Shown here piece by piece: positions 1 through 64,000 of a DNA stretch of 64,000 nucleotides. This DNA comes from Ulva prolifera (lineage: Eukaryota > Chlorophyta > Ulvophyceae > Ulvales > Ulvaceae). Below the pieces are notes generated by a model. It worked only from the letters and a program-made list of their open reading frames with translations. It did no database searches and had not been told where the DNA came from. How positions within the stretch are numbered: the first letter of the stretch is position 1; each line of letters starts with the position of its first letter. Where the stretch lies: the NCBI GenBank assembly GCA_023078555.1, contig CM041196.1, forward strand, positions 8,381,985 through 8,445,984, read 5' to 3'. The position numbers were made by a program, and so were the translations under genes.

Positions 1-291
1 GACGTCGCGGCGGTGTCGGCGGTCGTCAACTACGACATGCCGCAGCACGCGCGCACGTATGCGCACCGCGCCGGCCGCACCGCCCGCGCCGGCCGCGGCG
101 GCCAGGTGTTCACCATCCTCCGCACGGAACACGCGGCGCCGTTCGCGGCGATGCTGCGCGCCGCCGGCCGGAGCAAGCCGCGGGCGCACCGCCTCGGGGC
201 GGACGTGTGGGCGGGCGCGCGGGAGGCAGCGGCGGCGGCGCTGGACGCCGTCCGCGCCGCAGAGGCGCCTGCCGCCGCGCCGCCGGGGTGA
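1..291 (+). CDS. DEAD-box ATP-dependent RNA helicase, C-terminal end (partial)
   Basis: The frame is open from base 1 and stops with TGA at 289-291, giving the last 96 residues; the 5' part lies outside the window. The peptide carries helicase motif VI (HRAGRTARAGRGG), the arginine-finger region of the second RecA-like domain of DEAD-box proteins. The flanks (VVNYDMPQ before it, and the F..ML..AG pattern after it) resemble DDX51/Dbp6 and plant RH1, which act in assembly of the large ribosomal subunit in the nucleolus. The DEAD-box assignment is firm from motif VI. The DDX51/Dbp6 subfamily is inferred from the flanking residues only. The short Ala/Pro-rich C-terminus is ordinary for this GC-rich genome. 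Confidence 0.85.
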   Translation, partial: DVAAVSAVVNYDMPQHARTYAHRAGRTARAGRGGQVFTILRTEHAAPFAAMLRAAGRSKPRAHRLGADVWAGAREAAAAALDAVRAAEAPAAAPPG

Positions 292-1919
292 CACCCCCCC
301 AGCGGCTCCGTGTCGGCCGGAGAGCCTTCATTGCGGGCTTGGCTTCGCTGCGACCCTCGGCCGTCGTGTGGCTGCTGACGTGCGTTCCAGCGTGTGCTGC
401 CACTCGCCTGCACCTGTGGCGCCGCTGCTCGGTGCATGTGTGCGGCAGCTAGCCCCGGATGCCAGCCTGCTGCATGCCATCCAAGCGAGGGGACGGGGTT
501 CAGCAGGGGCGTGCATGCATGGGAGGTGCCGTGGTCGGCATGCATGTACGCAGATGCTGTGCTGCGCCGAGTCATGGCGCAGGCGTGCGGTGCAGGGGTC
601 CCCGGCACAGCGGCGATCCTCCACAGCGCCGCTTCACAGGCTTCTGATCGGTCACGCAGCGGACAAGGCATCGCGCTGCGCTGGTGGACGTCGTGGAAGC
701 AGCTGCTGCAACGGTATCGGCATCAGCCATGCGGGCAGCCACTATGGGCTGTGGGTGCTCGCCGACCTGGTCGTTCACAAGATGTCACGAGTTGGCACCG
801 GCGACAGCGGAGGGGCGACAGCATGCAAAGGCACCATGTGTGAGAGGCCGTGAGATCCCGGTTCATGCCAGTGAAGTGTTTGAGCAGCAGTGCAAGGAGG
901 AATGATGCGCAACAGAGAGGCCGGTTATCACCCATAATTATGTCACTGTGCATGACATGATGCACCACACTGTGCTGGACAGTGCTCCACAACTCGGCGG
1001 TTTTACCGCTGAAATAGACGATTTTTTCTGAAAAAATCCGCAAATTTTTTGAAAACCCGGCGGTTTTTGCCGCTGAAAATGAGCCGTCAAAGCAAAATTA
1101 TTTAGACAAAGCGAGCACATCCCGCTGGAAGCTGTCCCTCAGCGATGCAGTACCGCTAGAGTTTGGAAAAGCGGGAATCCCTCCGGGGGAAAAGGGCTCT
1201 ATAGAGCACTGGTGTCCCCTCGTGACAACACCCTTGCACTCCGCGCATCACGGGTCTTGCGTTTTGTGAAGTGTAGCGGTGTGGAAGAGACAGGCGCCAG
1301 TGTATGTGAAATCTGTCAACAGCTTGCTGTACAACCTTCACCTGAAGTGGCTGCGCGGCTTGGCCTACGATTCGGATGTGGCCGCGCATCTGCATGCTGT
1401 ACAGGTATGCACCAGATGGGATGTTCTGTGTCGCCCTCCCCCCCAGCAATGCATGTGTTATTATGAATAGCCATTGCAACACGCAAGGGTGACAGATGTG
1501 TGGCCTTGTCCATAAAACGATGAAAATTCCAAGCCAGTGCGGACCTACAACAAAGTCCTACCCACGGCCCTGATCGGCACGAGCCACCCCCCCACCCCCC
1601 GCTCACACCGACTCTTCTCGCCTCGGCTGACCGCAACTAGACAAGGCCACAGTGGTGTGCTGCATTGCATCGGCGTGCGCGACAGCCGTGAAGGGTTCAG
1701 CCACGCCCAGACACACCCCCGGACGGCATCCCTGCAGAGCAGTGTGGCAGCTGACGAAACGGTGTGCCGAGGGGCCGTCCACATGATGGCGCCTGGCCAG
1801 GTACATGCAATCTCTCACTCCCAAAAAACAACCCCTACGAATGACGGGCCATGGCATTGCCAGGTACGCGCAATCTCTCCCACAGCCGCACTCCCCACGA
1901 ATCGTCGGCCATGACCCTG
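292..1919. other. Intergenic region between two convergent genes
   Basis: The stretch separates the helicase stop from the stop codon of the minus-strand phosphatase gene, so both 3' UTRs should lie here. I see no convincing exon: the open frames on both strands lack motifs and splice support. An AT-rich hairpin cluster at about 990-1090 is listed separately. Confidence 0.5.
990..1090. repeat. AT-rich cluster of inverted repeats
   Basis: Three short palindromic units lie side by side: a GCGG/CCGC stem with an A/T-rich loop at each end, and a 9-bp perfect inverted repeat (GATTTTTTC and GAAAAAATC around CT) near 1020-1040. The two outer units are near copies of each other. The base composition differs sharply from the GC-rich surroundings. 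Function is unknown: a transcription-terminating structure, a small transposon relic or an organelle-derived insert are all possible. Confidence 0.5.
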
Positions 1920-4696
1920 CTACTTCCCACCCTCCTTGCTCTCCCCATCGGCCCGCGCAGCCCCATTGCCGTTCCCGTTTTCCGAGGCCCCAGCTGCCTT
2001 CACCGATGCGCCGTTGCCGTTGGCGGCGGCGCCGTTTTTCGCCGCGCCGTTGCGGGAGCCGCCGATGGCCGACGCGCCGTCGATCAGGTCTTCGCCGGAG
2101 GTGAGCTCTGCGAGCTTCTCGGTGCCGTCTGATGTGGCTCGCAGCGCGGACATCGCGACCTCGCGGATCGCGTCCTTGAGGGCCCCGATCTCCTTCTCTG
2201 CCGCCTTGAGGCGCTTTGCCCGCTGATCCCTGCACGCAGCGGTGACACGCTCAGCTTCTATTTGCCACAGGAGGCTCACACGCGGTGGCCATCGTCCCGT
2301 CCCCGAGCCGTCCGGTTGCCTAAATGAAAAAGAAAAAGCGGCAGGTTCTGGGATGCAAGCGTGGTCAGGGGGGGGGGGGGGGGGAAGGCTCACTGAGACT
2401 CGAGCATGGCGGCGACGTTGGGCTTGAGGTCACGCAGGCGCTGGTTCTCGTCGGCCTGGCGGGCGGCCTGCGCGAGCGCGGCGCGTGCGTGCGCGCGCTC
2501 CTTCTCCGCCTTGTCCCGCAGCAGCCCCATCTCCGCCTGGATGTTCTGTACGCACCAGAGCTACGCATGAGAGAGTGCCACATTTGCACACAGTCAGCTG
2601 TGATGCAGCATGAAGTTGCCGGCAGTGCCACTGCGAGGCTGGCTGCATGGCAGTGCAGCTGCATTGTGCAGCAGGCATCCTGGGGGAAGCTGCATTGCCG
2701 TGTGAACTTGGTACTCAGCAGCTGCTCCACCGCAGGATGGGTGTGTAGAGCTCACACTCACAATAGCTGAACGTCTGCTTGGGGGTGCGCCAGGCCAGGG
2801 AGGGACGCAGAGCGCAAGGCAGGGCGCACCGCATACTCGTCCGGCGTCAAGCACACGGCCTCTGCATGACGAGACTCCTCGAGGTCGTTTAGGGACATCA
2901 TCATGCTGAGGTCGGCCTGGATCTGACGCTCAAACTGTTCCTTGATGAGCATCGCCTCGGCGTTCACCCAGTCAGCCAGCGAGTCGTTGCTGTCCCCTTT
3001 TCCACCGTTCTGCATGGCGGTGAAAGGTTTGCAGCTGCTGTGGCAGCAGGATGATGCGGCCGAGGCGTCCGCGGCAAGGCGCATGCGCTGGTGGTGGCGC
3101 GCGGGGCACACCTGCTTGCGCTGCTCATACAGGTGAGCAGCGGTGTTCAGAATCTCCTCGGTGCGGCCTTCCACGAGACGCGCACGTGATGTTTTCCAGC
3201 AGTCAATGTATGGATGAGCCTGCGGTCGTCTGGATTTTACGTATGATTCTGCATCATGTAGACTCCATCCCTGCGACACGCAAATCAGTTGGTCCCAGGC
3301 CATTGAGGGACGGCACCCAGAGGTAGCAGGCACAAAGAGTCTGTAGTGCAATTAAGACGATGTGAACGTTATCTCTCGGAGATAGGTGTCCCCAACGAGC
3401 TGAGTGTCGATGAAACAGCAGTGCGTTTTGGTCAGCGTGTGCAACTGATGTAGAACACGGGCTACAGAAGATGTTCAACAAGCAAAGGAGATGGTACCTG
3501 AACGAATGTTAAATATCCGACCACGGTGAGCGTTGCTCGATTGATCCCGGCGGTGCAGTGCACGTACACGCGTTTTCCCATCGCCACCAGAAGCGCGAGC
3601 TTACGAACCTGCACAGGTGTAACAAATCTGAGCTTCAATGACTGATGGCAAGTCTGTGTGTTCTGTGTCGAAACGCTGCAGGCGACCGGCTGCACTATTC
3701 AGCTGAGCTAGAGATCGTTGGGCACCCAGAATCACAGAGCCACGCACCGCCTCCGGAAGCATGAGCGCTTGATCGTGGTGATTAAAGTCCCAAATCGCCA
3801 CACGAGTTGTAGTGATGCCCACACATGATGCTTGAGCACAGAGCTTCTTGTAGTCAATTTTCAACGCGTCAAAGCAGCCATCGGACTGCAAAGCAACAAC
3901 AGCTTGAATATATTGTAGCCTTGAGAGCTGCTGAGCTCTACATAGGTTTGTGATGTCTTGCAGATGTTCGGGGGCATGGGGCGCCCAGCAATGTGATGTC
4001 GGCATGTATACCAAGCAGCAAGTTGACACCGCAGCGATTCATAAACAGCTTCCACGATGGTCATCACAAACGTGCACCAACATATCTATGAACGAGATTG
4101 AGGCCAGCCTGTGATAACGGCAGATGCATTGAAGCTACCCGTCCCTGCGGACTGCAAATAGACTGGGCGGAACACGCAAGAAACACAGCACGCACTTGGA
4201 GATTCAAAATCGCATCAATTCCGGCATCCTGGCGTAGCGTGACCTGCAGGAAATTCTCCGGCATCACCTTGCGCCGGCTGGGTGAAGCCCGCTTACACAA
4301 ATCCCGGAACAAAACCGTTTTAGCTCAGGCATGCGTGCCAAGCACAGATTGATCACAGCGGCGTACGATATCTTGAGTTGAACGAGGACAGCTTCCCACG
4401 ACAATGTTGTCGTTGATGGAGTTCCAGTTCAGCGTCCATTGCCATGAATCGATACTGCTGTCCTTACCGGATTCTTCCCAGCGCTTCTGGTTGGCTTCCT
4501 CTTCAGCTATAGTTATTGCCGATAGAGCTGCATAAGCTTTTGATACCCGACGAGGGTTGCTCAATTTGGCCAGCACCGGTACTGCCGCAGACGTTACACG
4601 AACGCCAGGCGTTGATGCAGCCCGGCATGAAATTCGATCAGGCGAACACGCCATACGTGTTTGGACGCTCATAGGTACTATGCCACGGCGATACAA
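1920..4696 (-). CDS. Dual-specificity phosphatase, phosphoglucan-phosphatase-like (SEX4/LSF2 type), with coiled-coil tail
   Basis: Eight exons in order: 4696-4367, 4243-4196, 3885-3748, 3608-3498, 3270-3112, 3009-2830, 2545-2394 and 2274-1920, with all phases consistent, giving 490 residues. The signature HCTAGINRAT (CX5R; Cys190, Arg196) and a WDF segment (Asp159, likely general acid) mark a dual-specificity phosphatase. The NIVVGSCPRSTQDI and AILNLQ stretches match the order seen in plant SEX4/LSF2 enzymes, which dephosphorylate starch phosphoglucan in plastids. The first 60 residues are Arg/Ser/Ala-rich and could be a plastid transit peptide. A second in-frame Met is at 4672. No carbohydrate-binding module is visible. 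After the catalytic domain come charged coiled-coil segments and an Asn/Gly/Ala-rich end. The family is clear; glucan as the substrate is inference. Confidence 0.78.
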
Positions 4697-6574
4697 AAAT
4701 ATTCAGAGGATACTGTGACGAGACTTGCGAATCCGGGCAAGTGCTGAAGATCTTACAGGACACGACTACTTGCGTAGCGAAACATGCCTGAGGCAACAGC
4801 TCCTGCTCTGCTGAGTATGTCCTGCTTCCGCACTGCAGCCGAAACGCCGAATTTGAAACTGTCAGGCGAGCAAACGCCGTTGAAGCGAGCTTGAAGGTGT
4901 GGCTACAAGTGAGTTCATCCCGTTCTCGTGATAGCGCTACATACAGCAGCGTCACGCACACCCACCTGCTGTAACAATGTGTTCCCGCAAAAGCCTCGGC
5001 GTCGAAGCCGCATCATGGGAACGCTAAGGGTGCGACACATGGCTGGATCTTGTAGCAGCTGCTTATGGATATTTCTCAATCAACCTAGATTCTCAATCAA
5101 CCTAGAGCCAGCTGTGTGCTGCAGCTACACAAGCTCGCGCAGGCACGATACGCAATTTGCGATTCGCAAGGGCTGCGGCGTTTGGGGATCCAGGAGACGC
5201 GCAGGTTACGGGTGCAGTCGTCTCGTCTCGACCACTGCGTTAGCCTCTCTTGGTGATGGAGCCGAGTTCGATGCAAAGTAGAGCACAACGCTGCCGATGC
5301 CCCGTCCCGTAAGCTGAATTGCGATTCATCGAGTCGCTCTATGTGCCTGCTGCATTGACGTCACAATCAGTTTTCTCGTCGTCCCCGACCCTTTTTATGT
5401 GTCTACCGTTGAATTGGAGACATGTTCCTGTGCTCAGAATCTCAGCGGGGCTCAGCTCGCGATCTGCTGTCATCGACCAGCACCTGTTTGTTGCTTCTTT
5501 GTTGACCGGCGCGGCGTGTCTGTCTAGCACGCCGGGCAGTCCTGCATGCGCTTGTGGCCCTCGTACCTGTTCGCGTGTGGCCAACAGTTGGCACCGACGG
5601 ATGCACGGACGCAGCATCCGACACAGGATTGCAACCCTTACAAAGCACCTTTCAGCTGCAGCCTTTTCCCTTCGCAGTATCACTGTGGACGACGCCACAT
5701 CTGCAATGGTCTCTGCGTCGCTGACTTTGTCTATGCGGTACATGATTGGTACTCATGACAGATTGATGAATGAACGAGCTCGGGGAACGTCGCAGGCCTA
5801 GGTCGCGGTGTCACTGGTTTAGCAATACGCACGTGCAGTGGACAAGTCTGGATCAGATCATGTAATGGTTAGTCAATGATCCGATGAGTATGTTTATGCT
5901 GCTTGGGGGCCTGCCACTGCTTCTTGTGGCTGGTGTACTCTTAATGGTCCGGCTGGTGTGGCTGGTGCTCAACTGTGAGTGAACAGAAGTGAAAGTTCAC
6001 TTGCTTGTCTATCGAAATGAGGGCAGGACATGATCGGCTGTACATGTGTTTCAGTGCAACAAGAGCCTCTCAAATGGTCCATTTGTCGCTGCTGTGGCCT
6101 TCTTTGCAGTCCACACCAGAGGAAGGTCACCATGGTGAAGGCAGTGCACTAGCGGCAAATCCACAGACAATTACGGCTGCAGTGTGTCAGACGTGTTGGT
6201 GAAGCATGTGCCAGCAGGCCTCGCATAAGAAAACTGTTTTGCCTGATGCGTGGGTTGCAGCTCTCTGATGGTTGTGGCTACAGATGTCTGGCTGCAGCAC
6301 ACAGCGATCTGAAGAGTGGCCGAGCACACAGTGAAATGCGGTGGAATCTCAGGTACCATGAAATTTGGAGGATTTCCCTCGATGCTTGTTAAGCAACACT
6401 GCGGTCAAATCTCATCCGGAACCGAGGCGTTGCGATCTGGCAAGGGCGAGCAACGCATAACGTATAGCGAAGAAGTGGGGTATAACACTGCACCTATCGA
6501 TTATACAGTCCGTCAGTGCTTAATGCTTGAAATGCCACGGCCTGGATAGGAGTGTTCATCTCCAAACTGAGGAG
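4697..6574. other. Intergenic region between divergent genes
   Basis: This stretch carries the promoters of the phosphatase (-) and GPN1 (+) genes. One candidate minus-strand exon starts with ATG at 5743 and reaches a good donor (GTAAGG) after about 34 codons, but I could not find a phase-consistent next exon, so no gene is called. The rest shows no recognisable coding or RNA feature. Confidence 0.4.
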
Positions 6575-8475
6575 ATGTCGGAAGCTGCAGCGCCCACGGC
6601 GCAGGGCACCGACGGAGGGCCTCCGCAGCCAACTGTGGCACTGATCATAGGTACGATTACACTAGCCTGGAGTTCCGGCAATGCAGGTGCACATGCAGTG
6701 TCTGGCATGCCTGGGGGAATCCAGGTAATATAATTCCTGGCTTGTCGCACCTCATGTGCGACGTTGTAGAGACGGTGTACTCGGCTTCAGCTGTGCAGGG
6801 ACACATATGCATGTACCTGTGCTGTAGGCATGGCAGGATCTGGCAAGACATCGCTGGTTCACCGTTTGGGCAAGCACTTGGAGACAACAAAGACGGAAAA
6901 CTACATCATCAACCTCGATCCGGCCGTCAAGTCACTGCCATACGAGCCCAACATAGACATCCGAGACACTGTGCGCACTCTGCGGCGCTCTGCAGGCCGT
7001 TCCAGCCATGGTCCTGCATGTTGCGCTGCCCGAGTTGGGTCGAGCAAACTGAAGGCAGCCTGCTGGTGCTCAGGTCAACTACAAGAACGTCATGAAGGAG
7101 TACAAGCTCGGTCCCAACGGCGCCATCCTGACCTCCTGCAACCTGTTCGCCACCCGCTTTGACCAGGTGATGAAGCTGGTCGAGAAGCCCCGGGACCCAC
7201 CTCTAGACACGATCGTGGTTGACACTGCCGGCCAGATCGAGATCTTCACGTGGTCTGCATCTGGTAACATCGTGACGGACGTCTTCGCGTCGTCCATGCC
7301 CACCGTCGTCGTCTACGTCGTCGACACGCCCCGCACCGCAAACCCGCAGACGTTCATGAGCAACATGATGCAGGCCTGCAGCATCCTCTACAAGACCCGG
7401 CTGCCCCTCATTCTGGTGCGGCCGCATCCGCCTGCTGCCACGCGACAGCTCAACGCGCATCACACCACCCTCCCTGCGTCATCCATGTGCCAGTCTGGCC
7501 CTCGGCAGCACAGCCGCGCCACGGCCACATGCGCGGCATATGTGGTCCCGTTAATTCGGAGTTGTCAATGTCCAATAGGATACGGCTCAGTAAATTCAGA
7601 TTTACTTTACTTTACATGCAGGCGTTCAACAAGGCGGACGTGGTGCGGCCCGACTTTGCCTTCAAGTGGATGAAGGACCTCGATGCGCTGCAAGACGCGC
7701 TGGATGCGACGGACACGTACGCGGGCACGCTCAGCCGCTCGCTCGCGCTCGTGCTGGAGGAGTTCTACCAGCACCTGCAGCACGTCGCGGTGTCGAGCAT
7801 CACCGGCGAGGGCATGGACGACCTCCTCGCGGTGCGCCCTCGCAGCCTTGGGTGAGTCTTGGACGTGTTGGGGGGGGGATGTGTGCGGCAGGGTGTACCC
7901 GCGGGGGTGGCACGCCGGGAGAGATGGGGCTCCCGCGCGCCAGGGTGCTTGGCGCAGTGGCTGCTGCCCCGTAGTGATACAACAATCCCAGGCTAGCGAT
8001 CCACACATCGCTGCTGCTGCTGTTCTGCCTGTCACATTGCTCTCCATGAGTGTACCCATGGCATCAGCTGTCACAGTGCAACAACCTCCTCAAACTGCAT
8101 GCATGACGGTTGCCGATTGGACATGACGTCACACATGAGGCACCAGGACGCGTTCCAGAGGGCGTGCTTGGTGAGCACCGGAGGGCGGGGGGGGGGGGGG
8201 GCGGCCACTGCTGCTCAACAAGCCGGGGCCTCGGGCCCCGGGTGTGCGACGCTGACACAGGCGGCATGCAGGCAATTCACAACAGCCGCACAGAGTACTA
8301 CGGCAGCTACCGGCCGGACCTCGAGGCGCGCAAGCAGCGCACGCGCGACGCGGAGGCGCAGCGGCGTGCTGAGGACATGGCACGCATCGAGCGGGACGTG
8401 CGCGCCGGGCAGCATGGCACCGTCGGGCCGCTGCTTGGTGACGACGAGGATGAGGGCGGCGCCGGCGGGGCGTGA
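6575..8475 (+). CDS. GPN1: GPN-loop GTPase 1 (GPN1/XAB1)
   Basis: Five exons (6575-6650, 6828-6970, 7074-7415, 7622-7831, 8272-8475) join in phase to 324 residues; human GPN1 has 374. Visible motifs are the P-loop GMAGSGKT (26-33), the family-defining GPN triad (86-88), the DTAGQ switch (123-127) and an NK.D guanine-specificity motif (190-193). The C-terminus is an Arg/Glu-rich helix followed by an acidic end, as in other GPN1 proteins. GPN GTPases assemble and import RNA polymerase II into the nucleus. The ATG at 6575 starts a short Ala/Pro-rich leader before the P-loop. Intron 3 holds a SINE-like copy whose tail runs straight into the acceptor of exon 4. TGTAA occurs at 8842, about 370 nt after the stop. 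Confidence 0.93.
7534..7617 (+). mobile_element. SINE-like repeat, 3' fragment (copy C)
   Basis: About 84 bp nearly identical to the copy at 62831-62916: both begin at the same CGGCATATGTGG point and differ at only a few bases. It lies in GPN1 intron 3. The TTTACTTTACTTTAC tail ends a few bases before the splice acceptor at 7621. Confidence 0.7.
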
Positions 8476-9593
8476 CCTTGTGCGCCTGAGGTGCCGCACT
8501 GCCGCAGCGCGCGGCCACGCCCGGGGGCTCTGGGGTCTGCTGCGGCGGGCGATCGTACGTCACTGCGGCGATCACAACTCACTACCAGCTGCCCCGCAGT
8601 GCAGGCTGGGCTGTACTCTCGAGGCGACTTGTCGACGAACCGCTGCACTTGCTTGGGCAACCTCTCAACCAATTGGCCCCTTCACGTAGCAGTGGCTACG
8701 GGGGGCAGACAGCGTGGTAGTGTACGGCGCCACATCAGTCTGACGTCGGTCACGGGCAGACAGGCGTGACTGATTGTGCGATCAGGGGGCTGTACTGCGT
8801 GCTCACTGCGGCTGGCACTGAAGAATGCATGAATTTGATTTTGTAATTTTTGCAGAGTCTCGCAACTGCCTCATCGGTCGTGAGCTCATGTTGCCACTTC
8901 AGTGATGACAAGAACACAGGTCGTCATTCATTGCACCGCAGCCTGGAGTGTGTGGAGTGAGCCACGGTGAGCAATCGCGGCAGAGTGCTGGCCACGATGG
9001 CATCAGGGGCAGAGTGGCCTCGTGACGTTGATCATATCGATTCACGTTGGCCTGGTCTTGCACAACATGCGGTGAAAGTGAAATGCTGCGACGAGCCGTG
9101 CACCGCGCCACGCTTTGGAGCATGAGATACTCTTAAAAGAACTGCCCAGTGTTTGCTGATATATTCAAGCTATGCAGCTGCAATTGTTCAGGGTTGGTTC
9201 GCCCTGCAGCATGGCCAATTAGGGGCATTATGAGCCCTGGTCGCAGGGCCAGAATTTGGCAACCGTCTCCGGAATGCCTGTTTGCGCTCACCGCGCCTAT
9301 GGTATGGCATCCATCCACCCCCGAGAATGGCGAAGGCGCCCAAGGCCGCATACCTCTGCATCGTGTGAGGGGCCAGCCGTTTTGATCAGCCTGTGTTCGT
9401 GGTCTGTCCACACTGCAGCCCCAACACAATGCACTCCGCAGCGACGTCCTTCGCACCCGACAACATCCAGCCATATCAGCATCACGATTTCTAAAGGATG
9501 GTTATCGGAGGACTCGGGGAAGGCAGCCGGTGTGCAGCGCTCTGCGGTGTGGCATCTGGATCGCGACACGCTGCACACCGCGCGTGGCCGAGG
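8476..9593. other. Intergenic region between convergent genes
   Basis: It holds the 3' UTR of GPN1 (TGTAA at 8842-8846 is a plausible poly(A) signal) and the 3' UTR of the minus-strand PH-domain gene. I see no further gene. Confidence 0.5.
8842..8846 (+). terminator. Putative TGTAA poly(A) signal of GPN1
   Basis: TGTAA is the usual polyadenylation signal in chlorophyte algae. This copy lies in a T-rich stretch about 370 nt after the GPN1 stop. The link to GPN1 is inferred from position. Confidence 0.4.
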
Positions 9594-11806
9594 TCACTGT
9601 GCGAGCTCCGCCGCGCTGCGCTTCTTCGCCGGCGACTGGATCTCCGTGCGGCCGCTCCACAGCGCCATCTGCTCCTTGAGGTCCACGATCCACAGCGTCG
9701 CCTCCGCGGCGTCCGCAGCACGCAGCACGAGCTTCGTGCTGCGCCCCGCCAGCCACTGGAACACGCTCTGCTGCCGCAGCAGCGCAAACGCGGCGCCGGC
9801 GACGCCGTCAAAGTCGAGCGCGCGCACGCCGACGGTCGCGACCGGCACGCACGCGTCGACGCTGGGCCCGCGCAGGAAGTGCAGCGCGCCGCGGCGCGTC
9901 AGCACGGCGTGGTAGGGCGCCCACTGCGCCGTGCTGAAGTGCCAGCGCTCGAGCGTGCCCTGGCGCACGATCTCGGAGGACGAGAAGAGGTCCCGCCCGA
10001 GCGAGTCGGCCGTCTCCTGCGCCTGCCGCTGCATGTTGGCCGCCGTCGCGCGGCCGTCCTCGACCGCCCGGGCCATCGGGTCCGTCAGCGACTCCCACTC
10101 GATCGTGTCCTTGAAGTCTGCACGACCGCCGGGCCTCAGTCCACCAACGGCCTGTGCTCGGTGCTCGAGTGGGCTGGCATGCGCACGCCGCCGCGCCGGC
10201 GCCGCTGCGCGCGAGACCCCCGGCGCGGACCCCGCCACTGGGGCACACCGGGTGTACACCCGCATTTCTCTGTGCTGCCCCATGACCCCTAACACACGCT
10301 TCAGGTGCGGCTGCAGGCCACCCACCCCCCGCGCCAGCGTCGGCAGGGTGCGGCCGCCGCGCAGTTGATGACACGGCAGCACGAGAGGGGGGGGCGCGCA
10401 CGGTGGAGCTGCTCGAGGGGCTTGAACATGCCGCCGGTGGGGATGCTGGAGCCGGGGGCGTACGTCTGCAGCAGCGCCGACACGAGGCGCGACCAGCACG
10501 CCATGCGGCTGCGCTCGAGGCGCTCCACCTGCTCGTTCGCCTGCATCACGACGCCGCGCTGTGTGCGCAGGTTGCCGAGGAGGTCGCGCTCCGCCGCCGT
10601 CAGCGCCGCGTGAGTCTCCCACGGGTCCGCCTCAAACGCGCCGACCGGCTGCCCCCGCTTCTGCACACCGCTCACACCACCCTGACTCCCGCCGTCGCAG
10701 CCCATCCGGACCGCCCGCAGCGCTTCCGCACAAGCACTCCTGCCTGCCGTCCCAGCTCGAAGAGCTGGACCCCACCCACATGCATGTGGCCCCATAACGG
10801 GAGGGCCGCACCTGCATCTCTTCGATGCGGTCCGCCTCGGTGCAGGCCGCCTCGTGTGCCGCCATGGCGCGCGCGAGGCCCCCCCGCCGTTTGCTGGCCA
10901 TGCCGTTGAGCACCGCGCACGCGCGCCCGAGCGCGTCGGCGGCGCTGCGGAACTTGGTCACCGCGCTCGCGATCTCCGAGGCTGCGCCACAGAGGCGCTC
11001 CGAGGCGGCGCGGCGCGGCTCGGACAGCGCGATCGGCAGGCCCGTCGCCACCGCAGCCACCTGGTGCAGCGGCGTCGGGTCGCCCTCGCAGTGCAGCGTC
11101 GGCGGCCGGTGCGCCGTGAGGATCTGCGCCGCCGCGCTCTCCGCGTCGGACAGCGTCTGCAGTCACACGCCGCCGCTCAGCGTGGTGCGCGGGGCGGGCG
11201 CGTCCACGGCAGGCTCCCTTCCCCGTGCGGGGGCTGTGTGTATGCATGGCGCGGTGAGGGGCGCACGCTGACAAACTCTGCCAGGTTCTCCAGCGCCATG
11301 CGGCCGGCTTGCAGCCGCGAGATGAGCAGTCTCGAGATGTCGGTGTTGATTTTGAACTCTGCGTCGGCGTCGGCCTGCATGGAGTCCAGGACGCTGCGGT
11401 CGCGGATGAGGGCGACGGCGCCGCGGCCGATGCGGTGGTCGTGGCTGCGGGGGGTCGTGTGGGCGCTGGGCTTGCCCGGTGATGGCACTAGCAGCCCGGC
11501 TAGGCCCCCCGTCGGTGCGGACACCGAGACTGTGGTCACTGGCCCTGGTTCCTCGTGCTCGGGCTCGTTTGCGCCCGCCATCTCCTGCCATGCTGCTGCA
11601 GCAAGGTCTGGATTCCGAATGAGGTCCTGGATCTTGAACTGAGGCTCGTGAGCCCTCTCCGTTCGCATCCTCTCCTCCGTTCGCAGTTGTCGCTCCAGCT
11701 GTGCAGCGAACGCATCATCGTCTTCCGCCGAAGGGCGTCTCAACGCAGTTGGAGTGACCTTGGAGTGGAATGAAAACTCTCGCTCGAGGCTCTTCGAGGC
11801 TGTCAT
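9594..11806 (-). CDS. Helical (BAR-like) plus PH-domain protein
   Basis: Four exons (11806-11267, 11156-10812, 10660-10402, 10117-9594) join in phase to 555 residues from the ATG at 11806; the frame is open further upstream and an acceptor-like site lies near 11850, so a 5' exon may be missing. The first 130 residues are polar and disordered. Residues about 140-380 form long amphipathic helices with repeated E/R/Q heptads, resembling a BAR or AH-type membrane-bending domain. Residues about 434-535 read as a pleckstrin-homology domain (QGTLERWHF, a central HFLRG strand, and a final helix WIVDLKEQMALW with the invariant-type Trp). No ArfGAP or PX domain is seen. Such proteins bind phosphoinositide membranes in endocytic traffic. 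The PH call is fair; the BAR call is inference from pattern. Confidence 0.68.
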
Positions 11807-12630
11807 CAGCACAGCATCCCCGTTAGTGTGCAGTGATCCTGCAGAGGACTCCTGCAAGCCCCGAGCGTGTGACGGGCGACACCGGTAGTTGCACCCGGCA
11901 CTAATGGCATCCGAGAGCTGGCAGCACAGATAGCGCTCAGCAGCTGATGCGCTTCCAGATAGAGTGGGAAAACATGGAGTACCTCGTTGACGCGTGCAGG
12001 CACGGTCGTCTCTGCGGGAGACGATTCCGCCATTTCTGGATCCGGCTAACAGCAAATGGGAACACCAGTTCCACGAGGCCCTGCCGTCTCAAGCGAAGCG
12101 AAGATTATGAAGGAAACATGTTTGTTGCTTTAGATTTATGCCACATCTGATGTGAATCACGGAGCAGTGCTGTCCCTTCGAAGCAAATCTGCAGTTTGGA
12201 ATGGCGACCGCAATCACGCAGAATGCAATTACATCCAAGCTAATGTCAACATACAACAACGCCGCTTGGAATCATGAATCACACTCCTCTCTGTGACCAT
12301 TCTCGCGTGATGCACACCGCGCATGTCTGCGCGTCCATGCATGCGCGCTAAGCAGTGAAATTTGCCATCACTGTAGCTCTGTGCAACAACGTGCACAATC
12401 ATTCTGATCCTGCGCAGATGAGTACTCACATGATTGTGTTGTGTTCACATCCATTAACCGGCACTGCTGACTTCTGAGCAGTGTGACACCGGCTTCACAG
12501 CGGCATGAATAGGTTACACATAGAAATTGAGCAAAAGCCGGGATTGTTTCCGGTTGATCAACGTATCATTCAAGGTCGGAGCAGCGGTATCCCTCATGGC
12601 ACTGGTGCAAGATGTGATAAGCATGTGAGC
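11807..12630. other. Intergenic region, promoter side of the PH gene and 3' side of RPN8
   Basis: Both neighbours are on the minus strand. TTACA at 12514-12518 (TGTAA on the minus strand) is a likely RPN8 poly(A) signal. No gene is evident; a 5' exon of the PH gene could lie near 11850-12050. Confidence 0.45.
12514..12518 (-). terminator. Putative TGTAA poly(A) signal of RPN8
   Basis: TGTAA on the minus strand, 113 nt beyond the RPN8 stop codon, at the spacing expected of a chlorophyte polyadenylation signal. Confidence 0.5.
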
Positions 12631-14381
12631 TCACGATTTTTTTGCAGCATCACTGGAGGGCGCCTCAGCCCCCTCCTGGTTTCCCGCCTGGTTTTCTTTC
12701 CCCTCGCTGCCTTTGTCAGGCTTTCCAGCCTTCGCTGCGGCCTTCTCTGCTTCGGCAGCCTGCTTCTGCTTCTCAGCCCAAACACGGGCTTCTTTGTTTT
12801 CGATCAGCTCGTGCAGAGAGACTACTGCCCGCATGATGGAGGCCAGATACACTGACATCGTCATGTCATTCCCTTGAACTGCACAGCAGCATAGTGTTGA
12901 TAAACTGTGGCCAGAGTACGCACCACACTCAGCTGGCATGCATCACGGACAGCATTCGTCTTAGTCTCATCAGCAGAAGACCCGACTGCAGGGTCTGCAG
13001 GTGAAAGCGCAAGCAATGGCTCCGAAGACGCACCTGTGAGGGCTTCTGACAGCCGCGTCATGTTGAGGTTGGGCAGCAGATTGAAGATATCCTGCATGAG
13101 GGCAATGATATCCCTGTTGACAGGAAGGCGGCCAGCTGCGACCGCCTCTAGGTAGTCGTGCATCTCTGCCAACCTCCTTTGAAGGCCTTTCAGAGCCTGC
13201 AGAAGCAAGTGAGGACATCACGACCACGTGAGGTCATCACGACCATGCTGACCGAGCACAGAAGCAAGACAGACTGCATTTTGCAGGCAAGCCATGAACG
13301 CAGCTGGCTCGACATCACTGTACGTGACAGAAGTCAGGTACACTCCCACAGCAGTGGAATGATAGGCGGTTGCTGCACCTGTGCTTGACTGACGATGTCT
13401 GTCGACAATGTGGAGATAGTGGCATCTTTGACATCTCGCAGCAGATGCTCGACACCAATTTCTTCTGCCTCTGTTTGGCTGACCGCTGTCGGCAGATGAA
13501 CAAAGACTTGCTGAGCCTTCTCTGTGCCCTCAGGCTTGACTTGCTCACGAGCCACATATGCGTTCACTGGGAGACCCACATCCCGAGGCTGCAATACAGT
13601 GTCACAGATGGGAATGCGCCATACAGGTGACCCTGCTTGCCATACAGATGACCCTGTTTGCCACGCACGATCATCACGTATGCATTGTGGGTGGCTGTAG
13701 CAGCTGCATTCGGCTTTATTTTGCCCACGTGCAGCCGTTCATACCGAGCCCCGCCCTCAACAGGTCAGTCGGGTTCGCATAGTGCTGATATAATTGCGGC
13801 CATACATACACGCCAGCACATACATACCTTGATCTGGCAGATAAGGAGGACCGGGTCTGTGCAGTACTTGCACATCAGTTCGTTGATGTCAAGGTCAGCT
13901 GGTCTCAATTTAGGCCCTGTGCTGTACCATCCGATGATGGTCTCCCGAGCTGCAGAACAAGGCACCTAGTGAAACAAGTTGCAAGCAAATCGGACAGAGC
14001 TAGGTGGTTCCAAACTCATGGCGGTTTTTTGGGTGATAGTACCATTTACTTTCCGGAACATAGTGCTCATGGTTTCCATGTAGCTATGGTCCATAAACCA
14101 AATTTTTGGATCGTGTGTATCCTCCTCGAAGGGAACTGCAGACGTCATCTATATTGAGTGAAAGGTTTCAGCAAGGAAGAGCACGCACGTTTGAGTCGCA
14201 AGCTGCTGATGAGATGGTGCATACCTGCAAAGCTGTTGGTCACATCCACCTCTCCTTTACTGACAGACCCCAACAGAACGCCGACCACTCGTTTCTTGGT
14301 ATCTTTTGCGACTCGGTTGTAGTGATCAACAACACTGAGCAACACCAAGGGGTGCACTGTCACAGTTTCCGGAGACGGCAT
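12631..14381 (-). CDS. RPN8: 26S proteasome regulatory subunit RPN8 (PSMD7)
   Basis: Six exons (14381-14225, 14135-14043, 13949-13828, 13588-13379, 13196-13034, 12878-12631) join in phase to 330 residues; human PSMD7 has 324. The N-terminal MPN domain opens with [16 protein letters not shown] and RVVGVLLGS, then VWF/MDH-type and GWYSTGPKL segments. The JAMM zinc ligands (HxH...D) are replaced, as expected for RPN8, which is the inactive partner of the deubiquitinase RPN11 in the proteasome lid. The C-terminal region has GVEHLLRD, the FNLLPNLN motif and the helix [14 protein letters not shown], ending in a Lys/Glu-rich tail. The start at 14381 gives exactly the family N-terminus. TGTAA lies 113 nt past the stop. 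Confidence 0.95.
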
Positions 14382-15254
14382 TGGACAGTGTTGGCAGGTA
14401 CACTATGTTTTGAACACAGATCCTCGAGGACGCAGCTGAGCTGTAAAATGACACTCCAAGAGATTCCTTATCGCATTTTGCGCGTTGACGGACGGTTTGT
14501 TGACGTGACAGGCCACCGAAGCTACACACCACTCAGTCAAACGTCCGGTAGAAAATTCCGCGGCGGTGACACAGATGCCGCCACAGATGCTCGCTTTGTC
14601 TAGTGAGTTCACCTGGGCCCGGTCGTGGCATCCATAGCTATGTGATCAATTCGCGTTCGCAATCAGACTTCACCGGGAGACTATCTCGTTTCCTCGAACC
14701 ACAAGTCAGATTAGCTCGACGGTGCACCCGCCATGGTAGCACACCAGAGCAGGTCAAACGTGGACTGCGTCTCCGCCTATGTATCACGTACGCCGATAGA
14801 CACTTCCATGAGCACTGGCCACAAGCACACTGCGTGCGGCCGAGACTGGCACTCTGCCACCCAGCTCCCTAGGCAGCTCAGTAGGTCAGGACTCCTTGGC
14901 GGTGCAGTGCTCCCTGAGCCTCCGACTTTGTGTCGCAGCACCAGATGTGTACTGAAAACGAGCCTTCCGGCAGGGCAGACTTCATGCACGAGGTGGCAGG
15001 GCTGATCACCCGGGAACATGAGGCAGCTAGTGTTAGGTTGGGAAGCAGAGCACAGTATGTGGTCACGACCAATGCACGCGACCGCCTGTGCTGTGAGGAA
15101 AACGTTACATTGTTCAAGCCGTGCAACTCCAAGTGGGCTGCCGATGGGCACTCACAACCGCCCACATGCACAGAACCATTACACCTGTGGGACCAGACCG
15201 ACCACGCACACAGTGCAGTTTGCGCCAGGCTGAATAACACAGCCGACGAGGTTA
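14382..15254. other. Intergenic region: RPN8 promoter and IBTK-like 3' UTR
   Basis: Both flanking genes are on the minus strand. TTACA at 15105-15109 (TGTAA on the minus strand) is a likely poly(A) signal for the IBTK-like gene. The open frames here lack motifs or splice support. Confidence 0.5.
15105..15109 (-). terminator. Putative TGTAA poly(A) signal of the IBTK-like gene
   Basis: TGTAA on the minus strand, about 146 nt beyond the stop codon at 15255. Confidence 0.45.
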
Positions 15255-18200
15255 TCAGGGCTGCTGCAAAGCGCGGTCGCCGCCGACCGGCACCACGTCA
15301 GCCACGACACCAGCAGGGGCGCTGTGCTTCTGCGCATCAGCAGCCGCGCCCCGTGCGCGTCGCCCCGATGCCCTCCCCGCAGCTTCAGGCCGCTCCGCCG
15401 CTCCGTCGCCGCGGGCCCTGCCCTGCTTGCGGCCGCCCCGCCGCGCCCCACCATCTCGCCCCGCGCCGCGCTTCCCTTCCCCGGTTCCACCCCCGGAGCG
15501 CCCCTTATCCTGCCCCTGCCCCCAGTCGGCACTCGCGGCCGGACCACGCTCTGCCTGCCCACGGCCGCGGCCCTGCCGCCCGGCCCCCCGGCCGGAACGG
15601 CCTGGCCTGCGCGCGCCCCTCCCAGGTGCCCCACCCCGCCCCGGCACCCCACCGGAGCCCCGCCCCATTCCTCCATCTGGCTCGCCCGCAGCTGTGTCCA
15701 CAGGCGCATCGAGCTCCTGCTCGGCGAGCGCTCGCGCGGCCTCCTCCGTGAGGATGTCCTCGATGCGTGTCACCTCGCGCCGCGGCCGCGGCTGCGAGCG
15801 GCCCCACGCGCCGTCGGCGCCGCTCGGCCGGATGTCCGGCAGCCGCGCCGCCTGCTCGAACAGGCCCTCGTCGATCACCGCCCGCCTCAGCGCGGTGAAA
15901 TCTGCCGTCTGCCACGCCGCCCCGCCGGAGCCACGCTCTGGCACCAGCCGCCGCGGCGGCACGCTGCCGCCCGCGCCCACCTCCCCCGGCCCGCTCCGCT
16001 TGCTGCCCTCGTCCGTCATGATGGCAGACAGAGACGGCAGTGCGGCCTCCACGGACGCCGGCGTGCCGCTGCTGCGCCCCCACACCACGCCGCACCGAGC
16101 ACTCACGCGCTCCGGCGCAGGTGCCTCGGGCTGCGGCGCCGCGTGGAATTCTGCCAGGCTCAACCGCACCTTCGCGGCCCTCGCGCCCTTCCCGCCTGCC
16201 ACGGTCGCCGCAGCCGCCGTGAGGCTGCGGCCTGTGGGGTCGTTGCGCAGCAGGCTCGCCGGACCGAGCAGGTCCGCCAGCGACGCGCCCGGCTGCGGCG
16301 CGGCGCTCGCGCTCCCCCACGCGCGGCTGCTGCCGCTCGGTCCCGGCTGCCCCCGCTCCGCCGCCGCGGCAGCGGTGAGCGGCGGCGGGTCAACCGGCGG
16401 CCGCCGTGGCGACGGCGGCCGGTCAATCGCACCAGCGAGAAACTCAGACAGCTGTCCGCGCCGCACCGACTTGGTCTTTGTCGCGGAGGCAGGCGCGGCC
16501 ACGCCGTCCGCGTCCTGTCGCGGAGCGGCGAAGCCCGTCACCGTCTCTGGCGACGGCGCCGGCGCACTGGACACGCCGACAGCGGTGCTCTGCGACAGCG
16601 GCGAGCCGACAGAGGCTGGCAAACGCGCCGCCGGCAGGCTGCCGTCACGCTGCTGCAGCGTGGTGTGAGCACTAGCAGGAGAGCTGGCCACTGGCGCGTG
16701 GTCGTCCGGCTGTGAGGCCGACACAGGGTGGCTGTAGGTGCGCGGGGTGGCTGTCGGCTGAACACAAGGCTTGGGGGAAGAGGTGGCTGGGGCGCTTGCG
16801 GCAGCGCCCGCCGGCGCGGCAGCATGCAGCTCCGCCCGCAGCCGCTCCAGCGCCTGCTGCACCCCGCTGCACATGCACAGCAATCTCATGCAGCCGTTGA
16901 GGTGGTGCACAGCGAACACACCGACAGGGTGCCAGGCAGGGTTGTATGCGTGGGGAAAGGGCTGGCGCACGCTGCATCATCCCCGCGGTCGAGCGCCGCC
17001 CGCGCCGCCTCGTAGCCGCCGCGCTGCAGCATCTTGCTGCGCTGCTGCGCGTCAAGCGCGGCGCCAGCCGCCGCCTGCACCTCGAGCCGCCGGATCTGCT
17101 GCAGACGCTTACGCACGTGCCCCCCGAGCTTGATAGCCAGCCGCTCCGTCTGCTCGTCCTCCTGCGTCTTGAACGCCCTGCAGGCGCGCTGGCACACTCG
17201 ACGCACTGCCGCCCGGCAAGCCATGGACTCAGGCAACTTCAAGCCAACAAGTGCAAGGCAGCTAAGGAAGCCACACCTGGGGGCCGACGGCATTGCCGTG
17301 TCCTCCGATGCATGCATGCTGGCGTGCGCCTGGCGGCGAAGCGCATCAGGCTCCATCCCTGGCCGGTCGGCGCGACCCGGCATCGCGACCGCCAGGGTGC
17401 CGGCCGTTGGGCGCAGCGACTCCCCGACGCCGTCCCCCGCCCTCCCCGGCCCTCCGGCCGCACCCAGCGGCTCCTCAGGCAACGGCGGCAGCGCTAGGGA
17501 GGGCGGCGCGTGGGGCCAGCCCGGCATGCCGCCGTCCGGGGGTGACGCGGCGAAAGACTGCAGCAGGGAGAGGTCCGCATCGATGACCTCGCCACCGGTG
17601 GATATGCGCTGCGCGGGTGCGCTGCCTGCAGAACAGCTCCCCGTCGTGCGTGTGGGGCCTCGCGTGCTGAGCGCAGGAGTCGCAGCGCAGCGCAGGGGCC
17701 GTTGTGACCAGGGGGGGCCTGCTGTGCGGTGGCGCAGGGTTGATGGAGGGGACGCACCGCAGGCCTCGAGGAGCGCGGCTTGGGCGGCGGCGGCGTGGGG
17801 CGGCGGCAGGAAGCGGCTCTTGAAGGCGGCCTCGATGCTGCTGAGCAGCTCCGGGCACGCCGCGACCATCTGCTGCAGCAGCGCGCGCGCCGACGGCTCC
17901 GCGATGACGGCATCCACGTTGTTGATCACCGCCTGCACGGCGACGCGGGGCAGTCAGCGCGGCAGGTGACAGCGGAAGCAGATTTGAACATGCATGCACT
18001 ATCTGATGTTATCCGCGTGGCCTCAGCATGCTGGGCCGTCAGGCCAGAAGACATAGCGGGCGTTCATCCTCGAGGCCTCCTTACGACACTACAGATCGCC
18101 TGGACATCACGGTGACTCCACGCGGAGCGAGGCGGCAGGCCGGGTCGGCAGGGGCAGACCTGGATGCAGATGTCCTGCAGGAGCTTGGCATGGGCGTAGT

Positions 18201-21200
18201 GCGCAAACTGCAGCAGCGGCAGCGCGCTGCGCATGTCCACAACGCGCGCCGCGGCGATCTGCGCCATGTCGAACAGCCGCAGCACGCGGCCGCGCCCGTG
18301 CGGCAGCGGCTGCGCCGGGGCGGCCGCGCCCGCAGTCTCCTCACACTCCATCCTGCACATGCGGCAGCTTCTGTACGAGACCAGCAGACATGCATGTCTC
18401 GTCCGACGCGTTGCCACAGTGGCGCAGGGGCTGCCCCCCTGACCGACACCACAGGCAGTGTTGACATTGACCACCGCAACATGAGCCGGCTGCAGCTGCA
18501 CGTGCTGCTAAATACCAGCTGTGAGATGATCCTCAGCTTGTGCGTCGAGATATCAGGCTGTAATGTGCGTGCGATGATGGCGCACGTGATCCTTCTGTGC
18601 ATGCATGCGGGGGAGTACTAGAGGGGCTACGCCGCATGGCGTACGCACACCAGCAGCATGAGCTGCTGCTCGTGCTGTGCATGCTGCGGCGCACCCAAAC
18701 AGGTCGTCCTCCACATCCCCAGCCCCGGGCCCGTCGGCGGACGCGGGCTGCATGCCCCCGCCGCGGGGGCTCGCGCCGCGCGGCGAGTGCAGCACGTGGC
18801 GGCCGCTGCTGGCAAAGCTGTCGGCGAGCGAGTGCTGCAGCGGGCCGTCGCTCGGGGTGCGCACGCTGAGCTGGGCGGGCAGGGACTGCCGCGGCACGAA
18901 GGTGCCGCTGGGGCTGCTGCCGTACAGCGACCCGAGCGAGTCGGCGACCGGCGACGTGCCGAGCGTGGCCGCGATCGTCCGGGGCGCCGCGGACCTGCAG
19001 TGCAGGCATGCATGCGTTGGTGGTCAAGCGCGAGGGCGGGGAGGGATGTGCGCTCGGCGGTGGGGGTGGAGGCGCACCCGGCAGACGAGCGGCCGTGCTG
19101 CCTGCTGCGGAGGAGCGCGGCGAGTGCCTCGCTGCCCTCGTCCGAGACGCGCCGCTCCTCCTCCTCCTCCGCCGGGGACCCGGGCTCGTCTCGCCGGGGA
19201 GCCGCGTGCCTCGTCAGCACCGCAAGGTCCAGCGTTTCCGGCAGCTTCGGGACCCAGAACCCCTGCAGAACGGTCCCCGCTGACTATACGCACCCGGCAC
19301 AATGCAGGCGCTGTGCTGTGCAGCTGTGGAGTGAGGCGGGGGCAGCACCTGCAGAGCGACGGAGTGCCGCTCCCCGACGGCGACGGCGACGGCCCGGCGC
19401 AGGCCCTGCACGAGCTGTGGCACGATCCACACCGTCTGGTCAGCCGGCCGCGCCTCCTGCGCTGCGGCCGCCGCCTGCTGCCGCTTCTGCGCGAGCGCAT
19501 CTGCAGCACACACCGGCGGCCCTCATGGCGTGCAGACAGCGCACAGCCGCGCGACAGGTGGCACATGTCCGTACCCTCAAGCAGGGCTGTCGGCACCGCC
19601 AAATCGTGAACATGCTCGCCACTGCACTCACCGGACTAAACCCCGGCGCGAAAGCGAATAATTGCGCCTTGCATTTGCATGCGTGGCTACAGGGCAAGAG
19701 CGCACCTGACGACAGCGTGGTGCCCTCCCATGCATACACCTCCCCGGTGTCCGTCAGGGCCACCGTGCGCGTCTTGCCGGCCGCAATCTTAACCACACAC
19801 TTCCCCCCTAGCACGCCCTGCACCTCCTGGATGGCCTGCGCCGCATCGTCGCTGCGGTACGCGAGCACGGCGCCCGTGGAGGTGAGCATGCTGGTGTGCG
19901 CGCCCCCGGCCGCCACGGCCACGACCGTCGGCGTCACGACCGCCGCGTTGTCGCGGTGGAAGTGCACCCGCCCCCGCTCTGCCGCCGCGCCGCCGCTACT
20001 GCCGCCCCGGCGGCCGCTGCTCCACTTGGCTGCAGTGGCCGCGGCCGCGGCGAGCGAGAGGGCACGCACGGCCTTCGCGGAGCGGGCCGTGTCGCGCGTG
20101 CCTGCCACCTGCAGCCGCATCGGCGACACCTGCCGCTGACCCCACGCAAACACCTCGCCGGAGGTGGTGAGGGCGACCGAGTGGCGCTTCGAGAGGCTGA
20201 CCGCCGCGATCCGGCGGTCCCGCAGCGCGTCGACGACCCGCGGCGTCGCATTGCACGCGCGGCCGTGCGTCCCGTACCCCAGCTGCCCCTGCAGCCACAC
20301 GCCGTCCTCAGCACGCAGCGCGGCAGCGGTTGGCGGCTGCCGTGCAGGGCCTACAGGCGGGGCGCACCAGCGTGTTGTCCCCCCACATGTAGAGGCTGCC
20401 GGAGGGGGTCAGCGCGGCAGAGTGCTTGTTCGCAGCGGCCACGGACGACACCGGCTGCTTCAGGGTGCCGACGCGGCGCGGCGTCCACGCCGAGTCCGCG
20501 CCCGTGAACCCCAGGCGGCCGTGCCGGTTCGAGCCCCACGCCCACACAGCGCCCTCCTCCGCGCAGGCGAGCGTGTGGTGCTTCGCGGTCGCGACGCACA
20601 CGACGCGGTACCGGCTGAGGCCCGCAACCGGCAGGGGGTGGATCTGCGCCATGCCCCGCTGCGCGCCCTCGCCGGCAAATTCGGCGTGGCCGAGGCGGCC
20701 TCCGTGCCCCCAGCCCCACGTGTACAGCTGTCCGGCCCCACTGACTGCAGCGCTGTGGAACTTGGCGGCGGCGACCGCGACGATGGCCTCTCCCGCAAAC
20801 GCGTCGAGGCGCGAGGGAGCTGCGCGGCTCTCTGTCGACCCCGTGCCCAGCTGGTAGTTGGCCCCGCTGCCCCACACAAACACGCCTCCTGGGCGGGAGA
20901 AGTGCAGGTGGCCGCGGATGTCTTCAGCAGCGACCTCCAGTGCCGTCCGGTGCTGCAGGGTGCCAGCTGTCAGGCTGGGCCTGATCTGGGCCGCTACACC
21001 AGTCGCTGAGGGCTGCAGGTTCCTACGAAAAGGTTATTCGCGGGAGCGGAGCACACCTTGCGGTCCAACAAGGATGTGCTGGCGCCATGAGTCAACAGGA
21101 TAGCTGCAATGTGGACATGGCCCCAGTACAAGGCCTTGTGGAGGGCGGTCCTGCATGTGAGCAGCATGTGAAGCCCCTGCGTGGCGTCTAATGGCTGCAG

Positions 21201-21402
21201 TACTCGATTAGGTTGCGCTGTAAGGGGGAGCACACCACTGAGACTCGATGTCCAGAGCGTCGATGTCTGCACCTGCCTGGATCGCTGTGACCACACCCTC
21301 CAGATCATTGCTGTACACCTGCATCGATGCAAAGCCGGTGATCAGAGTCTCAAAACCGTTTTTGACATGACTTGTCACGCAACTGGAGCTGAGCACTGTC
21401 AT
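15255..21402 (-). CDS. IBTK-like ankyrin / RCC1 / BTB-BACK-like protein
   Basis: Twelve exons (21402-21236, 21150-21057, 21012-20368, 20288-19706, 19500-19349, 19262-19078, 18994-18695, 18352-18160, 17932-17758, 17625-17277, 17177-16971, 16866-15255) join in phase to about 1553 residues; human IBTK has 1353. Residues 1-87 form ankyrin repeats (WTALHKALYWGHVHIA). Residues about 118-470 hold RCC1 blades with VFVWGSG, YTWGWG, VWAWGSN and MWGDNTLGQLGYGT, the last restored across an intron. Residues about 709-830 resemble the end of a BTB domain and a BACK helix, but the BTB core strands are not visible. A charged helix at 948-1016 and a long disordered, finally RG-rich tail follow. IBTK-type proteins act as CUL3 substrate adaptors; that role is inferred from domain order. 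The exon 8 acceptor could instead be at 18370. Confidence 0.78.
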
Positions 21403-23112
21403 TGACGTTTGTGCATCTCACACTTCCGCGGAAGGTATGCATAGGCCAGGACGACACAGACGAGGCACAATGCGGGATTGTGCCCGATTCATGGCCATCC
21501 ATGTCTATAGAATTGTATGTACGTTCAGAGATGTGCCTGCCGGTCGACTGTGTCTCCCACGTGGAGAAAGTCAGACGTCCTCTGTCCACCGTGGACAAGG
21601 AACGCCATGTGGCAGACCACCCACATGAACATGGTTCCCACCGCCAAGTCACAAAGAGGATATTGCGGAGAATGCAGGCAGTAGTACCGCACCGCTTTGT
21701 GCAGCTTCTTTGTCGCCTCCGCTGATCTGCAAAAACCTCGACGTCGATACCGGACGAGCTGATGTGAAGCATCCTGCGTTGACAAGCGCACAGTACTACA
21801 GGAAATGAAGCGCACTTTGACATTTTAGGAGCTGTTTTCACCGCATAGAAGCAGCCCTCTGTTTATCTAGTTCGTGTGCGAGGAGACATCCGAAACTGAC
21901 GCAGCTGAGTGGGCCCGGCCATGTCACTGTTACATAGCCAACTGAGGTAAGAATCGACGCAAACATAACAGAGCCCACTGATATGTGATGGACATGTATG
22001 CCTAGATCGCTGCGCAAGCGAGAACAGTAAGATTCCTTGCTACGTCACACATGCGACTGCCTGGGACCTCCTTGGGAGCTCATCCGGCTCATGCACACGG
22101 CGAAGCCACAGACGTGACGAGGAATCGTTCCACCTTGGGCATTTGGCAATCAAATTTAGTTGGTATGATGCCAGCAGGCTGTTCCGCGACGCTAGATACA
22201 CTCACTGTGTTGATCTCAGACGGATCGCAGATGCACCAGGCATTACATGCACAGTCTCACCCTTCCCCTCACCTTCACCCTCGCGGCCCTCGAGCCTGAA
22301 TCTCTGGCTCTCTGCTCGCAATGAGGCGTGGAATCTTGCATGCACCGGGCAGAATATTCTGTGCCAGATCTGCAGTGCATGCTTGCCACATAGCTGAAGA
22401 GTGAAAAGTTGTTCAGGTGCACAACAACAGATATTATGATATGATATGCTGTCTGCTGCGGATCAGGTCGGATTTGTTTAGGTGTCCAACTCCCAGGCTG
22501 TAGGCCTCGAGCTGTTCCCGGGAGCCCCCCAGCAGCAGCAGTTTGTGTGAAAGCTCAGGACCCAGACATATTTGTTCATCCTGTCGCTGCGCAGTTACAG
22601 TATACTGGCTACCAAGAAAGGTTGGCTCATGCGCTTCGCCTTGGCAATATCAGCTACTGCAGCCTTGCACGGCCACCATGGCCCGAGCTGCTGCCAGTCC
22701 AAGCTGCTCTAGCCCCAGGCACTGCCAAACGGCTGCCACCTGACTGCACCGCTGGCGGATGGGGAGCAAATGGACGATCGCACGGCCAGGTGCCACGACA
22801 TGCGCGCTGACCACGAAGATTCTCTAGCTTTGTTCAACCCCACAAACGACCGCTTTCGCCACAAGCGTTTACCGCCGCATGCATTGCCTGAGACACGTCT
22901 GGAATCAGTGCACTGTCGCACCTTCTCATGTGCACAACAACGCGCCTGGAATTCAAAAGCAAGCATGCTATCGGAAAAGCGCATGACGCCTGTGACAGGA
23001 TACAGATGCCTGGGGATTGATGTACCAGCTGCCATGGTCGGGGCTTGCAGACGCTACCTTGGGCTGTGCACATACTTTGAATGCGGTACCCGACGGTGAC
23101 GATGACATTTGA
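21403..23112. other. Intergenic region between divergent genes
   Basis: It carries the promoters of the IBTK-like gene (-) and OGG1 (+). A plus-strand frame at 22547-22810 starts MKAQDPDIFVHPVAAQL and looks more protein-like than its neighbours, but I found no partner exons. I see nothing else recognisable. Confidence 0.4.
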
Positions 23113-24935
23113 ATGCGCTTAACTTCCATCCCCCTGTCACGATTTGCAGCTTCCACACGCTCTGGCCCTAGCAATCGTGCATACAGCATGTCGCAGAGCG
23201 CCGCAGGAAAATGCCTTTCGTGGAGCAGCCTCGGGACGCCGAGGGAACAGCTTGTACTGAAAAACACGCTACCAACCGGACAGTCATTTCGCTGGTTCCA
23301 CTATCCCGGCGATGCTGACTTTACAGGCGTTGTTGGGGAACGAGTGGTATGCTGTCGCGAGTGGTCAGTCTGCGTGTTTAAAGTTCGGCACTAGTGCGCG
23401 CTCCACGGAGCAGGTGACGTGTGCAGATCCAGATGAAACAAGAACACGACGATGTACAGTGGCGAGTCATCGCCAGAGGTAGCCAGGCTTCTCCTGGTGA
23501 GCAAACTGTCTATGTTCCGCACCGGCAACTGCCCCTCAGCCCGCCTGGCTGGATTCACCTCGCCAGCATCAAAGTCAGATTAATTTTGATGCAGATGGTG
23601 ATCTGATGGCCCTATCGGACTATTTTAATTTGGACGTGGATCTGGCGAAGCTGGCCAAGTATTGGTCATCTCAAGATCCGCACTATAGCTTTGTCAATCA
23701 GCACATTTTCGGTTGCCGAATGCTACGACAAGACCCCGTGGAATGCCTCTTTCAGTTCATATGCTCCTCAAACAATCACATCTCCCGAATTCATGGGATG
23801 GTGAACCACCTGTGCCGAGCTTACGGCACGAAGATGGAAATCAGCCAAGGTGAACCACCCCATGCCACGCCTGCATTGAAGTGCTCCGCCGCAGTGCACA
23901 TGCCGTGCAGCTGCTTCATATGGTGCCGGTGCCTTCAATGCACTGCATCATGCTGGGTCTGCACGATGGTGCCTCCACTAGCACGTGACACACTACGATG
24001 TAGATGACGCAGTTTCCTGTGGGCATGTGCAGGCATCGTCCAAGGTTCCGATGGCGAGGACGTTGATGCAATGTATGCCTTTCCAACGATCGAACAGCTG
24101 CAAGCTGTGACTGATGAGGATCTCAGGGCAAATGGATTCGGCTATAGAGCCGCCTACATCCGCACCACTGCCCAGCAGCTACACGCGATGCCACAAGGTG
24201 TGGACCTCGATATGCAGCTGTGAGGATGTTGCGTTACATGGCAAAAGCTCACTTGGGAGTGTGCACAGGTGGCCGAGAGTGGCTGCTACAGCTCCGTGAA
24301 AAGCCATTTGCGGAGGTCATCGAAGAGCTGACCCAGCTGGCAGGCGTCGGCCCCAAGGTGGCCGCATGTGTGGCACTGTTCTCCTGTGACAAGCACGACT
24401 CGATACCGGTGGACACACATGTCTGGAAGCTGGCTTGCCAGCGGTATTTGCCGGGGATGCGCAACAAGACACTGACGCCCAAGCTGCACCCTGTCATCAT
24501 GGAGGTATGTACTCTGCTGCATGCATCGGGCAAGTCTGAGGCCGCCAGAGCTCCCAGTGTTATGCTGTTCCCTATCAGATTTCACCACCCCAGGAACAGG
24601 GCCAACAGGTGTGACCGGAGCTTCACATTGGCATACATATGCAGGCGTTTGTCAAGGTTTTCGGGGACTATGCTGGCTGGGCTCACAACGCGCTCTTCAT
24701 CTCACAGCTCGCATCTCACAAACAGCTCCTTGATCCGTCAGCTATCTCTGCGTCCAGCAGTGCAAGCGACACCGTGGTCCTCGAGCGTGCCCCCTCCGGG
24801 AAGGCCTCGCAGTCGGTGTCGCCAGAGTCCAAGAAGCCGAAGAAGCTCTCCCTTGCGCCTCCAGCCAAAGGGTCGGCTAGACCCGCATCAACACGGGGAC
24901 GCAAGAGGAAGCTCACGTCAAAGCCTGATGTCTGA
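23113..24935 (+). CDS. OGG1: 8-oxoguanine DNA glycosylase/AP lyase OGG1
   Basis: Six exons (23113-23346, 23427-23478, 23595-23849, 24033-24197, 24269-24504, 24645-24935) join in phase to 410 residues. The N-terminal segment has the family GQSFRW motif, the middle has RQDPVECLFQFICSSNN, and the helix-hairpin-helix GPD region reads LAGVGPKVAACV followed by IPVDTHVWKLA. The Schiff-base lysine (Lys265) and catalytic aspartate (Asp284), matching human Lys249 and Asp268, are present. The enzyme removes 8-oxoguanine paired with C and nicks the strand in base-excision repair. The first 25 residues are rich in Arg/Ser without acidic residues and end at a second Met (23188), which suggests an organelle form and a shorter nuclear form. 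The C-terminus has basic KKPKK and RGRKRK clusters typical of nuclear localisation signals. Confidence 0.95.
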
Positions 24936-25642
24936 ACCTGTGTTCTGCTGGCGACGATTCTTTCATGCATGTTCTTTCTCCATTTTTTCCATTCAGAGAG
25001 GTATAATATGGCGGCAATTCTTATTGGAGACCACTCCAAGCATGCACTCGAGTATGTAAAGTATGCCAAGCTCACAGATGCGTGTTGCAGGTCAGCAGGT
25101 GCCACCTGCTGTTGCTGCATGCTGGGATAACAAACCTACTGCCGGTGAACAACTGGACGGTCGATGAGCCTGGTGATTTCAACTTGCACCCACACATTGT
25201 ATGCCCGCTACAGATGCGAACGCTGCCACAGCCGAGTTGTTGCTATCATTGGGTCGATCACGACATGTTGATTGCTGTACATGTTGACAATCGAACGTTC
25301 TCTAAAGCAGCACCACCGGTTGCATGAATGTTTAAGTGGGATGCTCACTTGTGTAGACAGACTGAAGCCACCGAACCATCATGTTGATACTGGCAACTGC
25401 TCCCAACTGTAAAGAATTGCCACCATGCATGCCACAGCTTGCATTAAGTTGGAGTATCTGTTGTCAGCTGTACCGACCGATCACTTTGAAGAACATGCAC
25501 ATTTGGGCTTGTCACGACTTTAGCAGTGTCTGCAAGTCTGTACGGCCGTGTTTGTTATCCACCTCCGCGGTTGCTGAGTGTTCCGTCAGGCTGGCTTCCG
25601 AAACCTGTCGTCCAATCACGCCATCTGGAGGTAATATATAGT
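24936..25642. other. Intergenic region between OGG1 and LOG
   Basis: It holds the OGG1 3' UTR with TGTAA at 25055-25059, and the LOG promoter. No other gene is visible. Confidence 0.55.
25055..25059 (+). terminator. Putative TGTAA poly(A) signal of OGG1
   Basis: TGTAA lies 120 nt past the OGG1 stop codon, in a locally AT-richer stretch. Confidence 0.55.
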
Positions 25643-27131
25643 ATGTCTGCCTTGAAAAGCATTTGCGTCTTTTGTGGATCATCCACGGGCACGGATCCAG
25701 CGCATGCACGAGCCGCGCGGGACCTGGGGTCTGAGCTCGCCAGGAGAGGTATCAGGCTAGTGTACGGTGGTACGTGATACACCACGCTTTCAACCGCGCG
25801 TTCATCAGGCATCTTTGTATGAGAGGTCAATTTTGTTGAGCTCTGAGGCAACGGCGTTGCATTTTACAGCAACGCAGGTGTCGCAGTGCTGGCCCTGCCA
25901 CACCCACTGCCAGAAAACCTGGAGCCTACCTCACCAGTCCGGCTGCGTCAGTTACAACGCTTCTTAAGTTACATGAGACACGCGTGCCACTGTGGCTCAC
26001 GTTGATCGTCTAGGTGGGGCATGCACGAGACTGGCACCTGACAGCGACTCCAGTTCCTTGCCACTGCTACCCTTTTCAGGCTGGCCCTACATGCCGTTGA
26101 AGGCACATACATGGGCTGTGCACTGCAGCACAGCGCCTTGCACTTCAGCACGAGGCAGCTGCGAAGCATGCAACAAAACTGCAGCTGGCAGTGCCAGTTC
26201 TGCACAGCCCGAACGCCGCAACGGCTGCACGCGTAGACCAAGTCATTCAGATACACGCTCGCCTCCTTGGGATGCTGGTCGCCGCGCCACCTCGCCTCTG
26301 GCCACTCTCACTGCATACACGCACGCATGGGAGTAACACTGGCAACAGCCTCTGCACGGCTGCGGCCACCCGCTGTTGCTGCGCCGGGGTACGCCATGAG
26401 CGTGCTCGTGCATGCACAGTGGCCAACAGCGGTGCGCTGCGCCGTGCAGGCGGCAACGTGGGGCTGATGGGGGCCGTGGCGCGGGCCGCCCGCGACGGCG
26501 GCGGCGCCGTCCTCGGGGTCATCCCGCGGGAGCTGATGCCGCGGGAGGTGAGCGGCGAGATGATCGGCGAGACGCGCATAGCGCGCGACATGCATGACCG
26601 CAAGGCGACGATGGCGGCGGAGGCCGACGCGTTCATCGCGCTGCCGGGCGGCTACGGCACCCTGGAGGAGCTCATGGAGATCGTGACGTGGCAGCAGCTC
26701 GGCTACCACGGCAAGCCCGTCGGCATCCTCAACACCGCCGACTTCTACCGCCACTTCCTCACCTTCCTCGACCACTGCGAAGGCCAGGTGCGTGCTGTGC
26801 GTGCTGCGTGTGCGCAAGCAGCCACCTTCAGATGTGCCTGTGTTCGACGTGCAGCGCTCAACCCACGCAGGTCTGAGACGCTGCACGTCGGAGCCCCAAG
26901 CCACAATCCTTCAGGTCAGAATGTGGGAGCCTGGACGGGCGCCCCACGAGTGCATGTAGAGGGGAGCGAGGGGGTTGTGCGCGCGTGCAGGGGTTTCTGC
27001 GCAAGGGCTGCCGCCAGATCCTGATAGAGCGCGAGGACGGCACGGAGCTCATCGAGGCGCTCGCTGCGTACACCGCGCCGCCGTCGGTGATCGAGGTCAT
27101 CAGGCAGGAGAACGCCGGCGCAGACGCGTGA
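25643..27131 (+). CDS. LOG: LOG-family cytokinin riboside 5'-monophosphate phosphoribohydrolase
   Basis: Three exons (25643-25769, 26450-26787, 26991-27131) join in phase to 201 residues; plant LOG enzymes have about 215. The N-terminus reads [12 protein letters not shown], intron 1 splits the [12 protein letters not shown] loop, and the two family signatures are intact: MHDRK (90-94) and PGGYGTLEE (108-116), which carry the catalytic Arg93 and Glu116. LOG converts inactive cytokinin nucleotides to free bases in one step. Related bacterial proteins share the fold, so a general purine-nucleotide hydrolase role is possible. Intron 1 is unusually long (680 nt) for this window. The start ATG at 25643 gives the usual short N-terminus; no targeting peptide is seen, which suggests a cytosolic protein. 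Confidence 0.92.
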
Positions 27132-28252
27132 GTGGCGTTCCCCCGTCATGCAGAGCAGGTAGTCGCCGCGGCTCCAGTTCGCGCGGGATTTGTGTGCAAA
27201 TCGCATGGCGACTGGCAGGGTCGCGCCGGTGTATCGTGCGTTGTGTTTTTGTGCATACCGCAAGTCTGCTGTGGCTTGTATTGCTGGTCAGCAGACATCT
27301 CCATGGATGAAGCGTTCAGTGCTGGTGGTGGACATGGGATGTGGGGCGTTGAGGTGCGGGTGTGTGCTGTGCGTGCTGTACGGTGGCACAGCGGTCATGG
27401 ACCGACATGCAATGCGGGCCACAACAAGGGGAGCATGAGCTGGCCTCTTCCTTGTGGAGTCCATGCTTTTGCGCTCGGCGAGGCAGGGGTCCAACGTCAC
27501 ATGCCATGCCGACTCGCATCTTGTGCGGCGCTTCTGTGGGGCCGGCAGGTGGCCTCAGTACAGAGATGACCACTGCTGGTCGCTGGTGTGCACATCTCGC
27601 CAGACTGTAGTGTAGTACAGACCCGTTCGTATGACAATCATGTGCGGCACGTGGAAGCCGATCATGCTAGATGCCTACGCTTGGGGAAGTCCCGAAAGTC
27701 TGATAGAACAGGGGTTACAAGGCACTGAAAGTGGTCATGAGCTGGCCTGTAAGAGATCTGCTGCAATAGGCACCCCAATCCCGGCGCCTTGGTGGTGTGT
27801 GATGGCGAGGGTCCCGTTCCTGTGCAGCCGTTCATGACCGCTCCACGCACCCATCGTCACACAGTTCCCACAGACGCTTGCTTTCCATTCAGCTTGCTAG
27901 CGGTGACCACCTGTACCTGTACCTGTGCACCAGACCTCAGACACTGCACGGACCCCGATGTGCTACGCCCCTGCGCACTGCACGCTGCCGCCGCGGAGCA
28001 CGCGGCACGGTGCCGCCCCATGCATCCTCGCAAGCAGGGCGAGCAGCAGGTGCAAGAGCGTACCGTGAGGCAGCGCCTGCAGGGGCCGCCGCGCCCCGGG
28101 GCCCTCCCGGCCGCTGCAGAGCAGCTCCCAAGGCACGCGGCCGTCGCAGCGCGCCGGCGCCTCCCTCAGAGGCTGCCTCAGAGGCGCCCTTCATGCGGCC
28201 GCACGGCCAGCGGGGGGCCCTGCGCATGCGTGCGGCACCGGGCAGGCCCCGA
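27132..28252. other. Intergenic region between convergent genes
   Basis: It contains the 3' UTRs of LOG (+) and of the DnaJ-type gene (-). A GC-rich block at 27940-28250 has long open frames on both strands, but none shows a domain or continues the DnaJ gene in phase. Confidence 0.45.
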
Positions 28253-30263
28253 TCACAGGCCGAGGTCTGCGACGGCGGCCTCCACGGCGGCCTCCTCGCG
28301 CATCATGCGCTTGAACTTCTTCAGGGCCTCGCGGTGCTTCTTGCTCGTCTCGTGGTTCTGCAGCGCCTTCTCGCTGCGGTACACCTTGTTGCACACGACG
28401 CACTCAAAGTCCTGCACACACGGCCTCGCTGACCCGTTCCCGTCTGAGCGCTGCATCCGGCTCGGCGGCACAGGCCACGGCCGACGCCCTCGAGACACCG
28501 CCGGAGCCTGCCGGACAGTAGGGCATGCAGCCGCCCCGTGACGGTGGAGGCCTGCGCCACATGCATGCGGCGCGCGTGTGTTGCCGGTGCCGGCTCAACG
28601 GGAACAGCTGCGGGTGTGTGGGGGCCGCACCTGGCGGTCGACGTCGTCGGGCGCCTCGGCATCCAGCGCCCGCAGCTGCTCCTCCTCGGCGGCGCGGATC
28701 CACTCGGCGTCCTGGTACGCGGCAGCCGCGGCCTGCCGCGCGCCCTGCTCCGCTGCCCGCCGCTCCTCGGCCGCGGCCTGCCGCGCGGCCTTGCGCTCCT
28801 GCTCGAGCGCCTGCAGCGCGCTGGCGTGAATCAGTGACGTGCTCGCTTGTCCGCTGTCAGCGCACTCACGGCCACGCACGTGTGCGAGTCTGGTCGTGGT
28901 CGTCGCGGAACAGCCGCCTCAGGCGCCCAGCACCACAACATCTCAGCTGAGCAGCAGCGCCAGCTGCTGGCTCAGGCTCGTGCAATGCTGCAGCACGACT
29001 GACTGCACAGACATCAGCCCGAGGCACAGCGCTGCCAATGGCTGCGGTGTCAGGGCTATCGACTTACCACCAGACCCGCCAGCTGGTGGGTCTGCAGAGG
29101 CACCTTTGCTTTGGGGCGAACGGAATGGCAAGCGCTATGCCACTATCTGGCAGTACTGATTGAGCACCAGACGGACACCGCATCACTCCGCTGTGGTCGT
29201 CGAGTGACCAGCCAATTTCTCGACGAGCCCTCCCGTGATGATGCGCGGCAGGTCGATGCGTGCACGTGCACAGCTGGGTGCGTGAGACGGAGGGTCTGGG
29301 GGGCGCACCGCGAAGGCCTCCATGCGGACGTCGAGCGCGCGCACCCAGCGCACGAGGTCGCGGACCTCCGCGACGAATGCGAGCTTCCCGGCCTTGCGGG
29401 CCTTGCTGTTCTCCGCCTCCATCAGCCGCCGCACGCGCCGCCCCGGCGCGGCGCTAGCGTTGTACACGTCCAGCCAGGCAAAGTCCTTTACGGTCTGGAA
29501 GTTGCTCCAGAAGGCGTAAAAGTCGCGGACGAAGTCCTCTGATGAGGAGGACAGCCCAAAGTTCGGGGCGGATGCGGGCGCAGCGGTCTTGGCTGCTCCG
29601 GACGCTGCCTTCTGGCGCTTGAAGGCAGCGACCTCCTGCTCTGCGATGACGTTGAACAGAGCGCGGTACACTGCGAAGAAGCCCTTGTCGCTGTCGTCGA
29701 AGCTGGTGTAGCAGCTGGTGGTGGTGTGGAACGCAAAGTTGATCGGAGCATCGGGTGGCTCCGCCGGCCCGTCACCGCCTGCCCCTGCCTGATGCCTTGA
29801 GCCAGAGGTGAGGATCTGGTTGCGATGGGAGTCATACCAAGCTCGCTCCTGGAGAAGGGCGTTGCATCAGTACGTGGCTGATGGGCACCAGGGAGGTCAC
29901 CGGGACCGGTGCACACCTGCGGGTCTGACAGCACCTCCCAAGCATTCTGAATCTCTTGAAAGCGTTCCTGTGCGTCCTCGTTATCAGCATTTTTGTCTGC
30001 ATGGCACATTGGGTGCTTTCAACGGCGATGCACGATGCCAGCCTGGCTTCCGAGACTCTGCCCAGGCGCTGCCAGCAGGTGGTCAATGAATGTCCCGCAG
30101 CTGTCGGAAGCCTGACACAGTGGCAAGGAGACATACAGGCCTCATGCAATATGAAATTGTGCATACCTGGGTGCCATTGCAGCGCTAATTTTCTATACTG
30201 CTTCTTTATTGCGGAAGCCTCGGCAGTGCTTTCGACGTCGAGCACCTCGTACAAACACCTCAT
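28253..30263 (-). CDS. DNAJC21/JJJ1-type J-domain co-chaperone with C2H2 zinc finger
   Basis: Five exons (30263-30167, 29996-29917, 29848-29309, 28810-28631, 28411-28253) join in phase to 351 residues. The J domain starts MRCLYEVLDV and intron 1 splits the HPD motif (31-33), followed by ERAWYDSHRNQIL. The region FYAFWSNFQTVKDFAW is the family-specific DnaJ extension. An Ala/Glu-rich helix then leads to one C2H2 finger of the nucleic-acid-binding JAZ type (Cys303, Cys306, His319, His325). JJJ1/DNAJC21 works with Hsp70 in cytoplasmic maturation of the large ribosomal subunit, releasing Arx1/PA2G4. Human (531 aa) and yeast (590 aa) proteins are longer and may carry a second finger; here an in-frame TGA ends the protein after one. 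A further downstream exon was not found. Confidence 0.9.
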
Positions 30264-31768
30264 CGTCACCAAGTTGGAAAACAGCCACCGTTGCAGCTCC
30301 GTTGATTCGTTACTGTTGTTCGGTGATACCGTGCGAGCGGATTGCGTTGCTCCGCGGACCTCACGGCAGGCGCATTGGGCCGACAGTGTCCACGGGTGTG
30401 TTGATCGCTATGCCACCAGCCGCGGTCCAGGTAAAGCTCAGGAATGCTTGCACTTGCAATGGGGCAGCTCAAGTTCCGTCGCTGGTTTGCAAACGGAATC
30501 AGTCAAGCTGTCCCATGTTTGCTGACTGTCACGACTGATGGACGACCCTGGCTACTGAGACTGCCAGATCTACATGATGCACATGCTGCCTGTGACCATG
30601 ATCCCGTGCCTGCAATCTTTCCGAAGCCAAAATCAAGAGCCACAGATAACGGAGGTCCACGGCACAGCCCAGCGGCCTGCCCAGCTCCCAGACAGATGCA
30701 TAATCACAGCATTACACGGCAAGGCGTTGCTCGCTGAACCCAGGACATTCAAGACACCCTCACATTTGCACATCCACAGGAAACCGCACTTGAACTGTAG
30801 CAGTCACGATGCTCGAGGTTGTTTTCGAGCAAGTACGTTTGCACAGGCGCCATCGCCCAATCAGGCGGCCCTCACCTCACCACAGCCTCACCACCTCCAG
30901 CACAGGCACTCCACTGCCAGCAGACACTGCCACACGCAGGACCATCCTCTCTGCCACTGCTGCGGCCAGCTGGGCCCGAAGAGGGCCGGCAGCGTACACA
31001 GTGCGTCCCCCAGGCTGCTCGCTGTGGACAGCATGCTGAGGCGGACATCGGCGGACGCGTCCGCCCGAGCCGGGGCCACAGCCAGCGCTGCACATTACCC
31101 CCCGCACGCCACGGCGTCTGCAACCACGGGAGCACGCCCCATGCATGGTCGCCGGGCCCTGTGTTCTGCGGACAGCACCGCCGCGCGGCCGCACAGCCGG
31201 AGCTGCCCCGCAGCAGCGCAGCACGGCACACGCGTTTTACACACCCCCACCGCGGCGGCACCCTACTGCTGCGCACGGCCGCCACGCTGCCAAGCCGGCC
31301 AATGCGCGCATCGCCGCGCCTTCACGGCGTGATACACGGTGTCGTCCACGGAGCGGAGCGGAGCCTGGCACGATCCAGGGCGGCCAGCTCGGGGGCGGGG
31401 GGCTGCCGGAGCGGCTGTGGGGGTCGCCGCCACGCTGCCCTGCCGGCCAATGCGCGCATCGCCGCGCCTTCACGACGTGATACACGGTGTCGTCCACGGA
31501 GCGGAGCGGAGCCTGGCACGATCCAGGGCGGCCAGCTCGGGGGCGGGGGGCTGCCGGAGCGGCTGTGGGGGTCGCCGCCACGCTGCCCTGCCGGCCAATG
31601 CGCGCATCGCCGCGCCTTCACGACGTGATACACGGTGTCGTCCACGGAGCGGAGCGGAGCCTGGCACGATCCAGGGCGGCCAGCTCGGGGGCGGGGGGCT
31701 GCCGGAGCGGCTGTGGGGGTCGCCGCCGTGCTGCCGCTCCGGCCTGCCGGGGTGGGCCCGCCCGCGCA
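30264..31768. other. Intergenic region with 148-bp tandem array
   Basis: It lies between the start of the DnaJ-type gene and the stop of the next minus-strand gene. The left part shows no supported exon. The right third is the tandem array at about 31279-31735, described separately. Confidence 0.5.
31279..31735. repeat. Tandem array, about 3.1 copies of a 148-bp unit
   Basis: The marker AATGCGCGCA recurs at 31301, 31449 and 31597, exactly 148 bp apart. Copies 2 and 3 appear identical over most of their length, and copy 1 differs by a few bases. A fourth, broken start is seen near 31720. The unit is very GC-rich and not a multiple of three, so it is unlikely to be a coding repeat. It ends about 35 bp beyond the stop codon of the gene at 31769-35177, so it sits in or next to that gene's 3' UTR. 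Confidence 0.9.
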
Positions 31769-34700
31769 TTACCACATCTGCTCCGACAGGGGGCTCTCAG
31801 AGCCGCTGTTGAGGCTGTTGGCGGCAATGTGAGCGGACGCCGCGGCGGCGGAGGCGGCGGCGGCCACGGGGCCGGCAGGGGCCGCCCCCTGCGGCGCTGC
31901 CCCCGGCACAGCCTGGTACGTTTGTGCGGTGCTATGGCCAGAGTGAAGGGACGGCAGGCCGCCTGCATGGCACGCCGCCCGTCACGCAAACGGCTTCTGG
32001 AGTGCCGAGCGAAAGCAGCCACATGCCGGGAGCCTGCAGGACGTCCCTGCCATCCGCTACAGCTGCTGTCGTGATGCCGCCAGCCCGGGCTTCACTCCGC
32101 GCGGCACGTTGTGGTTGCATACCTTGACCGGAAAGCGCAAGCCACCTGTGGACAACAGGAGCATGCGCTACCTCGAACAAGGCACGATGGCTGTGATCGT
32201 CCACCTCGCATCGACGGCTGCTAACGGCAACGAGAAGCAGCGGCAGGTGTGGGAGCTCCGGGGAGCGGCATGTTCGGACACGCACCTGTGGAGCGGGCGG
32301 GGGCGGCGGCCTCGGTGCGTGGCCGCACGTTGCGCGCCGCACCGCCGGACGCGCTGCCGGCGCGCGGGCTCGACCGCGCCGACCCGCCGTTGCCGGCCGC
32401 GTCGCCGTTGCGGTCTGTCGGCGGCGGCCGAGGCGCCACTCGCACCGGCGGCACCGGCAGCGCCTGCATGCATGGCTGCTCAGGCGGGGGGCTGCGGCGG
32501 CGTGTGGCACGGCGAGGGGGGGAGAGTGCGCACCTTGGGAGCCCGGGGCTGCTGCCGCTGGTCGCGCAGAGCCTCCTTCTTGCGCTCCATGCATTTGTTC
32601 TGGTAGTGCGCCTGCGCCTGCTCGGTGTGCAGCGTCCGCCACACCTGCATGCCACAAGGGGGGCATCAGGCGAGCTGCGGGAGGTGCGCTTTCTGCATGC
32701 ATGCTCGGCGCCGCCGGTATGGGGCCACACTGGAGGCGTTCTCTGCTGCTGCATGCAGTGGTGCTGGGCTGTGAGCATTCCGTAGGGCCGCCCGCGATCG
32801 AGGTAAGCGCAGCTGCACCAGCAGTCAGGTGTCCACATCCCACCTCATCCGCGGCGGCTCCGAGTGTGCCACTGAGGAACCCAATCAACTGGGGGACAAT
32901 CCGCTGGACAGCCTGAGTCTCTGCAGCCCGGATTCGGCCGAGTTGCACGAGGCGGCGCCATGGAAAATCTGGCCGCCTCGTCAACGTATCACTGCATGCA
33001 TGCAGGATGACTGCCGGGCACACTCCGCTGCCATCGGCAACACTGCGGCGGGGGCACCACCGCCACCGGCGAGCCTGACCGAGGGTCCCTCACCTTGTAG
33101 TAGTACTCGGCGAGGTCATACATGCGCACGCCGGCAAACTTGTCGCGGCGCAGCTGCTCCAGGCCGTCCTCCTTGCCGGCCAGCGCCGCGCAGAGCGGCG
33201 CCGCGGCGTCGGGGTACTTCTGGTTCCACAGCTCTGCGGCGTGGCGGGGCGCGAGGTCGCGCAGGCCGAGCTTGATGGCGGCCGCGTTGCCCACGATCTC
33301 GATCAGGCGCTGCGTGTGGCCGTTCTGGATCGCGATCAGCCGCCGCATGTCCTCGATGCGCGGCACGTAGTGCCCCAGGTGCACGTACCGCCTGCACCCC
33401 GGCCACACGTCTCCGCCATGCGCGACAGTGGTTTCAGACAATCGGTGACCAAGGGCGGAGCACATGCGGCCGCACACATCGTCTACTGATTTGCGAGAGG
33501 AGGCCGGAACACGGTCGCGTGAGGTCATCGATGTGCTAGCAAAGGCGAGTAAATGGATACAGGTCATCACAGAGGCGACGCCGGGACGCCCAGCAGGGAA
33601 TGCGGGGGCGGGGGGCCGCACTGGCGGATCTCCTCGGGGGGCGGGCCGCCGCTGCGGTCGCGGAGGTCGCTCGGCAGCATCGCGCCCCACGGCTGCAGCA
33701 TCTGGAGCTCCTGGATCTCGCGCCGCCGGTACTGGTGCGTCAGGCTCGTCGGCACCCAGAGGTCGCGGTTCGTGAGCACCTGCTCGTACTTCTGCAGGGC
33801 CTCGCCCGCCCGCCGGCGCCGCACCGTGCCGCGCACAACCGCCTGCACGCCGCTCTGCCGCAGCGGCTCCACCGCGGGCTCGTCGCCGTCGTCGTCGCCG
33901 TCCCCGTCAGACTCCTCCTCCTCCGCCGCCGCTGCACCGCAGGTACGCGTGGTGTGGTCCCGGGGTGGGGGGCGTTGCTGCTCTGCTAGCAGCGCCGGCA
34001 GGCGGGCTGCTGCAGCCTCGTGTGGCACCCATGCATAGCGTGCACCAGGCTGTGTGAACCATCCATTCCGCTGTGTCGGGAAGCATGCAGCAGGGCACCC
34101 CAGCCCGCTTGCTAGGTGCACAGATGCTGCTGTGGTAAGATCTGTCAGAACTGTGACACCATGATTGGGCAAATGCATGCGATTGGGGTTGGAGAAGCGG
34201 CCTGGACCTGCCATCTTTGGAATTCAGGGAATAATAAGCCGCGCCCAGGCGATTGGGCTGGGATGAAACCGTGCACGTTACCTGCATCATGTCTGAGACG
34301 GCCAGCCAGCTGCATGGCTGCGCGGCACCGGCATCTCCCACGACCCATGCAACCCGCCGATCATTGACCTGTGGCAAACAGCCACAAACAAACAGCAGGG
34401 GCGACGAGTAGCACTGTAGAGAGCGCCGCGGCACGTGTCTACAGGCGCTCCCACACGCACTGTGCGCAGCATGCAGGCGTCGTGCAGGGACGCCGGGGGT
34501 GAGGCTGGGGGCGGCGCACTGGGCACGAGCGTGCCCTGGGACACGGCAAAGCCGATGTGGCTGCGCACGAGGCACGCCCGCATCGCCATCGGCGCGTACG
34601 TCGCCGCGGCCGCGTTGTCCGCGCGGAACTGCCGGTGACCCGCGGCGTGGTCCCCGGGCGCGCCGGGCGCGGCACGGCCGGCGTTGGGGTCGTCAGACGA

Positions 34701-35177
34701 GTCTGTCGGCTCGAGGTAGCACGAGCCGAGCGTCCGTGCGACTGAGCGCAGCCAGCGCACGCATGCAGCAGATGAATTGCTGTCATACTGCCTGCATGCA
34801 GCACCGAGCGCCATGGGGGGAGGAGGGAGCGGGCAGGGTGTGCTTGCTACAGGCACGACCTCGGGCGTGGCTACTAGAGGTCTCAGGCATGCAGGAAGTG
34901 GCGGTCGGAGCAGCTGCGGGCGTGTGGCCGTGCAGTCGCACAGGGCTGTGGAGTGCGGGCATGGTGTATGCCGAGACTCAGGGAGGGGAGCTCACGTGCG
35001 GGCTCCTGGCGGAGGTGGGGCTGCAGCTGGGAGCGCCACGACGTGTGAGATGCCTTTGAGGACGGTGTGTGGGAGGCGTGGGGGCGACGGTTGCCTGCTG
35101 CTCGGAGGAGCCGTCTGCCTGGAGAGCAGGTCCCGCCGCGGGGCGACAGGCCGCCTCCGAGAGGCGTCTAAAGACAT
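31769..35177 (-). CDS. Unidentified nine-exon gene, possible SANT-like region
   Basis: Nine exons (35177-34996, 34791-34461, 34368-34282, 34070-33622, 33391-33094, 32644-32534, 32463-32286, 32145-32123, 31912-31769) join with consistent phases to 600 residues ending in TAA. I do not recognise the protein. It starts with a basic Pro/Ser-rich segment, has an acidic stretch (EEEESDGDGDDDGDE) in exon 4, then a helical region with YEQVLTNRDLW and RREIQELQML, and in exons 5-6 the segment MYDLAEYYYKVWRTLH, vaguely like the last helix of a SANT domain. The end is Ala/Pro-rich and polar. Exon 8 is only 23 nt. The acidic and basic blocks suggest a nuclear protein, but that is inference. The splice model is supported by donors and acceptors at each junction, not by homology. 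Confidence 0.6.
32682..32709 (+). repeat. 28-bp sequence shared exactly with 37566-37593
   Basis: A 28-bp stretch (AGGTGCGCTTTCTGC, then ATGCATGCTCGGC) occurs identically here, inside an intron of the unidentified minus-strand gene, and again at 37566-37593. It includes a TGCATGCATGC palindrome. Confidence 0.8.
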
Positions 35178-36470
35178 GCTGACCCACTGGAGGACGCGAG
35201 CAGCTGACGGGACGTGTAGCGGCGGCCTGGCTGAGGCCTAGAGCCCCAGGTCACAGCCGCATGGAGGGCCGAGACTCGAGGTGGGTCCGCCTGGCGGGCA
35301 CAGCTGGTCTGCAGCCACTGGCGAGGCTGAGTGTGAGCGGGTGGCTCAGGCGTGTCTGTCTGCTCTTGCAAGATGGTCGGTCAACAAGGGCAGTCGTGAG
35401 CCACCCAAGCAGCTGCCAGACGTGCCAAGCAGCCTCACCTGGGAACTGGGGCAACACCGAGGGCTCACTCAGCAGCTGCCCAGGAACAGCCCCGCTGCCC
35501 CCTCCCCTCCCCCCCTCTCCCCACCGACTATTCCAGTTCGCTAGCTGATGCGATTGCTGGCCTGTCAGGGGCACCTGGCTGACTGGGGCTTGCGACGGAG
35601 TCTACGAGCTCGCCCACCTCGACCACTCCGCACCGATCGCCTTACACCTCTATAATTCAAATTGTAGTTATGAGATCGTACCGGATGTCCGCTTCCTGGC
35701 TGTTTCTGGAACGTGCGCAACGAGGTGTCCCCCCGCACTTGTCTCTGCCAAACTCGATGGGGATTGAACAAACGATTCAGAATGCAACTTGGAGCAGCAA
35801 CACGTCAATCGGATTCTTGTGCCAAGCTCGTTCTTGAGACGGTGCGTGTGTGTTTCGCGGGGCGCCTCTGAGATGATGGGGGTGGCGAAGCGGCCTGCAG
35901 AATGTTCTTGCTGCGTGCTTATGCCGCTGTCACTGGAGTGCTGCTTCAGAGCACGCTGTGCACACCCGTGCCGATGCGCATCACGAAGGAGATGCCTTCA
36001 TCTGTGTGCATGGGAGTGCTTTCCACACGCGGAACGGCCTCCATGCAGTCCTGGAAGGCACATTTCTCACATGCATGGTGCCTGCGTGAATTTCCAGGCA
36101 GCGGACAGGGCAGCAGGTTGCAAGCACCACATCCCGGCCGTCATGCCGCCCAACGACTGTGGAGTTGAGCTACATCTGGGGTACAGAGTGCCTGCATGCC
36201 GACATATGCGAGGTGCCAGCGGGGGCTGTGGTCATCACGGCAGTCTCGAGAGTTTGATCAAACACGTGGACAGCCGCTCAGATCACGTGATCCGTGTGGG
36301 CAGGCAGTGCCTCCGCGAGGTGCCAGCGTGTCATGACTGCGGTGGCGAGGGTGCATCGGCCCCCATGCACAGCCGGCTGTGAGTCTGCGGCCAGGCCGTA
36401 GGCGGGCTGTGCGATGCACAGAATACACTGCTGCCAATTCCAAGCCATCTTTGGCTGCCACATTGGCAGA

Positions 36471-36557
36471 TGAGGTTGCTGTTTGTGTGTGTCTGGGTGC
36501 TGACGGCAGCAGTGATCAGCATGCTGAGCGTCAGGCGGGGTGCAGGACTCTTCATTG
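36471..36557. repeat. Diverged duplicated segment (copy 1)
   Basis: This segment resembles 36917-37020: both run from TGAGG through a TGTTT...GTGTCTG block, a GCAGCAGT block and GTGCTGAGC-like sequence to GCAGGACTCTTCA. The two copies are about 450 bp ap­art in the same orientation and have diverged by substitutions and small indels. Confidence 0.5.
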
Positions 36558-36916
36558 CTTGGTCCGTGACCGTAGAAGCTGGCAGAGGCCATGCTGCCAC
36601 CATCGGTCCCAGCCCTCAAAGTTGCCGACGCCCTTGAGGTCGTGGCTGTGTACTCATACATCCGTTCCCACACAGACACTACTCACAGCACAAGCGCCGG
36701 CCGCAGGTCACTGAAAGTTTGGCTACAGTGGAGGCGATCGGGCCGAAACACCCTGCACCTGGCCCCGAATTGTGGAGATGGCATTGTCCCTGTAGTCATC
36801 ATGGCGGCATGTTCATGCACCTGCCAGAGCAGATCCACACAGGCTGGACCTTGGTTTCACCACTCGAGTGAGCCAGTGATCTAAAGGAGGAGCGCAACAC
36901 CACTTGAATCACACCT

Positions 36917-37020
36917 GTGAGGAGCCTCTGCTGTTTCTGCGTGTCTGAGTGATGACGATAGCAGCAGTCAGTGTGCTGAGCATGCATGCGACGTGATGCA
37001 CCTGCAGGACTCTTCACTGT
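36917..37020. repeat. Diverged duplicated segment (copy 2)
   Basis: Second copy of the segment at 36471-36557; slightly longer, with extra sequence around a GCATGCATGCG block. Confidence 0.5.
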
Positions 37021-37288
37021 ATGATATGTGATCATCGCTGGTGACCGAGGTCATATTCTGCCACAGGTGAGACACACGGCAACGTTATTCTGTAGCATCT
37101 TTGACTGGCAATTGACGGGACTCTTCATGACCTCGGTCACGTTGCCACACCTGCGCCGCCACCTTGCAGCATCAGGGCCAACGCGGTCATGCCTACCGTG
37201 AAGTCGCAATCGCACGCACCCCAGGCCCTCTTGATCGATCTGCGGCCTCGATTACCACTCCAGATCTACCATACACCGACGCACCCCT

Positions 37289-37684
37289 GTGCCGCAGTCG
37301 CTTCACCTGGGGACCGCTTCCCAAGCCACTGGGGCAGCCCCGGGGTACCGTAGCAAGGCTTGTGTCATGCCCACCTGCACCTGCAGTGCCTGCGCCCCTG
37401 CGCCACCTCCTGCGACTCCTGCGGCTAGCAGGGCGCCGGCGGGGCCCGAAGTGGCGGCCGAGGAGTGGCTGCAGTGGCTGGTGCTGCCCGGGCTGGAACG
37501 AAGGGGCGCTGGTGGCATTTGTGCCCCCCCCCCCCCCCCCCCCCCCCCCAAGTCCGCCGCGGCCCAGGTGCGCTTTCTGCATGCATGCTCGGCCCCCCCC
37601 ACGTCCGCCGCGGCCCAGCAGGCCTGGCGAGAGGTCTGGCTAGAGAGTAAAGCCGGAGCGCGAGAGGTTGTAGTAAATCCCTAG
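37289..37684 (+). CDS. Possible terminal coding region of an unidentified gene
   Basis: A plus-strand frame contains PEVAAEEWLQWLVLPGLE and ends AWREVWLESKAGAREVVVNP before TAG. This reads like protein rather than chance, and an acceptor-like CTGCAG lies at about 37384. The frame runs through a 26-C tract (37524-37549) that would encode polyproline, and past a possible 46-nt intron starting GTGCGC at 37568. No upstream exons were identified and I do not recognise the product. The homopolymer makes the frame unsafe. Confidence 0.25.
   Translation: MPQSLHLGTASQATGAAPGYRSKACVMPTCTCSACAPAPPPATPAASRAPAGPEVAAEEWLQWLVLPGLERRGAGGICAPPPPPPPPKSAAAQVRFLHACSAPPTSAAAQQAWREVWLESKAGAREVVVNP
37524..37549. 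repeat. Poly-C tract of 26 bases
   Basis: An uninterrupted run of 26 C. Shorter G runs occur at about 2369-2384 and 8190-8201. Its length may be uncertain in the assembly. Confidence 0.9.
37566..37593 (+). repeat. 28-bp sequence shared exactly with 32682-32709
   Basis: Second copy of the shared 28-mer. Here it is also flanked by two copies of GTCCGCCGCGGCCCAG (about 37552-37567 and 37598-37613), so the segment between could be read as a short GT-AG intron bounded by direct repeats. Confidence 0.8.
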
Positions 37685-37780
37685 GCCTAGCACCGAGTCG
37701 GCCTGGGCCAGCACACAACTGCGACTGCAGCGCATCGGCTGCAGGTGCCGTGCATGGTGTGCATGCAGAGGGGGCGCCAC

Positions 37781-38050
37781 AGTGAAAAGCAAATCTGAGT
37801 TTACTGAGCCGTGTCCTGAATGGACGTTGGCAGCCCCGAATTAACGAGACCACACATGTCGTTGGGGAAAACCACCTGGAAACCCCCCTCAGACGACCGT
37901 ATGCAACTCACAGGGCCTCCTGTGCTAAGCGAGGTGGTCACGCACGGCCGTTTCGATTCCCCAAAGCGCACGCAGAATCGAACCCACGACCTCCCGAAAC
38001 AGGACGGGGTACCTCTTGTACCATCCTCAACCCATTGGACTCTTTGATGG
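37781..38050 (-). mobile_element. SINE-like element with tRNA-related head (copy A, longest)
   Basis: Read on the minus strand, the 5' end has an A-box-like CCAATGGGTTGAGGATGG and, about 40 nt later, a B-box-like GGGTTCGATTC, the spacing of an RNA polymerase III promoter in a tRNA. A body of about 140 bp follows that is nearly identical to copy B at 49998-50197, and then a tail GGCTCAGTAAACTCAGATTT shared with all other copies. The tRNA-related head, body and conserved tail are the classic SINE layout. No clear target-site duplication was identified by eye. Confidence 0.72.
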
Positions 38051-41000
38051 GATGGACAGTCCTCAGAGAATGGCCTGCATGCGCATGCACACCATGCATG
38101 ACACCTGCAGGGCATGCTCTGAAGGCTGTGGCCCCCCAGATGGTGCGGTGGCATGCATGCATGCAGCTGTACACATATATGTGCCGCCCGTTGAAGGGCC
38201 TGCCTGGGGTGGCGGTGCCTGAGCCGATGAGGTGGCGGCCTGTTCGGCCCGCGCCTCGTAGGCACGCCCACAGCACACACGCACAGCTGGACACAGCGGC
38301 TTGCACCTGCCGCATGCATGCAGCTGCCGCATGCGCTGGGATGCAGCTGAGCAGGAAAGTGGACCTCGGCGCAGTGAACTCAGGTTTACTTTCCTTTACG
38401 TCGATGGGAGTCAGTGTGTTCACTGCGGTGGCCCCGAAGCAAATTTTCAGACAGTGAGGCAGTGTGGCATGCATGTGTGGCATGCATGTGCGCGGGGCCC
38501 GGCCACTGCTAGTGCGCCGAGCCTGAGGCAGTGTGCCTGGCGAGCAGTGGTGCCCTATCTCTATGAGGTTCATCTGACACCTCCGTCGGATACGAGGCGC
38601 TCTCCACACTCGTGCCTCTGTGCCAAGAGCTGGATGGGTCGGCCATGGCATCTACAGACGTGCTGGCACGTGGCATTGACACAGGGCAGCGGACTCGCCT
38701 GCGAGAGGGACACGTCCTTGCGACAGAGGGAGGCGGTCCATCTGCAGACATCAGAGCGACATTGAGGACAGCGCTGCTGCACTGGCCTTGGCCCGTTGAG
38801 CCGCTGCCGAGCTTTCAAGGCAAGCACCGCCCATGATTAAGGAGGTAGCCCGTTGCTGATTGAGCCTGGAGAGACTCTGTGGATCAGGCAGGTGCATTGT
38901 TTGTGGCTCGAGCTGCTCGAGGAGCACTGGAAAATGCCGACTGTGACATGAGAGGAGCTAGGTGAGTCTATGAGGGGCAACTTGGTGTGCCCACCTCAAC
39001 CGCGAAGCCTGTGCAGCACACTGTTGGACTCCACAAGGGTGTTCTGAGTTGACAGCTGCTCACAGTGCAGCCTCTTTGCCATACACAAGCTGTAATATGT
39101 CCAGGCTTGCCACGTGGTTGCAATGGAGCCTTCACACTGGCCATGGGCCGCTTTATATCTGCAGATTGTATGCGTTGCTGTTATACACGCAGCCGTGCGT
39201 GCTGGTGACAGACTCGCAAACGACACTTGTGGTGAAAACACCCCCTTGACGCTGGGCATTTGCGCCTGTTTCGCCCAGCGCCCTGCAGACCAAATCAGGG
39301 AGTCCTGATTACTCCGTCGATGGGTTTGAACTGCGTTCTGCAGGCATCTGAGATGCTCGCGTTCCAGGTGGGCGTGAATGAGTGCCTGCTCGCCTCTGGA
39401 GAGACCATTTGGAGAGGCACCAGCGCGCAGGCATGCACGCTGTTGAACGCAGAATCCACGGCACTGGGAGACTAACGAACGATGGTGCTGCTGATGTGTG
39501 GACCAGCTATAAAGCCGTGCTCTGACGACCTCGGGTGTGGTTGCACCCGTGGATTCTGCACACCTGCGACCTGGGCGTCGCCTGTAAACGGCCATATCAC
39601 GTCAACACCCAACATCGTTCTTGCGGCATTGCCGAATGTAGAGCCGCCGTGATGCCACTGCACCCGACGTACACCTGATGCAGCGCGCTGACCTCCCGGG
39701 TCAAAGTCGACGTCGTGACAGTCGCCCTGGAACGCTACGCTTGTTGTAAAGCGGCATGCCTGATACTTCTGTGGCTGCATGTGATTCATGAAACGTGTTC
39801 TGTCAGCAGCGATGATACGCTAACGTGCCCGGGGGGCACCTTACGCGTGGTTTGTCGCTGCTGCCTAAGTTCACATCGGATAGCGAGCTGGCAGTTTTGT
39901 TCAAACACATGTCTGTCAGCAATGTACGTGTTGGACACCTGCGATCTGCGTTGCCAGCGGGCTGGCGCCCCCATCATGACGCTCAACCTGCAACACCTGA
40001 TCCGTTTCGGAACAAACATGGTGCCTCGAGGAGGTTGCAGCAGCCTGTCAGGCAGCAGCGCCACCGCGACGCCGGCTAGGGTGGCAGCAGTGGCCAGTGG
40101 CAGCGATCCAAGCATGCAGCCGAAGAAAACAGGCGAAGCGCCGGGCGTGGCTGCGACGTGGAAGCCCCTGCCTCTGCAGCTCGCAAGTGGCGACTGCCAT
40201 GCAGCGAGCTCGAGCTCACCGCAGCGCAACGGCGTGCACCTGCGTGTGTTGCATACTGTGGCCATTCCAAGAGATGCTGCTGGTGCTGTGCTCGTTGATG
40301 TGCACCTGCTCCTCTGTCTACACCGCAGAGCGCCGCGAATCGTAATCTGCGTGCCACGACAGAAGCTGGATATACACAACCCCACGCGTCGCGGGGTGAG
40401 ACAGCGCCGTGCGACTGATCTCATTGAAGCATGCTGCGCCTGCCACTCCTGCAGCCTGCCGTGGCTATGGGGCGGGTGGCGCATTATGCCGGGGCAAGTG
40501 CACCTCAATGCAGGCGTCCAAACACGCGGCCGGGCCACGACTGCGGCTGCAGAGACCGCTGCAGCCGCAGCGCGCTGCCCCCCCCAGGCGAGTCAGTGTT
40601 CGACATTGCACACATGTGGATGACGACGGCACCTGCCTCGGGAAGTTCCCATCAGGGTGATTCTCAGACGCAGACTACCGAAAAGCAACAAACCAGGGTG
40701 ACACTGAGGTGCAGGGCAGACACTGGCTGGCACCAACACGTGGGGACTGCGCTATGCGCTAGCAGCGTGCACACATCAACCGCGTGTGCTGTGAGCAACC
40801 AGCCCCTACATGGTGGTGCTTCCAGCACCTCATGCAGCAGGCACTCACATTGTGCTCTGACTCTCTGGCACCAGCACGGGCCATCGTCACACAGGCTCAG
40901 GTTTTCAACTGTCAGGAGAGGTCGCTGTGGTGTTCGGGGCAGCTGCTACAGAGGGCATGGCAGATTCACTGTGAGCATGCCCAAACTTTGATTGACCTGG

Positions 41001-41559
41001 GATCAGTTTGAATGACCGACGTGACCGCCCATGGGTGGGTGGGTGAGCTACCACGCAGGCAGCATGGTGCACACTATTCTCACACACAACCACTGTCCTG
41101 GGCTCTATGCTCCTGCCACACAAGGCCTCACACAGCTGGCCGCCTGACACCACTCGGGCCAGTTGACTCTGCGATCTTCAGAAGCCCGTGCAGCAGAGCT
41201 GCCTGTCCCCACAGGGCATATCGTTCCATAGGAGTGCGCGGCGCGCGCCACGCACGCTTCCAGCAGCATGCGCCCGCTGCTCACTCCTTATTGGCACACC
41301 GCAACACCTGGCCTCCCGCCCCCGCGCAATCTCGCAGCGCGCCGCTCGGCACCACCCCCCGCCCCCTCACACCTGCGTGGCCCAGCCATAGGCCGTGGCC
41401 CAGCCAGTGGCCTGACCGGCCGTCAGCCGCCCACATTTCATCCCTAGCAGGCAGCGTGCACGCGTGGCGGCGGAAATGTCCACAGCCCCCCGTGCGCGTT
41501 CCGACTGCATGCCACTGTGCCGCGCCGCCCCCCGCTCCCCCACATGCATGCGCCCTGCG
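38051..41559. other. Long stretch without a supported gene
   Basis: Open frames occur on both strands (the longest is 39715-40623 on plus, overlapped by 39786-40538 on minus), but none has a recognisable domain. A minus-strand segment near 40030-40130 would encode one hydrophobic helix, and a plus-strand segment ending at about 39921 has a good GTACGT donor. Neither could be extended. A weak SINE-tail-like string is at about 38366-38400. TGCATGCA-type motifs are frequent. Confidence 0.35.
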
Positions 41560-44038
41560 CTACTCTGCTAGGTAGGTGTCGACGACTTGCAGCAGCGCGT
41601 AGTGCTGGCCGTTGGCGGCACACTCGTACATGCCGTTGTACACTGCAACACACTCAAGGCTCTTGTTCTCACTGAGGTCCGTCGCGAGGCGGCGGCAGAA
41701 GCGCGTGAAGACGCCGGTGTACGTGTGCGTGAGGCCGCACGCCGCGCTCGCGGCCGCAAACGCACGGCGCATGCTGTTGAGCATCTGCTGGAAGTCCACG
41801 AGGTGCTCGTGCGGCTTCTGGAAGATGTGCACGACGTCTGCAAACGGCAGCAGTCCCGGCTCTGGCGGCTCTGCCGCCGGCGCCGCCCCGCCGCCCGGCC
41901 CACCCGGCCCCGTCGCGACGGTCCACGCCCCCGGCGTCACGCGAACCGGCGGCGTCGCCGCCTGGCCCCCCTGCCCGGAGCTCTGCTGCGCTGCGCCGAA
42001 GCGGCTGAGGCTGCCGGCGCGCCGCATGTCCGGGCCGCCGCCCCCCATCGCCCCGGCGATCGCCGCAGCCATCTGTGGCAAGGAGGTGTCGCCGTGCAGC
42101 GCAGGGTGGCCGCCGCCGTCGCTGTCCGCGCGCGCGGCGGCCCCGCTGCCGGCCCCCGCCGACGCGCGCTCGTCGCCCTCGTCGCCCCAGACCTCCTCCC
42201 CCTCCAGGTCATCGTCATCGTCCACGTCCAGGCCCATCGGCAGCACGACGCCGCGCGTCTGGATGCTGCGCGCGGGGGCCTGCCGCCGCGCCTCGCCGGG
42301 TGTACCCCGGCCGCCGCTGTCGCTCGGCTTGCGCTTGCGGCCGCCGCGCCGCACCACAAGGTTGTCCTTGTCCACACGCCGTGCGATCTGCTCCGCCCAA
42401 CGGTGGATGCGCGTCAGCACGACCTTGTACACGATCGTCATGTCTGGGTAGTGCAGCCCGGCCTTCGGGGCCCGCATCGTGTACGACAGCCCTGCACGCC
42501 GCCCGCCGTGTCAGTGCCATGCAGTGTGGAGCAACACGTGGTGCAACACAACAGCAATCCCGGCAAGCGGCGTGGACAAGGGTGGCCGGAGGCGCACTGG
42601 TGCTGTCGCGGGGGGCGGCGGCCATGTGCTTTACGATTGTCACGATGTCCAGGCGCAGGTTGCGCGCGATCGGGGGCTCGATGTTGCGCGGCCGGCAGCA
42701 GCGCAGAGACAGCAGCACCTCGACGACGGCTGCGATCTCAAGGCGGTTGACGCGCGACAGCGTCGTGTTGAAAAACGGAATGGAAATGGTAAAGCCTGCA
42801 CACAGAGGCGCCGGTGAGGCGGCGCGGGAGGCACGTCCAGCGAGCAGCATGCCTGGGTCATCGGGGGCACGCACTTGTTGTGGAGCCCTGGTGCGGCGAG
42901 ATGCCGGTCAGCCGGCCCTGCGCGTCGCGCTGCTTCAGCTGCCGCCAGACCTCGCTAGTGCCCGCGTCGCTGGATTCGCCAGGGTTGGGCAGCTCCTTCG
43001 CGACCACTTTGGGCACGTACTCAGCCACGCGCTGCAGGAGCGAGGGGTCATCGATGAAGACGTCGAGGGGTGGCTGAGGGGTGCCGCCAGGCACCGCGCC
43101 TGGCTGTGGGCTTATTTGGGGGCTGGAAGCCGCGCCGGTGGCGGGCGCAGCGGCGGGGGTGCCGGGCGCGCGGGGATTCAGGAGCAGATGCGTGGGTTTC
43201 GACTCGGGCGGGGAGCCAGGCTGGCTGCGGGACTGGGACGCGTCGGCGGGAGACTGCGCGGCAGCGCCGGCTGTAGCTTGCACGAGACCTGCTGCCGCCT
43301 GCGCGGCCGCCAGCTGCAGCCGCAGCGCCTCCGCATCGTCAGCACTCGATGCGCCGGGACGGGCGACGGGTTGGGGGGACGCCGCGGCGGCCGGCGCCGC
43401 GGCCTCGCCGCGATCCCCCGCCGGGTGCCCGCGCAGCTCGGCGGAGCCGCCTGCAGCGAGCGACGCTGCGGGCGTGAGCTCAGGAGAGGGGTCCGGCGCG
43501 GGCGCGGGCGCCTGGGCTGCCGGTGCTTGTTGCGGCGCTGCCACGAGGGCCCGGGCCACGACTGGCACTGGGGCCGGCGTGGGCCGGGGGTGCCGCGGCA
43601 GACGCGCATGCTCGAGTGCGCCCGTCTGCGCCCGCAGCAGGGTCTCGAGCTGCATGTAGTCCAGGAACACCGTCTGGAGGGAGGTCGCCGGCTCGCGGGG
43701 AGCCAGTGCAAACTGCATGTGCAGTCTGCCGTTACGCTCCGCCGCGGCGGGAGCCTGCCGTCTGCGGACATGCATGCAGGTGCGGCGGCGAGGGCGGGCG
43801 CGGCATGGGTGGGCGGCACCTGTTCGAGTGCCGCATTCTCCGTGGTGAGGGGCTGTGGGACGTTGCGGGGCACGGCGGAGAGTTCCGAGCGGGCGCGGTG
43901 CAAGAACAGCTCCCGCACGGCCGCAGCGTGCACGGCGCCGCGGCACAGGCTCTCGTGCGAGAACATGCGGCCTGGGGCTCCTGCTGTGGAGAGGTCGATG
44001 GCGGCGGGTGCTCCCATGCCCTCTGCATAGCCAATCAT
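41560..44038 (-). CDS. Unidentified protein, four exons, with long disordered middle
   Basis: Four exons (44038-43820, 43712-42875, 42795-42598, 42491-41560) join in phase to 728 residues from ATG 44036-44038 to TAG 41560-41562. I do not recognise it. The N-terminus is helical (FSHESLCRGAVHAAAVREL), followed by an Ala/Pro-rich linker of about 200 residues. A folded region starts around FIDDPSLLQRVAEYVPK and continues with FTISIPFFNTTLSRVNRLEI and LDIVTIVK. A second acidic linker precedes a C-terminal helical domain (VVHIFQKPHEHLVDFQ to the end). The two conserved-looking blocks are compatible with a scaffold or complex subunit, but no family is claimed. Exon 3 uses a GTGCGC donor, the commonest type in this window. 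Confidence 0.6.
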
Positions 44039-44538
44039 TTTCGAGGCTGGTCGGTGGGGATTGTGCACGTGCACCAGTGGGACTATGGCGCATGGCGGAC
44101 AGGGCTACAGCAGCGCCAGCGCAGAGGCAGCACCTGGGATGTTGACATGAGGGATGTGGCCCTTCTCGGAGAGTATTTGTGATAGAGTTGCTTCCAGTGT
44201 TGACTGTGGCTGTGACGGTGTTGATGCTGCAGGCGGAGGAGCTCCAGGCTGAGACACCTGTGGGTTCATGTGGGCAATTGCCCAGAGCCGAAGCGATGCC
44301 TCGATTGCTTGCTGTCGTTCCTACACCTGCACACAGTTGAGCCGCCTCAAGGTCAGCATTGCATCAATGCAGAGCAGGATGGAGCTGGAGCCCCTGCACA
44401 TCGAAAACCGCTCGAGGCACACTCGAGCCTCGCCTGAAGCGGCAATGCAGCTCTATGGTATTCACTGTGGGCATGAGGGACTGTGTGGACGCAGAGGCAA
44501 CTGGATAAGAGCAGCTCAAAGCGCATGGTGCGGCACAG
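44039..44538. other. Short intergenic region
   Basis: Upstream of the unidentified gene at 41560-44038. I see no gene or motif here. Confidence 0.4.
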
Positions 44539-44937
44539 TCAGCACGCTGTCAGCCTAGCGGAGAGCAGCTGACCACAGCTGACAGGAAAACATTTTCGTA
44601 TGCCCAGCTCCAGTTCCCCCATGCGAGACCACATACAGCGCTGATCTATGACCAGCACACCTGTTTGTGCCATGCGCGTCTTCCCCTGCGAACGGCAGAA
44701 CGAACCACTCATGCAGAATGCATGTGCCGGCATCCTGGCCTGTCGCTACAACAACATGCCTTCCCTCTACACTGCAAGAATTCGCTGCTAAATAGATCAC
44801 CTCTGTCAACAGGGACGTAAACGGTGCACGCATGCTCTCCGTCGGGATCGTTGGATCCGTCAAACGTCTTGGGCAGCGACAATGCGGGACACGGCAATGC
44901 CGCACGGCTTCCAAAACAGGCGCTGCAGACATGATAC
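44539..44937 (-). CDS. Possible 3' exons of an unidentified intron-rich gene
   Basis: Three segments join in phase: about 44937-44801, 44739-44661 and 44578-44539 (TGA). The joined peptide includes LPKTFDGSNDPDGEHACTVY, then PVDR, then GQDAGTCILHEWFVLPFAGE, then a 12-residue end. Each junction has GT and AG, and the middle junction makes a continuous, protein-like run. Upstream exons probably lie between 45.0 and 46.3 kb (for example around 45505-45660 and 45837-46030, which look coding), but I could not link them. No family is recognised. Confidence 0.35.
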
Positions 44938-47900
44938 CACAGTGTGCATGACAGGCTCTGATGCGGGCTCACGGCTGTTGCTGCGGTGCGTCAGGCGAGT
45001 CCTCCACCGGCGTACCTCCACTTCAGCCCTCGCCACGACGACCTGATGTGAAGTCAACGCCTGCAGGGGCAACCCCTGCAGCTGTAGCGAAGGACCTTAA
45101 TCGTGCATCATCTTCATGCTCTGTGCTTTATACTGCAGGACTATGTTAGACTGATTTCGCGTGACGAGCATGGATATGCGGCCAACCGTCTTTCGCCATG
45201 CGAGCTGATCCACACAACACTCGTGGCACTGCTACACACGCATCCCAGGCGTCCTCAAATGCACAGGCAGGCTATTGCATGTTGCTAAAACGTCACCGCC
45301 ATTGGACAGTGCAGTGTGCATGCGAGCACGGCAATATACAGAAACATGCATGATCGGGCCGCGCGCGTGTGGGTTCAACCAAGGTGTTCGAGATTGCGAT
45401 ATAGACGCTGGCCCTCTGCCAGCACTGCGGTGCAAGCTGCGTCCAGCAGTGGCTCACCTGCGGCACTCGAACACGTCGCCGTCGACACACACACACACAC
45501 GCGCCTAAGATACCGCCATGCTGAGAGTGAGCTTCTGTGGACGTGCACCCCCCGGGCGCCTTGCGTGTTGGTCCCCACGCGGCACGATCCAGCGCCGTTT
45601 GTATAGCATGCGCAGGAAGCCGTGCGTCGTGACTGACGACGATACATGGATTGTCAACATGAGGGTGTGTGCGGCGACGTGCATATGCCGCATGCATGCG
45701 CGTTTTGCGTGCAACGCAAGCAGATTGGCGACGATCACAGTGTGGGTGCAGCGGTGTCGCGATGCGCGGGATCGCCGCTGCACTGGTACTGGAAGCACAC
45801 CACACGACGCAGAGCAATGTAGCGGCCCTGCGTCTGCTAGCACAGCGCTGTGGTGGTGAAGGTGGAGATCAGCTGCGGTGTAGACAGGCCAAGAATGGCC
45901 GGCACAGGGCCCCGCGTCTTACGCGCCGGCGTCCCATCTGCACGTGTCATAACCGGCCTCGAACATGTGAATCTAATTATTCGTGACGGCGACCCAGCCA
46001 CTGGTTCAAACCTCCCCGAACCACTGTCTCCTTTACGCAGGCATGTACATGTGAGAGTTGGAACAGTGTCATGCGCCATGTGATGACCGGCTGTGGCTGG
46101 GCATGACCTCGATCGCACGTTGGACGCAGTCTCCACCACACCGTGCGACCGCGCAGTCTCGGCGCAAGGACGCACGCGACTGCTTGATGCTCCACCAATG
46201 TGTGAGGCTTGAACATCTCTTGAACGAGGCGGCGCGTTGTGCTGCGTGAAGCACATGCGGTAAGGGCCGCAAGACATAGGCTTCCTGGGCACATAGGCCT
46301 GTCTCTGTGCATTGACTTACCTGGGTCACTCTCGAGCGCCAAGACAGTTGTTATACCTACGCATTCGCGTTACATGATCATCCTTGCTAGCCAGCATTGC
46401 CCTGTACTGTGTTGGCAGTGAATAATCGGCGTGCTCAGTTTTGGCGTACCGCTCAGGCACCTCAAGGCATGGCCACCAGCGGACACCACGAATGTTTACA
46501 AGGATATCTTAAGGTGTTACGGGGTCCTGTACCAGATGGACGATGAGCGTTGCCACGCACGAATGCCCGGAGAGTCTCACTGTGGACGCTCACTCCAAAC
46601 TGCGGCACTCGCTGTAAAACACAGGCTCGTGCGACGCAGCGAGAATTGAACACAAATGCAGGAGACAGGTTATGTTGTGGGTCGAGCGATGCTGCTGGCC
46701 CTGTGGAGAGGTCATTGTTTCTGGGAGCATGTGTGCAATACATGTCATGCTCGCGCAGGCATCAGCTTGCTAGCGGGCACGTAAGAGTACGCCATCAGTC
46801 CTGGATGCCTCATGCAACGGAACTGGTGTTGCGGCTGATACGCAGAGTTGCGGGTGAGAGCGCACAGGCCTGCGTGACAACACAGCAGCGCAGCCTGATC
46901 TCAGACACAGAAGCTCTTGATTGATTTGTAAAAACCATATCGAATGATCCTCAAATTCAGTCATGGCTCAGGCTCCGCCAGCGCTATGCCATGCGTTTCA
47001 TGCCGCGACAGGGGCCTAGGCCGAGCTCTCTCTGTGCATTTTACTTTGACGACGTGGTGGTTCGTAAAGTACGAGGGAAACAGGGCTCTGCAGTGGTCAT
47101 GACATGTACAGGTCGCGATATACCACCCCTCAAAACCTTCACGGCGCCACACGCATGCGCATGCCTACGTACCGCGATCGCAGCACAATTTGTTAGCTCA
47201 ACAGTTCAACCCTTCGATGGGACCTCGTGACGCTCGCTCGTGACGAACCAATTGCAGCATGGGCCTCGAGCTCGCGATCAAGTCACGGGTGACTCGCCTG
47301 GGAACGTTTACGTGAATGGCGCGCAGCACGTTGTGGCCGGACGCTGCTGCCACAACGGCCCCGAGACATTGCGTGCGTGTTGGCTGCGCCGAGGAGCGCG
47401 GAGAACTTGGGCAATGTGTAACGTCTGTTAAGTCAAGAGACATAGAAGAAGAGATCTATCGTCTACCCTTTAAGGTCCAGCTGCTTATATACTATAAGAC
47501 AGCCTGTACATGTGTACGACACCTGCCACAGTGTGCTGAGCTCAGCCCACTGTTCCCCGTACACACCAGAGTCTTCCATCGCGTAAGCCATGCTTGGCTG
47601 ACATAAGCACTCCTTCTAGATATCTCTAGACTCGTGCTTCTAGATGGCCCGCCCTGCTGACGCAAGACGGTCTGGCGACCACTGTTGACAGTGCCCCGTG
47701 CTGTCAGCCACAAGCTTGCATGCTGACGGGACATTCCGGAGGCTTCCAGAATATTCTATGTCATGCATATCTATGCATGTGACGTATCGTCACACAATGT
47801 GGGTGACGCACACTCGGTAAGCCACATGCTGTACGGGAAGTTCGTACTGCGCTGCCGCACATGCTGTTCGCGAAGCTTCGATCCAGGGCGTCTCGACAGC

Positions 47901-48169
47901 GCCGCATGCGCATCGTCGCAGACCGGACAGACGATGGCCATTACAAGCTCGCATGCTCGCTCGTCACATACACACCATGCTCACGCATGCTTGCTCTGCA
48001 CTGTGGCCAGCTCGAGCTGCGCTATTGCGTGTGCCGCGTTGCCAAGGAAACGGGACAGCCTCAAGCGGCATGTGTTGCCGATTTGCGGTACAGAGTGCAG
48101 GCACAGTCCAAGAAGTGCCTGTGGACACATGCATGCAGCGTAGCCTTGCTATGACATGCGTAAAATCTG
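44938..48169. other. Region of low gene certainty
   Basis: GC is lower than in the gene-rich parts. Candidate exons: minus strand 45505-45660 and 45837-46030, and plus strand 46991-47068, which ends FYFDDVVVRK before a GTACGA donor. None could be built into a gene. A (CA)n run of about 18 bp lies at 45484-45501. Confidence 0.3.
45484..45501. repeat. (CA)n microsatellite
   Basis: A short uninterrupted CA dinucleotide run next to a candidate exon. Confidence 0.85.
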
Positions 48170-48614
48170 CTAAGGTGCGAGGGGTGGGTGCTGCTCCAGG
48201 AAAGAGCAGCCACGCGGCAGCAGCGCATGCTCTCCAGTTGAGACGATCGTGATAGGTGGTGCACTCTGTGCAGGTTGTGGCAAGGTCACTCGCGCCAGCC
48301 TGATGTAGCGTGCATAGGCAGCAGCCTGGTGGCAGCGATACTGGCAGTGTGCAGCTGCTTCACGTACAGCGACGTCATTCTGCTTCTTGGTCTTCGAGTG
48401 TTCTCGGGACGTGTTTTGCGGACCTGAACTTGCCAAGCTCTGAACTAGCTAGGTCAGCATGCGGAGCTTCTCCAGTTGCACCAGTAGGCGCGGTTCCGCT
48501 ACAGCAAACCTGCACAGGCCAAGGCGACGAGCTGTCTGTCGAAGATGAAGAGTATTTGTCTTCGGCAATAGTTGTCAGTCCGACCTCGCTCATTCCAGGC
48601 CAGCCCGCAGACAT
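48170..48614 (-). CDS. Possible small two-exon gene, unidentified
   Basis: Exons 48614-48510 and 48439-48170 join in phase 0 to 124 residues. The N-terminus is MSAGWPGMSEVGLTTIAEDK followed by a Ser-rich stretch. Exon 2 has a basic SKTKKQN segment and an Ala/Arg/Tyr-rich helix (HQAAAYARYIRLAR). The intron is 70 nt, starts GTTTGC and ends TTCAG. I do not recognise the family. The opposite strand also has an open frame here (48310-48627), so the strand is not certain. Confidence 0.38.
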
Positions 48615-51600
48615 CGAGGCCTGCTAGCCACTGTATCCCTGCAACGCCTCCAGGGACCCTCCCACCGCCCAGCTATCCGCTTGATGTCATCTGCTGCTAT
48701 TTAAAGCTCTGTATAAGCGGTCAGAGAGAGGGTCTGCAGCAGACTTGAGCAAGCTTGTGCCTGCCAAGCTAGGCTTCCGGATGCCGCATGTGGTGTTCGA
48801 TCGCAGGGAGCAGGCCTGGACCAACGGGATGTGTCATAGGATAGCTGCGTTCGGCATGGCGAGAGCTGACGTCCACAGGGTCGACACAGCCAGCAATCAT
48901 CGCTAGCTGTGTCCTTTCACCGGTGCACTGGGCCAGTCACGCCAGCCCATGCTTTGCCTGCCAACATCGTCACGTTTTGACTCTGAATGTGGCAGTGGAA
49001 TTCCGGTTCTCATATCAGAATGAGTGGTTCTCGCCGCGGCTCAGCTTGTAGACAGCCTTCCATCGCTGTGGCACATGTCTGCCCGATGCAGGCCTCGCCT
49101 CGTCGACCAGCCACGCAGCAACCGCAGGCTTGGCTTGGCCCCGTCGCACACCCATGCATGCGCGCAGCCCGCTGTACACACCACGGTGTGCCGCTCCCGC
49201 AACCGATCCATCGACGGGCGCCTGTGCACGCCGTGCCGCGGTGCACGCTGCCATGCATACATGAAGCCCAAGGCAAGTGTAAGCACGCACTCAATCTTGC
49301 ACGACTGGGCCCCAACTTTGCGGTTGGAGTGCAGCCGGCCGCAGCTGGCCGCGTGGCAGCTGCACGCTATCCTCAGGCGGTTGAAATCGCAGCAGGCCGC
49401 CCATGGCGTACAATCTTTCGTTTTGTCCAGCCCATACACACATTTCCATGCTCAATGCTTCAGCACCTCTGCTGTGTGCTGGCAGTCCGTCTCTGATAGG
49501 GCCCTACGATATTCAATGGGGGATTCTCCTGTTGGGCCTGTGGTACAGCAACACCACTCTCCACAGCCCTGGACTGGAATACTGGAATCCCGCAGTGCCC
49601 GCTGACACCTGCAGCCAGCTGACTTGACAGCACAATTCGCAGCAAACACCCACTGATGGACGCTTGCCCTGGCAGGGTTGTTGGTGACAGGTTGTCGGTG
49701 TCTACTTCAGTGAGAAAAACCGCGGTTTGTAAGGACCTGTGTAGCAATCTGCATGCCGCCGACGCAGGACACAGGACACGGCCCGATGCATCAAAGCATG
49801 TGCAGCTGGCTGCACCCTCTGGCAAGCAGGCTGCCTCATCCCCCCACAGCCATCATGCATGCCAGCCATGCACCACTGCAGCAAATGAGCATCCAACGGA
49901 CCGCACTGGGGCTTGCCACCGGGATGAATGCATACATGCATGCAGACGATGCGTGTGAACTCGTGCAGCCAGGCTCGCAGGTCCCAGCAGGAACGTGTTC
50001 TGCGTGCGTTTTGGGGAATCGAAACGGCCGTGCGTGACCACCTCGCTTAGCACAGGAGGAGGCCCTGTGAGTTGCATACGGTCGTCTGAGGGGGGTTTCC
50101 AGGTGGTTTTCCCCTACGCCATGTGTGGTCTCGTTAATTCGGAGTTGTCAATTTCCTTTCAGGATACGGCTCAGTAGCTTTAAGTTTGCTTTACATGTGC
50201 ACTAATGTTGCAGGACGCACGCCAGGTCTCAAGAAAAGACATGTCCATTGAGGCTGCGCCACATGCATCTGCTGCCGGCCGAGCACCATGGCATCGGTGA
50301 GGGGCTGGGTCCGCTTCTGGCGCGAGTTCTGCGTGTGCTGCCATGCAGGCATCGGTGCCCAAGTGATCCAGCACCACAAGCATGGCGCTGTGCCTGCCGG
50401 CTGTGTGCCAGCAATTGCGCGGCACAATCCGGGGGTGGGTGGCATGCCCCGGCCTGCAGCAGATCCCCACAGCTGCTCGAATGCATGTGTGGCATGCGAT
50501 GTTGCACGCCCCACTGCAACATGCCCCGGCGACAGGCCGCCGGTGGAAGCAGAGTTCGCCGTGGAAGCGGTAAGCACATCGCTCGCTCCGCACCCCGGGG
50601 CCCGCACGCTGCGTGATGAGCTCGCCGCTGCCGGTAGGCACAGGCGCGGCGGGGGGTCGAGCAGGGGGCGGCCGTGCGGCCTGGCTGCCGCTGCGCTGCC
50701 AGCTGGAGCCTCTCGGACAGGAGCAGGCGCGGCGCTCGAGCATGCATGTGCCGCAATGCCGAAGCTCGAGCGCATGCCACAGCTCATGTGCAGAACGGCG
50801 CCAGCCGGCTGGCGCCAGCACGGCAACGTGCAGAGGGCAAACGGCCGCCTCGGTGCCGACCCCGCGGTGCCGGGGCGCGGCTGATCGCGTGGCTTTTGAC
50901 CCGGTGCTGCACACGTGGGTGTCGAGGCACCGGGTGCGACGGGACGCTGGGCATGGTGCTGCGCTTACGGTGATGGCGACTCCCTCGTGCTGTGTAGGAG
51001 CAGGCGCGCTCATGGCCGTGCAGCTGGCCGTGCCCAGCGGGGTGTGGCGCGGTCACCAAGCTGAAACATGGCTGTTGGGATGCTGCTCGCAGTGGGTGCA
51101 GTGGCTGGGTGGCCTGACTGCGCAGCTGCCTGCGTGTGCGCATGAGTGCCTCTGACAGCAGGCTGGTGGTGCAGGCTGGGTGGCGGGATGTCAATGCCGC
51201 AGGCTGCATAGCCCTTAGGCTGCTGCAAGTGGTGGAGCCTGCAGGACCTGGTTGCCTGCAGGAGGCATGTCAGCGTGCCAGGTTGCTGTCTACCATGACA
51301 GCGCGCGTCGACCTGAAGGGCATGCAGTCAGGCCTCAGGGCGAGAGTGTTGCTGGAGGAGACGGTGTCAGCGTCATCTGCAGCACGCCGCCTGTCTCCTT
51401 GGCCGCATGCTGTCGGCCCGCCTGCAGGCGTGCACGGCCATGGAGTCTGTGTTGTTGACATCGCTGTGGCAGCCACGTAACGAGACAGCAACGGCGAGCA
51501 GCTGCAGCTCACAGCCTCTGTAGTTTCTATCAACGTCGTGTCATGGCGGTGTGGCCTTGCCCACGCATCAGATACTGGTAACGCGCTGGTGGAGGTGCCG

Positions 51601-52039
51601 CGACACAGCTGTTGCGTCACCTCGGCAATCATCGCATCACAATTTTACGGCATCGCCGCCAAGCGGATGCTGTGCAGGCCACACAGATCAGAATGAATGC
51701 CCTCATCAGCGGCACCACGTTGGCTCTGCCGGGATGAGTGATGCACTACACAACTAACGACCCGCATCCAGGGGAAGCTTTCAGCTGCAACACACACCCT
51801 GATCATCCTGAAATGATGCCTGGTGACTCTGTTCCCGGTACCTTTGTCGATTTCAGGGCCACCCGGATGTTTGTCGAGCCTGCGTAACGTTGTCAAACGG
51901 ATGTGTTACGTGGACAAATGGATGCACCAGCCTACGTATATGCGTCCAGGCGAGGCAGGCACCGCAATACCAAAGCTACCGCCAACCTACAGAGGCGAAC
52001 ACGACTGTTAGGCGGGGATGGCGTGTGGCACCTGCGTAC
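48615..52039. other. Region without a supported gene
   Basis: It contains SINE-like copy B (49998-50197) and long overlapping open frames in 50.2-51.5 kb on both strands, none with a domain. The plus-strand stretch 50540-50800 has the composition of a coding exon and follows a TTGCAG acceptor at 50214, but no gene can be assembled. Confidence 0.35.
49998..50197 (+). mobile_element. SINE-like element lacking the tRNA-like head (copy B)
   Basis: About 140 bp match copy A almost perfectly (from TTCTGCGTGCG through the body to GTTAATTCGG), then the conserved 3' part follows (GGATACGGCTCAG, a T-rich tail). The head carrying the A-box is absent, as expected from 5' truncation during LINE-driven insertion. 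The high identity to copy A suggests fairly recent spread. Confidence 0.72.
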
Positions 52040-52261
52040 TTTGATCAGCCGCAGCTGGCCTGCGACTGCTCGTGTCGCTGTCCCGCGTTGGATCGAGACA
52101 TCCAGCTGAGTGAACAGTGCCCATTCCACCTCGCTGCTCGATGCCTCGGCACCAATCCTGGTATACCGCATTTGGTTCTGCCGTCCAGACACCTTTGCCC
52201 CGTGGCTTGCCCCTCTGCAGGCTAGAGCTGCGTCGAGCTCGCATATCCGTCGCACAGTCAT
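52040..52261 (-). CDS. Possible first exon of an unidentified divergent gene
   Basis: ATG at 52259-52261 opens 74 codons (MTVRRICELDAALACRG at the start) to a good GTACGC donor after LRLIK. It lies 62 bp from the start of the kringle-kinase gene on the other strand, so the two would share a promoter. No phase-consistent next exon was found in 51.5-52.0 kb, and the family is unknown. Confidence 0.28.
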
Positions 52262-52323
52262 GTGCAGTTGTATCACCGATTTGTTGGGCGGCTCCGCAAT
52301 GATTGTTACAAATCGCAATTGAA

Positions 52324-55300
52324 ATGATGTCGCCTCTGATGAACGTACTTGTGCCACTGCTGGCGTTGGCCGTGGGCTGGGCTCCACTGGTGCTTGCAGA
52401 CGCAACCATCCAGCAGGTCGCAACGCAGCAAGAGCTGAAGCAAGCGATAGTGACGGGAGCATCCAATATCGTTCTTGTCGCCAACATCACTCTCGATGAA
52501 GCTACCTTCCCAGGTGCGCACTGCTCGGCCAGTTGGGGCAGAAGCCTAAAGTCACAGTGCCCCCACATGCGCACATTGTGAGAACGACGATGTCACTTAA
52601 CAAACATGTACTGATGTGAGATGGCTGCAAGATGGTGTTCTGTGGCCATTGCGATTGTCCGTGCTCTCCGCTCACAATGACAAAGCAGGTGCCAAAACGC
52701 CAGATGGATGGCAGACCGGCGACTTGACATACCAAGTCCGCTAAGGGGCGTAATTTGATGCCGATTCGGAGCTTTCATGACATCGCATGTGTCGGGTATC
52801 GTCGCGAACGCTGAAGTGGTGTGCAGAACCTCCTGCGACCTGCCTGCGCAGCGACACCACGATCGAAGCCTTCACTGAATGTGCCAGCAATGCTGTCGTT
52901 TATGCTGCACCACCAGGCTCCAATTCTACAGCGGCCACGTGGAGAGCTCTCGACGGAGTTGTCCTCGACGCACGATTCCTGTTCCGCGGCATTATCCTGG
53001 CTCGCGACCTCAACATCGAACGCGTAACCATTGCGCAGGTGCTTCATTGCTGTGACTTCCCGTCGTTGGTGTGACTGTGTGCCCTCATCCCGGCCGACTG
53101 TGTTTGTGCCTCGCCTGGCCCTCCCATGCCAGGCCCCTGCGAGGCATCCATCCGCTGCCAGGCCAGCGCTGGAGCCTTGCCCACAGTGTGGAAGGCCACC
53201 TACAGATTTCTCGCTTTCATCAGGCACGGCAGCAGCTGTGCCGCTGCACCTGTGCCTTGCTCGCCTGCCGGCCAGGACTGGCGAGGCATGTGGTGCGCAT
53301 GCGGCCCTGACAGGCCGTGCTCAGCTCCCCCGGGTCCTGCTCTGCACCCAAACTGGCCTCTGGTCACTGCACCAGTCAGAGCCGCGTCACGCCGCCGCTG
53401 CATGCAGATGCTGGACGACCATAACCCCTTCTACTTCCTCTTTGGCGTCCTCGGCCGCGCGCAGCTGCTGATGCGGGACTGCACATTCCTCTCGCCCTGC
53501 GGCGGCCGCGGCCCGCGCGACCTCGTCGACTCCATCCTCGCCGCGTCGCCCGACGATCTCAAGTTCGAGCCATCCGGGCAGGTCGCGTCGCAGGTGCTCA
53601 CAGTCGATGCCCTCCAAGGCGTCCCCCTCGAGGGCTTCCCCAACAGCCTCATCGGGGCGGTCCGTGCCAAGATCATGTGCCACGACCCCGCCAACAACTC
53701 CTTCGCCCCGACGCAGCCGCCGGCCCTGTGGTCGCCTGCGGCTGCGGCTGCGGACGTGATCGAGTCCGACACCTGCCAGCGCCCGGAGACGCTCGGCGCG
53801 GACTACCGCGGCACCGTCAGCACGACGGCCAGCGGCGCTGCGTGCCAGCTGTGGAGCCAGCAGACGCAGCCGGTGCGTCACCACCCCCGGCGTCGTGCAG
53901 CCGTCCCCCCACATGTGGCGCGCGTGTCTAAGCGCGTGGTGCCCGCCCTGTGCAGAATCGCACGATGACCCCCGAGCTGCTGCCGACCTTTGGTCTTGGC
54001 GCCCCCGACGCGCCGCACAACCACTGCCGCAACCCCGACCGCTCGCGGGGCGTCTGGTGCTACGTCGACAGCCCCGGCAGCGGCCGCGAGTTCTGCGACG
54101 TGCCGCCGTGCCCCGCCGAGATCCAGCTCACCAGTGCCCCGCTGCTCGGCGGCGGCGCCGCCGCTGCGCTGTCGCCCGGCGCTGACGCCAACGGCGCCGC
54201 GGGCCCCGCCGCAGCCGCCACAGCCGATGTGGCCCCAGCAGGAGGCGGCGACGACGGCCTGAGTGAGGTGCGTGCCTCTCAGCTGCACTGCCGGCAGCGG
54301 CTGCGTGTGCGCCGGTGTGCGCCGTGACGTGTGGCGTCCCACCGTCCGCCACACGGGCTCTGCATGCTCTCGGAGCTCTGCAGGAACGTGCCACCCCGAA
54401 CAGTGCCGTCTCAGTTTTTCCGTTCGAGAGCACTCTGCTGGCACAGCAGGCCGCTGATGCCGCCGCGGGTGCACGTGCAGGGCGGCAAGTGGGGCATCAT
54501 CGCCGCGGCGATTGTGCTCGGGCTGCTGCTCGCGGCCGGCGTTTGGCTGTGGTGCCGCGAGGGCGGCTGCCCGTGTGGCGACGTGCCGGTACGCACCGAC
54601 TACGAGAAGGAGCTCGTCGCGCGGCACGAGCTCGAGCACCCGCGCACGGACGTCACCGTTGAGCTCGACGGCAGCTCCGCGCTCGAGGGCTCCGGCATGG
54701 TGCTGCTGCACAAGGGCGGCGGCCAGGGCGGGCACGGGCTGCCGGCGGGGGGCATCGCGAGCGGCGCGAGCGGCCTCAGCGCCGGCGGCGTGCTCGCGTC
54801 GCCGCCCGTCACGTTTGACGGCGAGCTGCGGCGCACGATGACGGACGGCGGCAGCCAGTCGCAGGTGCGGCCGCACCCTGTGTCGCTGCGGCGCTGTGCC
54901 ACCTGGTGCCCGGGCTGTGTGGGGGCGAGGGGACCTGTCCACGGGCCGGCGGCGTGCCCGTGCTGTTGTTCACCTGCGGCACGGCAGCGCGTACGCCGTG
55001 CACGCGCTGCCTCCGCTGACCCCGCCCGGTGTGGCGTGGCCGGCTGCTGTGTGGCAGCTGTGTGGTGGTCGTTGCGGTTCGCCGGCGGCGCAGCGCTGCT
55101 CCATGGTTGAGCGCTGCTGGCGGGCGGCATTGGTTTACCCATGCATTGGTGACCAGAGGAGGGGCGGTATGTGTGTGCAGCTGCAAGTGCTGGACGAGAT
55201 CGGGCGCGGCGCGTACGGCGTCGTGCACAGCGGCACGTGGAAGACGCTGCGCGTCGTCGTCAAGAAGATCCCCTTCCCCAGCGGCTTCGGCGGCAGCGCG

Positions 55301-58300
55301 CCGACCGAGTACGCCAACTCCGCCTGGTCCTGCGCCCACCCCAACATCATCAAGACCTTCCACTGCGAGGTGTGTGCCCCCTGGCTGTGCTCCCGTGATG
55401 CCTCGCAGGCAGCGGCGTGAGAGCGCGCGGCCGCACGCATGCGCCCCAGCGGCGAGCCCCCACGGCCCATGCGTGCAGGTCCAGGCGGCGCCGGCATCGG
55501 CCGACGGCAGTACGCATGACGAGGTGCTCTACATGGCGCACGAGTACTGCGACGGCGGCAACCTCGAGCAGGCCACGCACGCCGGTGCGCCCCCGCTCCC
55601 CCGCACGCTCGGCGGCCCCGCCCTGCCATGCATGCACCGCTGACCGCCCGGTGCTCTGCAGGCTTCTTCCTCATCAGCCGCAACCCCCTGGACTTCCACC
55701 AGCGCCACATCATCCAGGTCGTCTGGGAGCTCGCCGTCGGCCTGCAGTTCGTGCACTCCCGCAACGAGGCCCACGGTGCGCCGCCCCAGGCCACTCGCGT
55801 GTGCACCGCCGCGCGCGCTCCCGGCTTCCGCACTCAAGGCCCCATCTGCCCCCGCTGACATGCTTGTTTGCAGTCTGCGGCCGGTGCTCCGGCATGCGAT
55901 GGCCGGTGCTGGTGTGGTGTGGCGCGCACTTCGTGGGGCCCGCCGCTGACCGCCTCTCCGCCTGCAGGGGACCTGCACCCGCGGAACGTGCTGTTCAAGG
56001 CGTATGTGCAGTCCGCGCGCGCCGCGAGCAAGACGCTGTCGCTCGCCGAGGCGCACTCGCAGCCGCACGTGCGCGACGTCTACTCCGCGCTCGCCCGCGG
56101 CTTCATCACGAAGCTCACCGATGCCGGCCTCGCGCTCAAGATGTGGGCGGCCGGGGAGGAGCTGCCGGCGCACTATGATGAAACCCTGCGCTTCTACACC
56201 GCACCGGCGCGCCCCCCCCTCCCGCATGCGTCTTGCCACACGGCTCGGTGTCCGCTCGTCTTGCGTCGGTGTTGTCAACACAGACGGCCACCCACCCACA
56301 CGCCGGTGCCCCGCCGTCCCTCAGCCTTCATTCAATGCCGGTAGCAACCGCCTGTCACGGGAACGTTAACACGGAGTTGTCAAGGTCCAGTCGCATACGG
56401 CTCAGTCAATTCAGATTTATTTTGCTTCACGTCTCGTACACGCATGGCACTGATGCATGTCGCGGCATGCAGGAGGTGCTGGAGTACAACACATACAGCA
56501 AGGCCGCGGACGTGTACTCCCTCGGGGCGATCCTCTGGGAGATCCTGCACAGCAAGCCGTGCTACCGCCGCACCGTCGTCGGCTTCCCCGTGCGGCACCC
56601 CGACTTTCCCAAGTTCTCAGACTCGGCGCCGCTGCCGTACGCCGCGCTCACCGCGGCCTGCCTGCACAGCAACCCCAGCCTCCGGTGCGGGCCCCCCTTA
56701 CTGCTGCTGAGTTGCCGGGCCGGCGCACGAGCGTAGCGAATGGGCAGTGTGGTGAGAGGGGTGTGCGTATGCACGCATGATTACAAAGGCACCTTCACGG
56801 GGAAGTCGTCACCTGCGATGGCCGGAGCACCTTGATGTGTGTGATACCTGCAGGCCGACGATGGACGAGGTGGTTGCGGTGCTCCAGGACCTGTTCACGG
56901 TGCCGGGGGAGGACTCGGCGCACCTGACGCCGGCAGGGGACACAAATGGCGCGGCGGATGCGGACGGGGGCACGCACATCACGCCGCTCGTGCGCCGCGT
57001 GCTGGGCTCGGATGCCGAGGTCTTCCGTCGGGCGCCGCACTGGCGGGGTGCGGCCCGCGCGGGGGTGCCGTGTCACAATCACGTGAATCTGTGTCTACTT
57101 GGCTGTAGCGTTTCGGACGGCCTCCGGATGCCCGGGACGACATCGGCGTGCGTGAGTGCGGACTGCATGACACCCATGCGTCGGTGGTGGTGCAGGGGTG
57201 CTCGAGGACCTGAATGGCATCAGCAGCAACCACATCCTGGACCTGCTGACAAAGGTGAAGCTCACGGACATCATCAACCTACCGGCGCCGACGCAGGGCA
57301 CGCCGCAGGCGCCGGCGGCCAAGTCGGCGTCCGCGAGCCCCTCCCGCGGCACCCCCGGCGGCCTCTCGCCGCTCGGCAACGGCCACGCCGTGCACCCTGG
57401 CGCGCCGGCCGCACGCGAGGCGTGGGACGACGCGCTGCTGCCGGGCGCAGATGACGACGACGAGGACGGCGGCGGTGGCGGTGGGGGGGGGGCAGGGGCG
57501 GCCGCAGCGGTAGGGGGGGTGACGCGAGGGGCGCCGTTCCAGCCGACGGCGCTGCAGAGCACGCTGGACACGTCGCCGGAGCTCGGGCACACGATGCGGC
57601 ACGCCGGCAGCGTGACGTCGGCGGAGGAGAGCGACGGGTTCCAGGACGCGATGGAGGAGCTCGTCAGCGACGGCTCGTTCTTCATGTGCGCGCCTGGATC
57701 CTCAGATGCATAACAACGCGTGTGGTCGCGGCCTCGCTGCTGTGTTGGCGGGGCAGACGGTCGTGCTGCCGCCGCCGGGCTCTCGCCTACAGGGCGTGTT
57801 CGCGTGCGTGCAGGGTGCTCATGCATGTGTGGCATGCGTGCGGAGCTCACCGGCGCGCCTCGTTTGCAGGGGTGGGGATTCGCGGTCGTCGCAGAAGGGG
57901 CGCTCGCGGCGCTCCGCGACGGCGCCGTCCACGGCTGCGGCCGGCAAGCGCATGCGGCCGCTGGAGGGCCTCCGCGGCTTTGACGGCATCGCCGGGCCGG
58001 CGCTGAGCGACGGCCTCGGGCGCGAGCAGACGGGCCGCACGAGCGTCGGCAGCACCGGCGCCGCGGCGTCGACGTCGGCCGCAATGCTGCGGCGGCCGCG
58101 CTCCGGCGGCCAGACGCCACCGGTCACCGGCGACCTCGTGTCGTCACGCTCCAACGTGTCGGTGCACTCGGACTGGGACCACATGGAGGGCCGCGCGATG
58201 TTTGTGCGCGACGATTTCACAGGCAAGACGCACCTGCAGATGCAGCGCGTGGCGCAGGCGGCGCGGAGCCGCAAGGACAGCCTGTCACACGGCGCCCACC

Positions 58301-61300
58301 TGTCAAGCACGGCGCTGACGAGTGCAACGTCTGCGGCCGAGTCGGCGCCGGGGACGCCGGAGAAGAGCCACACGATCGACGCGCTGCTGAGTGAGCGGGC
58401 GGACGCGCTCGGCACGGGCGACGTCATGCACGCGGGCATCAGCGGGGAGGTGGGGGGGGCGTACGTGGATGTGGGGGGCCTGGGGCTGGCGAGCCGGCCG
58501 CGGGCGGCGGCGCGGCGCTCGTCCGCCGCGAGCGCGCACGACCACTCACCTTCCAACTCAGAGCGCCTGCTGGCGCACGAGGCGCTGATGGTGCCGGAGC
58601 AGCGGCAGCGGCCGCCGCTGCCGCCGCCGGCCGTCACAGACGCTGACGAGGAGAGCCAATGTGCGCACGCACACCTGCCTCGGCCGCCTCTGTGCTGCTG
58701 CCCCCCCCTCTTGCGATGCGTGCTCACTGCCTCGGTGCTGTTGCAGTGGACGTGCTGCGCTGGGCGCCCGCGGCGCGCGCACAGTCGTCGTCGCACGGCG
58801 CCGCCCGCCTCTCGGCCGCCGGCGCGCTCGACTCCGGCACGCACACGCACTCACAGGTCTCGGCGTCGCACCCCAACTCTGGCGCGTCGCAGGCGTCACA
58901 GGCCTCGCTCGTCAGCACGCAGGCATCCCTCGTCACCACACAGGCTGCGGCGGCCGCAGCCGCCGCCGCGGCGGCTGCGGCACTCTCCGTCAGCCGGCCG
59001 CGCGTCTCCGAGCACGGCGTGCGTGCCGGCGACACCGCGACCGCGCCGTCCACGGCGCGCACGCCCGCCACGACGCTCGACCGGCTGCCGCCGGTGCCCG
59101 CCGGCCCGCGCAGCAGTGACTTCCCGCACAGCGCGCCGCCAGAGGCGCCGCTGCGCGGCGGCTTGCGCTCGTCCGAGTCGGCGGCGGCCCCCGCCGGCCG
59201 CGCCGCCGCGCGGCCGGCCCCGTCCGGCCGCATGTCCTTGGGCCCGTACTCCTCCGAGAGCGTGTCAGGCGGCGGCGCGCGGCCGCCGGTCGCGCTCGGC
59301 GCGCTACGCTCGCCGCTGAGCGCAGACGGCGCGGACCTCAGCGGCCCGAGCATCGTTGTGAAGGGCCGCCCGGCGCGCTCCGTGGACGGCACCGGGCCGC
59401 GGCTGTCCAACGCGGTCGGGGAGTTCCGGCCGATGGTGATGCGCGGCGACCGTGCGAACTCGTTCACCGGCGACATCCGGTCAGGCGGCGTGGCTGTGAG
59501 CGGCAACGTCGCGAGCTTCGCGTCTACGCGTCTCTCCCCCGTCGCCTCGCGCACTGAGGACGGTCCCGGCAGCCAGAAGGGAATGGGCCTGCGGTCGCTC
59601 TTCGATTCGTTCAATGGGTCCGAGGTGGACGAGCCGCTGAGTGCCCGCGAGGTGGAGGGGGCGCTGGACGGCGACCGCAGCAAGGCCCTCGCCGCGGGCG
59701 CGGCGCTCAACGGCGGCGCGGACCCACCCACGAACGGCCGCACAGCGGCTGCGGAGGGCCCGGCCGCCAGGAAGGCCGGCGGGGGCAAGGGCAAGCGCGG
59801 AAAGCGCGGCAACGGCCTTGATGTCGCGCTCGGGCTGTCCGGGGATGTGGTGCGCCCCCACGCACGGCCTGCGCTGCCTGTGTTTGACCCTCCCTTGTGG
59901 TACACTCTTCCCACGCGCCAGCTGTGACGACACGTTACGGACATGCATGGAGATGCAAAAGAGTGTTCCGGAAGCATCCGGAATGACCCCCACATCAGCA
60001 CATGAGCACATGCCTGACGGCGCGCGGGTCCCTGTCAGCAGCGGTCGCCAGACCGTCTTGCTTATGCAAGACGAGCTATCGCCAACATCCTGGATATGTC
60101 TCCTGCGGTAGCTGGAGCTCCTTAGTGATCTGCCTACCATAGCAAGAGCTCTGCCGAATGAACGCGGTGGGAGTCTCTGGTGACAACGGGGAGCAGTGCG
60201 CTGAGCGTAGCGCTCTGTGGCCGGTGTCGTACACAGGCTCACTTGTACTATATACGCAGCTGGAGCAGCTGCCGGCTGACTTCAAGGGTAGACAACAGAT
60301 CTCATACTCAATGACTCTTGACTTGCCAGTCTTTACACCAGCCCATGCATTCCATCCTTGCGAGCCGATCACTGCGTGTGCGCTTCGGCAGCACACCAGC
60401 GGACCGCCTCGCACTCTGCGCAACCACCCCCTGTCATCCGCGCCCCTGGAATCCCGGTGAGAGGAGGCCCCCGCTGGTGGGGAGCTGCCGAGGTCGGCGG
60501 TGCTGCATGCGAGCTCCCTGCGCCGCTGCATGCCGACATGGTGCGCCGTGCAGGCCAACAGCAGCGGCAGCGACGGCTCGCCGCTGTCGATGCGCGGCCT
60601 CGACGTCTCGCACGTCGGCTCCAGCGTCGACGTGCAGTCACCGGGCGACATGGCGTCGTTCGAGGCCGCCGCCGCCGCCGCGCCGACCGCGACCGCCGAG
60701 CTCATGTCTCCGGCGCTGTCCACCGGCTCGGCGTCCGCCGCGGCCCCCGCGGCTGCGCCCGCCAGCGGCGGGTCCGCCGTCGACGGCATCGACCTCAAGC
60801 CCAAGCCCGGGCTGTCGGCGGCTGCCGCGGGCATCATGCCGCGGCGCGGCGGCTCCGGCGGCGGCGGCGCGCGCATCGCCGGCGACATGATGCAGCGCGG
60901 CGGCCGCCGCGGCGGCGATGGCGGCGCGCCGAAGCTGCCCGGCGGCTCCGGCAAGGGCTCCAAGTCGCCGCTGCTGCCGAGCTCGAAGGAGGAGGCAGCC
61001 CCGGGCGGCGGCAAGGCCAACGTCAAGAACTACGTGCACCCGCTGCTGCGCAACAACCGCGCCGCGATCGCCCACGTCGAGCGCATCCAGCGCCGCGGCA
61101 CGAACGACGGCAGCGGCCACAGCTCCGAGCACCCGCACCTCGTGCGCGCCCGCCCCGGTCGTGTCATTGTGCTACCTGTTGATGCAGTCACCGTAACAAT
61201 CGATGCGTGTAAGCCCCGCCTGGCCTTGTTTTGGTCGAGTCACATGGTCACCTCATGTTGCTGGCCTGGTGCGTGGCTGTGGCCTCGGGCGGTGCGTAAC

Positions 61301-61423
61301 GGGCGGCGCTGGGTGGTGCAGGCAGAGGGAGTGGACTCGTCCGACAACCCCCGCGAGTCTGGCAGCCGGACGGCATCGGCCCCCAACTCGCACGGCGCCG
61401 GTTCGGCGGAACGCGCGGGGTAA
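52324..61423 (+). CDS. Kringle-domain receptor-like protein kinase with long disordered cytoplasmic tail
   Basis: Sixteen exons (52324-52513, 52827-53038, 53408-53872, 53956-54267, 54481-54864, 55181-55369, 55479-55584, 55662-55775, 55968-56206, 56473-56684, 56854-57047, 57196-57685, 57870-58660, 58747-59849, 60554-61141, 61322-61423) join in phase to 1896 residues. Residues 1-25 are a signal peptide ending VLA. The ectodomain has repeated small/hydrophobic strands and then a kringle (257-341) with six cysteines at 257, 280, 313, 324, 336 and 341, plus YRG, CQLW, CRNPD, WCYV and CDVPPC. A membrane span lies at about 398-417. The kinase (about 522-830) has GRGAYGVV, Lys549, HPNI, HGDLHPRN, DAG, APE, DVYSLG and RPTMDE. 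The Ser/Ala/Gly-rich tail has no domain. The exon 9 donor is GC, not GT. An exon between the first two may be missed. Confidence 0.82.
56363..56430 (+). mobile_element. SINE-like repeat, diverged 3' fragment (copy E)
   Basis: About 68 bp match the conserved 3' part (GGAGTTGTCAAGGTCCAG, then TACGGCTCAGTCAATTCAG and a T-rich tail). It lies in the kinase-gene intron between exons 9 and 10, about 40 nt before the acceptor. Confidence 0.6.
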
Positions 61424-62830
61424 GCGCGGCGCATCGCGGGCGGCGCGGGCGACCGGTGGCGACGCGTGCCAGGCCATGATGAGTATGATGAAAGTGATGT
61501 GGTTTATTTTTCCCCATGCGAGCGGTTGATCCAGCCACTGCAGGCCCGGGCTGCCTGGCAGGCGGACGCCGGCTCAGCCGCGAGCCATGCGTGTCACGCC
61601 CGCAGCTCCGCACCTCCAGGGCGGGGGCCGGCCCTCCTCTGAGTCGCAGCCTGATTTCGTGACCCCTTTGCATGAGTGCGCGCCTCTGCGGCTGAGTGTC
61701 GTGACACAGGCGCGGAGCGTGGCAGGCATGCGGGAACTTTCTTTCCCCCGTTTTGCTCACCGTTTTGAACGCTCTCGGGAAAACGGATGGTGATGATTGA
61801 ACATGGCCGTCCAGTGTAATGCCTGCTGTGTGCCCTGCTCGTGTGGCTGTTGCGCTGGAGGGTCGGCGATGCTCTCAGACACGCCCCCTGCACGCTCAGC
61901 ATATTCGCCACCATCTGGTGCAGTCCCCAGTCGAATGCAGGCCTGTCCGCCGAGGCTGTCATGCGTCCTGCGCATGGTTTCCTGCAACCTCTGCGGCAGT
62001 GCGTTCTGGGGAAGCGTGTATTTCCGCCACCTCGGTGAAGGGGGGCACCTCCACGGACCTGCACGAAACGCCAAACATGGGTGTATTCCACATGCATAGA
62101 CAGAGCACTCCCATGCGACGAACAGCCAAGGTTGATCCGTCTTCGATGTGGCGCTGGTGTGCCCTGCAAAGTTGATTGCGTGCACTGCCGTTTTGCTAGA
62201 CGCCTGGCTGTCAGCCTAGCCCTGCTATTTCCTGATTACTGCTGATTTCCGGCCCCGATGCCTCGACTAGGGGTGCTGACCACAGTGCTCAGATTCCGAA
62301 TCGCCACGTACTGAAGAAGGGTACTTACAGCATCGATGGTGTGTTATTTGGGAAATTCAATACAACATATTCGAGGTTGTAATACCCAGCTTTTTCGGCG
62401 TCTGATTTTCAATGACCTTTCATCAGATCTTGGAATGCTGCTTGGCCTTGTCAGGTGATGGGCGACTGCGGGTCCCACTGACAGAGGCGATGCCCCTCCT
62501 TGCCGGCCGGCCTATTTGAAGGCGGCCAGTGCTGCACAGCCGCAGCTGGCAGCTCGAATTGCTTCCACAGACACGACAGGCTGGATACCATTTGCATGCA
62601 TGTGGCAGTGCCGCCCTCGTCTTGTTGGGACAGGCAGAGCTCTGCGGGAAGAGGCAGCGCCCCCGATCGCTGCATGTCAGCACTTGCCACTGATCAGGCC
62701 AATCGGTGTGTTGTCACTATGCATCAACTAATGTACAGCTGAGTTGTCTCTGCTTAGGCGTGTCCTTGAGATGACGTTGACACGTCTCTGGAGGACCACA
62801 ACCACATGCGTGGGATGCAGGTACATATGT
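61424..62830. other. 3' flank of the kringle-kinase gene, no further gene seen
   Basis: TGTAA at 61815-61819 is a plausible poly(A) signal about 390 nt past the stop. The remaining open frames are short and without motifs. Confidence 0.45.
61815..61819 (+). terminator. Putative TGTAA poly(A) signal of the kringle-kinase gene
   Basis: First clear TGTAA after the stop at 61423. Assignment rests on position only. Confidence 0.4.
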
Positions 62831-62916
62831 CGGCATATGTGGTCCCATTAATTCGGAGTTGTCAATGTCCAATAGGATACGGCTCAGTAAATTCAGATTT
62901 TACTTTACTTTACATA
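62831..62916 (+). mobile_element. SINE-like repeat, 3' fragment (copy D)
   Basis: Near-identical to copy C in GPN1 intron 3, with the same left end and the same tail (CAGATTTTACTTTACTTTAC). The common left end suggests a truncated subfamily or one shared source copy. Confidence 0.7.
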
Positions 62917-64000
62917 CCTCTAAAATCACTTGCGTAGTGCCCCTTGAAGGAGACGATGCAGCTTGTTTAAGACTAGCAGCTGTTTGAGCCTGAGTGCCCA
63001 ACACTGTGCGGGCTGGATGTACACCGCAGCAGAGCTGCAGGTGTGCTGTGCCTAGGCGCGGTCAGACCTGAGCATTCATTTGCAAAGTTCATCAGAGCCA
63101 CGCTCCGTCCAGGGGCAAGCAGCTGAGCAGCAGAGTCCACAATCACCGGCGCTGTCGCAACACACAACCCGGGTCGTGGCCTCACAGCAGATGGGCAGCA
63201 TGCGATGTGTGTGGACCATGATCGTGCGCACATTGGCACTGATATCGTTCACTGTGCATGAGCCAGGGGGACTTGGGCTGCTTGTACCGTGGAAAGGAGC
63301 CAGTGCTGCGCTGGTGCATGGATGCCTGAGGCTGTGGTGATGCGAGCACATGATGCACATAGGCCATGGCTGTGGCCGGCGCGGGTGCTGCCGTTGCGTG
63401 GGTGTGTTGGTGTGTGCTGCGTGTGGCTCGTTACGTGTGGCTCGTTGCGTGGTGTGGGTTCCTCTGGTTGTTGCTCGCTAGGCTACCTGCCTTGCTTGCT
63501 TGGTCCTTGTAACACATAGGCCATGTTGCCACAGGTACTCACGAGGGATCAACACATCACACCTCGGGGTGGGTTGGAGGCTCCCAAGCCATAGCCAGCA
63601 TAAAAATATGCTGTATAGACGCCAGAATAATGTGCCGTGAGCTGTTGAAACGGGGAGAGGCCTGCAGAGTTGTTGTAGACCACAAGTCAATGCTGATCAT
63701 GCATCAGATGCAGCGACTGCAATTAGCCATGGTGGAGATATAGTTCAGCTTACAGCATACCAATCGAACATGCTGAAAGGCTGCTGCGTCCTGGCATGAA
63801 GGGCACCATAGCTTACGTGTAGCTACACTGTTCACTGTCAGGACACAGCGGCCCTGAGCTCATGTGGAGGACCGAGGTGGCAGTGGCAGCAAAGGACAAT
63901 GTGTGGCATACCTCATGCACCGGCTCCAGGTATGCACCGCACAGCACAGCACAGCACTGTGTACGTGGCTGCTGCCGGCAGTCGCTGCCGGCAAACGTTC
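62917..64000. other. End of window, no supported gene
   Basis: A short imperfect minisatellite lies around 63390-63460 (two GTGTGGCTCGTT units in GT-rich sequence). No coding or RNA feature is supported. Confidence 0.4.

Follow-up and report, generated by a model that had tools for sequence, protein, structure and literature searches.

The window, that is, the whole stretch of 64,000 nucleotides analysed here, carries KRK1, a green-algal gene in which a signal peptide, a kringle, a membrane span and a protein kinase domain are fused. In our view, the product of KRK1 is probably a receptor-like kinase of type I that crosses the membrane once; in this Ulva-type green seaweed it would sense a ligand, and it would have been assembled in the green lineage. 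Such a fusion had been proposed in a sequence-only reading of this DNA, and it is supported by the splice model, by an orthologue and by paralogues. The placement of the kringle in exons 3-4, that of the membrane-kinase part in exons 5-11 and the coordinates of the gene (Table 1) also proved correct by the splice model and Pfam.

Table 1. Features of KRK1, in positions of the window.
Feature	Position	Strand	Basis
KRK1 whole coding gene, 16 exons	52324..61423	+	splice model; U. mutabilis UM060_0085.1 75% identical end to end
Exon 1: ATG, signal peptide (hydrophobic) and first part of N-terminal domain	52324..52513	+	splice model, hydropathy
Exon 2: N-terminal extracellular domain	52827..53038	+	splice model, orthologue alignment
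Exon 3: remaining N-terminal domain and kringle start (C1 257, C2 280)	53408..53872	+	splice model, Pfam
Kringle, first part (CQRPETLGADYRG...CQLWSQQTQP)	53774..53872	+	Pfam Kringle
Kringle, second part (NRTMTPE...CRNPD...WCYV...CDVPPC; C3 313, C4 324, C5 336, C6 341)	53956..54111	+	Pfam Kringle
Exon 4: remaining kringle and A/G-rich linker	53956..54267	+	splice model
Exon 5: membrane span and juxtamembrane region	54481..54864	+	splice model
Predicted membrane span (GIIAAAIVLGLLLAAGVWL core)	54490..54549	+	hydropathy; span kept in U. mutabilis
Exon 6: beginning of kinase, with GRGAYGVV (glycine loop) and the VVVKK Lys	55181..55369	+	splice model, Pfam, motifs
Kinase domain, exons 6-11: HGDLHPRN catalytic loop, TDAG replacing DFG, APE across GC-AG intron	55184..56875	+	Pfam Pkinase, motifs
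Exon 7	55479..55584	+	splice model
Exon 8	55662..55775	+	splice model
Exon 9: catalytic loop and TDAG	55968..56206	+	splice model
GC-AG intron between YTAP and EVLEY	56207..56472	+	splice model; unbroken FYTAPEVLEYNT in orthologue
Exon 10	56473..56684	+	splice model
Exon 11: kinase domain end	56854..57047	+	splice model
Exon 12: tail	57196..57685	+	splice model, orthologue alignment
Exon 13: tail	57870..58660	+	splice model, orthologue alignment
Exon 14: tail	58747..59849	+	splice model, orthologue alignment
Exon 15: tail; uncertain 3' splice junction	60554..61162	+	splice model, orthologue alignment
Exon 16: tail end and stop codon	61322..61423	+	splice model, orthologue alignment

In the splice model, the 16 exons encode about 1903 residues in the order signal peptide, N-terminal extracellular domain, kringle, membrane span, kinase domain and long low-complexity tail, with the frame open from the ATG at 52324 to the TAA at 61423. 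Fourteen of the 15 introns are GT-AG and one is GC-AG (56207-56472); every acceptor ends in TGCAG (15/15) and 11 of the 15 donors start with GTGCG. The last donor is weak (GTCATT at 61163), and the splice sites of the tail are predicted only. The hydropathy plot displayed a signal-peptide peak of 2.05 at residues 6-24 and a peak of 2.52 at residues 398-416, between the kringle and the kinase. We consider this a single gene because UM060_0085.1, an Ulva mutabilis protein with an annotation of its own (P0036; 1884 residues; a JGI gene model in EukProt), aligned with KRK1 end to end, 1390 of the 1847 aligned residues (75%) being identical. This orthologue has the same domains and all six kringle cysteines, but it is 19 residues shorter and has a different start region. 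Identity was 89% in the kinase (306 residues) and 61-64% in the ectodomain, a contrast to be expected if the kinase is held under constraint and the sensor changes faster. A query of 826 residues missed the orthologue, whose length was beyond the limits of that search, and regional queries matched it. At the level of predicted proteins, the kringle-membrane span-kinase gene is thus confirmed as real, and chance is excluded.

The kringle is a small fold known above all from the clotting proteins of animal blood. Pfam Kringle (PF00051) matched KRK1 over positions 5-79 of the 79 of the profile with 66.0 bits (curated cut-off, 34.3; E 3.8e-18), and in a scan of the unspliced DNA the two kringle exons scored 37.3 and 27.9 bits separately. 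The six cysteines (residues 257, 280, 313, 324, 336 and 341) are complete, and YRG, CxxW, CRNPD and WCY stand in the correct order when aligned with plasminogen kringles, as the sequence-only reading had described. By profile and motifs, this is a genuine kringle. When the joined exons were run with HMMER, the check proposed in that reading, both Kringle and Pkinase scored above their cut-offs. Among the best 60 of 90 PDB matches in phmmer, the plasminogen chain with all five kringles reached E 2.7e-64 and its best single kringle 52.6 bits, and the kringles of apolipoprotein(a), prothrombin, HGF, ROR1 and ROR2 were matched too. The unspliced kringle search yielded no match in 14 control genomes of unspecified make-up, which are a weak control for a eukaryotic domain. 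A phage source was ruled out, since the kringle had no match in a phage collection at E 1e-5. The N-terminal extracellular domain that precedes the kringle gave no Pfam match, and a genome search with it, up to E 0.01, hit nothing beyond its own locus; that it might be a beta-helix is a guess.

Pfam Pkinase matched KRK1 with 93.5 bits (E 1.8e-26) and PK_Tyr_Ser-Thr with 88.1 bits. The closest solved kinase was TAK1 (E 3.3e-15), which we take to be of the TKL group, and the KRK1 kinase looks TKL-like in its sequence. Elsewhere in the genome, the best match was a kinase on contig C3 (E 2.8e-21), with no kringle within the surrounding 9.5 kb. The Chlorella vulgaris protein D9Q98_002667 (P0002) shares with KRK1 an HGDL-type catalytic loop and about 30-31% identity over some 230 residues of the kinase, but no kringle is found among its listed Pfam domains.

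KRK1 is not alone in this layout. The same order of kringle, membrane span and kinase was found at two further loci of this genome, KRK2 and KRK4, and in three U. mutabilis proteins besides the orthologue, UM040_0023 (P0024), UM040_0027 (P0026) and UM040_0028 (P0029), so that the search among relatives suggested by the sequence-only reading returned four U. mutabilis proteins; the fourth kringle kinase locus of the genome, KRK3, is damaged. Both Pfam domains were above their cut-offs in KRK1, KRK2, KRK4, UM060_0085, UM040_0023, UM040_0027 and UM040_0028, and a hydropathy peak between kringle and kinase was present in all seven sequences scanned (the damaged KRK3 was not among them). The three UM040 proteins also resemble KRK1 in having an N-terminal extracellular domain. 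Their ectodomains are 27-31% identical to those of KRK1 and its orthologue, and a signal-peptide-like peak exceeded the hydropathy threshold in P0026 and P0029 and fell below it in P0024. Unlike KRK1, UM040_0027 and UM040_0028 carry another type of kinase (HRDLKPxN, IDFG). In direct comparison, the N-terminal domains of KRK1 and of the KRK2 group showed a weak likeness (25-29% identity, 35-44 bits). An argument from shared intron phases for a common ancestor of KRK1 and KRK2 was rejected: the phases agree at the second intron only (phase 0), the first being of phase 1 in KRK1 whereas the likelier KRK2 junction, FPE|VPEEC as in UM040_0023, is of phase 0. Two structure models of P0029 were of low confidence (mean pLDDT 37.4 and 40.6; 44-65 in the kringle block of the second); the first 31 Foldseek PDB matches of the second all contained kringles, but its input alignment included animal kringles. 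On predicted proteins, kringle receptor kinases are a small family common to this alga and U. mutabilis, by which the genome would belong to Ulva or a near relative, and members of it are already in a public gene set, that of U. mutabilis. No description of algal kringle receptors was found in the titles and abstract openings of the open-licence literature, a body that excludes the U. mutabilis genome paper.

The members differ at the positions that we take to form the plasminogen-type lysine site (D55, D/E57, W62, F/Y64, R71 and W/Y72). KRK2, UM040_0023 and UM040_0027 have the complete site (D,E,W,Y,R,W), KRK1 and its orthologue have D,S,W,Y,G,R, UM040_0028 has D,G,W,Y,G,R and KRK4 has L,M,W,Y,F,I. 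A lysine-binding kringle in KRK1 was rejected, since D57, R71 and W72 are replaced. The loss of these residues in KRK1 and their retention in the KRK2 group suggest different ligands for the two. The KRK1 kringle would be a binding module, probably not a plasminogen-type lysine receptor, and the KRK2-group paralogues probably bind something else, since they keep the lysine-site residues. The N-terminal domain and the kringle would be exposed to the cell wall or the surrounding medium, where their ligand would be a wall component or a secreted protein; binding would alter the clustering or conformation of the receptor, and the TKL-like kinase might then phosphorylate itself, the tail or a partner.

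Two alternatives concern the gene and its kinase. One would divide it into two adjoining genes misread as one, exons 1-4 coding for a secreted protein with the kringle and exons 5-16 for a membrane-bound kinase. Retention of intron 4 would indeed lead to a stop at 54327, and a secreted form is possible from the same gene, but exons 4 and 5 are only 213 bases apart, intron 4 is of phase 0 with the ends GTGCGT and GTGCAG, and the order kringle, membrane span, kinase recurs in the four U. mutabilis proteins and at the two other loci. Separate transcripts for the two halves had been named as what would refute the fusion; with an independently annotated orthologue and several paralogues in the same order, and so small a gap, we rejected the two-gene reading as extremely unlikely. 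The other alternative, that KRK1 is a pseudokinase receptor whose kringle ectodomain signals by scaffolding, with little or no phosphotransfer, is improbable in our judgement. In both species the Phe of DFG is missing (KRK1 reads DAG and its orthologue DSG) and His takes the place of the Lys in the catalytic loop (HGDLHPRN), because of which the activity may be low or unusual. Against this, the glycine loop (GRGAYGVV), the ATP-binding Lys (VVVKK), the catalytic Asp (HGD), the metal-binding Asp (TDAG) and APE are all retained, the kinase is the part so well conserved between species, and the translations of KRK2 (DFG) and KRK4 (DLG, with the loop Lys) have more usual motifs.

The origin of the family was considered in the same way. 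Kringles are reported from non-animal eukaryotes too (PMC4448552). Our protein searches also matched them there, including a diatom protein (P0004) and environmental proteins, and U. mutabilis was the only green-lineage species among the organism-named matches, within the limited sensitivity of the search. These distributions could point to transfer of the green-lineage kringle from an animal or a stramenopile, which we regard as rather unlikely though not negligible. KRK4 and the diatom kringle P0004_k8, both long branches, were joined with starred support (98/93), but neither the KRK1 kringle nor the KRK2 group fell with an animal set on a starred branch, and a single clade of all eight Ulva-type kringles was not rejected (AU p 0.298). 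The tree (LG+G4), built from 75 kringle domains out of 137 that 45 proteins contained, says little on origin, as 29 of its 72 inner branches were open over 79 columns and the bootstrap was unsettled; it kept only two kringles each from P0020 and P0022, and 14 proteins were dropped to avoid near copies or to balance the sampling (P0003, P0006, P0007, P0008, P0016-P0019, P0021, P0023, P0025, P0027, P0033 and P0039). Descent of KRK1 from the animal ROR/MuSK receptor tyrosine kinases, as a member or by horizontal transfer, is very unlikely. It would account for the shared order of domains and for the Arg at D+4 in HGDLHPRN, which is a tyrosine kinase trait, and the ROR1 and ROR2 kringles (52.4 and 49.5 bits) scored a little lower than plasminogen kringle 4 (59.3) and higher than the single-kringle HGF entries (48.9) among the best 60 of 90 matches. 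However, ROR/MuSK receptors have Frizzled-like and Ig domains, and a Pfam scan of KRK1 residues 1-1036 showed neither up to an E-value of 1, on which ground membership was rejected; the best solved relative of the kinase is TAK1 and not ROR; and the KRK1 introns in and after the kringle are of phase 0, whereas animal kringle modules have phase-1 introns at their flanks.

We return to a receptor kinase family most likely assembled within the green lineage, in which genes would later have been duplicated in tandem and ectodomains exchanged among kinases. More broadly, and only tentatively, the kringle of Ulva-type seaweeds could be the sensing module of home-grown receptor kinases for wall or secreted signals, with ligands that differ among paralogues (a lysine-type site in the KRK2 group and not in KRK1) and ectodomains joined to two kinase types, animals and green seaweeds having built such receptors separately. 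Little is known of the receptors by which green seaweeds link wall to signalling. In a review of the macroalgal matrix, seaweed receptor kinases are named for brown algae only in the passages available (12 of 18 places; PMC8307928). A small conserved family in a tractable multicellular alga offers candidates for wall sensing or for responses to secreted or bacterial signals, and it allows the contribution of the kringle to such a receptor to be tested independently.

Compared with known systems, KRK1 shares the six-cysteine pattern of the plasminogen and apolipoprotein(a) kringles, which were its best PDB sequence match among the best 60 of 90 and the best structure matches of the low-confidence P0029 model, but unlike plasminogen it has no protease domain and has lost the lysine-site residues named above. 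With animal ROR1/ROR2 and MuSK it shares an extracellular kringle, one membrane span and a cytoplasmic kinase. The sequence-only reading had called such a layout convergent or very old; the first part stands, in that the layout looks independently built, and the poorly resolved tree leaves the age of the kringle itself undated. The kinase looks TKL-like, the scan for Frizzled-like and Ig domains came back empty and the N-terminal domain is different; for these reasons the predicted ROR/MuSK-like layout of KRK1 was most likely assembled independently of animals.

The sequence-only reading had placed a kringle, a membrane span and a protein kinase in a single gene at 52324-61423 (KRK1), and this is confirmed here by an open gene model, rebuilt from the raw sequence on the basis of its splice sites, and by the U. 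mutabilis (Ulvophyceae) orthologue UM060_0085.1, which matches it end to end. The model comprises 16 exons and 15 introns, 14 of them with GT-AG borders, the donors being GTGCG in 11 of the 15 and the acceptors TGCAG in all 15, and its frame remains open up to a TAA at 61423, yielding 1903 residues. The single GC-AG intron (56207-56472) is required for the APE motif of the kinase to be readable. The orthologue (1884 residues), whose annotation is independent of our model, was retrieved by the window-kringle protein search and is identical at 1390 of 1847 aligned residues, with 89% identity in the kinase and 61-64% in the ectodomain. This match points to Ulva or a close relative as the source of the genome. 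If intron 4 were kept, translation on from 54268 would, as read from the sequence, reach a stop at 54327 and yield a secreted form that has the kringle and lacks the membrane span. An AT-rich short repeat at 56405-56425, within the GC-AG intron, has a second copy with 3 mismatches at 7590-7610 and related translated pieces at 62781-62984, and is possibly a small mobile element.

Both domains proposed for the joined exons were recovered with Pfam profiles: Kringle at residues 263-341 (66.0 bits versus a cut-off of 34.3, E 3.8e-18, profile positions 5-79 of 79) and Pkinase at residues 523-815 (93.5 bits, E 1.8e-26), the latter stretch being also covered by PK_Tyr_Ser-Thr. Apart from these three, residues 1-1036 gave no Pfam match at E up to 1, and the tail gave none at E up to 0.01. 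The six kringle cysteines are residues 257, 280, 313, 324, 336 and 341, and of the two peaks in the hydropathy scan the one at residue 6 resembles a signal peptide and the one at 398 a membrane span. Among the PDB matches listed for the kringle were those of plasminogen, apolipoprotein(a), prothrombin, HGF and ROR1/ROR2, while TAK1 was the best match of the kinase. On these sequence grounds, the gene encodes a green-lineage receptor-like kinase whose ectodomain carries a kringle.

Protein searches were carried out with an 826-residue query (2 matches among 7994 candidates: one protein that combines Notch repeats with a kringle, and one kinase from Chlorella), the KRK2 kringle (33 of 36 candidates passed: mainly animal kringle proteins, one diatom protein, several nameless ones and three U. 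mutabilis kinase plus kringle proteins) and the KRK1 kringle (7 of 65 passed). Proteins with both kinase and kringle numbered 0/2, 3/33 and 1/7, respectively. Thus, the architecture sought in other proteomes was present in four U. mutabilis proteins and nowhere else in the three lists, which are not exhaustive, since animal ROR proteins were absent from them. The U. mutabilis proteins were already in a public gene set; algal receptor kinases with a kringle were not found described in the open-licence literature, a scope outside which the U. mutabilis genome paper lies.

A Pfam Kringle scan of the genome to which the window belongs (88.9 Mb in 44 contigs) yielded 5 matches with E up to 1e-3, spread over 4 loci; 3 of the matches lay above the cut-off. 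The three further loci are listed below together with the neighbours of KRK1.

Kringle loci elsewhere in the genome, and genes neighbouring KRK1 in the window
Feature	Location	Strand	Evidence or content
KRK2	contig C4, near 5.559 Mb		signal-like start, ectodomain, kringle, membrane span, kinase
KRK3	contig C4, near 5.549 Mb		counterpart of UM040_0028
KRK4	contig C1, near 12.599 Mb		kringle 40.4 bits (splice junction script-picked), membrane span, kinase
ATP_bind_1 domain gene	window 7053-7670	+	Pfam
JAB/MPN domain gene	window 14148-14402	-	Pfam
RCC1 domain gene	window 20311-21033	-	Pfam
OGG_N domain gene	window 23501-24004	+	Pfam
LOG-like gene	window 26101-27021	+	PF03641, E 6.3e-37
DnaJ domain gene	window 29835-30407	-	Pfam

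The KRK2 ectodomain was 65% identical to that of UM040_0023. No gene start could be located for KRK4, whose N-terminal part showed no likeness to that of KRK1 in direct comparison. Residues 309-576 of UM040_0028, which hold the last two kringle cysteines, the membrane span and the juxtamembrane region, were unmatched in the 548 bases between the KRK3 kringle and kinase exons (C4:5549704-5550251, L011/L012), a gap that represents a deletion or an assembly fault. Since the ectodomain of UM040_0027 shares 84% identity with that of UM040_0023 and its kinase 94% with that of UM040_0028, an exchange of ectodomain and kinase between these neighbouring U. mutabilis genes seems to have taken place. Confidence was low in both AlphaFold models of P0029, the UM040_0028 protein (mean pLDDT 37.4 and 40.6). 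With the second, Foldseek placed kringle-containing entries in each of the top 31 places (best E 3.7e-4), which is weak support because the input alignment included animal kringles.

Other results temper the reading of these loci as one family. In direct comparison, the N-terminal domain of KRK1 was 25-29% identical to those of the KRK2 group (KRK2, UM040_0023 and UM040_0027; 35-44 bits), and a genome search with it brought up no sequence other than its own at E up to 0.01. Outside the gene, the best genome match to the KRK1 kinase was a kinase on contig C3 (C3:11274217-11275195, L017; E 2.8e-21), with the KRK2 exon ranking below it (7.4e-11) in an exon-by-exon search that gives rough ranks; the 9.5 kb surrounding the C3 kinase showed no kringle. 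Because of this weak N-terminal likeness and of a best-matching kinase with no kringle nearby, the ectodomain may have been joined to kinases on more than one occasion. KRK1 and KRK2 share the place and phase (0) of their second intron, whereas their first introns differ in phase.

Domain layout and its conservation were observed by sequence; a single-pass receptor of this kind would take up its ligand outside the cell and signal through the TKL-like kinase. The KRK1 kinase carries GRGAYGVV, VVVKK, HGDLHPRN, TDAG and APE, with two unusual positions, DAG and a His replacing the catalytic-loop Lys, that leave room for weak or absent activity; KRK2 (DFG) and KRK4 (DLG plus the loop Lys) have more usual motifs. 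At the positions that form the lysine site of plasminogen kringle 4 (D55/D57/W62/F64/R71/W72), KRK1 and its orthologue have D,S,W,Y,G,R, UM040_0028 D,G,W,Y,G,R, KRK4 L,M,W,Y,F,I and the KRK2 group D,E,W,Y,R,W. Judging by these residues, a lysine-type ligand is unlikely for KRK1 and possible for the KRK2 group. A wall ligand is plausible at most, since sulfated ulvan is abundant in Ulva walls and, according to the U. compressa genome paper, matrix proteins of animal type may occur there together with plant wall proteins.

The Pfam scan of 10 window ORFs left 3 without match. The LOG-like neighbour belongs to the family (PF03641) of the cytokinin-activating enzymes; the other five neighbours are ordinary. 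In contrast with the presence of this gene, the U. compressa genome paper reports no enzymes of cytokinin synthesis.

The kringle is common to KRK1 and animals. Beyond animals, PMC4448552 describes kringles in ichthyosporean LOX proteins, and our protein searches added the diatom protein P0004 and nameless environmental proteins. In a tree of 75 kringles (79 columns), the eight Ulva-type kringles occupied three separate places, with KRK4 and the diatom kringle, both on long branches, joined on a starred branch. Starred branches forced the Ulva label to change at least twice, and the AU test did not reject a single Ulva clade (p 0.298). The sequence-only reading held that such a layout would be convergent or very old; 29 of the 72 inner branches of the tree were open, a resolution too poor to date the kringle. 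We consider assembly of the layout separately from ROR/MuSK, the kringle-bearing animal receptor tyrosine kinases, to be most likely, because, unlike in these, Frizzled and Ig domains were not found in residues 1-1036 of KRK1 at E up to 1, its kinase is TKL-like and its N-terminal domain is a different one.
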